Shown in pieces: positions 1 to 64,000 of a stretch of DNA of 64,000 nucleotides (the stretch's first letter is position 1; every line of letters starts with the position of its first letter). Made by a program: the position numbers and the translations under genes. The stretch lies in the NCBI RefSeq assembly GCF_002024165.1, contig NZ_MWQN01000001.1, forward strand, positions 3,513,365 through 3,577,364, written 5' to 3'. The notes beneath the pieces were generated by a model that did not search any database, was not told where the DNA came from, and worked only from the letters and a program-made list of their open reading frames with translations. This DNA is from Embleya scabrispora. Its GTDB lineage: Bacteria; Actinomycetota; Actinomycetes; Streptomycetales; Streptomycetaceae.

Positions 1-81
1 GGTGGGCGAGTCGGTGCGCCGGTCGCGCAGCGTGGAGAGTTTGTGGGCCACCAGAGGATGGTCGACGACGTGAATCCGCAT
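1..81 (-). CDS. upp: Uracil phosphoribosyltransferase, N-terminal fragment (runs off the left edge)
   Basis: The reverse strand from an ATG at 81 reads MRIHVVDHPLVAHKLSTLRD and onward without a stop to base 1. This is the characteristic N-terminus of actinobacterial Upp, which converts uracil and PRPP to UMP in pyrimidine salvage. Only 27 codons lie in the window, so the PRPP-binding loop is not seen. It is divergent from the small protein and tadA genes; the roughly 265 bases between hold both promoters. Identification rests on the N-terminus alone. Confidence 0.85.
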   Translation of the reverse strand, partial: MRIHVVDHPLVAHKLSTLRDRRTDSPT

Positions 82-346
82 GGAGCGACAGTAGCCCGCC
101 GGCCCCTCCCGCGACCCTGCGGGGTTGTCGGTTTCGGGGTGTGTTCGGTGGCATTCGTCGGCCGTGCGCGGGCCCGGCGGGCGGTCCGGGCCGGGTGGTT
201 GTGGGAATCCCGGGTAAATTGGGGTCGTTGAACCGGTTTGTGAACACCCATCCGGCCTGGTCCGGCGGTGTGATGACTGAGCCGGCGTGTCTCGGGAACC
301 ACTGCCACGTCGGTTTCGGTGGATTTTCGAGTCCAGGGGCGTGGTG

Positions 347-535
347 ATGGAGAGTCGGGAACCTCGAACGACGGCGGCCGAGCGCCGCGAGGCGGAGGCC
401 GCGCGCCGTCGCCGGCGCACTCTCTTCCTGCGTGAACTCGCCGAGGCGCGCGAGTTGCGGGCCCGGATCCAACCGCGGCGCGCACGCAACGAGCGGCTGC
501 GCCAGATGATGCGGATGCGTACGTTCCGTTACTGA
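347..535 (+). CDS. Conserved small basic actinobacterial protein
   Basis: A 62-residue protein, very rich in Arg and Glu, that looks like one long charged helix and ends MRMRTFRY. A very similar small Arg-rich protein sits between upp and the tadA pair in streptomycetes (recalled, not searched). The ATG at 347 is chosen because upstream in-frame codons (from 287) lack helical composition. No domain, signal peptide or membrane segment is seen. Function unknown. Confidence 0.5.
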   Translation: MESREPRTTAAERREAEAARRRRRTLFLRELAEARELRARIQPRRARNERLRQMMRMRTFRY

Positions 536-660
536 AAACGATCCGCCTGCGATCGTCGCGGCGACCTTGTTCGTCAACGTGCGCCAATTCCCGTCGTGGT
601 GGTCCGGTATCTGCCACGATGCGAGAGACAACGCCGAAGCGAACGATCTTGGAGAGTCCC

Positions 661-1664
<1,004 letters not shown>

Positions 1665-1674
1665 GCTCTCTCTC

Positions 1675-1761
1675 GGTAGCGTGTCCGAGTGGCCTAAGGA
1701 GCACGCCTCGAAAGCGTGTGATGGTGCAAGCTATCCGTGGGTTCAAATCCCACCGCTACCG
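1675..1761 (+). tRNA. tRNA-Ser (CGA anticodon)
   Basis: Acceptor arms GGTAGCG (1675-1681) and CGCTACC (1754-1760) pair perfectly, with discriminator G at 1761. The anticodon stem CACGC/GCGTG encloses a seven-base loop whose anticodon CGA is at 1709-1711. The long variable arm and GTTCAAATCC T-arm are typical of a class II serine tRNA. CCA is not encoded (CTC follows). Confidence 0.95.
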
Positions 1762-2470
1762 CTCTTGCAAGACGAAGGCGCCATCCGGATTTCGGGTGGC
1801 GCCTTCGGCGTTTTCGGGGGTTCGGCGGGGGCTGCCGCCCCTTTGGGCGGGGGCGGCAGCGGGGCTTCGGGTCAGCAGCCGGGGTTTGGCTGGGCGGGGG
1901 TGGGGGCGGCGGGGCCAGGATGGCGGCGGCGGCCTCCGGGGTGGCCAGGTCGGTCCACGCGTCGCCGATGGCCAGGTCCACCGAGCCGTCGGTGCGCTGG
2001 TCCTCCTTGTCGGTGGCGCCGGCGACCTGGGCGGCGACCACCTTGGCGGGGGTGGCGCCGGGGAAGCCGTGGCGGATCTCGGCGGTGGCCGCGATCGGCG
2101 CGTTCAGCGGGTCGTTGGTGACCTTGCCGATGGTGAATCCGCGCGTCTTGAGGGCTTCGGCGACGGTCTTGGCCAGGCCGGTGCGCTTGGTGGCGTTGTA
2201 GACGTTCACCGTGATCGTCTTGGGCTCGGGCAGGGGTGCGGCCTGGGTGGGCGGCGGGGCCGGGGCGGTGGGCGAGGGGCAGGCCGCGGCGGTGCCGCCG
2301 TCGTCGGACGTGAAGTGGTACACGCCCCAACCGGCGGTCGCCAGGACCACCAGGCCGACCACGATCGCGATCACCACGGGCATGCGTCGCCTGCGCCGCG
2401 TCATCCGCGGATACAGCTTGCCAGTGATCTTGTACTGGCCTCCCATGCCGCGGGGAGTGAGCATGCTCAT
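1694..2470 (-). CDS. LytR C-terminal domain membrane protein (3' end probably frameshifted)
   Basis: The start is ATG 2470 (MSMLTPRGMGGQYKITGKLY), the usual N-terminus of this streptomycete family. A basic juxtamembrane stretch and one transmembrane helix (about residues 33-53) are followed by an extracytoplasmic LytR_C domain (about residues 80-175), a domain associated with cell-wall polymer attachment proteins. After a proline run, the frame continues through the tRNA terminator and ends inside tRNA-Ser(CGA) at 1694 with a basic tail that looks non-coding. The neighbouring frame stops cleanly at 1872 after PAQPNPGC. I infer a one-base shift in the poly-G/C tract near 1895-1915. Confidence 0.75.
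   Translation of the reverse strand: MSMLTPRGMGGQYKITGKLYPRMTRRRRRMPVVIAIVVGLVVLATAGWGVYHFTSDDGGTAAACPSPTAPAPPPTQAAPLPEPKTITVNVYNATKRTGLAKTVAEALKTRGFTIGKVTNDPLNAPIAATAEIRHGFPGATPAKVVAAQVAGATDKEDQRTDGSVDLAIGDAWTDLATPEAAAAILAPPPPPPPSQTPAADPKPRCRPRPKGRQPPPNPRKRRRRHPKSGWRLRLARAVAVGFEPTDSLHHHTLSRRAP
1774..1806 (+). terminator. Hairpin terminator after tRNA-Ser(CGA)
   Basis: GAAGGCGCCATCC (from 1774) pairs with GGTGGCGCCTTC (1795-1806) around a short loop, with one unpaired base, followed by GGCGTTTTCGG. It starts 12 bases after the tRNA and probably also serves the convergent LytR_C gene. Confidence 0.7.
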
Positions 2471-2615
2471 CGGTGTGCCCCCGTCCTCCTCCTGCACGGC
2501 ATGGCCGTGGTCCCGGTCGCCATGGAGTCGAGGTTAGCGCCGACCTGGCACCTTGCGTATCCGGGCACGGCCGTACTCGTGACGACCACCTGATCGGGCC
2601 GCCGAGGTTGCGTGC

Positions 2616-2912
2616 TCAGCCGAGTTCGAGCACGCGCGCGTGCAGTACCTGGCGTTGTTGGAGGGCGGCTCTGACCGCGCGATGCAGGCCGTCCTCCAGA
2701 TACAGGTCGCCCTGCCATTTCACGACGTGCGCGAAGAGATCGCCGTAGAAGGTCGAGTCCTCGGCGAGCAGCGTGTCGAGGTCGAGTTGCCGCTTCGTCG
2801 TGATGAGTTGGTCCAGACGCACGGGCCGCGGGGCGATGTCGGCCCATTGCCGGGCACCCGACCTCCCGTGGTCCGGGTACGGTTTGCCGTCACCGATCCG
2901 CTTGAAGATCAC
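2616..2912 (-). CDS. Conserved actinobacterial protein, ParB/VapB-like annotation
   Basis: A 98-residue protein starting MIFKRIGDGKPYPDHGR. The C-terminal EDGLHRAVRAALQ resembles the D-G-H/x-R segment of ParB/sulfiredoxin-fold proteins. Close relatives are often labelled VapB-family antitoxin, but no VapC-like PIN toxin is adjacent, so that label is weak. It precedes the LytR_C gene in the same direction with a gap of about 145 bases and is divergent from the HerA-like gene. I regard it as conserved but of unknown function. Confidence 0.65.
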   Translation of the reverse strand: MIFKRIGDGKPYPDHGRSGARQWADIAPRPVRLDQLITTKRQLDLDTLLAEDSTFYGDLFAHVVKWQGDLYLEDGLHRAVRAALQQRQVLHARVLELG

Positions 2913-3080
2913 AGGCTCAGCCTACCGGGATCGTGGTCCCCGAACCCCCACCCTGTGCCGAAGCGAGGGAGCGGCGTCGCGGATCGGGTCGGCTCGGATG
3001 GCCGATCCGCCGGGGCAATCGGGATATTTCCAGCGCTATCGGTGTATTCGCTTCCCGGGTCCCGGCGAGCGGAGGAGCGC

Positions 3081-4631
3081 ATGACCGAGCAGGACGACAC
3101 CATCGCGACCATCACGGCCGGGTACACCTTCACCGGACCCGCGGTGGAGTTGGGTGCCGCCGTCGTCGCGGGCACCGCCCACCCGCGGGCGCAGGTGCGT
3201 GTCCCGCTCGGGGTGCTCAACCGGCACGGGCTGGTCGCGGGCGCGACCGGCACCGGCAAGACCAAGACGCTGCAACTGATCGCGGAGCAACTGTCGGCGC
3301 AGGGCGTCCCGGTCTTCCTCGCCGACGTCAAGGGCGATCTCTCCGGCATCTCCGCGCCGGGGGAGCCCGGGGAGCGGGTCGCCGCGCGGGCGGCCGAGGT
3401 CGGTCAGGACTGGCAACCGGCCGGATGCCCGGCCGAGTTCTACGCGCTCGGTGGAATCGGTCCCGGGGTGCCGATCCGGGCCACCATCACCGACTTCGGG
3501 CCGACGCTGCTCGCGAAGGTGCTGGATCTGAACGAGACGCAGGAGTCCTCGCTCGGGCTGATCTTCCACTTCGCCGATGAACGCGGCCTGGAACTGGTGG
3601 ATCTGAAGGACCTGCGCGCGGTGATCCAGTACCTGACGGACGATCAGGGCAAGGCGGAGCTCAAGCGGATCGGCGGCCTTTCCGCGGCCACCGCCGGGGT
3701 GATCCTGCGCGCGCTGATCACGTTGGAGAACAACGGCGGCGCGGCGTTCTTCGGCGAACCGGCCTTCGACACCGCCGACCTGCTGCGCACCACCCCCGAC
3801 GGGTACGGCGTGGTCTCGCTGCTCGAACTCGCGGCGGTTCAGGACAAGCCGCAGTTGTTCTCCACCTTCCTGATGTGGCTGCTCGCCGACCTCTTCCACG
3901 ATCTGCCCGAGGTCGGCGACCCGGATCGACCGCGCCTGGTGTTCTTCTTCGACGAGGCGCATCTGCTGTTCTCGGGGGCGTCGAAGGCGTTTTCGACCGC
4001 GATCACCCAGACCGTGCGGTTGATCCGGTCGAAGGGCATCGGGATTTTCTTTGTCACGCAGACGCCGCGGGACGTGCCCGCCGACGTGCTCTCCCAGTTG
4101 GGCAATCGGGTCCAGCACGCGCTGCGCGCCTTCACGCCGGAGGACGCCAAGGCGCTCAAGGCCACCGTGTCCACGTTCCCGCGTTCGCCCTACGACTTGG
4201 ACCAGGTGCTCACCCAGGCCGGCACCGGCGAGGCGGTGGTGACCGTGCTCGGCGAGAAGGGCGCGCCGACGCCGGTGGCCTGGACCCGGCTGCGGGCGCC
4301 GCGGTCGCTGATGGCGCCGATCCCGGAGGAGGCGATGCGGACGGCCGTGGCGAACTCGCCGTTGTTCCCCGCGTACGGCGTCGCCGTCGACCGGGAGTCG
4401 GCGTTCGAGAAGCTGACGGCGGTTCAGGCGCAGGTCCGACCCGAGGAGGCCCAGGCGCCCGCGCCCGACGAACCCGCGCGCGGGCGGGCCCGGGAGGAGA
4501 AGCCGAAGACCGGGATGGTCGAGCAGATGATGGGCAACTCGGCGGTGAAGTCGATGTTGCGCTCGATGGGCACCCAGATCGGCCGGGAGATCACCCGCAG
4601 CCTGTTCGGCACCGCCCGCCGCAAACGCTGA
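3081..4631 (+). CDS. HerA/YjgR-like helicase-domain ATPase (DUF853)
   Basis: 516 residues from ATG 3081 with GGAGGAG just upstream; longer in-frame starts lie in the divergent promoter region and are rejected. The P-loop GATGTGKT is at residues 54-61, DVKGDLSG follows near 87, and a Walker B (FFFDEAHLLF) lies near 290, then an SKGIGIFFVTQTPRDVP motif, all typical of the YjgR branch of HerA-FtsK ATPases. The C-terminal tail GNSAVKSMLRSMGTQIGREI is also conserved in this family. The cellular role is unproven; hexameric DNA or protein remodelling is likely from the fold. Confidence 0.85.
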   Translation: MTEQDDTIATITAGYTFTGPAVELGAAVVAGTAHPRAQVRVPLGVLNRHGLVAGATGTGKTKTLQLIAEQLSAQGVPVFLADVKGDLSGISAPGEPGERVAARAAEVGQDWQPAGCPAEFYALGGIGPGVPIRATITDFGPTLLAKVLDLNETQESSLGLIFHFADERGLELVDLKDLRAVIQYLTDDQGKAELKRIGGLSAATAGVILRALITLENNGGAAFFGEPAFDTADLLRTTPDGYGVVSLLELAAVQDKPQLFSTFLMWLLADLFHDLPEVGDPDRPRLVFFFDEAHLLFSGASKAFSTAITQTVRLIRSKGIGIFFVTQTPRDVPADVLSQLGNRVQHALRAFTPEDAKALKATVSTFPRSPYDLDQVLTQAGTGEAVVTVLGEKGAPTPVAWTRLRAPRSLMAPIPEEAMRTAVANSPLFPAYGVAVDRESAFEKLTAVQAQVRPEEAQAPAPDEPARGRAREEKPKTGMVEQMMGNSAVKSMLRSMGTQIGREITRSLFGTARRKR

Positions 4632-4655
4632 CGGGCGGGCCGACGAGGGCAGGGC

Positions 4656-6527
4656 TCAGCGGCGCGGCATCTTCGCGAACGCCTCGATCCAGAAGCGCTG
4701 TTTGTCCACCGACTGGCCGACCAGATAGCTGGAGCGCAGCTTGGGCGGCAGACCGGCGAGCAACTGCGCCACGGTGTCCATGTGTTCGCGCAGCTGGGAC
4801 AACTCGGCGTTGGCCAGCACCTGGTGCACGATGTCGGTGTCGTCGGTGCCCTCGCCGGACTCCTCGTTGGCGGCGTCGAGGCGGCGCACCCATTCGTCGA
4901 GGTTGGCCGAGATGTCGCCGAGGCCGGTGGCCGGGTTCTCCGCGAACCTGGCCTCCAGGGCGTTCAGCGGCACGGGCGCGTATTCGCCATCGCCGAGGTA
5001 GACCTTGGCCATCTCCAGCGGCAGGTCGCGCTGGTGCAGCTTGATCAGCCGCTCCAGGGTGCGCTTGGTGATCCAGTCGCGGCCCTCGTCGTCGATGTCG
5101 TTCTTCCACCACTCCAGCACCGTCTCGGCGACCGGACCGTAGGTGGCGATCAGCCACTCGTTGGCCGGGATGTCCTCGGGACGGATGGTCAGCGACGCGG
5201 TGAAGCGGGTGGCCTGGGCGATGTTGTTGCGCGAGACGAGCATCTTGCGGCCGAGGTGGTACGGCGGGTTCTGCAGCGCTATCTGGGCGCGCAGGCCGGG
5301 GATCGGGCGGCCCGCGATGGACCACTCCTGGGTGACCTCCATCAGCTTGGCGAAGGTGGACTTGTCCTTGGGCCGGTTGTACTCGTCCCAGACGATCACC
5401 TTGGTGCCGGGATCGGTGAACTTGGCCGCCAGCAGGTTCTCCAGCGAGCCGTCGGGGGTGGGCACGGGCGCGCACAGGTCCTCGACGTTGGTCACCGGCA
5501 GCGAGAAGTAGAGCGGATCGTGGCCGAGTTCGGCGCGCACCACCTCGCGCACCACCTCCGTCTTGCCGCAGCCGGGCGGACCCTGGATCAGCACCGACCA
5601 GCGGCGGTGGATCGCCTCGCGGACGATCCGGCGCACCGCGTCGGGGGTCTGGTCGGGGTTGCGCACGCCCAGGCCGGAGGCGATCCGGTCGAGCACCTCG
5701 TCGGTGCGGTCCGGGCCGGGGGAGCCGTCCTTCTTGGTCTCGGTCAGCGCGAGCCGCTCGCCGTTGACCAGCGGCAGCCCCCACACCAGCGGGAAGCCGG
5801 CCAGCGCGCAGTCGATCACGTGCTCCAGCGTGCGCGGGGACATCAGTTGGCGCAGCGCCGGGGACAGGCTGGTCCACACCTGGAAGACCTGGGTCAGGTC
5901 GGTGCCGGCGAAGCGCTCGGCGAGCTTGTGGCGCCACGCGGTGTCGGTCGCGGTGATCTTGACCGTGACCATGCGGTCCAGGATGGCCAGGTCGGTACGC
6001 CGGGTCGCGGTCTCGGCCAGCGACTCGTTGTCGGTGAGGAAGACCCCCACGCAGCCGAGTTCGCGCAGGTCGTGTTCGCCGAGCGTCCAGTTGCAGGCGA
6101 TCTGCATGAGTTGGGACTGGATCGTCTCGCCCGCCTGCAACGCGTCGTCGATCAGCAGCACGAAGCGTTTACCGGGCCGCAGTTGACGCATGATCAGCTG
6201 ACGCAGCACCAGTTCGCCGGTGCGCGTGTCACGGACCGGCGCGTTGATCAGCAGGTCGTCGGGGGTCAGGTTGGCGGCCGGGACGAAGACCAGGACCGTG
6301 TCCTCGTGCCGGTCCGGGATGTGGCTGAAGAACGTGGCCGTCTTGCCGATGCCGTGTTCGCCGAAGATCTGCCCGGTCTGGCCGAGGTCGATCATCGCGT
6401 CGATGAACTCCTCGAGCCTGGACACGCCCTTCCAGCCCTTGGGGCGCTCGGGAAAGGTGGCGGTGGCCTTCCACTTGGGCTCGGACGCGGGTCGGCCGGC
6501 GCGCGTGGTGTCAGCGGTGATCGTCAT
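4656..6527 (-). CDS. MoxR-type AAA ATPase with two AAA modules
   Basis: 623 residues from ATG 6527 (GGAAGG upstream). Two P-loops are visible, GEHGIGKT at 56-63 and GPPGCGKT at 316-323, each with a Walker B (LLIDDA near 125, VIVWDEYNR near 385). Two AAA modules in one chain, next to a VWA protein, fit the MoxR/VWA chaperone pattern, in which the ATPase remodels or activates a target captured by the VWA partner. It lies 112 bases downstream of that partner on the same strand and converges on the HerA-like gene. The substrate is unknown. Confidence 0.8.
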   Translation of the reverse strand: MTITADTTRAGRPASEPKWKATATFPERPKGWKGVSRLEEFIDAMIDLGQTGQIFGEHGIGKTATFFSHIPDRHEDTVLVFVPAANLTPDDLLINAPVRDTRTGELVLRQLIMRQLRPGKRFVLLIDDALQAGETIQSQLMQIACNWTLGEHDLRELGCVGVFLTDNESLAETATRRTDLAILDRMVTVKITATDTAWRHKLAERFAGTDLTQVFQVWTSLSPALRQLMSPRTLEHVIDCALAGFPLVWGLPLVNGERLALTETKKDGSPGPDRTDEVLDRIASGLGVRNPDQTPDAVRRIVREAIHRRWSVLIQGPPGCGKTEVVREVVRAELGHDPLYFSLPVTNVEDLCAPVPTPDGSLENLLAAKFTDPGTKVIVWDEYNRPKDKSTFAKLMEVTQEWSIAGRPIPGLRAQIALQNPPYHLGRKMLVSRNNIAQATRFTASLTIRPEDIPANEWLIATYGPVAETVLEWWKNDIDDEGRDWITKRTLERLIKLHQRDLPLEMAKVYLGDGEYAPVPLNALEARFAENPATGLGDISANLDEWVRRLDAANEESGEGTDDTDIVHQVLANAELSQLREHMDTVAQLLAGLPPKLRSSYLVGQSVDKQRFWIEAFAKMPRR

Positions 6528-6639
6528 GGTTCCTTCCGGGGGCGGCCGCACGGCGTGCTGCTGCGGAGGGCGCTTCGGCCGGGGGCGTCGGTCGGCGCGG
6601 GCATCGGTCGGCGAGGGATGTCGGCATCGGCGGCCCCGA

Positions 6640-8100
6640 TCAGGAGTCCCCGGTGACGACGCGGTGACAGTCCATGGGCGGGTCGTGCCGCTCGGGCCAG
6701 TCGTCGCCGCCCTCGGTGATCAGCCAGATCCACTTGTCGGGGTCGGCGGGGGTGATCGGCGGCGCGTAGCCGTCGGTGAGCATCACCACCGCGTCCACCG
6801 ACTCCTCGAACCGGCCCGATCCCTCGATCGCCAGCCGGCCCTCGACGTAGTCGGCGACGTTTTGGAAATTCGTCCCGCCGCCGCCGAGCACCCGCTCGCC
6901 CGGCTTGAACGGCATCACCGTGCCGTCGAAGCTGAGCCAGTGCGTCTCCACGCCCTCGGCCTTGCCGACCAGTTCGGTCAGCCAGCTCACCACCTGGTCG
7001 GGCATCGAGCCCGAGGTGTCGTAGGCGATCACCACGACCTTGGTGCGCTCCAGGCCGCGTCGGGCGAGCATCGGGTCGTGGCCGAGCGCGGCGAGCAGCG
7101 CGCCGCGCTTCTTCGGATAGACCAGCCGCTCGCCCTCGCGCAGCTTGGAGGCCAGCACGTCGACCAGCCACTGCTGCCACCACTGGACCCGACGGGTGCG
7201 CTGGGTCTCGCCGCGCAGGAAGCCGGCCCCCAGATCGCCCCAGAGCTTGGAGGTGCGGTCGGTGGCGCCGTCGGTGCGGGAGAGCAGGTCGAGCAGTTCC
7301 CGCCGGGCCAGCCGCTCGCCCCGCCGCGCCGCCAGCAGCACGCTGCGCAGCACCTCCGAGGCCACCCGGTCGACCGTCTCGCCGTCCATGCCGTCGTGGA
7401 GCCCGGTGCCCTCGCCCAGGATCACGTGCACGCACAGCGGGGGCGGGACCGGCGGGTGCTTCATGCGCTTGAGCTCGGCGTAGACCGTCGCGTCGGTGTC
7501 CACGAAGTCGTCGTAGCGCAGCGACTCCAGGCCCTGGTCCCGCAGGTCCTCGACGTAGGCGCGGTGGATCTCGCGCGGGTCGATGCCGGTCGGTTCGCCG
7601 ATCTGCGCGCCGGTGTCCGGGTCGGTGTCCGGGTCGGTGCGCCGTACGATCGGCAGCGACGTGCGGCCGAGGCGGGTCATCGCGACATGGTTGATGGTCA
7701 CCTCGGCGGCGAGCGTGAACACCGGGTCGGCGCGCAGGTCGGCCTCGGCGAACAGGTGCCGCTGGATCAGGTGTCGTGCCTCGTGGAAGAGCACGAACTT
7801 GACCCCGTCCAGGCCCAGATCGCAGAAGAACCGCGGGTTGTAGAGCAGCAGGCAGGTGCCGTCGCCGGAGGCCATCACGGCGGCCGTGTCGATCGCGGTG
7901 GTCGGGATGTGGTGGTGGCACTTGGTGTACAACCACGAGGCGATGACCGAAAGTTCCATGCCGAAATCGAGCAGCGCCTCTTCCTTGAGCTTGCGGGCGC
8001 GCGCGATCACCTCGTCGTCGGCCGGTCGCCACGCCTCCAGCGCCCGACGGTCGGTCAGGCTCACGATCGGTGCCCGCGGGCCACGTTCGCCGTACGCCAC
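6640..8100 (-). CDS. VWA-like protein with putative metallopeptidase domain (DUF2201 type)
   Basis: 486 residues from GTG 8100, chosen for the GGGAGG eight bases upstream; an in-frame ATG at 8187 lacks a site. The N-terminal half has a zinc-peptidase-like HEARH at 106-110. The C-terminal third is a VWA-like domain with the metal-binding DTSGS at 361-365 and a GGGGTNF loop further on. This combination, next to a MoxR-type ATPase, is a recurring bacterial pair; both domains look intact. Whether it cleaves protein or only binds a partner is unknown. Confidence 0.8.
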   Translation of the reverse strand: MAYGERGPRAPIVSLTDRRALEAWRPADDEVIARARKLKEEALLDFGMELSVIASWLYTKCHHHIPTTAIDTAAVMASGDGTCLLLYNPRFFCDLGLDGVKFVLFHEARHLIQRHLFAEADLRADPVFTLAAEVTINHVAMTRLGRTSLPIVRRTDPDTDPDTGAQIGEPTGIDPREIHRAYVEDLRDQGLESLRYDDFVDTDATVYAELKRMKHPPVPPPLCVHVILGEGTGLHDGMDGETVDRVASEVLRSVLLAARRGERLARRELLDLLSRTDGATDRTSKLWGDLGAGFLRGETQRTRRVQWWQQWLVDVLASKLREGERLVYPKKRGALLAALGHDPMLARRGLERTKVVVIAYDTSGSMPDQVVSWLTELVGKAEGVETHWLSFDGTVMPFKPGERVLGGGGTNFQNVADYVEGRLAIEGSGRFEESVDAVVMLTDGYAPPITPADPDKWIWLITEGGDDWPERHDPPMDCHRVVTGDS

Positions 8101-8239
8101 GTCCGTCACCTCCCCTCGGTGTCCCCCGATGATCCCAGTGCCGACCGACACCCGCTCGGGTGGTCCGGACACCGCCGCCCGTTCCACATTGTGGGCCGGA
8201 CCAGGGGCGAGGGTCAGCGGGTTTTCCCGCGTTCGCGCC

Positions 8240-9034
8240 TCACTCGGCGGCGATGAACTCGCGGACCCTCGCGACGAACTCGTCCTGCTTCTCGAACATC
8301 ACCACGTGTCCGGCGTCGATCTCGACGTACGAACTGCCCGGGATCGCGTCGTGCAGGGCCCGGCTGTGCTCGACCGGGATGGTGGCGTCCTGTACGCAGC
8401 CGACGACCAGCGTCCGGGTCCGGATCAGCGGCAGCAGTGGGCGGATGTCGAGGGCCACGTCGTAGTCCACGTGCCGCAGTGTGCCCGGGGTCGGCGTCAT
8501 GTTGTGCGTCATCGCCTCGACCGCGTCGCGACCGATCGAGTTCAAAAAGCCCCGGCCGAAGCCGGTCATCGTCACGAACCGGGAGAACGACTCGGCGTCG
8601 GTGTCGCCGAGCCGCCGCCACAGCGCGAACGTGTTGCGCAGGTATTCGTCGCCCTCGGTGTACGCCCACCCGGCGACCAGGATCAGCCGGCGCACCAGGT
8701 CCGGCCGCAGCGCGGCGACCGCGGCGACCACGGTCGCGCCCATCGAGAAGCCGAGCAGGTCCACGGGGCCGAGGCCGGCGTCCTCGATCACCGCGATCAC
8801 CTGGTCGGCCAGGATCTCGACGGTCAACTCGCCGCCGTCGTCGACGGTGGCGTCGGTCCCGGACAGGTCCGGGGCGATGACCACCCGGTCCCCGTCCAGC
8901 AGGGGGATGGTCGAGCCCCAGGTCACCGGCGCCCCCACGGACCCGGTCCCGTGCACGAGCAGCAGCGCGGGGCCGTGGCCGGAACCGGAGACGGCGTAGT
9001 GGACCTGGGCGTCGGCGACCTTGACGACGGGCAT
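8240..9034 (-). CDS. Alpha/beta-fold hydrolase
   Basis: 264 residues from ATG 9034 with GAAGGAG upstream; codons farther upstream lie in the divergent promoter. The oxyanion segment VHGTGS is near residue 28, the nucleophile elbow GFSMG places Ser97, the acid is likely in CVQDATIP near 220, and the catalytic His in DAGHVV near 246. No signal peptide, so cytoplasmic. The substrate is not predictable. The divergent XRE/MmyB gene is its likely regulator, as such pairs are common in actinomycetes. Confidence 0.85.
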   Translation of the reverse strand: MPVVKVADAQVHYAVSGSGHGPALLLVHGTGSVGAPVTWGSTIPLLDGDRVVIAPDLSGTDATVDDGGELTVEILADQVIAVIEDAGLGPVDLLGFSMGATVVAAVAALRPDLVRRLILVAGWAYTEGDEYLRNTFALWRRLGDTDAESFSRFVTMTGFGRGFLNSIGRDAVEAMTHNMTPTPGTLRHVDYDVALDIRPLLPLIRTRTLVVGCVQDATIPVEHSRALHDAIPGSSYVEIDAGHVVMFEKQDEFVARVREFIAAE

Positions 9035-9191
9035 GGCGAGCTCCTTCGGGAAACGGCTGGTGTCGAACGACGTCGGGCATCGGCTCCGACACCCGAACCC
9101 TGCCGCCGGGGCCTTCGGCCCGGGAGAGCACCGCCGACCCTGGGATCGGCGGTCCCACTCCGGCGATGCGGCGATGCGCGACCATGGGCGC
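9035..9191. promoter_or_regulatory. Divergent promoter region between hydrolase and XRE regulator
   Basis: 157 bases separate the start codons of the divergent hydrolase and regulator. No clean -10/-35 pair or palindrome is obvious by eye; an imperfect GGCGATGCGGCGATGCG direct repeat lies near 9162-9178. Its position suggests joint control by the XRE protein. Confidence 0.4.
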
Positions 9192-10043
9192 ATGAAGATT
9201 GATCGGGACCAGCTCGCCGACTTCCTGCGGCGCTCCCGGGAGCGGGTCTCGCCCCAGGCGGCGGGGCTGCCCGCCGGGCCTCGGCGGCGTACGCCCGGCC
9301 TGCGGCGGGAGGAGGTGGCGCAGCTCGCCGGGATGTCGGCCGACTACTACATCCGCCTGGAGCAGGCCCGCGGGCCGCAGCCGTCCACGCAGATGCTCGG
9401 TGCGCTGGCCCGGGCGTTGCGGTTGAGCGACGACGAGCGGGACCACCTGTACCTGCTGGCCGGGCATCGTCCGCCCGCGGCGCGGACCGCCGGCGACGAG
9501 GTGGCGCCGGCGCTGCTGCATCTGCTGGAGCAGCTGGACGCCACGCCCGCGCAGGTGCTCGACGACCTCGGTGACGTGTTGGCCCAGAACGCGATGGCGC
9601 AGGCCCTGCTCGGCGGGGTGTGTACGGTCTCGGAGCACGGCCGCAACGTGGTGTGGCGGTGGTTCGGCGATGCCCGGCAGCGGGCCGCGTATCCGCCCGA
9701 GGAGCACGAGTACTACAGCCGGCTGCACGTGGCCGACCTGCGCGCCGCCGCCGCGCACCGGCCGGACGACGCGGCGGTGACGCGGCTGGTGAGCCGGTTG
9801 CGCGAGGCCAGCGACGAGTTCGCCGAGTTGTGGGACCGGCACGAGGTGGCGGTGCGGCGGCACAGCCGGATGCGGGTGCTGCACCCGGTGCTCGGTTTGG
9901 TGGAGGTGGACTGCCAGGTCCTCGTCACTCCCGAGGACAACCGCCGGGTGGTGCTGTACACCCCGGCCCCGGGCGGTGACCTGGCCGATCGGCTGGCCCT
10001 GCTGCGCCGACCGGTGGGCGGCGACACCCTGGCGTTCGGCTGA
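9192..10043 (+). CDS. XRE-family regulator with MmyB-like ligand-binding domain
   Basis: 283 residues. The N-terminal helix-turn-helix (about 8-75) contains RRRTPGLRREEVAQLAGMSA and YYIRLEQARG, the hallmark of this family. The rest (about 100-270) matches the MmyB-like domain that senses small hydrophobic ligands, with the conserved VWRWFGD and a Trp-Asp-His segment (LWDRHEV). Such regulators usually control the divergent neighbour, here the hydrolase starting at 9034. Confidence 0.9.
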   Translation: MKIDRDQLADFLRRSRERVSPQAAGLPAGPRRRTPGLRREEVAQLAGMSADYYIRLEQARGPQPSTQMLGALARALRLSDDERDHLYLLAGHRPPAARTAGDEVAPALLHLLEQLDATPAQVLDDLGDVLAQNAMAQALLGGVCTVSEHGRNVVWRWFGDARQRAAYPPEEHEYYSRLHVADLRAAAAHRPDDAAVTRLVSRLREASDEFAELWDRHEVAVRRHSRMRVLHPVLGLVEVDCQVLVTPEDNRRVVLYTPAPGGDLADRLALLRRPVGGDTLAFG

Positions 10044-10092
10044 GTCGGCGGCGGCCGGCCCGAGGTCGGCCGGGCCGCCGTCGAGGCTCGGG

Positions 10093-10923
10093 TCAGCGGG
10101 CGAGCAGCGCGTTCAGATCGCCGTACGGGATCGCGTCGGTGAGGCCGGTGTAGGTGCCGCTGTCGTACAGCTCCCGCGCCGCGCGGCGGACCACCGCGTA
10201 GGCGGCCTCGGCGACGGCGGAGCCCAGGCTGACCCGGGCCACGCCGAGCCGGCCGAGTTCGGCGACGTCGGGGGCGCCGGGGCCGGCCAGGATGTTGAGC
10301 GGGGCGGTCAGGGACGCGGTGAGCGCGGCGATGGTGGGCGGGTCGACCACGCCGGGGACGAAGATGCCGTCGGCGCCGGCGGCGAGGTAGGCGCTCGCCC
10401 GGTCGAGCGTCTCGCGCAGGCGGTCGGCGGGCTCGCCGGTGCCTCGGAGGTAGGTGTCCACCCGGGCGTTGAGGTAGAGCGGGACATCGGCGGCGTCGGC
10501 GGCGGCCCGTGCGGCGGCGATGCGCTCGGCCTGGTCGGCGATCGGGCGCAGCGGGGTCGGGCCGCCGTGCGAGGCGTCCTCCAGGTTGATCCCGACGGCG
10601 CCGGCGGCGAGCACGCCGCGCACGGTCTCGGCGACGCCGGCCGGGTCGACGCCGAATCCGCTTTCGATGTCGGCGGTGACCGGTACCTCGACCGCGGCCA
10701 CCACGCGGGCGATCAGTTCGAGGGCCCGGTCGCGGCCGAGGAGGTCGCCGTCGGCGGCGCCCAGGCCCCAGGCGACGCCCGCGCTGGTGGTGGCCACCGC
10801 GCGGGCGCCGGCCTCGACGACCAGGCGGGCGCCGGCGGCGTCCCAGACGTTGGCCAGTGCCAGGGGCGCGGAACTCGTGTGCAGGGCGCGGAAGGTCAGG
10901 GCGGTGTCACGCGGGCTCGTCAT
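10093..10923 (-). CDS. Isocitrate lyase / PEP mutase superfamily protein
   Basis: 276 residues from ATG 10923, preceded by GGTGGAG. The TIM-barrel motifs of the family are present: ADIESGFG, GINLEDASHG and LNARVDTYL, which carry the metal- and substrate-binding acids. The isocitrate-lyase catalytic KKCGH loop is absent, so PEP mutase, oxaloacetase or methylisocitrate-lyase-like chemistry is more likely; the substrate cannot be assigned. It stands alone and converges with the XRE gene 50 bases away. Confidence 0.85.
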   Translation of the reverse strand: MTSPRDTALTFRALHTSSAPLALANVWDAAGARLVVEAGARAVATTSAGVAWGLGAADGDLLGRDRALELIARVVAAVEVPVTADIESGFGVDPAGVAETVRGVLAAGAVGINLEDASHGGPTPLRPIADQAERIAAARAAADAADVPLYLNARVDTYLRGTGEPADRLRETLDRASAYLAAGADGIFVPGVVDPPTIAALTASLTAPLNILAGPGAPDVAELGRLGVARVSLGSAVAEAAYAVVRRAARELYDSGTYTGLTDAIPYGDLNALLAR

Positions 10924-10997
10924 GGCCCCACTCCACCATCCGGACCGGGCCGCGGCCGGCGGTTTTCCGCCGGCGTCCCCCTCGGGCGGCGCCGTGC

Positions 10998-11588
10998 CTA
11001 TCGGGCCACGCGGGCGCAGATGTCGTCGGTGCCGCCGTGCAGCATGGTCAGGGTCTTGGTGCGGTCGGCGGTGATGTCCAGGATGTACGCGCCGTCGATG
11101 GTGTAGACGCCGCGCGGTACGTTGCCGCCGTTCGCGCGGAAGGTGGTGAGTACGGGGCCGAGCACCAGCCAGCGTTGGGACCCGTCGGGGCGATATTCGA
11201 CGACGGCGCTGCCCCCGGCGTCGGCGTCGAAGTGGCTGCCGGTGGCGGTGTTGGTCACCCGCATGACCAGGGGACCCTTGTACGCGACCCGTTTCGGGGT
11301 GCCGTCGGGGTGGGTTTCCAGGACACGTTGCACCACCTCGTCGAGGATCGCCTCCGCGTGTACGGGGAAGTCGCAGCGGGCGCCGGCGGGGTAGTCGAAC
11401 GACGGGGTGGGCGGGGCGGGTTCCCAGACGGAGGGGGCCTCGGTCGAGGTGTCGGCGGTGGTCGTGGTCATGGTCTCGGTCGTGGTCTCGGCCGCGGTCG
11501 GGGTGCGGTCGGCGGCCGACGCGGGTGCTGTTGCGGCGGTGCCGCAGAGGGCGGCAAGTACCGTCAGGGTGAGGAGGGTTCGGCGCAT
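10998..11588 (-). CDS. Secreted protein of unknown function
   Basis: 196 residues with a Sec signal peptide (MRRTLLTLTVLAALCGTAAT, cleavage likely after ASA near residue 25), then a Thr/Glu-rich linker and a globular domain from about residue 60. The start has AAGGAAG upstream. I see no catalytic motif; two Cys (CDFPVHAE near 72 and DICARVAR at the end) could form a disulfide. It is divergent from the SARP gene, which might control it. Confidence 0.75.
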   Translation of the reverse strand: MRRTLLTLTVLAALCGTAATAPASAADRTPTAAETTTETMTTTTADTSTEAPSVWEPAPPTPSFDYPAGARCDFPVHAEAILDEVVQRVLETHPDGTPKRVAYKGPLVMRVTNTATGSHFDADAGGSAVVEYRPDGSQRWLVLGPVLTTFRANGGNVPRGVYTIDGAYILDITADRTKTLTMLHGGTDDICARVAR

Positions 11589-11719
11589 GGGCTTCCTTTT
11601 CGGGTGGGGTCGAGTGCGGTCGGTCCGCCCGATGCGGCCGGCACCGATCCGGGGGCACCGCCCAGCCTCGGCCCCCGTGCTGACCGGATTCTCACCACGC
11701 GGGCCCGGTGGAGGTGGTC

Positions 11720-13060
11720 ATGGAGTTTCGGTTGCTCGGTGCGTTCGAGGCGTGCCACGAGGGGCGTAGCGTGCTGGTGGGCACCCGCCGCCAGGAACGG
11801 TGTCTGCTGGCCCTGCTGCTTCTCGACGCCGGGCGCGTGGTCACCACGGAGCGGCTGATCGACCTGATGTGGCAGGGGAGTTCGCCCGCCTCGGCGCGCG
11901 GCACGGTGCACACCTACATCGGTCGGCTGCGGGCCCGGCTCGCGCCGTACGGGTTGCGGATGCGGACCCGGCACGGCGGTTACACGGTGGACGCCGACGC
12001 GCACGCCGTGGATGTACGGGAGTTCCTGGACCTGGTCGGACGGTCGGGCGGTGCCGCGGATCCGGCGGAGCGCATGCGGTGTCAGGATCGAGCGCTGGCG
12101 CTGTGGCGTGGGCCGCTGCTCGCGGACGTGATCGACGATCGGCTGCGCGGTCGGCTCGCCGGGCGGCTCGACGAACTGCGGGTGTCCGCCCTGGAACAGC
12201 GTGCCGAGGCCCGGCTCGCGATGGGGTTGCATGATCGGGTCCTGGCCGATCTGGCGCCGGTGGCCGATGAGTTCCCGGCTCGGGAGCGACTGGTGGCGGC
12301 CCGGATGACGGCGCTGTGTCGCGCCGGGCGGCGGGCCGAGGCGCTGGAGGCGTACCGGCATACCCGCAAGGTGTTGGTGAGCGAGATGGGCATCGAGCCG
12401 GGAGCGACGCTGACCACGCTGCACGAGCGCATCCTGCGCGGTGACCCGCGCCTGGATCGGCCCTCGGCGCCGGTGTACGCCGTGCGGGTCGGGGAGGAGT
12501 GGCTGCCCTGGAACACGAGCGGGCATCCGGCGCTGGAGTTCTGCAACACGTACGCGGGCTGGGGCGGCCCCGAGCACCCGGGGGCGGACTGGCTGCGCGG
12601 CTACGCCACCCTCGCGGTGTGGACGGGGCATCTGGACCTGGCCGACGAGCGGTTGGTCGTGGGGCTGCGTCGACGGGCGCGGGAGCGGCCCGACGAGGCC
12701 GCCGCGGCACTGGCGCGGGCGAGGGAGTTTCGGGCCGATCTGTACGCCTGCCTGACCGACCCGCAGGACGTGCGCGCGTTCAACGCGGTGGCCGAGACGG
12801 CCCGGGAGGCGGCCGGGGCGGCGGTGTTCCGGCGTGGCGAGGACGGGCTGGGGCGGTGGCGGCTGTCGCCGGCGGCGGGGTTGGCGCTGCCGCTGTACGC
12901 GGTGGCCCGCAGCGCGGCCGAACTCCTGGCGGACCCGCGCCGGTTCCTCGTCCGCAGGTGCCCGGACGAGGCGTGCGGCTGGCTCTTCCTGGACACGAGC
13001 GGGCGGCGTCGCTGGTGCAGCCTGGCGATCTGCGGCAACCGGTGTCGGGTCGCGGAGTGA
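11720..13060 (+). CDS. SARP-type regulator fused to an ABATE/CGNR zinc-finger module
   Basis: 446 residues from ATG 11720 with GGAGG six bases upstream. Residues 1-95 are the OmpR-like winged helix of SARP activators (LIDLMWQG, GTVHTYIGRLR), and 98-245 the bacterial transcriptional activation domain. From about 265 the sequence switches to an ABATE-like domain ending in a CGNR zinc finger (CPDEACGWLFLD ... WCSLAICGNR), normally found in separate small stress regulators. The fusion reads continuously with no frame break. Its targets, and whether the finger binds DNA, are unknown. Confidence 0.85.
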   Translation: MEFRLLGAFEACHEGRSVLVGTRRQERCLLALLLLDAGRVVTTERLIDLMWQGSSPASARGTVHTYIGRLRARLAPYGLRMRTRHGGYTVDADAHAVDVREFLDLVGRSGGAADPAERMRCQDRALALWRGPLLADVIDDRLRGRLAGRLDELRVSALEQRAEARLAMGLHDRVLADLAPVADEFPARERLVAARMTALCRAGRRAEALEAYRHTRKVLVSEMGIEPGATLTTLHERILRGDPRLDRPSAPVYAVRVGEEWLPWNTSGHPALEFCNTYAGWGGPEHPGADWLRGYATLAVWTGHLDLADERLVVGLRRRARERPDEAAAALARAREFRADLYACLTDPQDVRAFNAVAETAREAAGAAVFRRGEDGLGRWRLSPAAGLALPLYAVARSAAELLADPRRFLVRRCPDEACGWLFLDTSGRRRWCSLAICGNRCRVAE

Positions 13061-13130
13061 TCGACGGCGGCCGGGGGCCGAGGCCGGGGGATTCGTAGGA
13101 CGCGACCGATCGTGTCGATGCCGAGAGCGT

Positions 13131-13181
13131 GCGCGAGCCGCGTTTGCGCGCGAGCCGCGTCTGCGCGCGAGCCGCGTCTGC
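13131..13181. repeat. Three tandem 17-bp repeats
   Basis: Unit GCGCGAGCCGCGTTTGC occurs three times head to tail (13131, 13148, 13165); copies two and three are identical and copy one has one T for C. It lies between the SARP gene and the histidine kinase, 5' of the kinase. Possibly a slipped-strand expansion or a protein-binding array. Confidence 0.7.
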
Positions 13182-13308
13182 GCGATAGGGCCGGCTTCTG
13201 CGGGTTCCGGCCGACGGGGGTTGTCCGGGGGCGTCTGGGGGTGTGCCCTACCTCCGGTGCCCGGGATACCCGCTGGGCACGGTCGTTTCCGGCGGCGAGG
13301 ATGTGGTC

Positions 13309-14628
13309 ATGATCCAGACGAACACATCATCCCTGGCGGCGTCGTCGCCTGAACTGCGGCAGGAGTCGAGCGCGTTTCGACTCTTTCTGCGCCGACTCGG
13401 GTTTGTCCTGGGCGGGTTGCCGCTGGGTGTCGCCGCGTTCGTCGTCGGGCTCGGCGGGTTCGTGATCGGCGCGGTGGGCTCGGCCCTGGTGTTCGGAATC
13501 CCGGTCCTGGTCGGGGTGTTGGCCGCGGCCGGGTGGTTCGCGTCGGTGGAGCGGCGGCGGGTGGAGGCGGTGACCGGTCGGGCGTTGCCGCCGCACGGTT
13601 ACCGGGCGTCGGCGGGTACGGGCTTCAAGGCATGGCTGCGCGCGCTGCGCGACCCGCAGTCCTGGCGCGATCTGACGCACGCGGTGGTGTCCTTCCCGCT
13701 GCGGGTGGTGGGCTTTTGTCTCGCGCTGACCTGGACCGTGGGCGGGCTGGGGGAGGTGCTGTACGTCGCGTGGTCGTGGCCGATCCCGCGCGACGAGGGC
13801 AAGCAGGGTCTGCTCGACCTGATGTTCGGCGTCTCGTCGCGGGCCGCCGACATCGCGTTCAACACCGGGATCGGTGTGGTGGTGCTCGCCACGGCGGCGC
13901 CGATGCTGCGGGCGCTGGTGGCGGTCCAGGCCGGACTGGCCCGGATGTTGCTGACCAACGAGACGGCGGCGTTGCAGTTGCGGACCGAACAGCTCGCACA
14001 GGGCCGGCGCAGCGCGGTGGCGGCCGAGGCGAACACGCTGCGCCGGCTCGAACGGGATCTGCACGACGGGCCGCAGCAGCGGTTGGTGCGGCTCACCATG
14101 GACCTGGAGACGGTGGCCCGTCGGCTCGACGACGACCCCGAGCGGGCCCGGCCGCTGGTCGCCGACATGATCTCGCAGAGCCACGAGGCGTTGACCGAAC
14201 TGCGGGCGCTGTCCCGGGGGATCGCGCCGCCGATCCTGGCCGACCGGGGCCTGGTGCCGGCGCTGACCGCGGCGGCGGCGCGGTGTCCGGTCCCGGTGGC
14301 GCTGACGGCCGAGTTGCCGGAGGGGCGGCGGTTCGCCCCGGCGGTGGAGAATACGGCGTACTTCGTGGTGGCCGAGGCGCTGACGAACGTCGCCAAGCAC
14401 GCCGGGGCCGAGCGGTGTTGGGTGCGGGTGCGGGTGGACGAGCGGGTGTTGTCGGTGGAGGTTCGCGACGACGGGCGCGGCGGGGCGCATCCGGGCAAGG
14501 GACACGGCCTGGCCGGTCTCGTCGACCGGTTGGCCGCAGTGGAGGGCCGGCTCGACGTGGTGAGCCCGGTCGGTGGGCCGACCACGCTGATCGCGGAGGT
14601 TCCGTTGAGTGGGGTGGGGGAGCGTTGA
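13309..14628 (+). CDS. Sensor histidine kinase (NarL-type partner)
   Basis: 439 residues from ATG 13309. The N-terminal half has four hydrophobic segments (about 28-50, 52-77, 128-155, 185-205), resembling the putative-sensor domain of actinobacterial kinases. The HisKA_3 box LERDLHDGPQQR places the phosphoacceptor at His252; an HATPase domain follows with VAEALTNVAKHA, DDGRGG and GHGLAGLVDR. It overlaps the response regulator by one base (TGATG), so the pair is translationally coupled. The stimulus is unknown. Confidence 0.9.
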   Translation: MIQTNTSSLAASSPELRQESSAFRLFLRRLGFVLGGLPLGVAAFVVGLGGFVIGAVGSALVFGIPVLVGVLAAAGWFASVERRRVEAVTGRALPPHGYRASAGTGFKAWLRALRDPQSWRDLTHAVVSFPLRVVGFCLALTWTVGGLGEVLYVAWSWPIPRDEGKQGLLDLMFGVSSRAADIAFNTGIGVVVLATAAPMLRALVAVQAGLARMLLTNETAALQLRTEQLAQGRRSAVAAEANTLRRLERDLHDGPQQRLVRLTMDLETVARRLDDDPERARPLVADMISQSHEALTELRALSRGIAPPILADRGLVPALTAAAARCPVPVALTAELPEGRRFAPAVENTAYFVVAEALTNVAKHAGAERCWVRVRVDERVLSVEVRDDGRGGAHPGKGHGLAGLVDRLAAVEGRLDVVSPVGGPTTLIAEVPLSGVGER

Positions 14629-15272
14629 TGCGGGTGGTGCTGGCGGAGGATTCGCTGCTGCTGCGGGAGGGCCTGGTCCGCCTCCTCGAGGAGACCGGCG
14701 CGGAGGTGGTCGCGGCGGTCGGCGACGGCCCGTCCCTGGTGGAGGCGGTGACCGCGCACCGGCCGGACGTGGCGGTGGTCGACGTCCGGATGCCGCCGAC
14801 CTTCACCGACGAGGGCCTGCGGGCGGCCCTGCGGATCCGCCGCGAGGTGCCGGGGACGGCGATCCTGGTGCTGTCCCAGTACGTCGAGGAGAGCTACGCC
14901 GGCGACCTGCTGGCCGACGGCGGCGGCGTCGGCTACCTGCTCAAGGACCGCGTCTCCCGCCTGGACGAACTCTCCGACGCGCTCACCCGCGTCGCGGGCG
15001 GCGGCACCGTCCTGGACTCGGAGGTCGTCTCCGCCCTGTTCACCCGCCGCCGCGACGACCCGCTGGCCGCGCTGACCCCACGCGAACGCGAAGTCCTCGC
15101 TTTGATGGCCGAGGGCCGCCGCAACACCGCCATCGGCCGCACCCTGTCCCTCACCCAGGGCACGATCGAAAAACACATCTCCGCCATCTTCGACAAACTC
15201 GCCCTCCCCCCATCCGACGACGACCACCGCCGAGTCCTCGCAGTCCTCACCTGGCTCCGCACCAACCCCTGA
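14628..15272 (+). CDS. NarL/FixJ-family response regulator
   Basis: 214 residues. Receiver domain with acidic pair Glu7-Asp8, phosphoacceptor Asp52 (VVDVRMPP) and conserved LLKDR near 104; C-terminal LuxR-type helix-turn-helix with LTPREREVLALMAEG and TIEKHISAIF. Translationally coupled to the kinase upstream. Confidence 0.93.
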   Translation: MRVVLAEDSLLLREGLVRLLEETGAEVVAAVGDGPSLVEAVTAHRPDVAVVDVRMPPTFTDEGLRAALRIRREVPGTAILVLSQYVEESYAGDLLADGGGVGYLLKDRVSRLDELSDALTRVAGGGTVLDSEVVSALFTRRRDDPLAALTPREREVLALMAEGRRNTAIGRTLSLTQGTIEKHISAIFDKLALPPSDDDHRRVLAVLTWLRTNP

Positions 15273-15460
15273 CGGGGTGCGGCGCGGCGTCGAGATGGTT
15301 CGACTCGACGGGGGAATCGAGGTGGCGGGTGCGGGAGCATCGAGAGGTTACGGGTTTCTGACAGGTCTCTGACATCGGGCGGCGACGCTGGTCCGCGGGT
15401 GCCGGTTGGTGCCCGTACGGCTCCGCTGGTCGCGGTCTCTTGTCGAGGAGTGCCTCCCGC

Positions 15461-16348
15461 ATGGCGATATCCACCCGTGTCCGGCGCGCCGCCGGGGTAT
15501 TTGGGCTTTGTGTGGTTTTGTCGGCCGTGCCCGCCGGTGGGGCGGCCGCGGTTGCGGCGACGGGTGCGCCGCAGGGGCCCGTGGTGACCACTTCGCAGGT
15601 CATGTCGCATCTTGGGGCGTTGCAGGTGATCGCGGATCGCAGTGGTGGGAATCGGGCCCATGGGACGGTGGGGTTTGGGCGATCGTTGGTGTATGTGAAG
15701 GGGGTGCTGGACGAGGCGGGCTTTCGCACCGGCCTTCGGCCCTTTACCCACAACGGCGTCGTCGGCTACAACCTCGTCGCCGACTGGCCGGGCGGTGATC
15801 CGAACCACGTCGTACTCGTCGGCGCCCATCTCGACAGCGTCGCGACCGGGCCCGGGATGAACGACAACGGCTCGGGTGCGGCCGCCGTACTCGCCGCCGC
15901 CGTCGCGACGGCGAAGTCGGACGAGGCGCCCCGGCGCCGGCTGCGGTTCGCGTGGTGGGGCGCGGAGGAGGAGGGGCTGGTCGGCTCGAAGTCCTATGTA
16001 CGCGCGCTCTCCCCGGCCGAGCGTCGGAAGATCGACGTCTATCTCAACTTCGACATGACCGGCGGCAAGAGCGTGCGTCAGTGGCTGGTCGTCCACGACG
16101 ACCCCCGGGCCACGGACGCGTTCGAGGCGTACTTCGTGGCCCAGGGCCTGCCCACCTTCGATATCGGCATCGGCGGGTCGGACCACGTCTCCTTCAACGC
16201 CGCCGGCATCCCGGTCTCCGGCTTCACCAGCGGTATCGACGAGTGCTACCACAAGGCCTGCGACCGCATCGAGAACGTGGATCCCGAGACCGAGACGGTC
16301 AGTGCCAACACCATCCTGGCCGTGACCCGGCAACTCGCCGCCCACTGA
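15461..16348 (+). CDS. Secreted M28-family aminopeptidase
   Basis: 295 residues from ATG 15461 (GAGGAG upstream); a TTG at 15440 is less likely. A Sec signal peptide spans about residues 1-33. The two-zinc site of M28 enzymes is complete: His123 and Asp135 (GAHLDS, MNDNGSG), Glu169/170 (WGAEEEGL), Asp198 (NFDMTGG) and His242 (GGSDHVSF). It resembles the Streptomyces griseus aminopeptidase group without its C-terminal extension, so it probably removes N-terminal residues from extracellular peptides. The next gene is also a secreted peptidase. Confidence 0.9.
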   Translation: MAISTRVRRAAGVFGLCVVLSAVPAGGAAAVAATGAPQGPVVTTSQVMSHLGALQVIADRSGGNRAHGTVGFGRSLVYVKGVLDEAGFRTGLRPFTHNGVVGYNLVADWPGGDPNHVVLVGAHLDSVATGPGMNDNGSGAAAVLAAAVATAKSDEAPRRRLRFAWWGAEEEGLVGSKSYVRALSPAERRKIDVYLNFDMTGGKSVRQWLVVHDDPRATDAFEAYFVAQGLPTFDIGIGGSDHVSFNAAGIPVSGFTSGIDECYHKACDRIENVDPETETVSANTILAVTRQLAAH

Positions 16349-16449
16349 GCACCGACCACTCGACCGCTGGACCACGCGGTCACTTGATCACGCGGTCACG
16401 CGGTCACTCGATTGCTCGATCACCGCGACCTCGGCTGGGAGCAGAACAG

Positions 16450-17898
16450 TTGCGCATCATACGTACAAGCCACCACCGCTCCGTTCCGGCAGCTCTCCTC
16501 GCGGCCTGTGCGCTGCTGACGGCCGTGCCCGCCTCGGCCGCCGCCGGTCCCGGCGGCGGATCCGGCGTGGGTGACCCGTACTTCCCCGACGACGGCAACC
16601 CCGGTTACGACGTCCTGGACTACGACGTGCGGGTGGCCTATGACCCGGCCCGCCCCGACCACCTCTCCGGCGACACCACCGTGACCGCGACGGCCACCGA
16701 TCGGCTCGACCGCTTCCACCTGGACCTGGAAGGCTTCGAGGTCGCCTCGGTCACCGTCGACGGCAAGCCCGCGAGGTCCTTCTCCCGCAGCGGAGCCCAC
16801 GAGTTGGTGATCACCCCGGCCCGGCGGCTCGTCAAGGGCACGAGGTTCGCGGTGCGCGTGCGCTATTCCGGCAAGCCCGTCGGCGCGAGTTGGCACCGCC
16901 TGCCCGGCGGCGCGGCGAACGTCACCGGCGAGCCGCACTCGGCCACCGCCTGGTACCCGGCCAACGACCACCCGTCCGACAAGACGACGTTCCGGCTCAC
17001 CGCGACCGTGCCCGAGGCCTGGACCGTGATCGGCAACGGCCGTCCGGGGCGGACCACTTCACCGGGCAGGGGGTGGAAGACGTACCGCTGGTACGAGGAC
17101 AGTCCACTCGCCACGTACGTCAGCACCATCGCCATCGACAAGTTCACCGTCCGCACCTCGCAACTGCCCGACGGCACACCGGTGATCAACGCGTACAGCC
17201 CCGGCGTCCGCATCGATCCCGCTGCCGAGGCCCAACTGCCGGAGATCGTCGACTTCCTGGCCTCGAAGTTCGGCCCGTACCCCTTCTCCTCGGCCGGCCT
17301 CCTCGCGGTCAACGGCGACCCCTCCGCTCCGGGCAAGTCCGGCGCGATCGAGACGCAGAGCCGCCCGACGTTCATCGGCGCGCCCTTCGACAGCTCGCTG
17401 GTCCACGAGTACGCCCACCAGTGGTTCGGCAACAGCGTCTCGTTCACCGACTGGCGCGACGGCTGCCTGGCCGAGTGCGTCGCCCAGTACGCCAACCAAC
17501 TGTGGGACGAGCACGGCGGCGCCGACCTGGACACCGGTTTTTACCCGTACATGCTCGAAGAGAGCCGCAACGACCCGCAGTTCTGGTCCACCAGGCTCTA
17601 CGACCCGGGCCAGGGCCGGGAACTCGACGGCGCGTTGTACTTCAAGGGCTCGATGATGATGCACGCGCTACGCCGAACCGTCGGCGACACGGCCTTCTTC
17701 GACATCCTGCGCCAGTGGCAACAGGCCCACCGCAACGGCAACGCCTCCTGGCCGCAATTCGAGGCGTTGGCTCGGAAGATGGCCCCGGGCAACGACCTGG
17801 CGGGCTTCTTCGCCGCCTGGGCCCACGGTACGACGGCCCCGGCGGACCCGTACCTCTACCCGGGCACGCTCGGCCCGTTGAAGCCGAACCGGCCCTGA
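16450..17898 (+). CDS. Secreted M1-family zinc metallopeptidase
   Basis: No ATG or GTG fits; a TTG at 16450 with GGGAG nine bases upstream gives 482 residues starting LRIIRTSHHRSVPAALLAAC, a normal signal peptide with cleavage near residue 31. The zinc site is HEYAHQW at 319-325 with the third ligand Glu342 in CLAEC; GAIETQSRP near 299 replaces the usual GAMEN exopeptidase motif. Short for the family, lacking the C-terminal domains, as in secreted actinobacterial members. Its 3' end overlaps the convergent response regulator by 43 bases. Confidence 0.88.
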   Translation: MRIIRTSHHRSVPAALLAACALLTAVPASAAAGPGGGSGVGDPYFPDDGNPGYDVLDYDVRVAYDPARPDHLSGDTTVTATATDRLDRFHLDLEGFEVASVTVDGKPARSFSRSGAHELVITPARRLVKGTRFAVRVRYSGKPVGASWHRLPGGAANVTGEPHSATAWYPANDHPSDKTTFRLTATVPEAWTVIGNGRPGRTTSPGRGWKTYRWYEDSPLATYVSTIAIDKFTVRTSQLPDGTPVINAYSPGVRIDPAAEAQLPEIVDFLASKFGPYPFSSAGLLAVNGDPSAPGKSGAIETQSRPTFIGAPFDSSLVHEYAHQWFGNSVSFTDWRDGCLAECVAQYANQLWDEHGGADLDTGFYPYMLEESRNDPQFWSTRLYDPGQGRELDGALYFKGSMMMHALRRTVGDTAFFDILRQWQQAHRNGNASWPQFEALARKMAPGNDLAGFFAAWAHGTTAPADPYLYPGTLGPLKPNRP

Positions 17899-18560
17899 AC
17901 CGAGGGGGTTTCGGACGCGCCGAGGTAGGTCAGGACGGCGAGGACGCGGCGGTTGGTGTTGTCGTCGGGCGGGAGGTCGAGCTTGGTGAGGATGTTGCGG
18001 ACGTGTTTGCCGACGGCCGGTTCGGAGATGTCGAGGGCGCGCGTGATGGCGGCGTTGGACAGGCCCTCGGCGATCAGGGCGAGGACCTGGCGTTCGCGCG
18101 GTGAGAGTGCGGCGACGGGTTCGGCGCGGCGGCGCAGGAGGCGGGTGACGACCTGGGGGTCGACGGCGGTGCCGCCCGCGGCGACGCGGCGCAGGGTGGC
18201 GGCGAAGTCCTCGACGTCGACGATGCGGTCCTTGAGGAGGTAGCCGATCGCGCGTCCGCCACCGCCGGCGAGCAGTTCGGCGGCGCCGTCGGGCTCGATG
18301 TACTGGCTCAGGACCACGATCGGCAGGGCCGGGAACGTGCTGCGCAGCGCGAGTGCGGCGCGCAGGCCCTCGTCGGAGAACGCCGGGGGCATGCGGACAT
18401 CGGTCAGCACGAGATCGGGGACCCGCTCGTGCACGGCGGCGGTCAGCGCCGCGCCGTCCGGGACCGCGGTCACCTCGAAGCCGAGGCGTTCCAGCAGCCC
18501 CGTGAGGCTTGCCCGGAGCAGGACGGTGTCCTCGGCCAGGATCAGGCGCATCGGGTTCAC
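17856..18560 (-). CDS. NarL/FixJ-family response regulator
   Basis: 234 residues from GTG 18560, which overlaps the kinase stop as GTGA and has GGGAGG seven bases upstream; an ATG at 18551 is the alternative. Phosphoacceptor Asp54 lies in LTDVRMPP, LLKDR is conserved, and the LuxR helix-turn-helix (LSPRERQVLALIAEG) is intact. The last 20 or so residues extend past the usual family end and read antisense through the M1 peptidase 3' end, so the stop may have moved. Confidence 0.9.
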   Translation of the reverse strand: MNPMRLILAEDTVLLRASLTGLLERLGFEVTAVPDGAALTAAVHERVPDLVLTDVRMPPAFSDEGLRAALALRSTFPALPIVVLSQYIEPDGAAELLAGGGGRAIGYLLKDRIVDVEDFAATLRRVAAGGTAVDPQVVTRLLRRRAEPVAALSPRERQVLALIAEGLSNAAITRALDISEPAVGKHVRNILTKLDLPPDDNTNRRVLAVLTYLGASETPSVQGRFGFNGPSVPG

Positions 18561-19945
18561 CGGTCGTCCTCCCGTGAATGCGGCGGGCACGGGATCGTCA
18601 CCCGCACGAGGGTCGGCCCGCCCGGCGGGCTGGACACCCGGATCGTGCCGTCGACGACCGCGACCCGGTCGGCGAGTCCGGTCAGCCCGGTGCCGTCGGC
18701 GAGGCGGGCGCCGCCGCGTCCGTCGTCCTCGACGTCGACGGTCAGCCGGCCGTGCCGCACGCGGGCGGTGAGCCGGATGGTGTCGGCGGCGCTGTGCCGG
18801 AGCGCGTTGGCCAGTGCCTCGGCGGCGGCGAAGTACGCGGCGGTCTCGACCGCTTGCGGTGGGCGGTGCGGCAGGTCGATGTCGGTGTGCACGGGCAGCG
18901 GGCAGAACTCGGCGAGTTCGTACAGGGCCGCGCCCAATCCCCGGTCGGTCAGTACCTGGGGGTGGATGCCGCGGATCAGTTCGCGCAGGTCGGCCATCAG
19001 GGTCTTGGCCTGGTCGTGTGCCCTGGCGACGGCCTGCCCCGCCGGGGAGTCGGCGGGCAGGTCCATCCGGGCGAGGCCCAATTGCAGGGTCAGGCCGAGG
19101 AGTTGCTGCTGAGCGCCGTCGTGCAGATCGCGTTCGATGCGGCGGCGCTCCGCGGCGAAGCCGTCCGCGAGGCGCGACCGGGAGCGGGTGACCTCGACGA
19201 GGCGGGTGGCGAGCGGGTCGGGGCGGGGCTCGACCAGGGTCCGGGACAGGGCGGCCTGCGCCCGGACGAGGGTGGTCAGGACCACGATGCCCAGGATGCC
19301 CGCAGCGAGCCCGGCGGCGCAGTACGGGAGCGCGTCGGGGACGCTGCGCGCGTGGCCGATGCCGAGTGCCACCGGGCCGCCGCTGCTGCGCGCCACCACG
19401 AGCGGCGCGGCGAGCCATACCGAGCACAGGACGACCCAGGTCGCCGCGAGCAGTACCAACCCGGGGCCCGCGACGGCGACCAGGTACCCGGCGGCGACCT
19501 CCCGCCAGGCGCGGGCCGTGGTGTACCTCGCGCGGAGCCGAACGGCACCGGGGCGCGGCTCGGGATCGCCCGGCTCGGTCGGCGCGGGTGCCAGGACGCG
19601 CAGCCGGCGGCGTTCGAGCGCGGCCAGCGGAGCCGCGGCCAGGGGCGCGACGCCGACGGTAAGGAGGATTCCGAACGTCAGGAGCGCGGCACGGCGGACG
19701 GCGTCCTCCCACGAGGAGATGTCGGCCGGCCGGGTGCACGCCATCAGCAGCGGTGTCGTGAGCGTGCCGAGGATCACCAGGGCGAGGAGGCCGACCGGCA
19801 GGCCGAGGGCGAGGTAGGCGAGCCGGCGCAGCCGCCGCTGCGGGCCCGCGCCGGCGGTGCGGTCGGCGGTGCGGTCGGGGGTGGTGCGGTCGGGGGCCTC
19901 GCGGGTTCCGGGCCGCCGGCGGCGAAGCAGGGTGTACGACGGCAC
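18557..19945 (-). CDS. Sensor histidine kinase
   Basis: 462 residues from GTG 19945 with GAAAGGA upstream. After a disordered Arg/Thr/Pro-rich N-terminus come four to five hydrophobic segments (about 45-75, 90-115, 155-185, 205-230). The HisKA_3 box RRIERDLHDGAQQQ contains the phosphoacceptor His near 290, followed by an HATPase domain (EALANALRHS, DDGRGG, GTGLTGLADR). It follows the ABC transporter genes on the same strand and couples to the response regulator through GTGA, suggesting this system controls or is sensed through the transporter. Confidence 0.9.
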   Translation of the reverse strand: MPSYTLLRRRRPGTREAPDRTTPDRTADRTAGAGPQRRLRRLAYLALGLPVGLLALVILGTLTTPLLMACTRPADISSWEDAVRRAALLTFGILLTVGVAPLAAAPLAALERRRLRVLAPAPTEPGDPEPRPGAVRLRARYTTARAWREVAAGYLVAVAGPGLVLLAATWVVLCSVWLAAPLVVARSSGGPVALGIGHARSVPDALPYCAAGLAAGILGIVVLTTLVRAQAALSRTLVEPRPDPLATRLVEVTRSRSRLADGFAAERRRIERDLHDGAQQQLLGLTLQLGLARMDLPADSPAGQAVARAHDQAKTLMADLRELIRGIHPQVLTDRGLGAALYELAEFCPLPVHTDIDLPHRPPQAVETAAYFAAAEALANALRHSAADTIRLTARVRHGRLTVDVEDDGRGGARLADGTGLTGLADRVAVVDGTIRVSSPPGGPTLVRVTIPCPPHSREDDR

Positions 19946-20081
19946 GGCGGTCCTTTCGTGATCGGCGGCGGCGGTGCGCACACCGTACCCACCGAGCCGC
20001 CGGGTCCGAGCGCCCCTGCCTCGGCATTGCGGCCGCGGGGTCGGCGCCGCCCGAACGGCGCGCTGCGACGGGCCGCGGCCC

Positions 20082-22043
20082 TCACGTACGCGCCCCGGCG
20101 AGCCGCACCGGCCGCTCCCGCGTCGCCGTTCGCGCGGTTCCCACGGCGGCCACCGCCGCCACGGCGAACGCCGCCGGCACGATGGTCGCCAACATCCCCC
20201 ACGGCACCACCACGATCGCCGTCCCCGTCGCGGCCGCCGTGCTCCTGGCCGTGCCGGCCATCCCCGCCGCCGCGACGAGACCGCCGAGCAGGAGGCCGAT
20301 CGTGGTCACGGCACATGCTTCGACGAGCGCCATCCGTACCACCTGCGGGCGTTCGAGGCCGCCCAGCCGGAGGACCGCGAACTCGGCGCGGCGTTCGGCC
20401 GTGGCGATGACCAGCGCGTTGACCACGCCGATCAGGGCGTAGACGCCCGCGAGTCCGAGCAGTACCGCGAAAATCTTGTCGTTGCCGTCCTGCTGCGCAT
20501 CGGCTCTGCCCTGCGCCCATCGCGCCACGGTGGTCGACTCGCCGAGTCCCGCCGCGCGGATACGCTTCGCGACCTCGGCGACGGATGCGCCCGGCGCGAC
20601 CATCAGCACGGATTCCGCCGGCGCGGCGGCGACGAGATCGGCGGGCAGTGCCTCGCGCGGAATCAGGAACTCGTCCCCGATATCCAGGGTTTCCGGAAGT
20701 ACCGCGACCACCCGCAGGGTGCGCTCGTGGCCCGCGACATCGACGCTGACGGTGTCGCCGACACGCGGGGGACGGTAGCCCTCGGCGGGCACCGCGGAGC
20801 CGACGGCCACGGTGTCGCCGCGAAGGTCGGCCAGCGAGCCGGACGCGGGCGCGAGCGTACGGGCCCGTGCGTAGGCGGCCGGGTCGACGGCGATCACCCG
20901 CTCGTCGAACACGTGCGGCCGCGCCGCCTCGGCGCCGTCGCGGCGAACCTCGGCGGTCACCGGCACCGGTACGGTCAGCCGGGTCGACACGTCCGCCACG
21001 CCGGGGATCCCCGCCAACCGCGCCGCCCGCGCGCCGTCCACCGACGTGACGACGAGGTCGCCGCGGGTCAACCGCTCCTGCTCGACACCGATCGACCGCG
21101 CCAACACCCCCAGCGCGCCCGACAATCCGAGGACCAGCGAGACGAGAGTGATCAGCGGCGCCGCGACGGCCGCGTTGCGACGCACGCCGTCACGGATGTT
21201 CGCCTCGGCCAACGCACCCAGCGCGCCGCGCCGCAACATCAGGCCGAACACCCTTGCCACCAGCGGCACGACCAGCGGAGCGAGCGCCGACAGCGCCACC
21301 GCGCCGACGACCGCGAGCACCATCGCGATGGTGACCGCGCCGATCATGTCGGCGGCCTGCGCGCCGACGGCGAGCACGATCGACAGGGCCAGGCACGACA
21401 GGCCGACACACCACCGGCCCGGCGTCATCACGCGAGCCGCCGCGCCGGTGTCGTACATGGCCTCCAAGGGGCGGATGCGTCCCGCGCGCCGAGCCGCGTT
21501 CCACGAGCCGAGCAGGGCGATGCCCGTTCCGGTGGCGCCCGCGACGAGCACGGCCTTCCAGTCCCAATACGTGGGTCGGAACCCGGCCGGTACGAAGCCG
21601 ACGTGTTCCAGCAGCCGTGCCTGGACCCACGTCGCGACCAGTCCCAACGGAGCGCCGCACAGCGCACCGACGACACCCAGCAGCAGCGACTCGGCCGCGA
21701 GCAACCGCCGCACCTGGCCGCGACCGCCACCCAGTACGCGCAGCAGAGCGAGGTCCCGGCGGCGCTGGGCGACCGCGAAAGCGCAGGTCGAGCCGACGAC
21801 GAAGACCGCGAGGAACACCACGAGCGGGACCTGAAGCCCCATCAGCATCGCCGCACCGACGAAGCCTTCGCGCATCTCGTTGCGTTCGGCGTGCGGCAGA
21901 TCGGACGGGATGACCGGATCGGACACCGACATCAACACCAGCAGCGACGCCTGGACGAGCGCGACGCCCAGCGCGATGGCGACCAGCGCACCCGCGAACA
22001 ACTGCTTGCGGTCGCGCAGCGTGCTCAGGGAAAGCGTGAACAT
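20082..22043 (-). CDS. ABC transporter permease, FtsX/MacB type
   Basis: 653 residues from ATG 22043, four bases after the ATPase stop. The fold has two FtsX-like halves with about eight membrane segments: first helix near 15-40, a cluster from about 65 to 165, mid-protein helices near 225-300, and a C-terminal cluster from about 515 to 640; a large extracytoplasmic domain lies between about 325 and 500. Such transporters typically export peptides or lipids or confer antimicrobial-peptide resistance; the substrate here is not predictable. Confidence 0.88.
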   Translation of the reverse strand: MFTLSLSTLRDRKQLFAGALVAIALGVALVQASLLVLMSVSDPVIPSDLPHAERNEMREGFVGAAMLMGLQVPLVVFLAVFVVGSTCAFAVAQRRRDLALLRVLGGGRGQVRRLLAAESLLLGVVGALCGAPLGLVATWVQARLLEHVGFVPAGFRPTYWDWKAVLVAGATGTGIALLGSWNAARRAGRIRPLEAMYDTGAAARVMTPGRWCVGLSCLALSIVLAVGAQAADMIGAVTIAMVLAVVGAVALSALAPLVVPLVARVFGLMLRRGALGALAEANIRDGVRRNAAVAAPLITLVSLVLGLSGALGVLARSIGVEQERLTRGDLVVTSVDGARAARLAGIPGVADVSTRLTVPVPVTAEVRRDGAEAARPHVFDERVIAVDPAAYARARTLAPASGSLADLRGDTVAVGSAVPAEGYRPPRVGDTVSVDVAGHERTLRVVAVLPETLDIGDEFLIPREALPADLVAAAPAESVLMVAPGASVAEVAKRIRAAGLGESTTVARWAQGRADAQQDGNDKIFAVLLGLAGVYALIGVVNALVIATAERRAEFAVLRLGGLERPQVVRMALVEACAVTTIGLLLGGLVAAAGMAGTARSTAAATGTAIVVVPWGMLATIVPAAFAVAAVAAVGTARTATRERPVRLAGART

Positions 22044-22047
22044 CGGC

Positions 22048-22839
22048 TCACACCTCCAGCGACACGAGGCGATCGGCGATGTGCCGCGCGGACGGCCGCT
22101 CGATGCGATCGACCACCCGCCCGTCCGCGAGGAACACCACGGTGTCGGCGGCCGCGGCGGCGACCGGATCGTGCGTAACCATGACGATCGACTGCCCCGC
22201 GTCGTCGGACATGCCCCGCAACAGCCCCAACACGGTGCGGGCGGACGCCGAATCGAGCGCGCCGGTCGGCTCGTCCGCGAACAGCACCCTGGGCCGGGTG
22301 ACCATCGCCCGCGCCAGCGCGACGCGCTGCTGTTGCCCACCCGACAATTCGCGGGGGCGATGCCGTCCCCGGTCGGCGAGCCCGACGTCGGCGAGCGCGG
22401 ACCGGACGTCCTCGCGCCGCACCCTACGTCCCGCCAGCCGCAGCGGCAGCGCCACGTTCTGCTCGGCGGTCAGGGAAGCGACCAGGTTGAAGTTCTGGAA
22501 CACGAACCCGACCGTGCCGCGCCGTAGTCGGGTCAGCCGCCGGTCGTCCGCGCCGGTCAAGTCCTCGCCGAGGAGGGTGACGCGGCCCGAATCCACCGTG
22601 TCGAGCCCGGCGGCGCAGTGCAGCAGCGTCGACTTGCCCGACCCCGACGGCCCCATCACCGCGACCCAGGTCCCGGCCCGGAGCGACAGGTCCACACCGT
22701 CCAACGCCCGCACCCGCGCGTCGCCGCCGCCGTACCCGCGCACCGCCTGCCGCATCTCCAGGACCGGTACATCGGGCCGTGCCGGACCGGGCCGTACCGG
22801 CTCCGAACCCCTCGGCGCGTACTCCACTCTGCCGCCCAC
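22048..22839 (-). CDS. ABC transporter ATP-binding protein, MacB/LolD type
   Basis: 263 residues from GTG 22839, preferred for GGGAGG upstream over a GTG at 22869. Walker A GPSGSGKST, signature LSGGQQQRVALARAM, Walker B VLFADEPTGALD and the H-loop (MVTHD) are all present, as is FVFQNFNL in the Q-loop. Partner of the adjacent permease; this is the first gene of the ATPase - permease - kinase - regulator operon. Confidence 0.93.
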   Translation of the reverse strand: MGGRVEYAPRGSEPVRPGPARPDVPVLEMRQAVRGYGGGDARVRALDGVDLSLRAGTWVAVMGPSGSGKSTLLHCAAGLDTVDSGRVTLLGEDLTGADDRRLTRLRRGTVGFVFQNFNLVASLTAEQNVALPLRLAGRRVRREDVRSALADVGLADRGRHRPRELSGGQQQRVALARAMVTRPRVLFADEPTGALDSASARTVLGLLRGMSDDAGQSIVMVTHDPVAAAAADTVVFLADGRVVDRIERPSARHIADRLVSLEV

Positions 22840-22936
22840 GTCGTCCTCCCGGCCCTCGCGCGCCGCCACGGTGCGGGCGGTACTCGAAGTCCATCAACAC
22901 GGGCCGCCGAGGGCACTCGGGGAGGCAGGCGGATCC

Positions 22937-22958
22937 CGGGTATCCCTAGGCATACCCG
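22937..22958. promoter_or_regulatory. Palindrome upstream of the ABC operon
   Basis: CGGGTAT (22937-22943) and ATACCCG (22952-22958) pair perfectly around an eight-base centre containing the CCTAGG palindrome. It lies about 100 bases upstream of the ATPase start and just past the 3' end of the DUF1772 gene. It could be an operator or a short bidirectional hairpin; without a T-tract I favour an operator. Confidence 0.45.
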
Positions 22959-23001
22959 CCGGCGACGATCCGCGCGGACGCGTCGACGTCCCGCCGTCCC
23001 G

Positions 23002-23499
23002 CTAGCGGTGCGCGCCGTGCACGATCAGCGCCCAGGCCAGACAGGCGAACGCCGCCGTGTGCAGGCACGCGCGGACGATGTTCCAGGCGACCCACGTGCC
23101 CTCGAACTCCGCCCGGACCGCCGCCGGTTGCCCGACCCGGCCGCGATCACCGGCATCCGCCAGCCGGTTGTTGAGGGGCACGTTGACGCCGGCGGTGACC
23201 ACGAAGGCCACCAGGTACAGCGCGAGCGCCGCGAGCACCCACGGCAACACGGGCCGGCCCTGGTCGCGCCAGGCCTGGACGGCGGCCAGACCGAGGAGGG
23301 GGATCGTGCCCATGAACGGAAGCATGAAGGCCGGGTTGAGGATGGCCTTGTTGATGTCCCGCATCGCCTCGACGAACGTGTGGTCGGACGACCGGCCGAG
23401 ACCCGGCATGACCGAGTAGGAGAAGGCGGCGAACAGTCCGGCCATCAGCCCGGCGAAGACAACGGCGGTGAGCAGCACGCCCGTCTGCAGGTGTTCCAT
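23002..23499 (-). CDS. DUF1772 / anthrone oxygenase-like membrane protein
   Basis: 165 residues from ATG 23499 with GGAGG upstream. Four transmembrane segments (about 7-29, 57-77, 83-105, 138-160) with the conserved FSYSVMPGLGR after helix 1 and VNVPLNNRL after helix 3, typical of DUF1772. A few fungal relatives oxidise anthrones; most bacterial members are uncharacterised, so no substrate is claimed. It is monocistronic, and a strong inverted repeat lies 114 bases upstream. Confidence 0.85.
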   Translation of the reverse strand: MEHLQTGVLLTAVVFAGLMAGLFAAFSYSVMPGLGRSSDHTFVEAMRDINKAILNPAFMLPFMGTIPLLGLAAVQAWRDQGRPVLPWVLAALALYLVAFVVTAGVNVPLNNRLADAGDRGRVGQPAAVRAEFEGTWVAWNIVRACLHTAAFACLAWALIVHGAHR

Positions 23500-23921
23500 G
23501 GTGCGTCCTCCTGATTGCCGGCCACATCGACGACGCGGCCACGAGGGCGTCGCCGCAGCTCAACCATCGGACCCGGGGCGCACCGCCGACAACGGCCGTT
23601 TCCGCAAGGCGCGTTAACCTGACGGTTAACGCCACGGCTGTGGGCCGGGGTGGCGCCGGCTGAGGCGTGCCATCGCGGCTCAGACACGAGCTGTGTGGGC
23701 CGCCCGATACCGGCTTTCGGAGCCGGGCGGCGAAGTACCGGCCGGAGCCCGCTTCTTGGCGATTCGGCGCGCTGTCCGGACGCGTGTCCGAGGCTCTTCG
23801 GACAATTCCGTCCGACAGGTTGCCCGGTTCCTGGCAGGATGCCAGCCCAGTGGGGTGCGGTGCCGCCGCGGTGGGTACGTCGGGGCGAACCGGGGTCGAA
23901 TGCGGTGACGAGAGGCAGTCG
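23500..23921. other. Divergent intergenic region between DUF1772 gene and Crp/Fnr gene
   Basis: 422 bases with no convincing gene. An open frame continues upstream of the Crp/Fnr start to 23667, but its composition is unlike a cNMP-binding domain and no ribosome site is seen. The region contains the inverted repeat at 23613-23630 and presumably both promoters. Confidence 0.5.
23613..23630. promoter_or_regulatory. Perfect inverted repeat GTTAACC-TGAC-GGTTAAC
   Basis: Two seven-base arms pair exactly around TGAC. It is strikingly AT-rich for this genome and lies upstream of the DUF1772 gene and about 290 bases upstream of the Crp/Fnr start. The shape suits a dimeric repressor. Which gene it controls cannot be told by eye. 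Confidence 0.55.
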
Positions 23922-24608
23922 ATGGAGTTCGAGGATCGGGTCCCGTTCGTGGTCCGGCTGGAGTCCGAGGATCGGCAGGCCCTCTTCGCGCGCGGAACCC
24001 GCCTGGTTTTCCCCATACGCCAGGTGCTTCTGCGCCAACACGAGCCTTCGGCGCACGTGCTGATCCTGCTCTCCGGTTGGACGAAGGTCACTTCGGCCGC
24101 AGCGAACGGCTACGAGGCGCTGCTGGCACTGCGCGGGCCCGGCGACATCATCGGAGACGGTGCGGCGGTCAGCGGACGGCATCGGTCGGCGACCGTCACG
24201 GCTTTGAAGCAGGTGGAGGCATTGGCTGTCGAGACCGAGCAGTTCAACGCCCTTCTCGACGAACGGCCGGGCATCACCAAAAAGTTGCTGGCGCTGACCG
24301 CGGACAGGACTCGTGACAGCGACCGTCGGCGTGTGCAGTACGCGGCCATGAACGTGCAGGAACGACTAGCACTGCTCCTCCTGGAATTGATGCGCGGTCA
24401 CGGTCGGGACTCCCAGGAGGGGGGGGTGCGACTCACTCCCGGGCTCACCCAGAGTGAGCTGGCGGGTTCCGTGGGCGCGTCCCGGGAAGCGGTCGCGCGT
24501 CTGTTGAAAGACCTGCGCGAGCGCGGAATCGTGCGCACCGAGCGCCGCAGCCTGGTGGTCATCAGGCCGGAGGCGCTTCGGAGGATGGCGCGCCATGACG
24601 TTCGCTGA
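23922..24608 (+). CDS. Crp/Fnr-family cyclic-nucleotide-type regulator
   Basis: 228 residues from ATG 23922. Residues 15-130 form the cNMP-binding beta-roll; the phosphate-binding cassette is recognisable as GPGDIIGDGAAVSGRHRSATVTA (72-94), with Arg88 where cAMP receptors bind the phosphate. No Fnr-type Cys cluster is seen. Residues about 170-213 are the Crp winged helix (LTQSELAGSVGASREAVARL). It precedes the cyclase-like gene by 155 bases, and a near-consensus CRP palindrome lies in that gap, suggesting it reads a cyclic nucleotide and controls the operon. Confidence 0.9.
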   Translation: MEFEDRVPFVVRLESEDRQALFARGTRLVFPIRQVLLRQHEPSAHVLILLSGWTKVTSAAANGYEALLALRGPGDIIGDGAAVSGRHRSATVTALKQVEALAVETEQFNALLDERPGITKKLLALTADRTRDSDRRRVQYAAMNVQERLALLLLELMRGHGRDSQEGGVRLTPGLTQSELAGSVGASREAVARLLKDLRERGIVRTERRSLVVIRPEALRRMARHDVR

Positions 24609-24643
24609 GCGGGCACTCGCCCGGCCGGACGGCAGGTCCCGTT

Positions 24644-24661
24644 CTGTGCAGACGGTCACAG
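24644..24661 (+). promoter_or_regulatory. CRP-like palindrome upstream of the cyclase operon
   Basis: CTGTGCAGACGGTCACAG matches TGTGA-N6-TCACA at nine of ten positions (one C for A) with the correct six-base spacer. It lies between the Crp/Fnr gene and the cyclase-like gene, 103 bases upstream of the latter, where an activator or repressor could act. Confidence 0.6.
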
Positions 24662-24763
24662 TTCGACAGTGCCGGTTTCCATCGCGCGGCAACCGTCTCC
24701 TCTGACACCGTCTCGGGTATCCAGCCGGGCCTTGGGAGCCCGTTCCTCCAGCGGAAGGCAGCC

Positions 24764-25660
24764 ATGGGTGAGCCGGTAAACCGAACGATTCTGCTCTTCG
24801 ACACCGAGCGGTTCAGTCATCGCGACGACGTCGTACAGGCAGTCCTACGGCGGAGTCTGAACGCGATCGTCGACCAGACACTGGTGGCCGCCGGTGTCGA
24901 GGCGACGCTCCAGTACCGCGAGGACCGCGGCGACGGCATGATCGTGCTGCTCGGCGCCGATGTGGCCAAGACAGCCGTTCTGCGCTCCCTCCTGACGCTC
25001 ACCCCCGAGTTGCTGCACGACCACAACCGCCTCGCCTCACGTAGCGCGCAGATGCGGCTGCGGATGGTGTTGGCCGCCGGTGAGATCACGCACGACCCGC
25101 ACGCCGGCACCGTCGGCGGGATCGTCGGGCACGATCTGAACCAGGCATGTCGGCTGCTCGACTCGGACGCGCTGCGTACCGCGTTGGCCGAACGCACGGA
25201 CGAGGAGAGCGTGCTGATGGTCAGTACGCAGGTCTACGAAGGTGTGGTCCGGCACGGTTATCGGGGGGTTCGGCCGGAACATTTCGAACGTATCGAGCTG
25301 GAGGTCAAGGACGGTGTGGTCGGCGCGTGGCTGCACAACCGGCACGGGGCAGCGGGTGGTTCGCAGACGGGGGATCCGAGTCGGACTGCTCGACCCCGGT
25401 CCGCTTCACACGCGGCGGTGGGCACGGAAGGAACGGGCACGGCAGGCGACGTTCCACAGTCATCCCGGGCGCAGGCCCAAGAGCGGCCTGTAGGGGCGGT
25501 GTTCCATTTTCACGGGACCCCAGAGGTACACGGATCCATCGTCGGCGGCGACCAGCACGGAGTCAGCGGAGGTCGGGTCACCGGTGATGTCGTCCTCGGC
25601 GGCGTCGTCACCAAGGGAGCCCCGGCTTCCGACAGCGAGGACGGCAGGAGGTCGTCGTGA
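24764..25660 (+). CDS. Class III nucleotide-cyclase-like protein with C-terminal amyloid-type signalling motif
   Basis: 298 residues from ATG 24764 (GGAAGG upstream). Residues 8-193 have the class III cyclase pattern: metal-binding Asp13 (ILLFDTERF), Asp57 in RGDGMIVLL, and GHDLNQACRLL near 122-132, corresponding to the G-x-x-x-N-x-A-x-R-L helix of cyclases. A disordered linker (195-245) leads to a Gly/Val-rich motif at 257-280 containing VGGDQHGVSGG, almost identical to one near the start of the next protein. The gene overlaps that gene by four bases (GTGA). With a Pycsar-type effector downstream, it may make a cyclic nucleotide; substrate specificity is not readable. Confidence 0.7.
   Translation: MGEPVNRTILLFDTERFSHRDDVVQAVLRRSLNAIVDQTLVAAGVEATLQYREDRGDGMIVLLGADVAKTAVLRSLLTLTPELLHDHNRLASRSAQMRLRMVLAAGEITHDPHAGTVGGIVGHDLNQACRLLDSDALRTALAERTDEESVLMVSTQVYEGVVRHGYRGVRPEHFERIELEVKDGVVGAWLHNRHGAAGGSQTGDPSRTARPRSASHAAVGTEGTGTAGDVPQSSRAQAQERPVGAVFHFHGTPEVHGSIVGGDQHGVSGGRVTGDVVLGGVVTKGAPASDSEDGRRSS
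25532..25603 (+). other. BASS-like motif, copy 1 (C-terminus of the cyclase-like protein)
   Basis: Codes for residues 257-280, containing VGGDQHGVSGG and TGDVVLGG. It matches the segment at 25897-25968 at 21 of 24 residues, the three changes being conservative or Arg/His. Glycine-punctuated beta-prone motifs shared by an effector C-terminus and an NLR N-terminus are the defining feature of BASS amyloid signalling motifs. Confidence 0.65.
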
Positions 25661-28077
25661 GTCCCGCACAGGGGGCACAGGCTCCCGGACGCGATGGGGT
25701 CGCGACGGAACCGGGCCGCGAGTCCACGCCGCCGGAGCCCGCCCCGACACCCGGTGACCCGGAAACGCCCGCGGCCCGAGAGCAGCTCGATCACGACGAC
25801 GAGGGCGACACCGGCGGCGAACACGCGTGGGACTCGCGACGCGATCTGTACCGGCACAGCCCCGGCATCATGCTGGACCACTCCGCGCGGCTGGGCGGCT
25901 CGCTTGTCGGCGGGGATCAGCACGGAGTGAGCGGCGGTCATGTCACCGGCGACGTCATCCTCGGTGGCAGCAAGATCGAGTACCACCTCGGCGGTGACGG
26001 CGAAGAGACGTCCGGCGAGATCCCGGTCGCCGAGGTCGAGGCGCTCGCCCTGAGCTTTGTTCATTCGACGACTCCGCAGGACGAGGAGTCCGACCGGGTG
26101 CCGGCCTCCTGCGGCGAGGCCGACGGCCCATGGCGATCCGACAGTCCCTTCGGCTTGGCACTCGACCGCCTCCGGCGGCAGCGGGTCGCGGTCATCTCCG
26201 GCCCGGCGACGACCGGTCGCCGTACCGCCGCTCTCATGTTGCTGCGTGCCGCCGGATCCACCACGTATCGGGCGCTGGATCCCGCGCTCTCGCCCGGGCG
26301 CTATGCCGGGGAACTTCGTTCTCGATGCGGGCACTTGCTCGCCGACTTCGCAACCAGCGCCGAACGGCCGCTGCGTGAACACCACGTGCGGGCCCTGAGC
26401 GAGAAACTGCACGCCACCGAGAGCCACCTTGTCATCGTGGTCGGGCCTCACCCGGTCGTTCAAGGCGTCGACTTCGTATCGTGGCAGCTGCCCGAGCCCG
26501 ATCGGATTCTGTGCGGACACTTGCGTCACAAGGATCTGGGCGGACGGGCGATCGAGGACTTACTTGCCTTACCTGCGGTTCGGTCGGTGCTCGCGCACCG
26601 GCGCCCCGTGGCCGAACTGGCGCGATTCGCCGACCGCATCGCCCAACACGCGTGCGGTGCCCTCTCGTTGGACGGCCTCGCCATGTTCGGCTACTACGCC
26701 GCCGAGCGGCAGGTGCGACGGTGGTTCGACGGCACGGATCAGACCCTGCACGACAAGGCGTTCCTGGTTGCCCTGGCCGCCTTCGACGAGGCCCCCTACG
26801 CGTTGACCGCCGAGTTGAGCGATGCCTTGTTCGGGCTCTTGCAGCGCATCGAGAATCCCGACGAGCCGGCCTGTATCCCCGTCTTCGGTACCTCCAGCGC
26901 CCAGCGTGTCGAGCTCGCTCAGGCGGACCGCTACCAGGAGGCCGAGCAAACCGAGTGGGGGCCGGTACTTCAGACGAAGATCCAGTTCCGGGACCGACTC
27001 ACCGCCATCACCCTGCTCCGCGAGGTCTGGACCGGACATCCGTCGGCACGTCCCGCCATGGTCGCGTGGCTGCGAAGGCTGGCATTCGATCCTCGTCCGC
27101 TCGTTCGCAACCGTGCCGCCTCCACGACCGCCGTACTGGCCCAGGCGGATCTTCCCTCGACCATGGCCCTGCTCATCCAGCCCTGGGCGGCCGATCGACG
27201 ATTCCGCGCCCGGCTCGCCGCCGCGAGCGCGCTCGCCCTCGCCCATCACCTGGGTGCCCCGCACGTGCCCCACATTCTTCGGGAGTGGTGTGCCGCGCCC
27301 GATCACCACATGCGCCGGACGGCCGTACGCACCTACGCACTCGTGGGCGAGACCTTTCCCGGGCACGCCCTCACGGCGTTGATCGAGGCTGTGCGCGCCC
27401 TGGAGTCACGAGGCAGCGGTCCGGCTCGTGCGTGGCCCGAGGAAATCGACGAGATCGCCCAATCCGCCGCGACACTGCTGCTCGCCGCAGACCAGTACAC
27501 GGCCTTGTCGGAGGACGGCGGGCACGCCGACGGCGCGCAGGGCACCGAGGTCGCGGGTGGCCCCGGTGTGGGTGCCGCAGCGGACACCGCGACCGGGCTG
27601 TGGCCCAGGCTGGTGCCGTTGACACGCCACAGCGCCACGCGGGAGTTCGCCCTGCGCACGGTCATCCACGCGTGTGGGCCCACGGACGGCCCGCCCGACA
27701 CCGGACGTCCGCTCCTGCTCGACCTCTTCGCCCGCGCGCGGAGTGCACCGGCGACTCCGGGTGCCTTCCTGCGGCAGTCTCTCGCAGCCCTGTGGCGCAG
27801 CATCCTCAACGATCCGATGTCCTCGGTATCCGGCCTCGAAGCCATGCGCCGATGGATTCGGGCCGCCGACCGCGACCCGGATGCCGAACGCGCCCTCGCG
27901 GAGCTGCTCCCGATGCTGGCCGTCACCGCCGAGGACGCGAAACGGCTCGTCTATCTCGTGGACAACCTGCGCGGCGGGGACAGCGAGCAGGTCCCGCCGG
28001 CTGTCGCGCGGCGACTTCGCGCGACGTTGCCGGTGCCGGGACCATCGGCGCGACCGTCCTCCGATCCGACACCGTAG
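25657..28077 (+). CDS. STAND/NLR-like NTPase with N-terminal BASS-like motif and helical repeats
   Basis: 806 residues from GTG 25657 with AGGAGG upstream, overlapping the cyclase-like stop. Residues 1-75 are disordered; 81-104 carry the shared motif (VGGDQHGVSGG). A nucleotide-binding-like region starts near 165, with SGPATTGRRTA at 181-191 in the Walker A position; the usual Lys is Arg, so ATP use is uncertain. From about 450 onward alpha-helical, HEAT-like repeats follow (RNRAASTTAVLAQ, RARLAAASALALAHH, HMRRTAVRTYALV). The architecture is motif - NTPase - repeats, as in bacterial NLRs. I do not recognise a named family. Confidence 0.6.
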   Translation: MSPAQGAQAPGRDGVATEPGRESTPPEPAPTPGDPETPAAREQLDHDDEGDTGGEHAWDSRRDLYRHSPGIMLDHSARLGGSLVGGDQHGVSGGHVTGDVILGGSKIEYHLGGDGEETSGEIPVAEVEALALSFVHSTTPQDEESDRVPASCGEADGPWRSDSPFGLALDRLRRQRVAVISGPATTGRRTAALMLLRAAGSTTYRALDPALSPGRYAGELRSRCGHLLADFATSAERPLREHHVRALSEKLHATESHLVIVVGPHPVVQGVDFVSWQLPEPDRILCGHLRHKDLGGRAIEDLLALPAVRSVLAHRRPVAELARFADRIAQHACGALSLDGLAMFGYYAAERQVRRWFDGTDQTLHDKAFLVALAAFDEAPYALTAELSDALFGLLQRIENPDEPACIPVFGTSSAQRVELAQADRYQEAEQTEWGPVLQTKIQFRDRLTAITLLREVWTGHPSARPAMVAWLRRLAFDPRPLVRNRAASTTAVLAQADLPSTMALLIQPWAADRRFRARLAAASALALAHHLGAPHVPHILREWCAAPDHHMRRTAVRTYALVGETFPGHALTALIEAVRALESRGSGPARAWPEEIDEIAQSAATLLLAADQYTALSEDGGHADGAQGTEVAGGPGVGAAADTATGLWPRLVPLTRHSATREFALRTVIHACGPTDGPPDTGRPLLLDLFARARSAPATPGAFLRQSLAALWRSILNDPMSSVSGLEAMRRWIRAADRDPDAERALAELLPMLAVTAEDAKRLVYLVDNLRGGDSEQVPPAVARRLRATLPVPGPSARPSSDPTP
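25897..25968 (+). other. BASS-like motif, copy 2 (N-terminus of the NLR-like protein)
   Basis: Codes for residues 81-104 of the NTPase, containing VGGDQHGVSGG and TGDVILGG. It differs from copy 1 only at Ile/Leu, Arg/His and Val/Ile. Codon-level DNA similarity is also high, suggesting recent duplication or strong selection. Confidence 0.65.
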
Positions 28078-28203
28078 GCGCGGCCGACACGACACCAGCC
28101 TGAACCGATGCCGATCGCCCGCACTGGTTCGACCCGGCCCCGGCCGACGCGACGAGCCCGCACCGGTTCCTGCCGTCCGGACCCTCTCAAGGAGAGCCAA
28201 CGC

Positions 28204-29436
28204 ATGATGAGCCCGCCCCCGCAGTGGGAACAGAACGCGAACCGGGACACGCACATCGTCGACCCGGTGGTCACCATTCAGGAGCTGTCACGCTTCAAAC
28301 CGCTGCGCACCACCAGAATCGACTACGCCCTGGTCTTCACCACCGCCAAGGGAGGTCTCGACACCTTCCTGCCGCCGCATCGTCCGAGCCGCGCCGAAAT
28401 TGCCACCCGCCGCTGGACCAGCGTCTACTCGGTGGACGTGGGCCTGCACGAGGCCCGGGCCGTGCTCGCGCTGCCCAGCAGCAACGACGCCTTCCCCTTC
28501 GAGGTCACCATGGGCTGCGACTGGCAGGTCGCGGACCCGGCGGCGTTCGTCGCCAGTGGCGAACGCGATGTCCCCGCCATGGTGCAGCGGCTCGTCGACG
28601 GTCTCATCAGGCCCGTGCTGCGCGCGTACGCGATGGAGGACAGTGCCGTTGCGGAGAAGGACGCACAGGGCGTGCTGGCCGCGGCCGGTCCGCTGGGTAG
28701 CGCGGCCGGACTGCGCGTGCGGTGCGGCATTCAGGTTCGGCGGGACGAGGCCGCCCTGGAGCATGCTCGGAAACTGCGCGAGATCGAGTTCGCCCGGCAA
28801 ACGCTCGATCCGCAGCACACGCTGCTGATGCGGGAGGAGGAACTGGCGGCGGAGCGTGCGCTCGCGCAGGGCCGACACCGGCATCTGATCGAACTGCAGA
28901 CCCAGAACCTGGACCACCAGAGGGAGTTGGTTCGCGGCGAGCAGGAACTGGAACGACAGGCGATCGAGGCGCAGAAGATCCGGTACTACACCCATTACCT
29001 GGAGCGAGGCGGACCGAGCGCGATGGCGTTCCAACTCGCACAGCGCCCGGAAGACGCGCGTCTGGTCATGGAGAACCTCCGGCAGGATCAACTCAACGCT
29101 CTACAGGCCCAATTGCAGGTTGCGCTGCAAGCGCTCGGCGGCGGCCCCGGCGGGTTGGAGGAACACCAGTTGGACGAACCGCGCAGACTCGCGGCGAACG
29201 TCATCAGGGAGGTTCTGAGCGCGAGACTCGGGCCCATGGCACCCGGCGGGGAGCCCGTCGTGGAGGAGGCGTCGTCCGAGACCACGAGGATCGAGTCCCC
29301 CGCAGATGCCGATGCCGATGCCGAGGTCGTCACGGCCGCTCCGGTGGAGGCCGGCTTGGACACCGGCGATGCGCCGCCGCAGGACGCGGGTGCCGTGTTC
29401 GGCTACCGGGTCCCGAATCCGCCGCCGGTCCCATGA
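28204..29436 (+). CDS. SPFH/Band 7-like protein with coiled coil
   Basis: 410 residues from ATG 28204 with AAGGAGAG nine bases upstream. Residues about 15-215 resemble an SPFH domain: beta-rich with VTMGCDWQVADPAAFV, a helical insertion and GLRVRCGIQVRRDEAALEHARKL. A long charged coiled coil follows (about 215-300, Glu/Arg/Gln-rich), then an acidic disordered tail ending GAVFGYRVPNPPPVP. No membrane segment is present. SPFH proteins form ring- or cage-like scaffolds at membranes, so it could organise the membrane partners encoded next. It overlaps the next gene by ATGA. The assignment is by pattern only. Confidence 0.5.
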   Translation: MMSPPPQWEQNANRDTHIVDPVVTIQELSRFKPLRTTRIDYALVFTTAKGGLDTFLPPHRPSRAEIATRRWTSVYSVDVGLHEARAVLALPSSNDAFPFEVTMGCDWQVADPAAFVASGERDVPAMVQRLVDGLIRPVLRAYAMEDSAVAEKDAQGVLAAAGPLGSAAGLRVRCGIQVRRDEAALEHARKLREIEFARQTLDPQHTLLMREEELAAERALAQGRHRHLIELQTQNLDHQRELVRGEQELERQAIEAQKIRYYTHYLERGGPSAMAFQLAQRPEDARLVMENLRQDQLNALQAQLQVALQALGGGPGGLEEHQLDEPRRLAANVIREVLSARLGPMAPGGEPVVEEASSETTRIESPADADADAEVVTAAPVEAGLDTGDAPPQDAGAVFGYRVPNPPPVP

Positions 29437-29969
29437 CGCCCGCAGGGCAGGCGCCGGACCCTCCCGCGCGAACCTTCGACCTGCGTACCGCCGAGCGGCT
29501 CCTGAAGGACCTTCGGCAGGAGGCGGCCAGGGTGGACACCAAAAGCTCCGTGCTGGTCGGAGCCCAGGGCATGGTTGCGGCCGTGCTCGTCGGTGTGCTC
29601 AGCACGCGTGGTTGGCATCCCGGCGGACTGGCCGCGCTCGGCCAGTGGTTGTGGTGGACCGGCACGGCGTGCCTCATGGTCTCGCTGTCCGCCCTTTTGA
29701 TGGCGGTGACCCCGCGTTACCGGGCGCGCGCATGGCAGCCGGGAATGCCCATCACCCACTTCGCCGACATACGGAGCGCCGCCGGCCACAGGCCCACGGC
29801 GCTGGGGGAGGCACTGCGGGACACCGAGCGCGCCCCCGAGGCCACGATTCTCGTCGCGCTCACGGAGAACAGCCGGATCGTGGCGGGCAAATACCGGTCG
29901 TTGCGCATCGGTACGGCCTGCTTCGTGGCTGCACTGATCCTGCTGCCGGGCTCCCTCCTTGCCGCGTAA
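29433..29969 (+). CDS. Pycsar-type two-transmembrane effector
   Basis: 178 residues overlapping the SPFH-like stop (ATGA). The N-terminal helix ERLLKDLRQEAARVDTKSSV leads into two membrane segments (about 45-63 and 70-92), then an HFADIR segment and a third hydrophobic stretch at the C-terminus (about 155-176). The D-T-K-S-S-x-L-V-G-A-Q-G entry into helix 1 is the signature of the Pycsar system effector family (PycTM; DUF5706). In characterised Pycsar systems such effectors respond to cyclic pyrimidine nucleotides and damage the host membrane. Confidence 0.75.
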   Translation: MTPAGQAPDPPARTFDLRTAERLLKDLRQEAARVDTKSSVLVGAQGMVAAVLVGVLSTRGWHPGGLAALGQWLWWTGTACLMVSLSALLMAVTPRYRARAWQPGMPITHFADIRSAAGHRPTALGEALRDTERAPEATILVALTENSRIVAGKYRSLRIGTACFVAALILLPGSLLAA

Positions 29970-30022
29970 ACGACGGCGCGCCTTTTCCGGCATCCAGGAC
30001 GATCCCCAGGAGATCCACTGCC

Positions 30023-31663
30023 ATGTCTGCGTACGAGCCGGACGCAGTTTCGGACCCGAGCCCGAACACCGGGGCGGGACCGACCCCTCCGGATACGGGG
30101 GCCGGAGCAACTCCTCCTCCGGATACCGGGGCCGGAGCAAGTCCCCGGAGAGACGGACCGCCGCCCTACCCGAGCGCTGTCACACCGCAGGGCGGGGACG
30201 GCACCGCGCCCGCGTGCCCGGAGCGGCCGCCTGTATACCCCGGCTTCGGGACGGACGTGGAGGCACCACCGGCATACCCGGGCACCGCTATGCCGGTGGG
30301 GGCCGACGAGCCTCCGGAGTACCCGGGCGTGGGGAGGCCGGTGGGGGCGGACGTGCCCCCGGAGTACCCGGGTGCGGCGATGCCGGCGGGGGTCGACGTG
30401 CCCCCGGAGTACCCGGGCATCGCCATGCCGGTGGGGGCGGACGCGCCTCCGGAATACCCGGGTGCGGCGATGCCGGCGGGGGCCGACGTGCCGCCGGAGC
30501 ACCCGGGGCCCATTCCGCCACCACGCGCGGCGCGGTCGGTACCGTCGCCCGCCGGAGCCGGTCGGGCGTCGCCGAGCGCTCCGCACGTGTCGCCCACAGG
30601 TACGCCGACCTCGAACACCGTGGTACCGCCTCCGCAGTCGCCGGCGCACATCGAGATCAGCCCCCGAGTCAGTGCCGATGAAGGTGGTTCCGAGCAGGAC
30701 GACTTGGCGCTGTTGTCGGGACGCAGGCATCTCAAAGCGCGTCAGCGTGGCGTAGACCGCGCCGCGCTCTGGCAACTCGTGGTGACCCTGCCAACCGCAT
30801 TGGTCAGTCTGTTCGTCGTGGCGGCCGTGTTCACCGTGATCAGCCCGGTCCTCGGGGCGCTCATGATGGTCGCCTGGCTGTTTTCCGGGCCTCTGGTCTT
30901 CCACCGGCGTACAGAGGCGGCCATCGCCCGACATTTCATGGGCATGTGTCGTCCAAGCCCGGCGGACGCGCGGCGCCTGGAGGAAGTATGGGGGGAGGTG
31001 ACTCGTAGGGCAGGTGTGCGACAAGAGACCTATGAGCTGTGGATTCAAGAGCGCGGGGAACTCAACGCCACCGCGGCGGCGGGTCACATCGTCGGCGTGA
31101 CCAGGCACGCGATGGACCGGTTGCCCAACTCCCAACTGGCCGCGATCCTCGCCCACGAGTTGGGTCATCACGTCGGCGGCCACACCTGGGCCGGGATGCT
31201 CGCCGACTGGTACGCGCTCCCGGCCCGGACGCTGGGGCGGTGGATCATCGCCGGTCTCTCCAAGCTCGTGTCCTCGAGGAACCGGCACGGCCTCGCCTGG
31301 GGCGGTTGTCTTTCCCTGCTCCTCCTGCTGTTTCTCTACACGCTGGCCTTCACGCTGGGGATGTGGTGGCTGGTCCTGCTCGTCGCGGTCACCCCACTGC
31401 TCATCTCATGGCTCCACCGCCGTGCCGAAGCCAGAGCGGACGACTACGCGTGCGGCCTCGGATTCGGCGCCGAACTCATGGCAGTACTCGCCCAGGAGCA
31501 CCAAAACCGAACCACACCGCCCCCAACCGCCCCGTGGCCAAACTCCACTCCCGCCCACCCATCCCACCCCGGCACCGCACACACCAGGGTCAAGGGAGCC
31601 CACCGAGACTACGCAGCACGCCTCCGACACCTACAGCAAGGCATCCATCCTCCAAAACGATGA
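30023..31663 (+). CDS. Membrane-bound M48-family metallopeptidase with Pro-rich repeat domain
   Basis: 546 residues from ATG 30023 (AGGAG ten bases upstream). Residues 1-220 are low complexity: TGAGA repeats, then five 15-residue PPEYPG-x-AMPVGAD units (82-156). Two membrane segments lie near 250-290. The zinc motif HELGH is at 379-383 in ILAHELGHHVGGH, and the third ligand is in RRAEARADDYA near 475; another hydrophobic pair spans 430-465. This is the HtpX/Ste24-like M48 fold. The C-terminal tail is unusual in composition. It closes the cyclase/NLR/effector operon. Confidence 0.82.
   Translation: MSAYEPDAVSDPSPNTGAGPTPPDTGAGATPPPDTGAGASPRRDGPPPYPSAVTPQGGDGTAPACPERPPVYPGFGTDVEAPPAYPGTAMPVGADEPPEYPGVGRPVGADVPPEYPGAAMPAGVDVPPEYPGIAMPVGADAPPEYPGAAMPAGADVPPEHPGPIPPPRAARSVPSPAGAGRASPSAPHVSPTGTPTSNTVVPPPQSPAHIEISPRVSADEGGSEQDDLALLSGRRHLKARQRGVDRAALWQLVVTLPTALVSLFVVAAVFTVISPVLGALMMVAWLFSGPLVFHRRTEAAIARHFMGMCRPSPADARRLEEVWGEVTRRAGVRQETYELWIQERGELNATAAAGHIVGVTRHAMDRLPNSQLAAILAHELGHHVGGHTWAGMLADWYALPARTLGRWIIAGLSKLVSSRNRHGLAWGGCLSLLLLLFLYTLAFTLGMWWLVLLVAVTPLLISWLHRRAEARADDYACGLGFGAELMAVLAQEHQNRTTPPPTAPWPNSTPAHPSHPGTAHTRVKGAHRDYAARLRHLQQGIHPPKR
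30266..30490 (+). repeat. Five 45-bp coding tandem repeats
   Basis: Five units of 15 codons in the M48 gene encode PPEYPG-x-x-x-P-x-G-x-D-x, alternating between PVGAD and PAGAD versions, with degenerate units on both sides. PPxY-type segments are classical WW-domain ligands in eukaryotes; in bacteria such regions are cell-envelope spacers or interaction tails. Confidence 0.8.
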
Positions 31664-31675
31664 CGTCCAAGGCAA

Positions 31676-31745
31676 CGTCGGCCCCTCATCGATCTACCAA
31701 CGGGGGCCGACGCTTCGCCTGTTCAGACCGGCGGAGGATACGAGA
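31676..31745. repeat. att-like copy A: hairpin plus degraded tRNA-Ser(GGA) 3' half
   Basis: A 10-bp perfect hairpin (CGTCGGCCCC 31676-31685 with GGGGCCGACG 31703-31712) is followed by 28 bases (31718-31745) that match the end of tRNA-Ser(GGA) and its flank with two mismatches; homology then stops. This is the outermost and most decayed of four copies. Left boundary of the tRNA-associated islands. Confidence 0.7.
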
Positions 31746-31803
31746 ACGGATCACAAGAGGACCCGGGCGGACATTTGTTCTTGATCAGGTGTGCGTGTGT
31801 CGA

Positions 31804-32634
31804 CTATCCCACCTTTGCGTCCCGCCGAGCCCACTCTGTTGCGGAGAAACAGGAGGCAAGCCACAGCGCCTCGGGCATGTTGAGGATCACTCCACTGATG
31901 ACCGAGACAGGCGTGAGCCGCCGGAGTTCCTCCGGGAAGTCTCCGCCGAAATCGAGCCCCTGAGACCAGGCCCCTGGCATGAGTAGTCCGCCAGGCGTGA
32001 TTCGGATCGGATTCCAGTCGAGGTCGCTGTGAAGGAGGGTAGCGTACGGCTCCCCGCGGCGCTGCCAGAAAATCAACTGCTCGTCAAACTCATTGACCCA
32101 ATGTAGGACATGATCCGCAGGGTCGAAAGCAACTCCTGCCATCTCGCCGAGATGACTCAAGACGGCGTTCCGACCTCGGTACCCGCCAACGTACGCGCGG
32201 GCCCTATCCACAAAGCTCGCCACGGTAGTGGTGTCCAGCACAGAAGTCGCCGGAAGCCTGATGGTGCGCGGCCTAGAGCCTTTGTGTCGTCCACTACGGA
32301 GCTGTTCTGTGGCGTTCGCCCAGTACAGCTGCGCCGTATCCGGATCGAAGACAACACAGAACACGGGCACATTTCCATTTGCCCAAGTCTCGTAATGTTG
32401 TCGCACTGGCACGGCGTAACCATATGATCGTCGCCATGAGGTACCTCCCTTGACCTGCATCTTGATGACGTCATTGGTTACGCGCCCGGCGTTGGCGAAG
32501 GTGACGAACAGATCCTCGCCATAGTCGTTCTGCCCCGAGATCTCTTCTACGACGTGGTCCTGACTCTGCAGGAGGGTGCGCAAGGCGTTAACTGCCGCCT
32601 GCTCCATCCGTCGCCCGCTGGGAACCGTCGTCAT
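31804..32634 (-). CDS. DUF4365 protein, restriction-endonuclease-like fold
   Basis: 276 residues from ATG 32634, with GAGGGG upstream; a GTG at 32649 is the alternative. Residues 8-165 match DUF4365: GRRMEQAAVNALRTLL, then GQNDYGEDLFV (Asp37 or Asp41) and KMQVKGG (60-64), the order expected of a PD-(D/E)xK nuclease core with Gln/Lys ends. The C-terminal 100 residues are not recognised. Such proteins occur in defence islands, but nuclease activity is inferred. It stands alone next to the att-like copy A. Confidence 0.7.
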   Translation of the reverse strand: MTTVPSGRRMEQAAVNALRTLLQSQDHVVEEISGQNDYGEDLFVTFANAGRVTNDVIKMQVKGGTSWRRSYGYAVPVRQHYETWANGNVPVFCVVFDPDTAQLYWANATEQLRSGRHKGSRPRTIRLPATSVLDTTTVASFVDRARAYVGGYRGRNAVLSHLGEMAGVAFDPADHVLHWVNEFDEQLIFWQRRGEPYATLLHSDLDWNPIRITPGGLLMPGAWSQGLDFGGDFPEELRRLTPVSVISGVILNMPEALWLASCFSATEWARRDAKVG

Positions 32635-32965
32635 GCCCCTACCCCTCACCCCGGTGACCGTCTGCTCACTGTGCCATTCGGGACGGACACCGGAAGGTGC
32701 TTCTGGTGGCCGCTAGGGTCCGGGAGGGACTCTTCACGAGTTCGGCGCACCTTAGGCATCGCGCTTCCGCTGCCTGGCATCCCCGACCGGATCGCGGACT
32801 CGGTCACGGGGTGGATGCCGGGCGGATCGACACTCATGCGGGCGCGGTACATGCACGTCACGGCCGATGCCGACGAAGGTTGCCGGGCCAGGCGGGAGCC
32901 GCACTCTGGGGCGCCCCGGAAGGCGCCCAAGACCCCAAGTGAGACGGAAACTGAAACAGGCAACG
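32635..32965. other. Non-coding stretch inside island III
   Basis: 331 bases upstream of the DUF4365 gene. Open frames here have no family resemblance or ribosome sites. It must hold the DUF4365 promoter. Confidence 0.5.
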
Positions 32966-33073
32966 ACGAGCGCCCCGACCGCATGGCAGTCGGGGCGCTC
33001 GTTTTGCCTTTTCAGGCTGGCGGAGGATACGAGATTCGAACTCGTGAAGGTGTGAACCCAACACGCTTTCCAA
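32966..33073. repeat. att-like copy B: hairpin plus tRNA-Ser(GGA) 3' half
   Basis: A 14-bp perfect hairpin (32966-32979 with 32989-33002) abuts 73 bases (33001-33073) that match the 3' half of tRNA-Ser(GGA) and its flank with three mismatches, ending at the anticodon loop (CTTTCCAA). It cannot be a working tRNA because the 5' half is missing. Confidence 0.85.
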
Positions 33074-33223
33074 TTGATCGCCTGCCTGTCCAACCCCGTC
33101 CCTAAAGGTTCTGACCTGTGGCGGAGCAGGTGCGGCCTATCCCTATGGACTCCGGTGTACGCCAATGAATGAGACCAGGATTGAGACCACGGGCGCCCGG
33201 GCGGAGCGCCTACGCCATGAGGC

Positions 33224-33481
33224 TCACTGCTCGACCAGATCTGGACGCCACTGCCGCACCTCGTCGTCGAAGCGCCCATCGGCGACGTCTCTCAAGGCCG
33301 TTGCGTATCCGACCTCGAGCGCCTGCCCAACCAGCTTTCGGATCTTGTCAGGGACATGGAGGAGGGCATACCCAGCACCTGAGCAGAGGTTGGCCATGGC
33401 TTCGTGCGTGGCCTCAGCGTGCTCGGCGTCGACGCTGCCGGAGTGCATGATCGATCTGGCTTCATAGCGACCTTCCCTCAC
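33224..33481 (-). CDS. Hypothetical small protein
   Basis: 85 residues from GTG 33481 with AAGGGA upstream. It looks mostly helical (HAEATHEAMANLCSG, KIRKLVGQALEVGYATAL) and acidic near the end. No signal, membrane segment or known motif. It could be a remnant regulator or a small cargo protein. Confidence 0.35.
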   Translation of the reverse strand: MREGRYEARSIMHSGSVDAEHAEATHEAMANLCSGAGYALLHVPDKIRKLVGQALEVGYATALRDVADGRFDDEVRQWRPDLVEQ

Positions 33482-33653
33482 AATGAGTCCCTTTTACGAC
33501 CAAGCCCAGGTCATCAGGGTTCCAGAGCTGCATGGCGATCGCTTGGTAGAGGGCTCCGCGCTTGTCGATGTCAGCAGCCTTGAACTCCTCATGGGCGTGG
33601 GAACTTGAGCTCCGAATCCTTGATGAAGCCCAGGAATCTGGGATTCTTTTCAT
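33462..33653 (-). CDS. Possible fragment upstream of the small protein
   Basis: 63 residues whose second half (EEFKAADIDKRGALYQAIAM) looks like real helical coding sequence, while the first half is low-complexity Ser/Arg. It overlaps the next gene by 20 bases. It may be the 3' end of a broken gene. Confidence 0.2.
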   Translation of the reverse strand: MKRIPDSWASSRIRSSSSHAHEEFKAADIDKRGALYQAIAMQLWNPDDLGLVVKGTHCEGRSL

Positions 33654-33873
33654 CGGACTGGGGATCCAGGCTGACTACAAGCAGATTCCGACTGAAGTAC
33701 CGTGGGCGCTGCAATGCGGCGAGTGCCAATGGAGTCGATAGATCAGCGAGATATCCGTGAATCCGTCAAAATCTCGAAACCGACATCGGACTCCAACTCC
33801 TGCATATGGACTGGTGCTGCAGAGGAGATTCCCAATCGTTTCGTCGGATCTGTAGTGAACGTTTGACTCAACA
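33654..33873. other. Stretch without a recognisable gene
   Basis: AT-richer than the surroundings. Short frames on both strands show no family signature; together with 33482-33653 it is probably decayed cargo. Confidence 0.4.
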
Positions 33874-34344
33874 CTAGGACAGGCCGTTCTCCCCGGGTTC
33901 TTGTTCCGTGTCCAGTTGCCGCCACAACCGTTCCGCGATCTCCACCAACGTTCCCTCTCCGGGTACCCGCCACTGCTTGGGTCCTTGGACGGCACTCCAC
34001 TGTTCCCGCCACTCGGCCTGCTGCCAGATCTGGTTCACCAGTCCAGTAGGCGAGTAGCGTCGGCCATCCACCTCCCAAAGGATCGGTGCCTTACGATCGT
34101 TGAGCCAGGTGGCTCGGCGGCGACGTGGATCCTCGTCGAGCCAGGCACCGATGGCGCGTTCCTCCGTGTCACTAGGTGCGTAGGCCAGTGGGGTGCCGTC
34201 GGAGATGAGGTCGTGGTCCACCAGAAGGTGGATGGTCGGCGGGCGCTTCGCATGCTTCTTGTGGTCGGCTGCTACCAAACCGGTGTAGGTAGCCCTACGC
34301 GCCGCTCCTCCAGCACGCGGCCGCACCTGTACCGATGAGGCCAC
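33874..34344 (-). CDS. Hypothetical protein with RAMA-like modified-DNA-reader pattern
   Basis: 156 residues; the GTG at 34344 has no clear ribosome site and the first 35 residues look non-native, so the true start may be internal or the gene truncated. Residues about 37-130 run IHLLVDHDLISDGTPLAY, then RATWLND, then WEVDGRRYSPTGLVNQIW, in the order of the RAMA domain (a predicted reader of methylated DNA found in restriction systems). The match is by pattern only. It sits 113 bases downstream of the nuclease-module genes. Confidence 0.4.
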   Translation of the reverse strand: MASSVQVRPRAGGAARRATYTGLVAADHKKHAKRPPTIHLLVDHDLISDGTPLAYAPSDTEERAIGAWLDEDPRRRRATWLNDRKAPILWEVDGRRYSPTGLVNQIWQQAEWREQWSAVQGPKQWRVPGEGTLVEIAERLWRQLDTEQEPGENGLS

Positions 34345-34457
34345 ACGTGACCGTGTGAATGGGCCCGGTAACGCATCCGGGGATCACGAGGCCTGCACAT
34401 GACCAATCGATCCGACCGCAGGTGCTCGACGTATGCCAGCCGACCACGATTCTGAAC

Positions 34458-35882
34458 CTACGACTCGAACAATGGAGGTTGGTTCCAGGGCGAAATCGTC
34501 TGCTGGTCGTCGTCCCCGAGGAACGACATCAGCTTCTCGTCTTCGTCGCTGGAGAGGTCGTAGAGGAGGCGCGCTGTGGTCCCGATCAGCTCGTCCAAGG
34601 GAACTTGGCTGCGAGCACCCCGAGCGCTGGATACGTGGTGACTAAAGCTGCACCGAAGAACTGCTCCTGAGCGCGTGGGTGCATCGGCTTCGATAACCGC
34701 TTCTTCCTGCCCAAGCGCCTGGCTGATGCCGATGAGCTGGGTGTCGTGTACGACGTTGTCCCCAGGGCCGTCGTATCCGATGAGACGATCGGTCACGACC
34801 ATCCTGATCGACGACAGCGCGATCGAGAAGCGGTCGGCGCGGGCACGGACCACATCCAGCGGTGGCTCGTCGAATGTTTCAGCCGCACCTACATCCCTGC
34901 GTGTCTGGGCTACGTAGGCGCGGAAGCGGGGTGTTTGGAGCATTAGCTGCCCGCGATCCACTGTCCATCGCCATGGACCGGTCGGTGACCCGGAAGTCGT
35001 CCCTGGAGCGATCAAACAGACACGACTCTGCCAGTGCCGGACCGCCGGACGCATGAGGTGCTGGAGGTTTTCGGGATCTCGCACCGGTGTGCGCAAGAGA
35101 AGTGGCAGGCTGATGAGGGCAAGCAGCCGGTTCCAGAACTCAGTGTCGGGAATCTCCTCGGCATCGAGTATGTAGCCCAGCGTGGGTTCGTCCAGCCATC
35201 CTGATCGGCGGATCGTTCCCGGGAAGCTGGTGAGCGGTGCACCACCTCCCTGCCAAAGAGCGGCCATGAATGCCGTTATGCGGTCGGCCACTTGCGGAAC
35301 CATCTGCGTGGACACCGCCTCTACGGCAGTCCGAGTAGGACCGGCCCGTCCGTCGCGGGCCGCCGCGACACCAGTGCTCACAGCTGTGGCGAACTGGGCC
35401 GCCGCCGGCCCATCCAGAACGCCTCGGCCGCCTTCGACAACTGAACTCGAGATCAGCCGAGGAACGCTGGGACTGTCCTCGACCGGCACCAACTCGCCGA
35501 ATGCGTTCGTGTCCAGCAACAGTGCCTGCCGCTCTGTCGCCTCGGATCGGAGCCCAGTCGCTTCCTCGACGGCCGCGAACTGACCCAGGGACAAGACCAT
35601 GGGGCGGTCCTTGGTCTGCAGTCGCGTGATGTCTTCCTGAAGCTCAGCCGGGTTGTTCGTTGTTCGTAGGTATACGTATCGATCCGGTGTGCGAGCGGCC
35701 TGGGGCCAACGAATCACCATGTCCGGGGCGAACGTGTGGTTGAAGAAGCTTGTCGCGATGACTTCTGCTCGTGGTTCCATACGTCGTAGCTGTCGGCCGA
35801 CGACCTCCTTCACCCGGGCAAACGGCCGCCGCGGTTCGGCCTCGTCCATCGCTGCCATGATCGCCTGCGACGCCTGATTCAC
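34458..35882 (-). CDS. Large hypothetical protein, second gene of a putative nuclease module
   Basis: 474 residues from GTG 35882, overlapping the upstream stop as GTGA, with AAGGGGG before it. The N-terminus has a helix (ARVKEVVGRQLRRM), then SFFNHTFAPDMVIRWP and RYVYLRTT, which could be a degenerate PD-(D/E)xK core. The rest is mixed alpha/beta with no recognised motif; the C-terminus is acidic (SSDEDEKLMSFLGDDD). Strict coupling to the upstream gene suggests a complex or toxin-antidote-like pair, but this is inference. Confidence 0.5.
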   Translation of the reverse strand: MNQASQAIMAAMDEAEPRRPFARVKEVVGRQLRRMEPRAEVIATSFFNHTFAPDMVIRWPQAARTPDRYVYLRTTNNPAELQEDITRLQTKDRPMVLSLGQFAAVEEATGLRSEATERQALLLDTNAFGELVPVEDSPSVPRLISSSVVEGGRGVLDGPAAAQFATAVSTGVAAARDGRAGPTRTAVEAVSTQMVPQVADRITAFMAALWQGGGAPLTSFPGTIRRSGWLDEPTLGYILDAEEIPDTEFWNRLLALISLPLLLRTPVRDPENLQHLMRPAVRHWQSRVCLIAPGTTSGSPTGPWRWTVDRGQLMLQTPRFRAYVAQTRRDVGAAETFDEPPLDVVRARADRFSIALSSIRMVVTDRLIGYDGPGDNVVHDTQLIGISQALGQEEAVIEADAPTRSGAVLRCSFSHHVSSARGARSQVPLDELIGTTARLLYDLSSDEDEKLMSFLGDDDQQTISPWNQPPLFES

Positions 35883-36484
35883 CACTGTTCCCCCTTGCGG
35901 ATGAGCTCGGCAGCCACGATGGCTTCCCAGTCCTTCAAGGGCACCAGCGTCTCTTGCTTCTCCGACAGGACGATCAGCCAAAGCCGGGCCGCGACCTGTG
36001 CCACGACGTCGGGGTCGATGACTGCGTCGGCTGCATCGCGATCGAGCCCGAAGACACGTTCGCTATGGAGCAACACCGCCTGTTCGACCTGCTTGGGTGA
36101 ATCCAGCTGCGACCAGGTGTTGGCCCGGAACGGAGCCCACGTGATCCACATCAAATGGTCGCTCAGCAGGTGGTCCGCTTGGCGAGCTACGTAGCACTTG
36201 GCGACGAACTCGTCGAATTGTGCGCCTTGGTCACTGGGCTTCTGGTAGTTCTTTACCTCGGCGCAGAACATGTCGCCGTGATACGGAGCGCCTCTCATCG
36301 ATCCACCGAGGTCGAAGGAGAAAGTCTGCCCACCGTGGGGCCACGCCAACGTCAACCGCCGTGCACACGAGGGAGAATCCGTGTTGGCATAGGCACCAGA
36401 GATCCTCATGGTGCCCTCAAGCCACATCTTCGCCCTGCGAGCGCCCGAGAACCCTTTGAGGTGGGCGTCCTCCCCCACTGTCAC
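35879..36484 (-). CDS. Putative PD-(D/E)xK nuclease-like protein, first gene of the module
   Basis: Up to 201 residues from GTG 36484; ATGs at codons 20 and 26 are possible alternatives. SFDLGGSMRG followed by MFCAEVKNY fits the Asp ... Glu-x-Lys pattern of the restriction-endonuclease fold, with a Gln (QGAQF) shortly after. Conserved-looking Trp-rich segment LMWITWAPFRANTW lies mid-protein. Coupled by GTGA to the next gene. I do not recognise a named defence family. Confidence 0.5.
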   Translation of the reverse strand: MTVGEDAHLKGFSGARRAKMWLEGTMRISGAYANTDSPSCARRLTLAWPHGGQTFSFDLGGSMRGAPYHGDMFCAEVKNYQKPSDQGAQFDEFVAKCYVARQADHLLSDHLMWITWAPFRANTWSQLDSPKQVEQAVLLHSERVFGLDRDAADAVIDPDVVAQVAARLWLIVLSEKQETLVPLKDWEAIVAAELIRKGEQW

Positions 36485-36625
36485 GCATTTGAGGGTAGAG
36501 GAGATTCGCGGTCATGCAAGGCGCATATGGCAGCAACCGCAACTGGCGGGATCGGCCCACCGCCGTAGAGGCGACCAATCATCGGCTCACCGTCGCTGGC
36601 TGACGTACAGGCGGGGACTTGCCAA

Positions 36626-37171
36626 GTGGGAGGCGTTGTGTTCGTGCTTCCAAGCCGAAGGTGTGTCCCGCCCGCGTTCGCGTCGGCGTGAGATCGGGAC
36701 GGACCCCCGTGCCGCGCGGTGACCGCCGTCGACGATGGCTCGGGCAGGTGCTGACGGCGGCCTCGGCCAACAACGACCACGACGTGAGCATCGGTGCCGA
36801 TATCGACCTGGTAGTTGGTGGGGTAGTGGTGGTTCTTTGGACGTTCGGCCACGGCGTGGTTGCGGGTGGGGACCAGGGTGCCGTCGACGATCGGAACGGT
36901 GCCTTTGCGGAACCGCACGAGCCTGGAGTGCGAGTTTCAGGCCGGGGTCGTCGGCGATCCAGCCTGCGGCCGACTTCGATATGCCGAACAGGGGGGCGAG
37001 TCGGCGCAGCTCCGGGTTCGCTCGCCGGCATTCGGTGACCATCAGACCCCGATCCTCCATCGGCAGTGCCGACGCCTGGCGCTTGTCGACCCGATCGACT
37101 TTGTCGCGACGAAGTGCTGTCATGAGTCTGCCGAACCGGCGTGGGCTCAGCCCCGTGAACGGGGTCGTACA
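36626..37171 (-). pseudogene. Decayed IS5-family DDE transposase
   Basis: Pieces in two frames match one IS5-like transposase: the N-terminal helix-turn-helix part (RRDKVDRVDKRQASALPMED, LAPLFGISKSAAGWI) down to about 36915, then the first catalytic part (RKGTVPIVDGTLVPTRNHAVAE) in another frame, then IVDGGH, SRRRERG and WKHEHNASH back in the first frame. At least two frameshifts plus loss of the C-terminal end make it inactive. No terminal inverted repeats were identified. Confidence 0.85.
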
Positions 37172-37245
37172 GGACGGCTCCGACGCCGTGATTACGCCAG
37201 CCACATCAAGATCACCCTGCCTGCGACCAGCACTACGGGACAACG

Positions 37246-39018
37246 CTAGACCATCCTTATGGAACTGCCGGATGTCACTGTGCAGTTCGCTTGTGTAAGG
37301 TCGAGCATTCGTTCAGCCCGGTTAACGAGTTGATCGTAGGTGACTACGTCAATGCGTGTCATGTGACTCGCGTAGGTTCGCAGGATCTCTGCGATCTCGC
37401 TGGGCGTAGCCCGGTGTGCCGTGAAGGCACTATGCCCGATTACGACGGTCATCGAGGCTCTGCGGCAGTCAATGCCGAATTCCGCCAGGATCGTGTGACG
37501 CTGTTCGTCGAGGCTGACGAGGTAGTTCATGGCCTGATTGACCGCCTCATGGACCTCGATCCCCGGAATCCGATGATTACGAAGCCTTTTGACCAGGTTC
37601 TTGATCTCAGCCTTCTTGATTTCGACACCGTGCAATGTTCCGTCCGGACGAATCAGAGACAGGTCGAGCTGGTCAAGGACGGTCAGCCTGCGACGGGCCG
37701 TGCCGCTCAGGAAATCGCCGCCAAAGATCCAGGTCATGTTCTCCAGGATCGCTTGGAGTTCGGCTTCGCTGGTCCCGTGGGCCTCGGAAGCCGCCTTCAG
37801 GCGAGCCAGGTCCGTGCGGCGACGCGCCTGCTCTATCAACGTGGTCAGGGCACGAGCCTCGTCGATCCCGGCGGCAGTCAACGCGCCGGTCGGATCGCTC
37901 CTGAGCACCCTCAGCAGCTTGTGTACGGTGGAGCGGGAAGCCTTGCCGGTCACTAAATCGTCAGCATTGTTGACGGGGCTTCTTTCGGATGTTCGCTGTC
38001 GATCAGGAGGGTAGGTGGTAGTGAGTTGGATGCCGATTGTGGTGCGCGTTGCCGTGATGAAGAGGTCGGGATCATCGGCGAACGCGCTCACCCCGTCGAG
38101 TTGATGAAGGCGCAGGAGTGGAACCTGGTTGACAAAGTTTTCGCTGTAGAAAGAGGCAGTCTTGTCGTCATGCGTCTTGGCTATGACCCAGCGTTCGATC
38201 GGACGCTCCTGGTCGACGGCGAATTCGCCTAGATAAAGAGCAAACTTACCGCGCCTTTCGAAGACTCTCAGGGGGATGCCGCGACGCACATGGGTCAGGA
38301 TTGCTCGATTCTCTGAGGAAATGCTGTAGCGGTCCTCGATACCAGGGACGATCAGGGCACCATCCACCCATAGCGGCGAAATCTCCGTAGGCGAAGAATT
38401 GCGGGTGAGGAAGAGCAGCGTATTGGGAGTTAGGGCGCTGGAGGTGAGCGGAGAACTGCGGTTGCCTCCGTAGACATCGTGCACCTGTCGCTTCGGGACG
38501 ACCATTCCCGCATCGATGTTCCAAGAGGCCGGCCATGGGACCGTCGGTAAGGCGGGATCAGTGATAAGGTCGACGAATCGCTGCCACAGTTCGGGCGGAA
38601 GCTCCAAAGCGCTGAGGGTTCGCATGATCCAGTGCACCGAGCGAGCTGAGCGAGCGTGTTTGGCCACGTCTCCAAGGCCGGATTCGGCGAGTTCGGGGGC
38701 CCCGATTGGCTTTCCCAGCCGCAGTCGGTCGAACGACAAGGTGACTTCCACGTTCGCAGGCGGCTCGACCGGTGTAACGCCGGCACTGGCCGCGCGGGTC
38801 ACTCTCCTGATCTCGTCCTCGGAGGGCGTGCTGCTGCGGACCGTGCCAAGACCGACTACGCCGCCGCCACGCCCGGGACGCCACATGACCACCGGATCTC
38901 CAGTTCGGACGTCGGCGCGGGCCAGAGCGCGGATGCGTGGATCCCAGGCGTCAATGGCTGAATCTGAGTTGGCCCTCTTGTCCTGCGCCACATAGAGCCA
39001 CTGTCGCAATTTAGTCAT
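37246..39018 (-). CDS. EVE - SRA-like - Shedu (DUF4263) fusion protein
   Basis: 590 residues from ATG 39018. Residues 1-150 look like an EVE domain (KLRQWLYVAQDK, GDPVVMWRPGRGGGVVGLGTV, RSVHWIMRTL), a reader of modified bases. Residues about 175-270 follow the SRA-like pattern of bacterial McrA-type enzymes (VHDVYGGNRSSPLTSSA, then WVDGAL, ENRAILTHVRRGIPLRVFE, YLGEF). Residues about 415-540 match the Shedu nuclease: AILENMTWIFGG, LDQLDLSLI, GVEIKKAEIKN, with the Glu-x-Lys at about 466-468. I infer a nuclease guided by modified DNA. The start has only a weak ribosome site. Confidence 0.75.
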   Translation of the reverse strand: MTKLRQWLYVAQDKRANSDSAIDAWDPRIRALARADVRTGDPVVMWRPGRGGGVVGLGTVRSSTPSEDEIRRVTRAASAGVTPVEPPANVEVTLSFDRLRLGKPIGAPELAESGLGDVAKHARSARSVHWIMRTLSALELPPELWQRFVDLITDPALPTVPWPASWNIDAGMVVPKRQVHDVYGGNRSSPLTSSALTPNTLLFLTRNSSPTEISPLWVDGALIVPGIEDRYSISSENRAILTHVRRGIPLRVFERRGKFALYLGEFAVDQERPIERWVIAKTHDDKTASFYSENFVNQVPLLRLHQLDGVSAFADDPDLFITATRTTIGIQLTTTYPPDRQRTSERSPVNNADDLVTGKASRSTVHKLLRVLRSDPTGALTAAGIDEARALTTLIEQARRRTDLARLKAASEAHGTSEAELQAILENMTWIFGGDFLSGTARRRLTVLDQLDLSLIRPDGTLHGVEIKKAEIKNLVKRLRNHRIPGIEVHEAVNQAMNYLVSLDEQRHTILAEFGIDCRRASMTVVIGHSAFTAHRATPSEIAEILRTYASHMTRIDVVTYDQLVNRAERMLDLTQANCTVTSGSSIRMV

Positions 39019-39329
39019 CTTGTTCCAGGTGCGAGTAGATATCAATAGACGTATGCCTGCCATGGTGACCCGAGGCACCGACAACTCGGTGATGATCCGC
39101 CCCTGTGGATGTCTCTTGCGCAACTGCTGTTCGTACGCCGGGCGTTACGACTCTGCTGTGTACTCCTTGACAGCCCCGCGAATTCGGATGCCCTCCATGC
39201 GGCAGGGTGACGGCTCTCCGGCGGGTGGGTCGACGTATCCGCGTGAACCACCGTGAACGCGGGTGGCCGGGACCGCGTCAAAGTAGGGCTGACCGGGGGT
39301 GTGTTCCCGGGCCAACTGCAACCACAACG
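39019..39329. other. Intergenic region upstream of the Shedu fusion
   Basis: About 310 bases without a credible gene; it presumably contains the fusion gene's promoter. CAACTGCAACCACAACG at 39313-39329 repeats sequence found next to the intact tRNA. Confidence 0.5.
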
Positions 39330-39438
39330 ACGTCAGCCCCGACCGGCGAACCGATCGGGGCTGACGTTTTGCCTGTTCAGGCTGGCGGAGGATACGAGAT
39401 TCGAACTCGTGAGGGGGTGAACCCAACACGCTTTCCAA
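39330..39438. repeat. att-like copy C: hairpin plus tRNA-Ser(GGA) 3' half
   Basis: A 17-bp hairpin with one mismatch (39330-39346 with 39351-39367) merges into an 81-base block (39358-39438) identical base for base to 52561-52641 at the intact tRNA. Homology ends at the anticodon loop, where tRNA-integrating elements usually cross over. Confidence 0.92.
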
Positions 39439-39969
39439 CTGTTCGTCCGGGTGTTCAGGTGGGTCCGTCAGGCTCCTGGCCTGCGGTGGAGAGGCTTGAT
39501 GGGCGACGGCCGTACGGTGGTGAACGGGCGTGAATGCAACTGGAACTGCAACTACCGACGGCGCGTCCTGCCTGGTCGGAGGCGGATTCCGTGGCGACCG
39601 ACCACGTCGTGAGCCGAGCGCGCGCGACACGTTGTCCCGAAGTGACCCGAGGGTGAATGGTGGACGGTTGAGAAACAGGATGCGGGGACCGGTGGGGTGG
39701 CCAGCGTCCCGGGGTGGCCACCCCCGCTGAACGTCGGAGTGCGCATCCCGGGCCTGACGCTGGCCGGCGCGCCCGATGACCTGCTGGCGTGCCCGGTCGG
39801 ACCCGCCGCGTGAACGACGGCCCCTCGATGCGAACTACGGGCAGGGCGGTCGCTGAGGTTGTCCAACGTGGTCAACGAGCTGCTAGTGGTTGATCTCGGG
39901 TGCTCGTGGTCAGGGCGGTTGCTGTACTCATGCTGTACAGCACCGGTCAGGCGGGCACTCAGCGTTGTG
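39439..39969. other. Left end of island I, no gene
   Basis: About 530 bases with no frame I can support. GCAACTGGAACTGCAACT at 39536-39553 resembles the repeats beside the tRNA end of the island (52504-52526) and may be integrase arm-type sites. Confidence 0.45.
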
Positions 39970-40173
39970 TCAGCAATGAATCCTCAGTTCGCCTTCGTTG
40001 CAGAGGATGACAACCTGATCACCCGTCTCAAGGACGTGGAAGTGGCGCTCGCGTGCGATGCCGATGATCTCTTCCAACGACGCCATACGCTCTACGTCGT
40101 AGATCGACCGACGCACGACTCCTCCCCGATCTGCCGCTGCTGCCCTGAATATCTGATCAACCCATGTACTCAT
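39970..40173 (-). CDS. Conserved small protein (MSTWV-type)
   Basis: 67 residues from ATG 40173: MSTWVDQIFRAA, GGVVRRSIYDVER, then ARERHFHVLETGDQVVILCN and a final GELRIHC. This matches a small widespread family in actinobacteria and cyanobacteria (recalled, not searched), sometimes mislabelled as phosphoribosylanthranilate isomerase; it is far too short for that enzyme. Function unknown. Confidence 0.6.
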   Translation of the reverse strand: MSTWVDQIFRAAAADRGGVVRRSIYDVERMASLEEIIGIARERHFHVLETGDQVVILCNEGELRIHC

Positions 40174-40571
40174 GGTGGCAAGCTAGAGTTTGCGCAAAGC
40201 ACCTCGCTGGCGGTCATGGAAGTCTGCGGAGCTATCGGGGGGAACGCGACATCACCCTTCCATTTGAACCTCAGCCGCCTCCGCCCTTGCTTCCATCCCG
40301 TCTGCCGTCGGCCCGCACTTCTGTGGAGCGGGCGTGGTTCAGGGCGTCAAGGTGGAGCGCCCTGCTGGACGTACGACCTTGACGCCCTGGGCCGCGGCTG
40401 CTCGGCTTGCCCGGGTCGATGGCAGGTGGGATCGGAGCCACCTCCCGCACCCCCAAGAACGTGCAGACGCCGGCGGTGCCCCCTCCATCTCGGAGCCTGA
40501 GCGCCCCCGCCGGTTCGACGGGCTTCATCCTCCACGCCGACCAGCTGTGACGCCAAGGACGAAAGCCTGCT
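40174..40571. other. Gap without a supported gene
   Basis: 398 bases between the small protein and the SprT-like gene. Several GC-rich frames are open but none shows a family signature, so I treat it as non-coding. Confidence 0.45.
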
Positions 40572-41378
40572 TCAGTGCAGGTCTCCCATCCACATCCGCC
40601 GCCCCACCTCGTCGAGCTCGGCCCGCCGGGCCGCGTACTCGGGCAGGGCGAGGCCCAGGAGCCGCCAGAAGGCGTCCCCGTGGTCCGGAACTCGGACGTG
40701 TGCGAGTTCATGCGCGATGACGTAGTCGACCAGGTGCATGGGCAGCTGGAAGAGCGGCCAGCCCAAGGCCATCAGCCCCGGCCCGCCCCCGCGCGCATCC
40801 GGCCGGTACAACCCCCAGCGGTCTTGGAGGTCGCGCACCTCCAGCTCCGGTTCGGCAACCGCCATGCGAGCCGCCCATGGCTGGAACCGGTTGACGGCCC
40901 AGGCGCGGCCGACCCGGGCGTACCAGTCGACGAGGGCCGCCCGCCCTGCCGGCGGATGCTCGGCGAGATGCCCGGCCATCACGAGCCGCCCGGCCATCAG
41001 CCGCACCCGGCCGTCCTCGGAGGAGCCGTCGGAGATCGCCAGTCGGTAGGTCCTGCCCAGGTAGCGGAACACCTCGCCGTCGGCCAGGTGCTTGGCCGGG
41101 TGCAGGGACCTGGTCCGCTCCCGCTCGCCAAGCTTGGTGACCAGCCAATGGCGGTGGGCCCGGACGAAGTCCTCGGCCTCCACCGCCGTGCGGTCCGGCG
41201 GGGTGTGCAGGGTCAGGGTGGCGTCGGGCTCCACGGTCAGCGCGAACCGCTTGCGCCGGGGGTGGGCGCGGACCCGCAGTGAGAACCCGTCGATGTCGAT
41301 CGACACACCCCCCGGGAGGCAGACGTCTGCCAGGGTGTCCTGGCTGCTGTCGGCATGCTTCTCGGCGGGTGCGGTCAC
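40572..41378 (-). CDS. SprT/YgjP-like zinc metallopeptidase
   Basis: 268 residues. N-terminal beta-rich part (RRKRFALTVEPDATLTLHTP) and the gluzincin motif HELAH at 223-227 with a third His at 233 (VPDHGDAFW), as in the DUF45/YgjP family often encoded in type I restriction operons. The GTG start at 41378 nearly abuts the hsdR stop, whose TAG forms part of TAGGAGG, so translation is coupled. The role in the restriction locus is unknown; protease control of HsdR is possible. Confidence 0.8.
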   Translation of the reverse strand: MTAPAEKHADSSQDTLADVCLPGGVSIDIDGFSLRVRAHPRRKRFALTVEPDATLTLHTPPDRTAVEAEDFVRAHRHWLVTKLGERERTRSLHPAKHLADGEVFRYLGRTYRLAISDGSSEDGRVRLMAGRLVMAGHLAEHPPAGRAALVDWYARVGRAWAVNRFQPWAARMAVAEPELEVRDLQDRWGLYRPDARGGGPGLMALGWPLFQLPMHLVDYVIAHELAHVRVPDHGDAFWRLLGLALPEYAARRAELDEVGRRMWMGDLH

Positions 41379-41382
41379 CCTC

Positions 41383-44300
41383 CTATTCTCCTCTCGCCCT
41401 GCCCAGGAACTGGCGGCGGTTGTCGTTCGCGAAGGAGGCGAGTCGCTCGGCCATCGCCTTCAGCGGAGCCCAGTCCTTGTCCGCGGGCCGGAGCCCGCCA
41501 GCCAGTAGCCTTCCCTGGATGACCCCGGCCAAGGTAGCCAAGTCCTGGCTCTGCCCCTGGTAGGACACCTTCACCATGGTCTCGGCCGCCACGTCGCACA
41601 GCTGACCGACGAGCGGGCGGAGGTCGTCCCCGGTTTTCCTGACCTCGGTGCTGTCCGCCATGAGCTGGACCAGCAGGCGGTAGGTCCTCTGCTCCAGCGG
41701 GCTGAGGCCGGCGACCTCCGGGTCCTCCTCGTGCTCCTGCCTGGCCTCCTCGATCAGACGTGCGAACTTCTCGGCCTGCTCTTCGAACCGGTCGGGAGTG
41801 GTCCGGAGGATCTCCTCAAGGCGTTCCGACAGGCGCTGGTACTTCTCCGGGTCCTCCCGCCGGACCCGCTCCTCCAGGTGGAACCGCAAGGCGTGCCCCA
41901 TCTCGGCCGCAGCCTCGCGGGGCGGCAGGCCGCGCACCGCGTCGTCGAAGCCGTCTGCGGTGATCCAGACCGGCGGGATCGCCTCCTCGATCTCCGGCCC
42001 CTCCAGATGGTCGGCGATCATGGCCCGGACCTTCCGGCCGTATCTGCGGAGGGTGAACGTGCCGCCCTCGGCGTCCCGGAACAGGCGTCGCACGCGCTTC
42101 TGGAGCAGCCCCCAGTGCCGGGCGTCGTTCACGTACTCGAGGGCAGCCTCGTGTGGCAGTACGCGTTCCATCGTGTCCAGGAAATTTTGCAGTGCCGTGT
42201 CGAACGCGAGCCGGGTGCGCTCGTCCTCGAACCGGTCCAGGGCGGCACGCAGTCGCACCGGGTCGGTCAGGTCGGCGTCCGTGACACCGAGGTCGCGGAG
42301 GAGGCCGCGCACGGCGGCGGCAGCGGGTTCGAGACTTTCGATCTCCACCGACATGCTGCGCATCGTGTCGTGCTGGTCGGCCTCCCGGTATCCGGCCAGC
42401 GCCTTGTTCAGATGGCCGAAGACGCCGTAGTAGTCGACGACGTAGCCGATCTCCTTACCTGGGTGCGGGCGGTTGACGCGGGCGACGGCCTGGAGCAGTT
42501 CGGCGCCGCGGATCGGGCGGTCCAGGTAGAGGACCTGCTCGCGGGGGGCGTCGAAGCCGGTGAGCAGCATCGACTTCACGATCAGCATCGCGATGGGACT
42601 GTCGGGGTGCACCGGGTCGGGCACGGCCCCGCGCCGGGACGCGTGGGGCTCTGTGACGGCGTGGGACCAGGGATGATCCGCGTTCCGGTCGGCGGCCTCC
42701 GCTTCGGGAGTCGTAACCGGCGGAGTCACCGCCGTCGCCTGGGCCCACACCGAATCGGGGGGCAGCAGCGGGAACGCCTTCTGGAAGCGCGCGATGTACG
42801 CCTCCTGCCGCCTGGAGTCGGTCCACTCCGCCCACTGGCCGTGCTTGCTGCCGGTGCTCGGAGAGATGACGGGCACGAAGTCGATCCGGCGCAGCAGGGC
42901 CCGGAACTGGTGGGCCTGGTGCAGATAGCGCAGTCGGCCCTCCAGCCTCTCCGGCGGAGTGCCGGCGACCGACTCGGGGTCGTACCCCTCCAGTTCCTCC
43001 AGCAGCCGGTCGCGGGCCGCCCGCAGAGCGTGGTGGTACTCCACGGCGGCCTTCCGGCTGACGGCCGCGACCTGCGCCTTGAAGCCGCCGGGCAGCACGG
43101 TGGTCACCCAGTGCTCCAGCATGTCCTCAGCCTTGGCCGCGATCATCGGCTCGGACTCGGCGACGTCGCTTCCGGTGGGCCACCGCTTCAGCAGCGCGGC
43201 CTTCTCCTCCGGCGTGCGGTCGCGGACCAGGTCGTCAAACCGGCGGTCGAGGCCCGCCCCGTCCTTGACCTCGCCCTCCCCGGTGCGCCCCTCGTAGCGG
43301 ATGCGGACGACGACCTCGTCGTGCTCGGCGTCCTCCATCCGGTACTCGTCCAGGAAGCCGCGCGGGGAGTCACCGCGCCCGAAGATCCGGCGGGTATCCT
43401 CCTCCCGCCCGGTAGTGATGGGCGTTCCGGTGAACCCGATCTTCGCCGCGTTCGGGACGGCCTTGCGCAGAGCGGCGTGCAGCACGCTGGTGTGCGAGCG
43501 GTGTGCCTCGTCGACCAGGACGAGGATGGCGGGGGACGTGTTGCACTCGGGAAAGTTCGGCACGGGCGGCGCCACCTCGGCGCGCTTCCCGGCGCGGGTC
43601 CGCTCGGCCTCCGCGTACTCCTCCGCCAGGTCGCGGCCGTCCTCGTCCTGCTCGGCGTCGCCGGAGAAGGTGAGCCCGACCCCGTACTTCTGGATCATCC
43701 CGAAGACGACCCGCCGGCCGCCCGCTCGCAGCAGGCCCTCCAGTTCGGTGCGGGTGTCAGCCGTCACGACCTCGGACCCGCTCGTGTCCAGCGCCTCGGT
43801 GAGCTGCGTCTGCAACTGGGTGCGGTCGGTGACGACCACGACGGTGAACTCGCTCAGCCTCGGGTGCGCGTGGACCCGCCGGACGAGGAAGGTCATGGTC
43901 AGGCTCTTGCCGGAGCCCTGGGTGTGCCAGATGACGCCGCCGCGCTCGTCCTCGGTCGTCGGCCCGCTCCGGGGCCGCCCGTCGAGCAGCCGCCGTACAG
44001 CCTTCTCGGCGGCCCGGTACTGCTGGTGGCGGGCAACGGCCTTGACGGTCAGCGTGGCGCCGGAGTCGGTCTCGACGGGCAGCTCGATCACGTAGTGCCG
44101 CACGATGTTGAGCAGCGCCGCGGGGCGCAGCACCACGCCTACCAGCTTCTGCTGCTCGCCGAGTGCGGCCAGCGCGGACCCGTCGGCAGCCGGCACGAGC
44201 CCCGCCGTGAGGAGTTCACGCCGCAGGGTGCTGCCGTCCTCGGGCTCGACGCTGCGCCAAGGGTGGAAATGCTCGGGGCCGGAGGTGACAGTCCCCAGGT

Positions 44301-45015
44301 GGGCGGTCTCACCGCTCGCCGCGACGAGCAACTGCACGGTGCGGAAGAGCTCAGGTACGCCGGCGGGCCGGGTGGGCCCCTCCGCCGGACGGGCCCGCGC
44401 TCCCTCCTCTACGACCGGGTTGCCCGCGTAGTGCCGAAGGTCGAGAACAGCCTCGCGGACGGGCTCGGCGAGGTCGGGACTCTTGCATTCGACGGCGACG
44501 AGCGGGATGCCGTTCACGAAGAGGACGACGTCCAGGACGGAGTCCTTGCCCGCGCGGTTCCTGACCCGGAGCTGGTCGACCACGGTGAAGTCGTTGAGAC
44601 CGACCCGGTCGGGGTGCCACTCGATGTACTGCACCGTGGCCGACGCCCCGCCGTGCCCGGCAGAGGGCTTGCTCAGCACGAGTCCGCTGAGCAGCAGCCC
44701 GGTGGCCGCCAGGTTGGCCTTGACGATCCCCTCTCCGAGCGGCACGCGGACGAGTGCCGTGATGGCGCGGTCGACGTCGCTCGCGCCCATCCAGGGCACG
44801 CCGTCCAGGGCCCGGGTGTTGATCCGGCGCAGGGCCGGGTCGAGGAGGTCGGCGAGCAGGGGCCTGTCGACGTCGAGGGTGCCGATCTCGCGGCCCGGCC
44901 GGTGCGTCCACCCCATCGCCTTGAGCTGTGCGACCAGCGGCCGCTCCACCTCGTCCCGCTCCACCTGCATCACCACGAACCCGCGCCTCTCCCCGTACGT
45001 CCACTGGAGATCCAT
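41383..45015 (-). CDS. hsdR: Type I restriction enzyme, R subunit
   Basis: 1210 residues. N-terminal nuclease domain with Asp162 and Glu176-Cys-Lys178 (VLDVVLFVNG, AVECKSP). SF2 motor: Walker A HTQGSGKS at 364-371, DEAH at 502-505, FTGTP near 527, and motif VI QAVARVNRP. C-terminal helical region as in other R subunits. It translocates DNA and cleaves when the target site is unmethylated. The start could instead be the ATG at 44970. No frame break is seen, so it is probably active with the M and S subunits encoded upstream. Confidence 0.95.
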   Translation of the reverse strand: MDLQWTYGERRGFVVMQVERDEVERPLVAQLKAMGWTHRPGREIGTLDVDRPLLADLLDPALRRINTRALDGVPWMGASDVDRAITALVRVPLGEGIVKANLAATGLLLSGLVLSKPSAGHGGASATVQYIEWHPDRVGLNDFTVVDQLRVRNRAGKDSVLDVVLFVNGIPLVAVECKSPDLAEPVREAVLDLRHYAGNPVVEEGARARPAEGPTRPAGVPELFRTVQLLVAASGETAHLGTVTSGPEHFHPWRSVEPEDGSTLRRELLTAGLVPAADGSALAALGEQQKLVGVVLRPAALLNIVRHYVIELPVETDSGATLTVKAVARHQQYRAAEKAVRRLLDGRPRSGPTTEDERGGVIWHTQGSGKSLTMTFLVRRVHAHPRLSEFTVVVVTDRTQLQTQLTEALDTSGSEVVTADTRTELEGLLRAGGRRVVFGMIQKYGVGLTFSGDAEQDEDGRDLAEEYAEAERTRAGKRAEVAPPVPNFPECNTSPAILVLVDEAHRSHTSVLHAALRKAVPNAAKIGFTGTPITTGREEDTRRIFGRGDSPRGFLDEYRMEDAEHDEVVVRIRYEGRTGEGEVKDGAGLDRRFDDLVRDRTPEEKAALLKRWPTGSDVAESEPMIAAKAEDMLEHWVTTVLPGGFKAQVAAVSRKAAVEYHHALRAARDRLLEELEGYDPESVAGTPPERLEGRLRYLHQAHQFRALLRRIDFVPVISPSTGSKHGQWAEWTDSRRQEAYIARFQKAFPLLPPDSVWAQATAVTPPVTTPEAEAADRNADHPWSHAVTEPHASRRGAVPDPVHPDSPIAMLIVKSMLLTGFDAPREQVLYLDRPIRGAELLQAVARVNRPHPGKEIGYVVDYYGVFGHLNKALAGYREADQHDTMRSMSVEIESLEPAAAAVRGLLRDLGVTDADLTDPVRLRAALDRFEDERTRLAFDTALQNFLDTMERVLPHEAALEYVNDARHWGLLQKRVRRLFRDAEGGTFTLRRYGRKVRAMIADHLEGPEIEEAIPPVWITADGFDDAVRGLPPREAAAEMGHALRFHLEERVRREDPEKYQRLSERLEEILRTTPDRFEEQAEKFARLIEEARQEHEEDPEVAGLSPLEQRTYRLLVQLMADSTEVRKTGDDLRPLVGQLCDVAAETMVKVSYQGQSQDLATLAGVIQGRLLAGGLRPADKDWAPLKAMAERLASFANDNRRQFLGRARGE

Positions 45016-45123
45016 TCTGCGCGGCGGGATGGGGGCGCGCGAGGAGTACGGGAGAGAGAGCGGCGAAAAGGGGTGCGGACGTACCAGAATGCGGTGGTAC
45101 GTCCGCGCGGAGACTCGTTCCGG

Positions 45124-45381
45124 TCAGCGCTCAGCGGCGCCTTCGCGAGGGTCCCTGGCCTCCTCTCTTCCCGCTCCGGAGCCGGAAGGCGGGTGGCCCC
45201 TGTTGTGGGTGATCCGGACGACGCCCCGCAGGGCCTCGGTCATCCGGTCGCCCAGGAAGCCGAGCTGTACGGAGGTGGCGCGGATGTCGGCCAGCAGGTC
45301 GGCGGCACGGGCGAGCAGCCGGGCGGCCATCTCGAGTTGGAGGCTCTCGACGGTGTCGGCGGTCAAGGGTTCTCGACACAT
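45124..45381 (-). CDS. Hypothetical small protein between hsdS and hsdR
   Basis: 85 residues from ATG 45381. First half is helical and amphipathic (SLQLEMAARLLARAADLLADI), second half Gly/Arg/Glu-rich and disordered. Only a weak ribosome site. It may be a small antirestriction or regulatory protein, but nothing identifies it. Confidence 0.35.
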   Translation of the reverse strand: MCREPLTADTVESLQLEMAARLLARAADLLADIRATSVQLGFLGDRMTEALRGVVRITHNRGHPPSGSGAGREEARDPREGAAER

Positions 45382-45392
45382 TCGCCACGCCT

Positions 45393-46022
45393 GTGGTTTG
45401 GGTTCTCCTGGACGAGGCAGCGTTGCATCGCGCAGTCGGAGGGCCGAGGGTCATGGTGGAGCAGATCCGGCACATGGTCTGCCTGATGGAGGCCAGCCGG
45501 GTGCGGGTTCATGTGATGCCGTACAGGATTGGCGCTTACCCTCTGCTGCAAAGCATGCTCACACTGATGTCGTGGACCAACAACCGGTCGCATACTCGGA
45601 GGGGCTCCAGATGGGCAGGCTTCGCGCCTCTCCGTCTGTGGTCACCCGACTCCAGGCCATCTACGATCTTGCGCTGAGCGACGCGCTGTCGCTAACCGAG
45701 TCACTCGTCGACATGACTGAGCGCAGCGTTCCGGACAGCTCCGCGTGGGAGGGCTGGCGCAAGTCCTCGTACAGCACCGCCGGGCAGCAGCTGCGTGGAG
45801 GTATCGGATACCTTCCCCTCGGGCGTCTCCGTCCCCGTCCCCGTCCGCGACTCCGAGACCCCGGATGGCCCGGCGGTCGTATTCCCCGCGCCGAGCTGGT
45901 CCGCGTTCGTTACGGCCCTGCGATCCCCTCTCCCGCTGACGCTCGGACCCCCGCAACCGCGTCGGGGGTCGCTCTACTCCTCAGCCCCCGACCACCTAAA
46001 CGGCAACCCGCCCGGACAGTAG
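45393..46022 (+). pseudogene. Decayed DUF5753/DUF397 regulator-toxin-type gene pair
   Basis: VWVLLDEAALHRAVGG and EQIRHMVCLMEASRVRVHVMPY are the DUF5753 C-terminal domain of streptomycete XRE regulators, but the N-terminal helix-turn-helix is missing. A later segment, WRKSSYSTAG, is the start of DUF397, and VSDTFPSGVSVPVPVRDSETPDGPAVVF continues it in another frame, so the DUF397 part is frameshifted near 45787. XRE-DUF5753/DUF397 pairs are common in streptomycetes; this copy is a remnant. Confidence 0.75.
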
Positions 46023-47207
46023 ATCGTCTACTAGACCCGCTTTGAGCTGACGAAATTTGGCGAGTTCGTCAGCCTCGCGAGCAATTTTTCGATCACAAGT
46101 CGCAAGCACAGCCACGCCTTGCCTCTGCCTGACCAACGAAGGCAACGGAATTTCGATGCTCTTCAGCTCTTCTTGAGGCAGCTGGAACTGACCACTGGTT
46201 CCGCGAAACTTGGACACGATTTGCCGTCGTACATGAGGGGCAACCAAAACCGCCCCAAGGTAGGCGGGGTCTAGAACTCTGGCATCAGCCACCAATCGCA
46301 TCACGAGATCAGAAAGCATGATTCGGCGAGGAGCCTCATCGACCACACAAACCGATCCCACGAGACGAGCGGATCCATTGACGCGCACCATTAGCACGTC
46401 ACCGCGGGAGATCTCTAGTTCGGGACGCACTCTGACCTGCGACAGAATGCGCTTGATTTTTTGAGCGTCGAAATTTCCCGATGTCACGGCTCCAAGACGC
46501 ATCACACCCCACTCTCCTGGATTCGGCACACCCTCCGGCCCCATTGAAGGAACGCCGACCTCCAACCGATCCAACAGCTCCCGCAACGGAGTCATGGGAC
46601 TGTCGGATCGACCGCCAGCCAGAGAGAGCAGCATCCCTTCCCGCACGCTGCGCAGCTTGGCGATCGACGCCTCGATGCCGCGTTCCAGCTCCGCAAGGCT
46701 TGCGAGCACGTCGACGATCCGCTGTTGCGCAGAAATGGGGAACAGCGGGAACCTCAGGTTGCCGAACCTGCTCCCGCCAAGATGCGAGATGCTCGTCTTC
46801 TCAGCAATGCCGGCGAACACCGCGTTCGCACGCCACCAGACGAACACCGCTTGCGCGAACGCAGGCAGCACCACAGATCCGGGCCGAAACCGGATCAGAG
46901 TGTTCTGAAAACAGTAGGCTCCAGGTTCGCCGTCGTACAGCGCACTCCGCCCAACCATCATCAGGTTCTCCTGCCCTTCATTCAGCAGGATGTCGCCCGG
47001 CTTCAGGCCATACGTTGCGCGTTCGGCCGATGAGAACGCCATCGTATTGACGTCGGAGTAATCGATGCGTCCCTCATAGACGTTCGCGACTCGCAGGTAG
47101 GGCCATTGCCCGTCCCCCGCTCGGCTCGCCGGAGACAATTGCTTGCCCATGCGGACGTCACCGAGTTCCCTCACGGGAATGTACCGAACGGACGCGTCAC
47201 TCCGCAT
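45996..47207 (-). CDS. hsdS: Type I restriction enzyme, specificity subunit
   Basis: 403 residues with two target-recognition domains: the first (about 8-150) contains [22 protein letters not shown] and the [21 protein letters not shown] hinge; the second (about 205-370) has the matching [21 protein letters not shown]. Two coiled-coil conserved regions follow each domain. It overlaps hsdM by 11 bases. The recognised DNA sequence cannot be read from the protein. The gene is AT-richer than hsdM, common for S subunits. Confidence 0.93.
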
Positions 47208-49854
47208 AACCCAGCTCCCTCAGGAACCCGTCCAGCTTCGACGTCGCCCGCTCGCCGTCTGCGCGGATCTCGGCCAGCGAGACCGCGTACTTGCGCTCCC
47301 ACGTCTCGTAGGACGTCGTCAACTCCCGCTGCCAGCGGACCACGTGGCCGTTCAACTTCGACGCGAGGTCGTCGCAGAGAAGGGCGAGGACGACCCGGCG
47401 CTCCTCTGCCGCATCCAGCGCCGCGCGCGTACGGAACAGACGGGGCGGCTCCTCGCCCAGGGTGGGCGGGTCGCTCGGGTAGGGGAACCAGAAGTCCGCT
47501 TCCAGGCGCTTGACCACCGCGCCCGCCTTCGCGCGGTCCTTCTTCACGACGGCGATCTCCGCCAACAGCTCCACCAACTCCTCCACCGAGAGGGTGATTT
47601 CCTCGACGTCGGTGTCGGACTCCTCGTCGCCGTCGCCGTCGCCGTCGGCCTCCGCCGAACCCGCCGAGCCACCCCCTGCCGCCGGCTCCTTCGGCAACCG
47701 CCCGTTGAGTTCCTTCCACTTCGCGTCGAGGTCCGCCTTGCGCGCGTCCGCTTCCTTCAGCTCCGTCAGGAAGTCAGGGGCGATCGCGGCGACGAGCTTG
47801 TGGTCGTACGCCTGACGCCGCTCCGCGGCGGTCCGCTTGCGCTCCTTCTTCGTGCGGGGGTCCTGTTCGGGGGCGAGCAGGGTCTCGACGTTCTCCACCC
47901 AGCCGTCGATCACGCCCGTGAACCCGTTCTCCGACAGGGCGAGCAGGTCGTATTTGGCCTCGTGCCACCACCCGGCGACCGCGCCCGCGAGCGCGTACCG
48001 GTCGAGGAGGCCGACCTGGGTGAGCCGGTCGACGAAGGAGTCCATCAGCGAGCCGCGCGCCCGCATCAGCGCGGCCTTGCGCTCGGAGGCCGTGGACGCG
48101 GCGAGCAGTTCCGGTGTCGCGGCCACTGCTTCCAGGTGCTTCGCCTCCGCCATCCACCACTCGGCGAACGCGGCCCGCAGCTCCTCTTCGCGCGGCCGGG
48201 CCAGCGCGCCAAGGTCGGGGCGGGCTTCGACCGGCCAGAAGTCCAGGTAGTCGGCGTCTACGGGCGAGCGCTCCGTGAACAGGTCGTCCGCCCCGATCCC
48301 GTACGCGTCGAGCAGTTCGCTCTTCGCCTCGATCTCGGCGCGCGGCACCCCTCCGACCAGGTGCGCCCTGACGTCTTGCGGCTCGGGTGGCGGCGTGTTG
48401 TCCACGTAGCGGCGGATGTTGAGGTTGTCGCCGTTCTCGGCGAGCTCCTCGCGGGTCACGACGCTCGAGAAGCCGGGCACTTCGGCGAACGTCCGAAACG
48501 TGGTCGTGATCTTCTCGGCGTGCTCGGGCAGCAGCACGTTTTGCGCCCGCTCGGCGTGGTACTCGCGGTCCGCATTGATGAACAGGACCTTCCCCGCGCG
48601 CTCCGGCTCGTCCTCCCCCCTGTCCCGGTCCTTGCAGCCAGGCGGGCGCAGCACCAGGATGCAGGCCGGGATGCCGGTGCCGTAGAAGAGGTTCGGGGCG
48701 AGGCCGATGACCGCCTCCACGGCGTCCTCGTCCAGCAGCTTCGTGCGGATCTGCTGCTCGCCGCCGCCCCGGAACAGCACGCCGTGGGGCATGACGGTGA
48801 TGACCATGCCGCCGCGCCCCTCCTTCTTGGTCTCCCAGAGCATGTGCTGGAGGAACATCAAGTCGGCCTTGCCGCGCTCGCTGGTTAGGCCGTAGGAGGT
48901 CCGCTCGGTCCTGTGCGCCAGGTCCGTGGCCGTGTAGTCCATCGAGAACGGCGGGTTGCTGAGCACCCCGTCGAAGCGGTCCGCATCCGAGGTCGGGACA
49001 TGGGTCGGCCTTGCCAGGGTGTCGCCGGTGGTCAGATCGAAGCGGCGTACGCCGTGCAGGACCATGTTCATCGTGGACATGATCCAGGAGCCGCTGTTGG
49101 CGTCCTGGCCGGCGAAGAACATGTCGGAGGTGTCCCCGCCGTGCTCCTCCACGTACTCCGCGGCGTGGATGAGCATGCCGCCCGAGCCCACGCACGGGTC
49201 GTAGATCCGCATACCCTGGGTGGGGGCGAGGAGTTCGACCATCATGCGGACCACGGCGCGCGGGGTGTAGAACTCGCCGCCCTTGCGGCCGGCCGAGTCG
49301 GCGAACTCTTTGATCAGGTACTCGTAGGCGGCGCCGATCAGGTCGGGGAACTCGAAGTCGTCCGTGCGCAGCCGGACCCGGCCGAAGTGCGCGATGAGGA
49401 GTTCCAGGCGCTTGTCGGCCAGCGTCGCCGTGCCTGCGGCGGCGCCGGAGCCGCCGATGCGGTTGAAGTCCAGGTGGTCGAAGAGACCCGTCAGCTTCTC
49501 GTTCTGCCCTTCGAGCAGTTGCAGGGCGGGGCGCAGCACGCTCTCGTTGATGTTGTGCTTGACGCCCGAGAGCTCGTGCCACCTGGCCTTCTCGGGCACG
49601 AACAGCACGTCGCGTTCGCGGTACGGGGCCTCTTGCTCCAGAAAGGCGTCGAGCTCTTCGCCGTCGAAGCCCCAGTCCCTCCTCGCCTGCTCCCCGATCC
49701 GCTCCCGGGCCGCCTCGAACTCGTCGTTGGCGCGCTTCAGGAAGAGCAGCCCGAAAATGTAGTCCTTGTACTCGGAGGCGTCCATCGTCCCCCGGAGGAT
49801 GTCGGCTGCGGCGAACAGGTGCCGCTCCAACTGGGCGAGCGTGAGCTTGGCCAC
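47197..49854 (-). CDS. hsdM: Type I restriction enzyme, N6-adenine methyltransferase subunit
   Basis: 885 residues. HsdM N-terminal helical domain ([20 protein letters not shown]), SAM site DPCVGSGG at 219-226 and catalytic NPPF at 300-303. The protein is longer than typical (about 500-550): after residue 600 there is an added helical, acidic region ([18 protein letters not shown] near 715). It modifies adenines in the HsdS target and protects the host. First gene of the hsd run after the RloA/RloB pair. Confidence 0.93.
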
Positions 49855-49942
49855 GTACGACTCCCTACGACCTGAGATGGCGGTCCGACCCTATGGCCGC
49901 CCCGCCCCATCCCGAAATCAGCGGGCCGGTCTGCCGGGGACG

Positions 49943-50626
49943 TCAGTAGGAGGCGATGCCGAGTACGTCCTCGACGAAGGTGTGCATGTCCGTGTACGGG
50001 TCGCGGTTGAACTTGGGCACATGGTCACCGTGCTGATCGTTCATGCGTCGCGCGTTGTCCCGGGCCTCTGCGAACCTGCCGAGAACCTGGCCGGGAAGGA
50101 CGAGCTTCGGATTGGCGGCGTCCTCACTGCCACGCTGGAAGGGCAGCCGGTCGGCCACGAGATCGCACACCCCCTCGAACGAACCGGTGACCGCTTTGTA
50201 GTGGGCAAGCCGCCACACCTCGAAGCACGGATGCGAGAAGGCGACATGAACACCGGCCTCCTTGGCCAGTTTCATCGCCTCGGGGACCCGCGGATGGTTG
50301 TCGTGGTCGAAGACGCACCAGACCTGCGGCTGGGCGGCAGCGCCCTTCAACTTCGCGCGCTTGGCTTCGCGGGTCTTCTCGCGCAGGAAGTCAGCCGCCA
50401 TCTCGACGAGGTCGATCGGCTTACGGTCTACCTTCTTCTTCCGGTTGGCGATGCGCAGCTCGACCTTGGCGGCCGGGTTCTTCAGTACCCCCACCTCAGT
50501 GATGATGTCGAAGTACGAGGGCTCGGTCACCTCACCCTCGGTGAATACGAAGACCACCCGTCTCCGCTGTCCCGACCCCCTCGAGGACCGTCCCAACGCG
50601 TCGGTTCCCCGCTGCGGCCGTGCCAT
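49943..50626 (-). CDS. RloB-like protein (AbiLii-type)
   Basis: 227 residues from ATG 50626, overlapping the ATPase stop by one base (TGATG). The TOPRIM-like pattern of RloB is present: VVFVFTEGEVTEPSYFDII (acidic residues), then WCVFDHDNHP (Asp-x-Asp) and SHPCFEVWRLAHY. RloB is often paired with an AAA ATPase and linked to type I restriction loci; AbiL-like systems use this pair for abortive infection. Nuclease or RNA-cleaving activity is inferred. Confidence 0.82.
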   Translation of the reverse strand: MARPQRGTDALGRSSRGSGQRRRVVFVFTEGEVTEPSYFDIITEVGVLKNPAAKVELRIANRKKKVDRKPIDLVEMAADFLREKTREAKRAKLKGAAAQPQVWCVFDHDNHPRVPEAMKLAKEAGVHVAFSHPCFEVWRLAHYKAVTGSFEGVCDLVADRLPFQRGSEDAANPKLVLPGQVLGRFAEARDNARRMNDQHGDHVPKFNRDPYTDMHTFVEDVLGIASY

Positions 50627-51888
50627 CAGCCCTGCCCCGCCCCTCCGTACGCCCCGGTCTCCCGCGCCGTCGCCAGCCGCCGGGCGATCTGCCCCTCGAG
50701 CAGGGACGGAACGCCGCCGAACGCTCCCGCGAGGTAGGACTGGGTGAGATCCTCCTCCTCGCCCGGGTCCGCGTCCGTCAGCGGGTAGAGCTCGGTCGCC
50801 CCGTCCTTGTCCTTCTGTGTCAGCCACACCTGTCCGGGTTCCAGCAGTCGCCCCCCGCTGGGGGTGGTCAGCATCGTCGCGTCATGGGAGGTGAAGACGA
50901 GCTGCGCACCATTGGGGTTCGCGAGGGGGTCGTGGAAGAGCCGCACGACTTCGGCGGCGAACCGGGAGTGCAGGCTCGCGTCGAGCTCGTCGATGAGCAG
51001 CACCGCGCCCTCGTCGAGGGCCAGCAGCAGCGGGCCGAGGAGGGCGAACCAGGAGCGGGTGCCGTAGGACTCCTCCGACCAGTCGAAGGCCACGTCCCCG
51101 CCCGCCGACCGGTGAGTCAGTTTCACCGAGCTCTTTCCCGGGCCCTCCTGCACGACGGAGGCCCCGGTGATGCCGAGGTCCGCGACCCTGAGCAGCTCCT
51201 GGATCCGCTGGGCGCGGTCCCCGGCGAGTTCCCGGGTGGTGAAGGTCTCGCGCTGAGGGCGTTCGGCCTCCGGGTCGATCGACCACAGATTGCGCCGGAA
51301 CCAGTGAAAGAGCGGGGAGAGCTGCGCATGGTTGTCCGTGCCGGCCGTGGAGAGCAGCAGGGCGTTCGGCCGGGTGCGGCGCACGAGTTGGGACCGATCA
51401 CGGATCCGGCTACCCGGCCACTTGTAGACCTCGGTCCGGGACGCGTCGCGGTCCATCCACTCCTGGCGGCGGCCGTGCGGGTAGCTGTGCAACCACTCAG
51501 ATTCGACCCGGTCCGAGCCAAGCTCGAAGCCGTACGTCCAGCGGACGGAGTCGATCAGGATGTCGACCTCGAAGAAGGACGGTTCGTTTTCGCTCTTCGG
51601 GTGCAGCGCGAAGACGTGGCGGGGGACGCCCTCGTAGGACGCCCAGCGAGCGTAGGAGTTGAGCACCGCGTGCCGCATGTCGCCGAGAGCGCTGAGCACG
51701 TTCGACTTGCCGGAGGCGTTCGCACCGAAGACGGCGAGGAGCGGGAAGACGGCCACGGTTCCGCCGCCCGCCAGCTCCACCGGGTTCGCCGACCCGTCGC
51801 CCCCGCTCTTGCCCTCGGGCGCGATGAAGGACAGTTCCTGTTCGTCGCGCAGGGACCGCACGTTCGCCACGCGGAATCTCAGCAGCAC
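50626..51888 (-). CDS. AAA15/21-type ATPase, RloA/AbiLi-like
   Basis: 420 residues from GTG 51888 with GGAGG nearby. N-terminal FRVANVRSLRDEQELSF and Walker A GANASGKSN (about 42-50); long insertion; Walker B VLLIDELDASLHS near 318 and switch His in FTSHDATML near 358. This is the SMC/ABC-like ATPase partner of RloB; the same architecture occurs in PARIS AriA and OLD-type systems. First gene of the run at the tRNA-proximal end of island I. Confidence 0.85.
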   Translation of the reverse strand: MLLRFRVANVRSLRDEQELSFIAPEGKSGGDGSANPVELAGGGTVAVFPLLAVFGANASGKSNVLSALGDMRHAVLNSYARWASYEGVPRHVFALHPKSENEPSFFEVDILIDSVRWTYGFELGSDRVESEWLHSYPHGRRQEWMDRDASRTEVYKWPGSRIRDRSQLVRRTRPNALLLSTAGTDNHAQLSPLFHWFRRNLWSIDPEAERPQRETFTTRELAGDRAQRIQELLRVADLGITGASVVQEGPGKSSVKLTHRSAGGDVAFDWSEESYGTRSWFALLGPLLLALDEGAVLLIDELDASLHSRFAAEVVRLFHDPLANPNGAQLVFTSHDATMLTTPSGGRLLEPGQVWLTQKDKDGATELYPLTDADPGEEEDLTQSYLAGAFGGVPSLLEGQIARRLATARETGAYGGAGQG

Positions 51889-51907
51889 ACCGTCCTCCTC
51901 TCCGCGC

Positions 51908-52156
51908 TCAGCGTAGTCGCGGCCACTGACATCGGCCCGGCGATTGGCACCTGGCCTGCGGTGGCGTGCCGCTTTCGTCGACCTGTGAGTCCTTGACTGG
52001 TGGCATATTTTCGATGACCGGCGTTGCGGGTGATGCCTTTGCGGCCGATTCGTCAGCTTCGAGGGTGGTCATTGCCGCACGGCGCTGCTCGCGCTGAACC
52101 CGATCGCGTCGTGTTCGCTTGTCCCGCGCGTTGTTCTTCTTGCGTCCCTGCCCCAT
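51908..52156 (-). CDS. Small basic hypothetical protein at the island end
   Basis: 82 residues from ATG 52156 with GAGGAG ten bases upstream. The N-terminus is extremely basic (MGQGRKKNNARDKRTRRDRV), the rest Ala/Thr/Pro-rich. It could be a small DNA-binding protein. No family recognised. Confidence 0.35.
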   Translation of the reverse strand: MGQGRKKNNARDKRTRRDRVQREQRRAAMTTLEADESAAKASPATPVIENMPPVKDSQVDESGTPPQARCQSPGRCQWPRLR

Positions 52157-52532
52157 GCCCGCACTGCTCCTCGGCCGGTGTATGACGAGCACTGAATCTT
52201 CCACAACACCCCGACCCCGTGGCGCATTTTGCGACCTCTCAACCCGTCCGGGCACCCACAACCACGGCAGTACATTTCGGTATAAGGGCGAATCGGTGCG
52301 TGTTCTGCCACAACCGGCACACGGGCTGGCTTCCCACGCCGTGCAACCGACGGCATGGACTGCCGCAGAATCCGCCGGTCGGCTCGTGCGTGCTCAGTCG
52401 TCGTCGGTGGGCCGTGATGGTGGGGGTATCAGCGACCGAACTGCTGTGAATGCCGCCGAACGCTGATGGCCACGAGACAGCCGAAGGGCACTGTTTTGGG
52501 AGCCAACTGCAACCAGAACTGCAACCACAACG
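52157..52532. other. tRNA-proximal end of island I
   Basis: 376 bases with no supported gene. It ends with CAACTGCAACCAGAACTGCAACC (52504-52526), whose relatives occur at the opposite island end. Confidence 0.45.
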
Positions 52533-52570
52533 ACGTCAGCCCGGATCGTCGGAACGATCCGGGCTGACGT
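52533..52570 (-). terminator. Perfect 17-bp hairpin after tRNA-Ser(GGA)
   Basis: Left arm 52533-52549 and right arm 52554-52570 pair without mismatch around a four-base loop. In tRNA direction it follows the gene by about 16 bases and a CAAAA stretch. It is shared in design but not sequence with the hairpins next to copies A and B. Confidence 0.8.
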
Positions 52571-52585
52571 TTTGCCTGTTCAGGC

Positions 52586-52673
52586 TGGCGGAGGATACGA
52601 GATTCGAACTCGTGAGGGGGTGAACCCAACACGCTTTCCAAGCGTGCGCCCTAGGCCACTAGGCGAATCCTCC
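52586..52673 (-). tRNA. tRNA-Ser (GGA anticodon), island insertion site
   Basis: On the minus strand GGAGGAT pairs with ATCCTCC, followed by discriminator G and an encoded CCA (52586-52588). The anticodon stem CACGC/GCGTG encloses TTGGAAA; anticodon GGA is complementary to 52637-52639. A long variable arm confirms a class II serine tRNA. Its 3' half is duplicated at 39358-39438, 33001-33073 and, in part, 31718-31745. Confidence 0.95.
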
Positions 52674-52744
52674 GTGCGGAAGCTTACAGGAGGTCGGTGG
52701 GTGCTCGCGCACCCCTATTCGAGTGCGGGCCGGGATGCTGTGAA

Positions 52745-52828
52745 CCCCCCGTGCACCCGGCAGAGCCTCCCTATCCTTGCTGCCTTCCGGCCCTGGGGAG
52801 GTTCAGGAGGGTACCGCCGCACGGGGGG
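52745..52828 (-). ncRNA. ffs: Small signal recognition particle RNA (4.5S)
   Basis: The minus strand folds as a single hairpin with closing arms CCCCCCGTGC/GCACGGGGGG (52819-52828 and 52745-52754). The apical region contains GGCCGGAAGGCAGCAAGG, the conserved GGAA tetraloop and asymmetric loop that bind Ffh. About 84 bases by these arms. It lies just upstream of dnaX, its usual place in streptomycetes. Confidence 0.9.
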
Positions 52829-52935
52829 TCCGGGGCCTACAGTACCCGACTCGGGTCCCGGTTCGGGCGCGGGTGGGGGTGTGGGGGTGGTTCGGCGTTC
52901 CGCGTCTGTCGTTCGGCCCGGCTATCGTCGGGGGC

Positions 52936-54444
52936 GTGTCGCTCGCCCTCTACCGTCGCTATCGACCCGAGACCTACGCAGAGGTCATCGGGCAGGAGCA
53001 CGTGACGGAACCCCTGATGCAGGCTCTGCGCAACAATCGCGTCAATCACGCCTACCTCTTCAGTGGGCCGCGAGGGTGTGGCAAGACCACCAGTGCGCGC
53101 ATTCTCGCCCGGTGTCTCAACTGTGAGCAGGGGCCTACGCCGACGCCCTGTGGTGAGTGTCAGTCGTGTCGGGATCTGGGGCTCGGTGGGCCCGGCAGCA
53201 TCGACGTGATCGAGATCGACGCCGCGTCGCACGGTGGTGTGGACGACGCGCGCGACCTGCGCGAGAAGGCGCATTTCTCGCCGGTGAGTTCGCGCTACAA
53301 GATCTACATCATCGACGAGGCGCACATGGTCACGTCGGCGGGCTTCAACGCGCTGCTCAAGGTGGTCGAGGAGCCGCCGGAGCACCTGAAGTTCATTTTC
53401 GCCACCACCGAGCCGGAGAAGGTCATCGGGACCATTCGGTCCCGGACGCACCACTATCCGTTCCGGTTGGTGCCGCCCGGTGTGCTGCGCGATCACCTGG
53501 CGTCGGTGTGCGAGGCCGAGGGGATCAAGGTCGAGCCCGCCGTGCTGCCGCTGGTCGTGCGGGCGGGGGCCGGGTCGGTTCGGGACTCGATGTCGGTGAT
53601 GGATCAGTTGCTCGCGGGGGCCGCCGACGACGGGGTCACCTATGCGATGGCCACCTCCCTGCTCGGATTCACCGACCGGTCGTTGCTGGACGACGTGGTC
53701 GAGGCGTTCGTCGCGCAGGACGGCGGGGCCGCGTTCGAGCTGGTCGACCGGGTGATCGAGGGGGGCTACGACCCGCGTCGGTTCGTGGCCGACCTGTTGG
53801 AGCGGCTGCGCGACCTGGTGATCCTGGCCGCGGTGCCCGACGCGGCCGACAAGGGTCTGATCGACGTGCCGGCCGACCAGATGGAGCGGATGGTTCGGCA
53901 CGCCGCCGAATTCGGCCGGGCCGGGCTCACCCGGGCCGCGGACATCGTCAACACCGGCCTCACCGAGATGCGCGGCGCCACCGCGCCGCGGCTGCAGCTG
54001 GAGCTGATCTGCGCCCGTGTCCTGCTGCCCGCCGTGGACTCCGGTGAGCAGGGTCTGCAGACGCGCCTGGAACGCCTTGAGCGCCGGGTCTCCGTCGGCG
54101 GCCTCCCCGCCGCGCCCGCCGGCCCGGAGCCCGCCCGCGCCGACGCGCCCGCGCCCGCCGCCCGACAGCACGCCGCCGCCCCGGCCCCGGCTCCTGCCCC
54201 GACCCAGGCCCCACCGCCCCCCGTACAGCAGCCGCAGCAGCAGCCGCCGCCCCGTCAACCTCAGCCGCAACAGTCGCAACAACCCGGCGCCTGGCCCCAG
54301 GCCCGCGCCGCCGGCTCCGGCCTGCCCTCCGCCCAGGGCCGCCCGCCCGCTCCCGAGCAGCCCCAACCCGCGCAGCAGCCCCAGCCCCACCAAGCCCAAC
54401 AGCCCACGCCCCACCAGGCACCCCCGCCCCCGCCGGCGACCTGA
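52936..54444 (+). CDS. dnaX: DNA polymerase III gamma/tau subunit, N-terminal ORF (frame breaks at 3' end)
   Basis: 502 residues from GTG 52936 (SLALYRRYRPETYAEVIGQEHV). Walker A GPRGCGKT at 44-51, zinc Cys63, Cys72, Cys75 and Cys78, DEAH in IIDEAHMV and the sensor region FATTEPEKV are intact; domain III follows to about residue 385. A Pro/Gln/Ala-rich linker runs to a stop at 54444. The C-terminal domain continues 15 bases later in another frame, so either the gene is frameshifted, the sequence has an indel in the C-rich tract, or a -1 slip makes the long form. It loads the sliding clamp. Confidence 0.93.
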   Translation: MSLALYRRYRPETYAEVIGQEHVTEPLMQALRNNRVNHAYLFSGPRGCGKTTSARILARCLNCEQGPTPTPCGECQSCRDLGLGGPGSIDVIEIDAASHGGVDDARDLREKAHFSPVSSRYKIYIIDEAHMVTSAGFNALLKVVEEPPEHLKFIFATTEPEKVIGTIRSRTHHYPFRLVPPGVLRDHLASVCEAEGIKVEPAVLPLVVRAGAGSVRDSMSVMDQLLAGAADDGVTYAMATSLLGFTDRSLLDDVVEAFVAQDGGAAFELVDRVIEGGYDPRRFVADLLERLRDLVILAAVPDAADKGLIDVPADQMERMVRHAAEFGRAGLTRAADIVNTGLTEMRGATAPRLQLELICARVLLPAVDSGEQGLQTRLERLERRVSVGGLPAAPAGPEPARADAPAPAARQHAAAPAPAPAPTQAPPPPVQQPQQQPPPRQPQPQQSQQPGAWPQARAAGSGLPSAQGRPPAPEQPQPAQQPQPHQAQQPTPHQAPPPPPAT

Positions 54445-54458
54445 CCCGTGTCCACGAG

Positions 54459-55103
54459 ATGTGGCCGCAGATCCTCGACGCCGTCCGAGCCCGCAACCGG
54501 GTCGCCTGGATGATGCTCCAGACCGTCACCGTCGCCGGATTCGACGGCACCACGCTCACCCTCGCGTTCGAGCAGGCCGGCACCCGCGAGGGCTTCCGCA
54601 GCAGCGGGCGCGACGAGATCGTGCGCCAGGCCGTACTGGACGCGTTCGGCCTCGACTGGCGCATCGACTGCGTCGTCGCCGGCGAGGGCACGGCCGCCCC
54701 CACCCACCGCCCCGCCTCCGCACCGGCCCCGGCCCCGATGCCCTCGGCCGACCGGCAGCCCGCCGCCCCGGCAGCCCCGGCCGCCCCCGCGCCCGGCGCC
54801 TGGCCCGGCACCCCGCCGCCGGCGCCCGCAGCCGCGCCCGCCCCGCCGCAGGCCCAGGCCCCGACCCAGGCCGCCACCCAGCCCCGCCCCCCCGCCGCCG
54901 CCCCGCCGCCGCAGGCGCCGCCCGCTCGCCCGCAACCCCAGCAGGCCCCGCCCCCGCCGCCCCCCGAGCCGGACTTCGACATCCCCGAGGACTTCGGCCG
55001 CTACGACGACGAGGACCTCGCCGACGACGGCGGCCAGTCCACCCACGAACTGCTCGCCCGCGAGCTGGGCGCGACCATCATCGACGAGTCGCCGACCACC
55101 TGA
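54459..55103 (+). CDS. dnaX: DnaX C-terminal region in a different frame
   Basis: 214 residues from an internal ATG: MWPQILDAVRARNRVAWMML, TVAGFDGTTLTLAFEQAGTR and EIVRQAVLDAFGLDWRIDCVV form the actinobacterial DnaX C-terminal domain, followed by a second Pro/Ala linker and an acidic end (FDIPEDFGRYDDEDLADD). Upstream in the same frame reads PAPAGDLTRVHE, continuous with the linker, so this is not a separate gene. It would complete DnaX if one base were corrected or a ribosome slipped. Confidence 0.85.
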   Translation: MWPQILDAVRARNRVAWMMLQTVTVAGFDGTTLTLAFEQAGTREGFRSSGRDEIVRQAVLDAFGLDWRIDCVVAGEGTAAPTHRPASAPAPAPMPSADRQPAAPAAPAAPAPGAWPGTPPPAPAAAPAPPQAQAPTQAATQPRPPAAAPPPQAPPARPQPQQAPPPPPPEPDFDIPEDFGRYDDEDLADDGGQSTHELLARELGATIIDESPTT

Positions 55104-55232
55104 CCCCGCGAACAGTGCCGTCGCCGCGCGTCGGCCCCGCCCGGAGCCGTAGGCTCGACCGCAGGACGGGCACGCTGAAGCGGGCCGCCCGAGGCGGTGC
55201 GAGGCCGCGTGCGAGCGACGAAGGGTGTCCAG

Positions 55233-55577
55233 GTGTTTCCCGGTGGTGGCCAGCCCGACATGCAGCAGCTGCTGCAGCAGGCGCAGAAGATGCAGCAGGA
55301 CCTGATGGCGGCGCAGGACGAACTCGCCCGTACCCAGGTGACCGGGAGCGCCGGTGGCGGCCTGGTGACCGCGACCGTGTCCGGGGCCGGCGAACTGCTG
55401 GCTCTGGAGATCTCGCCCTCCGCGGTGGATCCTGAGGACACGGAGACCCTCGGCGACCTGATCGTCGCCGCGGTGCGCGACGCGAACCGTGCCGCCCTGG
55501 AGATGCAGTCCCAGCTGATGGGCCCGCTCGCCCAGGGCATGGGTGCCGGCGGCCCGCTGGGCCTGCCCGGCATGTGA
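55233..55577 (+). CDS. YbaB/EbfC-family nucleoid-associated protein
   Basis: 114 residues from GTG 55233, giving the usual [20 protein letters not shown]; an upstream ATG at 55197 is out of family. The YbaB core [26 protein letters not shown] is present. It binds DNA as a dimer; it sits between dnaX and recR, the conserved order across bacteria. Confidence 0.92.
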
Positions 55578-55698
55578 GCCGGATCCGCCCGACCGAAAGC
55601 CGAACCCACCGACAAGCACCCACCGACCACGAACCCGCCGACCACGAACCCCCCGACAACGAACGCACCCACAACCGGAACGAGCAGGGAGACGGTAG

Positions 55699-56298
55699 GT
55701 GTACGAAGGCGTCGTACAGGACCTCATCGACGAGCTGGGCCGACTGCCCGGTGTAGGGCCGAAGAGCGCGCAACGCATCGCCTTCCACCTCCTGGCGGCC
55801 GACCCGGCCGACGTCCGGCGCCTCGTGCACGCGCTCACCGAGGTCAAGGACAAGGTGCGGTTCTGCGTCACATGCGGCAACGTGGCGGAGTCGGAGCAGT
55901 GCCGAATCTGCCGCGATCCGCGACGCGACGCCGCGGTGATCTGCGTGGTCGAGGAGTCCAAGGATGTCGTGGCGATCGAGAAGACCCGCGAGTTCCGGGG
56001 CCGCTATCACGTGCTCGGCGGCGCGATCAGCCCGATCGAGGGTGTGGGCCCCGACGACCTGCGGATCCGTGAGCTGATGACCCGGCTCGCGGACGGCACG
56101 GTGACCGAGTTGATCCTGGCCACCGACCCGAACCTGGAAGGAGAGGCGACCGCGACGTATCTGGCTCGCCTGTGCAAGCCGATGGGTCTGCGGGTGACCC
56201 GGTTGGCCAGCGGGCTGCCGGTGGGGGGCGACCTGGAGTACGCCGACGAGGTCACGCTCGGGCGTGCCTTCGAGGGGAGACGACTGCTCGATGTCTGA
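55699..56298 (+). CDS. recR: Recombination mediator RecR
   Basis: 199 residues from GTG 55699 (GGGAG upstream). N-terminal helix-hairpin-helix ([17 protein letters not shown]), zinc finger CVTCG ... CRICRD, Toprim domain ([13 protein letters not shown]) and C-terminal Walker-like segment ([13 protein letters not shown]). Works with RecO and RecF in gap repair. Its stop overlaps the next gene by eight bases. Confidence 0.96.
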
Positions 56299-56911
56299 CG
56301 ACCTGAACGAATTCACCAGTGAGATCGCCGACCAGATCGACAGCTTCGTCCTGGCCGTCACAGAGGTGGCCAAGGGCGAGGAGCCGGAGCAGGCGGTGTC
56401 GATGCTGCTCCTGGAGGTCTCGCAGCTGATGCTCGCGGGCGGCCGGCTCGGCGCGATCGCCGACGTGGTGCCCGACGACCGATTCGAACCCGACTCCGGC
56501 CCGGACCCCGACGTCGACGCGCTGCGCTCGGCGCTGTCCCGGCTGCTGGAGCCGATCGACGTCTACTACGAGGTCTTCGACCCGTACGTGCCCAAGTCCA
56601 AGCCGGTCGCCGCGCGGCTGTCCGACGACGTCGCCGACGTGGTCGCCGACCTCGCGCACGGGCTCGCCCATCACCGGGCCGGGCGCAACCGGGAGGCGCT
56701 GTGGTGGTGGCAGTTCTCGTACCTCTCCAACTGGGGCGCCACCGCGAGCGCCGTGCTGCGCGCGCTGCAGTCGGTGGTCTCGCACGCGCGGCTGGACGAT
56801 CCGATCATGGAGAGTCTGGACCCGGCCGGACAGGCCATGGCCGACGAACTGGTCGACGAACTCGCCGAACAGCTCGACGAGGCCGTGGTCCTCGGCGGCC
56901 CGCACACCTGA
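56291..56911 (+). CDS. DUF5063 family protein
   Basis: 206 residues from ATG 56291. Strongly acidic, helical; [20 protein letters not shown] and [16 protein letters not shown], then [19 protein letters not shown], which are family marks. Conserved downstream of recR in streptomycetes (recalled). Function unknown. Confidence 0.85.
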
Positions 56912-57181
56912 GCCCGCACAGGCACGCCCGCCTACGCACGCCCGCACACGTACACACACCCACACGCACACCCGACCACACCCGCGCACGGGGGAGTCCC
57001 ACCCCGGGCCCGGCGTAAGGCGGGCACCACCGCACCCGGCGGCGCCCGGTGCCCCACATGGGCGTTCGGTTCCGACTGTTCGCTTAGTGATACGTACGTC
57101 TCACAATGTGAATAAAGCTTTGACCACTGTGCGGCCTAGTTAGACTGTGCCGACCGCACAGATATCAAGCGAGGAGCGCAC
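56912..57181. other. Intergenic region before lysC with CA-rich tract
   Basis: Contains an alternating C/A-C tract (about 56930-56990) with many CACAC and CGCAC steps, a perfect TCACA-A-TGTGA palindrome at 57091-57101 and an AT-rich stretch (AATAAAGCTT) leading to the lysC promoter. Confidence 0.6.
57120..57146 (+). promoter_or_regulatory. Probable lysC-asd promoter
   Basis: TTGACC (57120-57125) and TAGACT (57141-57146) resemble the housekeeping -35 and -10 boxes with a 15-base spacer, slightly short. The start codon is 36 bases downstream of the -10. The palindrome at 57091-57101 lies just upstream. Confidence 0.5.
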
Positions 57182-57735
<554 letters not shown>

Positions 57736-57742
<7 letters not shown>

Positions 57743-58449
57743 AGAAGGCCCGGAAGATCTCCCGGATCAGCTACCAGGAGATGCTGGAGTTGGCCGCGAG
57801 CGGATCCAAGGTGCTGCACCTGCGGTGTGTGGAATACGCCCGCCGCTACGACATGCCCGTGCACGTGCGGTCGTCCTTCTCGGGACTCGTCGGCACTTGG
57901 GTGACGGATGAACCCGAAGGGGACGACATGGAGCACGCGATCATCTCCGGGGTCGCCCACGACACCAGCGAAGCGAAGATCACGGTGGTCGGGGTCCCGG
58001 ACAAGCCGGGCGAGGCGGCCAAGATCTTCCGCCTGGTGGCGGACAACGAGATCAACATCGACATGATCGTGCAGAACGTCTCCGCGGCCTCCACCGGCCG
58101 CACCGACATCTCCTTCACGCTGCCGATGTCGGACGGGCAGAACGCGATGACCGCGCTGACCAAGGCCCAGGCCGAGATCGGCTTCGAGTCGCTGCGCTAC
58201 GACGACCAGATCGGCAAGATCTCGCTGGTCGGCGCCGGCATGCGCTCGCACCCGGGCGTGACCGCCAAGTTCTTCGAATCGCTCACCGGCGCGGGGGTGA
58301 ACATCGAGCTGATCTCGACCTCCGAGATCCGGATCTCGGTGGTCTGCCGTGCCGACGGCGTTCCGGCCGCCGTCCAGGCCGTGCACACCGCGTTCGGCCT
58401 GGACGACCAGTCCGGCGAAGCCGTCGTCTACGGAGGTACCGGCCGATGA
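57736..58449 (+). CDS. lysC: Aspartate kinase, C-terminal part including the ACT regulatory domains
   Basis: 237 residues in the new frame: [20 protein letters not shown] completes the kinase, then two ACT domains ([50 protein letters not shown]) that bind Lys and Thr. An internal ATG at 57928 with GAAGGGG seven bases upstream corresponds to the separate beta-subunit start known from Corynebacterium lysC; that product would be intact here regardless of the frame break. It overlaps asd by ATGA. Confidence 0.9.
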
Positions 58450-59513
58450 CCCGCAAGGACAAGCCCACCCTGGCCGTCGTCGGCGCCACCGGCGCGGTCG
58501 GCACGGTGATGCTCGAACTGCTCTCCACCCGCCAGGACGTGTGGGGCGAGATCCGCCTGATCGCATCGGCGCGCAGCGCGGGCAAGAAGCTCGTCGTGCG
58601 CGGCGAGGAGGTCGAGGTGATCGCGCTGAGCGAGGAGTGCTTCGACGGCGTCGACGTCGCGATGTTCGACGTGCCCGACGAGGTCTCCGCGCACTGGGCG
58701 CCGATCGCCGCGAGCAAGGGCGCGGTCGCGGTGGACAACTCCGGCGCGTTCCGGATGGACCCCGAGGTCCCGCTGGTGGTGCCCGAGGTCAACGCCGCCG
58801 CGGCGCGCGTACGGCCGCGCGGCATCATCTCCAACCCGAACTGCACGACGCTGACCATGGTCGTCGCACTCGGGGCGCTGCACGCCGAACTGGGCCTCAA
58901 GGAGTTGGTGGTCGCCTCGTACCAGGCCGCGTCCGGCGCCGGTCAGCCCGGTGTCGACGCGCTGCGCGAGCAGCTCGGCAAGGTCGCGGACAGCCGTACC
59001 CTGGGCACCCAGCCCGGCGATGTGCGCCGCGCGGTGGGCGACTTCGGCCCGTTCCCGGCGCCGCTCGCGCTCAACGTGGTGCCGTGGGCCGGCTCGCTCA
59101 AGGACGACGGCTGGTCGTCCGAGGAGCTGAAGGTGCGCAACGAGTCCCGCAAGATCCTGGGTCTGCCCGACCTGAAGGTGCACACGACCTGCGTGCGCGT
59201 CCCGGTGATCACCACGCACTCCCTCGCGGTGCACGCCGTGTTCGAGAACGAGGTGTCGGTGGCCCGGGCGCACGAGATTTTGGACGGCGCCCCCGGCGTC
59301 GTGCTGTGCGACGACCCGGAGAACGGCGAGTTCCCGACGCCGGCCGACGTGGTCGGTACCGACCCGACCTGGGTCGGCCGGGTGCGTCGTTCGATCGACG
59401 ACCCGTTCGCGCTGGACATGTTCATGTGCGGGGACAACCTGCGCAAGGGCGCGGCGCTGAACACCGCGCAGATCGCCGAGGTCGTCGCCGCCGAGCTGAC
59501 CGAGCGCGACTAG
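58446..59513 (+). CDS. asd: Aspartate-semialdehyde dehydrogenase
   Basis: 355 residues. NADP-binding GATGAVG at 13-19, catalytic Cys133 in SNPNCTT, and the later substrate motifs ([13 protein letters not shown], with His). Reduces aspartyl phosphate, the product of the upstream kinase. Start ATG 58446 overlaps the lysC stop. Confidence 0.96.
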
Positions 59514-59530
59514 GGCCCGTCCGCGAACCG

Positions 59531-59573
59531 ACGCGGCAGCCGGCGCCCCCTGTGGGGACGCCGGCTGCCGCGT
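59531..59573 (+). terminator. Strong hairpin after asd
   Basis: Fifteen-base perfect stem, ACGCGGCAGCCGGCG (59531-59545) with its complement at 59559-59573, around a 13-base loop. No clear T-tract, as is usual in this genus. Confidence 0.75.
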
Positions 59574-59608
59574 GTGCGGGCTACGGGTCCCCGCTGCGGT
59601 CGCACCGC

Positions 59609-59697
59609 GAACCTTTCCGCCACGAACCTCTCCGCAGCGGACGTTTCCGTCGCGGACCTTTCCGCAACGGACCGTCCCGTCACGGACCTTCGCCGCC
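59609..59697. repeat. Six imperfect tandem 15-bp repeats
   Basis: Units such as GGACCTTTCCGCAAC recur at 59609, 59624, 59639, 59654, 59669 and (14 bases) 59684 between asd and the sigma-factor gene. Conserved core GRAC-x-TTTCCG. Non-coding as far as I can tell; 15 being a multiple of three also leaves five-codon periodicity in shadow frames. Confidence 0.8.
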
Positions 59698-59819
59698 CCG
59701 AGTAGCTGACTGCATGTCATCCGGCCCACTACGGTGGGCGGACGTGTGGCTGAAGCCGACGACCGTCCCCGGATCGCAGGCGTATACAACCTTCCCGGGG
59801 GGTCGGGTGTCCAACAGTC

Positions 59820-60416
59820 GTGGCAGAAATGGTCGTGAGGGCGGAACCGATGCTGCGCCCGGTTCGCATACCCGTGGTCGGCGCGCTGGAACAGGACGTT
59901 TCGGGAGCTTCCGTGTCCTCTGACGCGGGCGTCTCCATCGACGTCCTCACCGAGACCTACCGCGCGCACTATGGTTCGTTGTTGCGCTTGGCTTCCCTGT
60001 TGCTCGACGACACCGATTCGTGTGAGGACGTGGTGCAGGAGTCGTTCGTCCGGGTGCACACCGCCCGGCACCGGTTGCGCGAGGCCGACAAGACGCTGGC
60101 CTACCTGCGGCAGACCGTGGTGAACCTGTCCCGGTCGACGCTGCGGCGGCGGATCATGGGCATGCGGCTACTCTCCAAACCGGAACCGAACTCGGCCAGT
60201 ACCGAGGACGGTTCCCGACACGTAGCGGAACGCGACGTGCTGGTAAGGGCGTTGCGCGAATTGCAACGGCGGCAGCGCGAAGTGATCGTGCTGCGCTATT
60301 ACGCTGATCTGACAGAGGCTCAGGTGGCCGATCTGCTCGGGCTGTCGGTCGGCTCGGTGAAGGCGTACGCCTCACGCGGACTGGAAGCCCTCCGGGCCCG
60401 GATGGAGACGCCGTGA
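59820..60416 (+). CDS. SigE-family ECF sigma factor
   Basis: Up to 198 residues from GTG 59820; ATG 59850 with GAGGGCGGA upstream is an equally good start. Sigma-70 region 2 (YRAHYGSLLRLASLLLDD, DVVQESFVRVHTAR) and region 4 (LRELQRRQREVIVLRYY, LTEAQVADLLGLSVGSVKAY) are intact. It overlaps the next gene by GTGA, whose product is membrane-anchored and probably its partner. Upstream 15-bp repeats may be regulatory. Confidence 0.9.
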   Translation: MAEMVVRAEPMLRPVRIPVVGALEQDVSGASVSSDAGVSIDVLTETYRAHYGSLLRLASLLLDDTDSCEDVVQESFVRVHTARHRLREADKTLAYLRQTVVNLSRSTLRRRIMGMRLLSKPEPNSASTEDGSRHVAERDVLVRALRELQRRQREVIVLRYYADLTEAQVADLLGLSVGSVKAYASRGLEALRARMETP

Positions 60417-61402
60417 AGAACGACCCGGGGACCCTCGGTCCCGACCCCGACGACCTCGCGGCAGAGGTACGCCGGCGGCTGCACCAGGCCGTGTCCGACG
60501 TGCAGCCCGCGCCGGACGCCCTCGACCGGCTGCGCGCCGCCGTGCCCGCCCGCCGCAGACAGCGTCGGATGGCCACGCTCGGCGCCGCCGGGCTGGCCGC
60601 GGTGATCCTGGCCGGCACGCCCGTCCTGCGCACCGCGGTATCCGACGACGACGGCTCCAGGTCGAATGTCGGCGGCGTCCGCCCGTCCTCGTCGTCGGTC
60701 AACGCGACCGAGCCGCTGCCGGGGCCGAGCGAGGGGGTCAGCGCGGGCCTGCCGGGCGCCGGGCAGACCCATCCCGCCTCCCGCGGCAGCAGTCCCACCA
60801 GCGGATCCGGTTCCTCGGTCCCGCCCACCAGCGGGCAGACCGCGGGCACCGGAACGGGGCAGAGCACGCCGCCGTCCTCGAGCGCGTCGCCGAGCGGGTC
60901 GGTGCCGCCGGTCAAGCCGCCGCCCGCGTGTCGGACCGTCGACATGTCCGGGGAGGAGGCGCGTCTGGGCCCGGTCCGCGCCGACGGGCTGGCGTACGGC
61001 GTGCTCCAGGTGCGCAGCAACGCGGCCAAGGACTGCGTGGTGACCGGCCCCGGCGTGGTCGTCGTGGTCTCCCCGCCCGGCAATCCGATCGTCCAGGTGA
61101 CGGTGGTCCAGGCGCCGAGTCCCGACACCGCGACCGCGCTGCCGGTGCCGTCCTCGTCCGCCCAGGGCATCACGCTGCGACCGGGGCAGGCGTACGAGTT
61201 CCAGTTCGCGTGGAAGCCGCAATCCCCGGGCGCGGACGGCACGTGCGCCGCCGACGCGCCCAAGGCGCCGGTGCCCGCGCTCGGCTACGCGCTCGCCGCC
61301 AACGACTTCAACGTGGCCAAGGTGACGCTCACGCCGACATGTGGCGGCACCGTGTACCGCACCGACATCTACCGGACCGGGGAGTACGCGCGCGTGGGGT
61401 GA
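60413..61402 (+). CDS. Membrane-anchored protein coupled to the sigma factor
   Basis: 329 residues from GTG 60413. A cytoplasmic N-terminus (about 1-50, HQAVSDVQPAPDALDRLRAA) precedes one membrane helix (about 55-70), then a Ser/Gly/Pro-rich linker (80-165) and a C-terminal beta-rich domain (170-329) with four Cys and a T-C-G-G segment near the end, similar to DUF4232-type extracellular domains. Topology suits an anti-sigma factor but the typical zinc HxxxCxxC motif is absent, so role is uncertain. Confidence 0.7.
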   Translation: MKNDPGTLGPDPDDLAAEVRRRLHQAVSDVQPAPDALDRLRAAVPARRRQRRMATLGAAGLAAVILAGTPVLRTAVSDDDGSRSNVGGVRPSSSSVNATEPLPGPSEGVSAGLPGAGQTHPASRGSSPTSGSGSSVPPTSGQTAGTGTGQSTPPSSSASPSGSVPPVKPPPACRTVDMSGEEARLGPVRADGLAYGVLQVRSNAAKDCVVTGPGVVVVVSPPGNPIVQVTVVQAPSPDTATALPVPSSSAQGITLRPGQAYEFQFAWKPQSPGADGTCAADAPKAPVPALGYALAANDFNVAKVTLTPTCGGTVYRTDIYRTGEYARVG

Positions 61403-61445
61403 CACCCGGGATCGGCCCCCGTCGGCGGACGGTTACCGTTGGGGG

Positions 61446-62237
61446 GTGTACCGGTTCCTGCTCCAGCCGCGCTGGCTGGTCTTCCATGTGATCGTGCTCG
61501 TCGCGGTCCCGGTGTGCGCGGCGCTGGGATTGTGGCAGTTCCACCGCTACGGCGAACACAAGCGGAGCGGGGACGGCGGCGAGCAGGTGTCGGCGGCGCC
61601 CGCGGTGCCGCTCGCCGAACTGCTGCCGCCGGGCGCCAGGGTCGAGGGCGGCGATCGCGGCCGCTCGGTCACGGTGACCGGGAGCTATGACCCGGCGCAC
61701 CAACTGGTGGTGCCGGGGCGGCGCCACGACGGGCGTACCGGGTCGTACGTGGTCACCCCGCTCCTTGTGGCCGGCGCACCCGCGGTGGTGGTCAACCGGG
61801 GCTGGGTCGAGGGCGCGACCGCGCCCGTCCCGCCCGCCGGCACCGTCACCGTCACCGGTCGACTGGAGTGGTCGGAGGCCGAGCACACCTCCGACGTCGA
61901 TCGGGCCACGAACCTGGGGCCCGGTCAGCTGTCCATGATCAGCACGCCCGAGCTGGTCAACGTGCTGCCCTATCCGCTCACCGACGGCTTCGTCGCGCTG
62001 ACCGCGCAGACCCCGGCCGCCGACTCGGCCGCGCTGGTGCCGATGCCGCCGGCGAAGGCGTCCGAGGGTGGCGGCATCTCGGGGCGGGCGTGGCAGAACC
62101 TCGGATACACCGCGCAGTGGTTCGTGTTCGCCGGTGCCGCGGTGTTCGTGTGGTGGCGCGTGGTGCGCCGGGAAGCGGACGAGCGCGCCGAGGAGCAGGA
62201 GGCGAAGCTGCTCGCGGAGCTGGGCGTCGAGACCTGA
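61446..62237 (+). CDS. SURF1 family protein
   Basis: 263 residues from GTG 61446 with a GGGGG site directly before it. Two membrane helices (about 10-30 and 225-245) with the intermembrane-type domain between; LGLWQFHRYGEHK after helix 1, VNRGWVEG in the middle and AWQNLGYTAQWFVFAGAAVF before helix 2 are family marks. SURF1 helps assemble heme a in cytochrome c oxidase. Confidence 0.9.
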   Translation: MYRFLLQPRWLVFHVIVLVAVPVCAALGLWQFHRYGEHKRSGDGGEQVSAAPAVPLAELLPPGARVEGGDRGRSVTVTGSYDPAHQLVVPGRRHDGRTGSYVVTPLLVAGAPAVVVNRGWVEGATAPVPPAGTVTVTGRLEWSEAEHTSDVDRATNLGPGQLSMISTPELVNVLPYPLTDGFVALTAQTPAADSAALVPMPPAKASEGGGISGRAWQNLGYTAQWFVFAGAAVFVWWRVVRREADERAEEQEAKLLAELGVET

Positions 62238-62497
62238 GCGCCGGGCGCGGCACGAGCCCGGCCCGAGCGACCGAGGCCCAGCGAGCCGAGCCCGGGTGAC
62301 CGGGGCGAGGCCGGAAGTGGGCGAGCCGAGCCGCCGGAGGTGCTGCGGAGCCCCGGCGAGCGGGTGAGCCGGAGCACGCCGAGCAGCCGGGCCCGCGAGG
62401 CTCCGGGGCCTCACCGGACGCCGGGCCTTCGCCGGTGGACAGACCCGGCGCCCGGCCGCGCCGCACCGAGCCGAGTCCCGGCCCGACCGCAAGACCG
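62238..62497. other. GC-rich intergenic stretch
   Basis: About 260 bases between convergent SURF1 and S9 genes, rich in CCGAG/GAGCC repeats (for example GAGCCGAGC). Open frames show no family match. Confidence 0.5.
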
Positions 62498-62530
62498 CGC
62501 GGGCGGGCCGAACCGGTCGGCCCGCCCGCG
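62498..62530. terminator. Bidirectional hairpin between SURF1 and the S9 peptidase
   Basis: Fourteen-base perfect arms (62498-62511 and 62517-62530) around a five-base loop, placed six bases after the S9 gene stop, suiting termination in both directions. Confidence 0.7.
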
Positions 62531-62535
62531 GCGAC

Positions 62536-64000
62536 CTACGCGGGGTTGCGCACCGGCAGGCCGATGACCCCGTCGACGAAGGCGAACTCCTGGCGCATCT
62601 GCCGGATTCGCTCCTCGACGACCAGCGAGCCGTGCCCCGCGTCGTAGCGGTAGACCTCGTGCGGCTTGCCCAACTGTTCCAGCCGCTCGACGTAGTTCTC
62701 GATCTGCTTGATCGGGCAGCGCGGGTCGTTCTCGCCGGCGCTGATGTACACCGGCACCCGGACCTGCTCGACGTAGGTCAGCGGCGAGGAGGCGGCCCAG
62801 CGCTCCGGGACCTCCTCGGGAGTGCCGCCGAGCAGCGTGCGGTCCATCGCCTTCAGCACGTCCATCTCGTCGTGGTAGGCGGTGACGTAGTCCGCCACCG
62901 GCACCGCGGCCAGGCCCAGGGCCCACGCCTCGGGCTGCACGCCCAGGCCGAGCAGGGTCAGGTAGCCGCCCCACGAGCCGCCGGAGAGCACGATGCGCTC
63001 CGGGTCGGCCAGGCCCGACTCGACCGCCCACGCGCGGACCGCGCCGATGTCCTCCAACTCGATCAGGCCGATCCGCACCCGCAGCGCGTCGGTCCAGTCC
63101 TTGCCGTAGCCGGTCGAGCCCCGGTAGTTGACCCGGACCACCGCGAAGCCGTGGTCGACCCAGGCCGCGACGTCGGCGGCGAAGTGGTCGCCGTCGTGCG
63201 CGGTGGGCCCGCCGTGGATGTTGAACACGGTCGGGAACGGCCCCTCGCCCGCCGGCTTGGACACCAGCGCGTGCACCCGGCCGCCGGGGCCCTCGACCCA
63301 CGCGTCGGTGACCGGGACCGACCCGGGCGGGCGTTCGCCGGGCGGGGTGAGCAGCACGCCGCCCGCGGTCGAGCGCAATTCGGCGGGGGTCGAGCCGCTG
63401 GACCAGTGGTACTCGACGCTGCCGTCGGGCCGCGCGCCGGAGCCGCCGATGGTGCCGGGCGGGGTGTCGATCCGGGCGAGTTCGCCGCTCTCGAGGTCGT
63501 AGCGGTACAACTCGGAACGCCCGTGCTGCTCATGGTCGATCAGCAGCGCGCGGCCGTCGGGATACCAGTCGCCGGACACCTCGCCGGGCAGCCCGAGGTC
63601 GAGTTCGGTCTCGGTGCCGGACAGCGGCTCCCACAGCAGCAACTCGTCCCGGCCGCGCCGCTGGTGCACGACCAGCAGGCGCTGGTCGCCGGCGACGGGG
63701 GAGAAACCCATCGAGGACAGGTCGGAGTCCGGCCGGCCCCCCTCCGGGCCGTCGTGCAGGTCGGCCACCGGCGTGCCGTCCAGGCGCAGGACGCGCAGCG
63801 ACGAGCGCATCGCGTCGCCGTGCTCGTTGTGGGCGATGACCAGGTGCGTGCCGTCCTCGGACAGCCCCGACAACCAGGCCGACTCGGCGTGCCGGTACAC
63901 GGTCACCGGCTCGGCGCCGGGGCTCACGACGTGGATCGAGGAGCCCTCGTCGTCGCTCATCCGGCCGACCACCACGGTGCCGTCCATGGCGAGGCCGAGC
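62536..64000 (-). CDS. S9-family prolyl oligopeptidase-like peptidase (5' end beyond the window)
   Basis: Open from base 64000; the last 483 residues are seen. Beta-propeller-like repeats (SGDWYPDGRALLIDHE and similar) occupy the N-terminal part, then an alpha/beta-hydrolase domain with the Ser in GGSWGGYL, Asp in GENDPRCP and His in DAGHGSLV. An ATG at 63987 exists but the frame continues upstream, so I treat it as partial. No signal sequence can be judged. Cleaves short peptides, often after proline. Confidence 0.93.
   Translation of the reverse strand, partial: LGLAMDGTVVVGRMSDDEGSSIHVVSPGAEPVTVYRHAESAWLSGLSEDGTHLVIAHNEHGDAMRSSLRVLRLDGTPVADLHDGPEGGRPDSDLSSMGFSPVAGDQRLLVVHQRRGRDELLLWEPLSGTETELDLGLPGEVSGDWYPDGRALLIDHEQHGRSELYRYDLESGELARIDTPPGTIGGSGARPDGSVEYHWSSGSTPAELRSTAGGVLLTPPGERPPGSVPVTDAWVEGPGGRVHALVSKPAGEGPFPTVFNIHGGPTAHDGDHFAADVAAWVDHGFAVVRVNYRGSTGYGKDWTDALRVRIGLIELEDIGAVRAWAVESGLADPERIVLSGGSWGGYLTLLGLGVQPEAWALGLAAVPVADYVTAYHDEMDVLKAMDRTLLGGTPEEVPERWAASSPLTYVEQVRVPVYISAGENDPRCPIKQIENYVERLEQLGKPHEVYRYDAGHGSLVVEERIRQMRQEFAFVDGVIGLPVRNPA

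Follow-up and report, generated by a model that had tools for sequence, protein, structure and literature searches.

An EVE-SRA-Shedu Fusion Gene and Its Surroundings

The stretch of DNA analysed here (the window, 64,000 nucleotides) comes from the genome of the soil bacterium Embleya scabrispora, which comprises 10.96 Mb in 8 contigs. It carries on its minus strand a gene for a 590-aa protein that joins an EVE-like domain, an SRA-like domain and a Shedu (SduA/DUF4263) nuclease domain (Table 1). The reading frame contains one stop, at its end, and a GGAA lies four bases upstream of the ATG; a TTG at 39123 is a possible alternative start that would give a longer protein. A chance or wrong frame was rejected, as the minus strand is open throughout and the plus strand is interrupted by stops. 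The order of the three domains had been proposed in an initial annotation made from the letters alone, and it was borne out by Pfam and PADLOC for the nuclease and by profile searches, a bridging relative and AlphaFold models for the front half; the two motifs quoted there, YGGNRSSPLT and NRAILTHVRRG, are likewise present. Four other genomes (G013, G184, G525 and G746) carry the same three-part protein, giving five full-length members, and the architecture is therefore not a product of chance. The EVE-SRA-Shedu fusion is real and rare.

Table 1. Positions of the fusion gene, its domains and motifs, and the type I restriction genes in the window.
Feature	Residues	Window position	Strand	Basis or remark
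EVE-SRA-SduA, whole gene	1-590	37246..39018	-	590 aa; ATG start at 39018
EVE-like domain, PUA superfamily fold	1-158	38545..39018	-	AlphaFold fold matches; sister profile
SRA-like domain	163-315	38074..38532	-	AlphaFold fold match to SUVH5; sister profile
SRA thumb position, YGGNRSSPLT	183-192	38443..38472	-	Gln-Gly-Gly replaced; sisters e.g. YGGRTQGGIG
SRA base-pocket position, ISPLWVDGALIVP	I213-P225	38344..38382	-	both Tyr, Asp and Ser/Thr replaced
Conserved SRA segment, NRAILTHVRRG	237-247	38278..38310	-	N237, H243, R246 and G247 invariant in 5/5 Shedu-fused proteins
Linker, variable	316-384	37867..38073	-	18-30% identity to the other four members, counted over 311-384
Shedu (SduA/DUF4263) PD-(D/E)XK nuclease domain	385-578	37285..37866	-	Pfam, PADLOC, profiles
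Nuclease ExK, E466-I-K468	466-468	37615..37623	-	invariant in alignments A1 (3 rows) and A2 (8 rows)
Type I restriction system, HsdR		41383-45015	-
Type I restriction system, HsdS		45996-47207	-
Type I restriction system, HsdM		47197-49854	-

The G+C content is 0.62 in the stretch from 31 to 39.2 kb, against 0.70-0.72 on either side, and 0.60 in the fusion gene itself, and this stretch therefore looks acquired. Directly downstream of the fusion gene, an ORF at 36587-37243 is possibly what is left of a transposase gene (HTH_Tnp_4 match below the cut-off, E 0.032). Two overlapping genes of 507 and 201 aa occupy 34458-36484 and have no match in Pfam, PADLOC or NCBIfam. The smaller one contains, as judged by eye, a possible nuclease motif (EVKNYQ) and is matched in 6 of 121 family genomes, its own included, with the 507-aa gene adjoining in all three loci checked; the pair is possibly an uncharacterised two-gene system. 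A DUF4365 protein (1.9e-18) is encoded at 31804-32649 on the minus strand, and its residues 14-121 match the PADLOC model Aga_REase-PNTD1-PNTD2 (E 7.4e-9).

The predicted defence genes near the fusion gene in the window are those of a type I restriction-modification system, an RloB-like gene and an AbiLi-type ATPase gene. The type I genes lie within 40572-49854, where a YgjP-like metallopeptidase gene directly follows HsdR, and the RloB-like gene adjoins the AAA_21/AbiLi-type ATPase gene on the minus strand at 49943-51888.

The Shedu Nuclease Half

The C-terminal half was recognised by Pfam as SduA_C (PF14082) over residues 416-565, with an E value of 3e-12 and 47.4 bits, above the curated cut-off of 27, and by PADLOC as SduA (E 1.1e-71, 240.5 bits). 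In addition, a profile of eight related nuclease domains, built from and covering the nuclease domain only, matched the Shedu structure 8ps4 (E 7.4e-7), which we take to be E. coli SduA. The catalytic residues of DUF4263 are all kept: the Glu-x-Lys that had been pointed out at about 466-468 is accompanied by D452 (37663-37665) and Q495, which are also invariant in alignments A1 and A2. The E-x-K is kept even in the divergent G746 copy, as seen in an HMM alignment, and Pfam calls SduA_C in that protein with an E value of 2.7e-19. AlphaFold modelled the nuclease half poorly, and the assignment therefore rests on sequence, by which the window protein is a Shedu-family nuclease with its predicted active-site residues kept.

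The EVE-like and SRA-like Front Half

Pfam called neither EVE (PF01878) nor SRA on the window protein, even at E 10, NCBIfam returned nothing relevant, and a PDB sequence search with the single protein gave no match to the front half; sister proteins were therefore used to build a profile. This profile (A4) consists of seven proteins, none of them fused to Shedu (three EVE-SRA and four SRA only). It found the window protein among 2800 translated segments with an E value of 5.2e-17, covering both domains, and found all five Shedu-fused proteins at E values from 5e-17 to 5e-26. A bridging relative, L022 (genome G164), aligns to residues 15-282 of the window protein (E 2.1e-9) and is itself matched by Pfam EVE above the cut-off (8.5e-7) and by SAD_SRA below it (5.5e-4). 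In the Shedu-fused protein of G746, Pfam EVE scores 18.5 bits (E 0.0021), short of its cut-off of 23. Among solved structures, the sister profile matched ScoMcrA (5zmn, E 6.4e-8) and, weakly, TagI (E 0.83).

Two AlphaFold models were compared with known folds, one of the full-length protein (mean pLDDT 50.8) and one of residues 1-317 (mean pLDDT 63.7). Residues 1-158 of the models matched the EVE structures 2ar1 (Z 9.7, rmsd 4.6, 136 aligned) and 2eve (Z 8.7), as well as VcaM4I (6yex; Z 8.0, rmsd 6.3, 120 aligned; Z 8.0-8.5 over the two models). YTH chains (best Z 8.6) and ASCH chains rank close behind the EVE chains, so that the fold alone places this part in the PUA superfamily and the label EVE comes from the sequence evidence. 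Residues 163-315 matched the SRA domain of SUVH5 (3q0d; Z 8.8, rmsd 4.1, 123 aligned), and ScoMcrA, although the top sequence match of the sister profile, was one of the weaker fold matches (Z 7.5, rmsd 5.1). The best Foldseek matches were THYN1 (2.6e-4) and the SRA domain of SUVH5 (2.5e-3) for the full-length model, and 2eve (4.1e-4) and SUVH5 (1.8e-2) for the model of residues 1-317. The Z scores are moderate (about 8 to 10, rmsd about 4) and the pLDDT is modest; together with the profile evidence, we accept both the EVE-like and the SRA-like assignments as predicted folds. The AlphaFold domain assignment that had been suggested as a check on the initial annotation thus returned both a PUA-type (EVE-like) and an SRA fold, at modest confidence.

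Loss of the Canonical SRA Pocket and Thumb Motifs

In the available part of the TagI report, the flipped base sits between the pocket walls Tyr55 and Tyr67 and is held by Asp58, with the main chain of Thr68 next to it; the thumb residue Gln35 is expected to occupy the gap (PMC6212794). The pocket residues were taken from TagI, a weak match of the sister profile (E 0.83): the Tyr, Tyr and Ser/Thr of the sisters fall on Y55, Y67 and T68, and their Asp falls on D57, one off D58. The collected loci hold 18 different SRA segments, 12 from intact non-Shedu proteins, five from Shedu-fused proteins and one from a broken protein (L024), which stands outside the motif counts because its frame is broken.

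By script count, an aromatic residue plus Asp before x-Trp is present in 12/12 intact sister SRA proteins and 0/5 Shedu-fused ones, the motif [YF][TSG]G[ED]G again in 12/12 against 0/5, and the thumb QGG in 10/12 against 0/5; several of the 12 sisters are close relatives, and these are therefore not 12 independent events. Most sisters read HGYxDxW..FHYSG at the base-pocket position, with His-Gly-Tyr in 10 of the 12 and Phe in the other two (by eye). Inspection by eye also found Pro-Gly at the second pocket place in every Shedu-fused protein and in none of the 12 intact sisters; the L024 fragment likewise reads Pro-Gly. According to a sequence alignment that runs through low-confidence parts of the model (residues 189-199, 205-212 and 229-233, pLDDT < 50), the counterparts of all four TagI pocket residues and of the thumb Gln are replaced in the window protein. 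They are replaced as well in the other four Shedu-fused proteins, except for two remnants: G746 has a Gly-Tyr whose Tyr possibly corresponds to the first of the pocket, and G184 retains a thumb Gln, though not the Gly-Gly.

With other residues in place of the SRA base-flipping ones in every member, 5mC or 5hmC held in a canonical SRA pocket is most probably not the trigger, and a canonical 5mC/5hmC dual reader appears unlikely from these alignments. The initial annotation had predicted two modified-base readers and, from them, a type IV-like enzyme directed against phage DNA with hypermodified bases. Its domain order and nuclease residues stand, but the SRA half of the two-reader claim is unsupported by the motif counts, and the enzyme is not supported as stated, the canonical SRA flipping motifs being gone.

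For the EVE domain, the pocket of VcaM4I is formed by P24, W82 and Y130, and a pocket residue of 2eve is Tyr82, as given in the part of the VcaM4I paper that was available (PMC7897488). The window protein has no Phe, Tyr or Trp between W46 and F96, presumably the stretch that would hold the EVE pocket aromatic, the register to 2eve being loose. Aromatics are absent from this stretch in three of the five members (window, G525 and G746) and present in G013 and G184, with an uncertain register to VcaM4I.

What survives of the initial prediction is the possibility of a modification-dependent (type IV-like) Shedu nuclease with one or both pockets adapted to an uncommon modified base, perhaps a bulky one. 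Against this, no invariant polar or aromatic residue at 212-226 substitutes for the lost Tyr, Asp and Thr, the thumb Gln is gone in four of five members and the Gly-Gly in all five, and in three of five at least 49 residues without an aromatic follow W46 in the EVE stretch. EVE and SRA domains do read modified bases in solved relatives, as far as the available parts of two reports describe them (PMC7897488, PMC6212794), the missing Tyr walls could widen the pocket, and L222, P225 and G226 are fixed in 5/5, so that the site is conserved in a new form. We regard a re-tooled pocket as a less likely alternative.

Distribution and Conservation of the Fusion

Full-length matches were found in 3 of 200 family genomes and 2 of 391 order genomes, and, in further draws, in 4 of 394 family genomes among the matches listed at E 1e-60 and in 2 of 394 class and 1 of 396 phylum genomes among those listed at E 1e-30; every count includes the window's own genome and the draws overlap, making them samples and no census. 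Matches confined to the nuclease or to the SRA part are more frequent, with any match in 45 of the 200 and 75 of the 391 genomes, and the members are spread patchily over two families. One scan of genome contigs returned no relative, and a second returned five loci, one with a full-length and four with front-half relatives. No match was found among 50,697 phage records and no relative in the viral contigs scanned; 2 of 72,556 plasmid records match, both in the nuclease half only.

In alignment A8, the other members are identical to the window protein at 26-34% of positions in the EVE domain, 35-45% in the SRA domain, 18-30% in the linker and 57-61% in the nuclease, apart from the nuclease of G746, which is 26% identical in A8 and 30% over 166 residues in pairwise alignment. 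The front half of the G746 protein is 31% identical over 305 residues (pairwise). In a tree of 48 Shedu domains, four of the five fused members form one clade (100/99), and G746 (L069) sits on a very long branch of uncertain position. Its divergence may reflect domain swapping or fast evolution. Three Shedu domains without EVE-SRA are 45-49% identical to the nuclease of the window protein, and as the G746 nuclease falls below them, the EVE-SRA module may have moved between distant Shedu cores.

Across the five Shedu-fused proteins, 40 columns of residues 1-310 are invariant, and the front half therefore looks constrained and not decaying. R47 and R246 are invariant in all five; in three EVE-SRA sisters, R47 is Val and R246 is Asp or Leu. 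The EVE-SRA module thus seems, from these alignments, to be working under constraint in a changed form. This conservation, including arginines absent from the three sisters, suggests a working surface and speaks, indirectly, against a rival reading that we consider rather unlikely, in which the EVE-SRA pair is only a scaffold or autoinhibitor holding off the Shedu core, and the core itself senses the trigger, for example DNA ends. That arrangement would accord with the loss of the SRA pocket motifs, and it has precedents in the available parts of two studies, in which the EVE domain and linker helix of VcaM4I bar DNA from the nuclease in the crystal (PMC7897488) and DNA-end binding lifts the autoinhibition of a Shedu nuclease (PMC12904381).

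Genes around the Other Copies

In a tblastn search (E 1e-3), four neighbour proteins from the window gave no match in the 10.8-19.5 kb around the other four copies. A BLASTP comparison (E 0.01) of 74 predicted genes from the five loci found no neighbour common to more than two loci, the G746 locus being less well tested for partners as the crude gene caller missed its fusion gene and drew opposite-strand ORFs. The sole non-fusion pair, L060 1027-2295 and L079 11375-13180 (27% over 239 aa, E 1.8e-9), is not adjacent to the fusion gene in either locus. The lack of a conserved partner gene is as expected of a one-gene system.

At the G746 locus (L079), the fusion gene is flanked by two phage-integrase genes, at 3901-5157 and 13437-15041 (PF00589, 1.2e-19 and 3e-6), about 3 and 4 kb away, an arrangement suggestive of a mobile island. 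In the G013 locus, a gene for an Mrr-type nuclease (L060:6963-7493; PF04471, 2.5e-6) lies upstream of the fusion gene and overlaps an unassigned gene. A further locus, L081 (G082:C22), holds at 5276-5715 a frame-broken EVE-SRA fragment of the Shedu type, whose best match is L060 (E 3.7e-17), and the 8.2 kb read there gave no nuclease match below E 1.

Whether the gene could serve outside defence, as a repair or housekeeping nuclease, or be a decaying island gene may be judged from these surroundings. Its rarity, the low G+C of its stretch, the possible transposase remnant beside it and the broken relative in G082 would fit such a gene, but the frame is open, the catalytic residues are kept, the members are patchy in two families, defence genes are neighbours in the window, and integrase genes lie close to the G746 copy. 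We consider this explanation highly improbable.

Proposed Function

On balance, and with moderate confidence, we prefer to read the protein as a Shedu nuclease controlled by two consecutive DNA-binding domains of the PUA superfamily, whose specificity has changed or is not directed at a base; it would act as a single gene and probably against phages. By analogy with other N-terminal regulators of Shedu proteins, the EVE-SRA pair would be the sensor or regulatory domain. It may touch DNA, as both folds do in solved relatives and as the invariant R47 and R246 would suggest, and it may release or position the Shedu nuclease on invading DNA. The trigger would be a DNA feature that is read in another way, such as a different base chemistry, an end of the DNA or a structure in it. 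More speculatively, we suggest that a type IV-style EVE-SRA module could have been captured by a distinct Shedu lineage, with its cytosine pocket rebuilt (Pro-Gly for Tyr-Thr/Ser), and that the two PUA domains could act jointly to detect a base chemistry other than that of cytosine, or else a DNA end or structure, and so activate the Shedu core.

The fusion joins two defence strategies that are usually kept apart, modification-dependent restriction and the DNA-end nucleases of the Shedu type. EVE-SRA proteins that keep the SRA motifs and end in another nuclease, and those that lack the motifs and end in Shedu, form a natural set for finding out what Shedu sensors respond to. They also warn that neither an EVE nor an SRA fold by itself is proof of modified-base reading.

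Comparison with Known Systems

No EVE-SRA-Shedu fusion was found in the literature searched for Shedu together with an SRA or EVE domain, the published catalogue of N-terminal types lying outside that search. That catalogue of Shedu N-terminal types, by Gu et al. in Mol Cell in 2025, reportedly lists dozens of types. The available part of a BREX paper that names both Shedu and an EVE domain holds no such fusion, and the terms shedu and duf4263 are absent from the main text of an EVE/DCD survey (PMC7641849).

With the Shedu protein SduA (8ps4), the window protein has in common the C-terminal SduA_C/DUF4263 PD-(D/E)XK domain with its catalytic residues and, apparently, a single-gene organisation with a variable N-terminal domain. 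Its N-terminal part differs in being EVE-SRA: the variable region expected of a Shedu protein is present as residues 1-315, and is putatively regulatory. According to the accessible parts of two studies, Shedu nucleases share a common core under diverse N-terminal regulatory domains (PMC12137116), and in E. coli SduA an N-terminal clamp detects DNA ends (PMC12904381). VcSduA carries its Shedu nuclease under a GHKL ATPase front domain, which is enzymatic, whereas the front of the window protein is PUA-type (PMC12137116, part seen).

The SRA-HNH type IV enzymes TagI and ScoMcrA have the SRA fold in common with the window protein but, unlike it, an HNH nuclease and, in the portion of the TagI report at hand, a canonical pocket in TagI (PMC6212794). 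Similarly, the EVE-HNH type IV enzyme VcaM4I has an N-terminal EVE fold in common but an HNH nuclease, and its pocket, as described in the part of the paper available (PMC7897488), was not recognised in the window protein.

The EVE-SRA pair of the window protein is homologous to a pair found on another nuclease in Streptomyces and related genomes. Proteins of this kind, L022 (G164), L061:7884-9230 and L062:7878-9218, have the two domains in the same order and end in a different C-terminus (EVKS...GIGQLLDY), which looks PD-(D/E)XK-like by eye and has no Pfam match, and they retain intact YxDxW and YTG[ED]G motifs. Because its SRA motifs are intact, this family seems, judged by its motifs, a more promising dual-reader type IV enzyme than the window protein and suits the idea of the initial annotation better.
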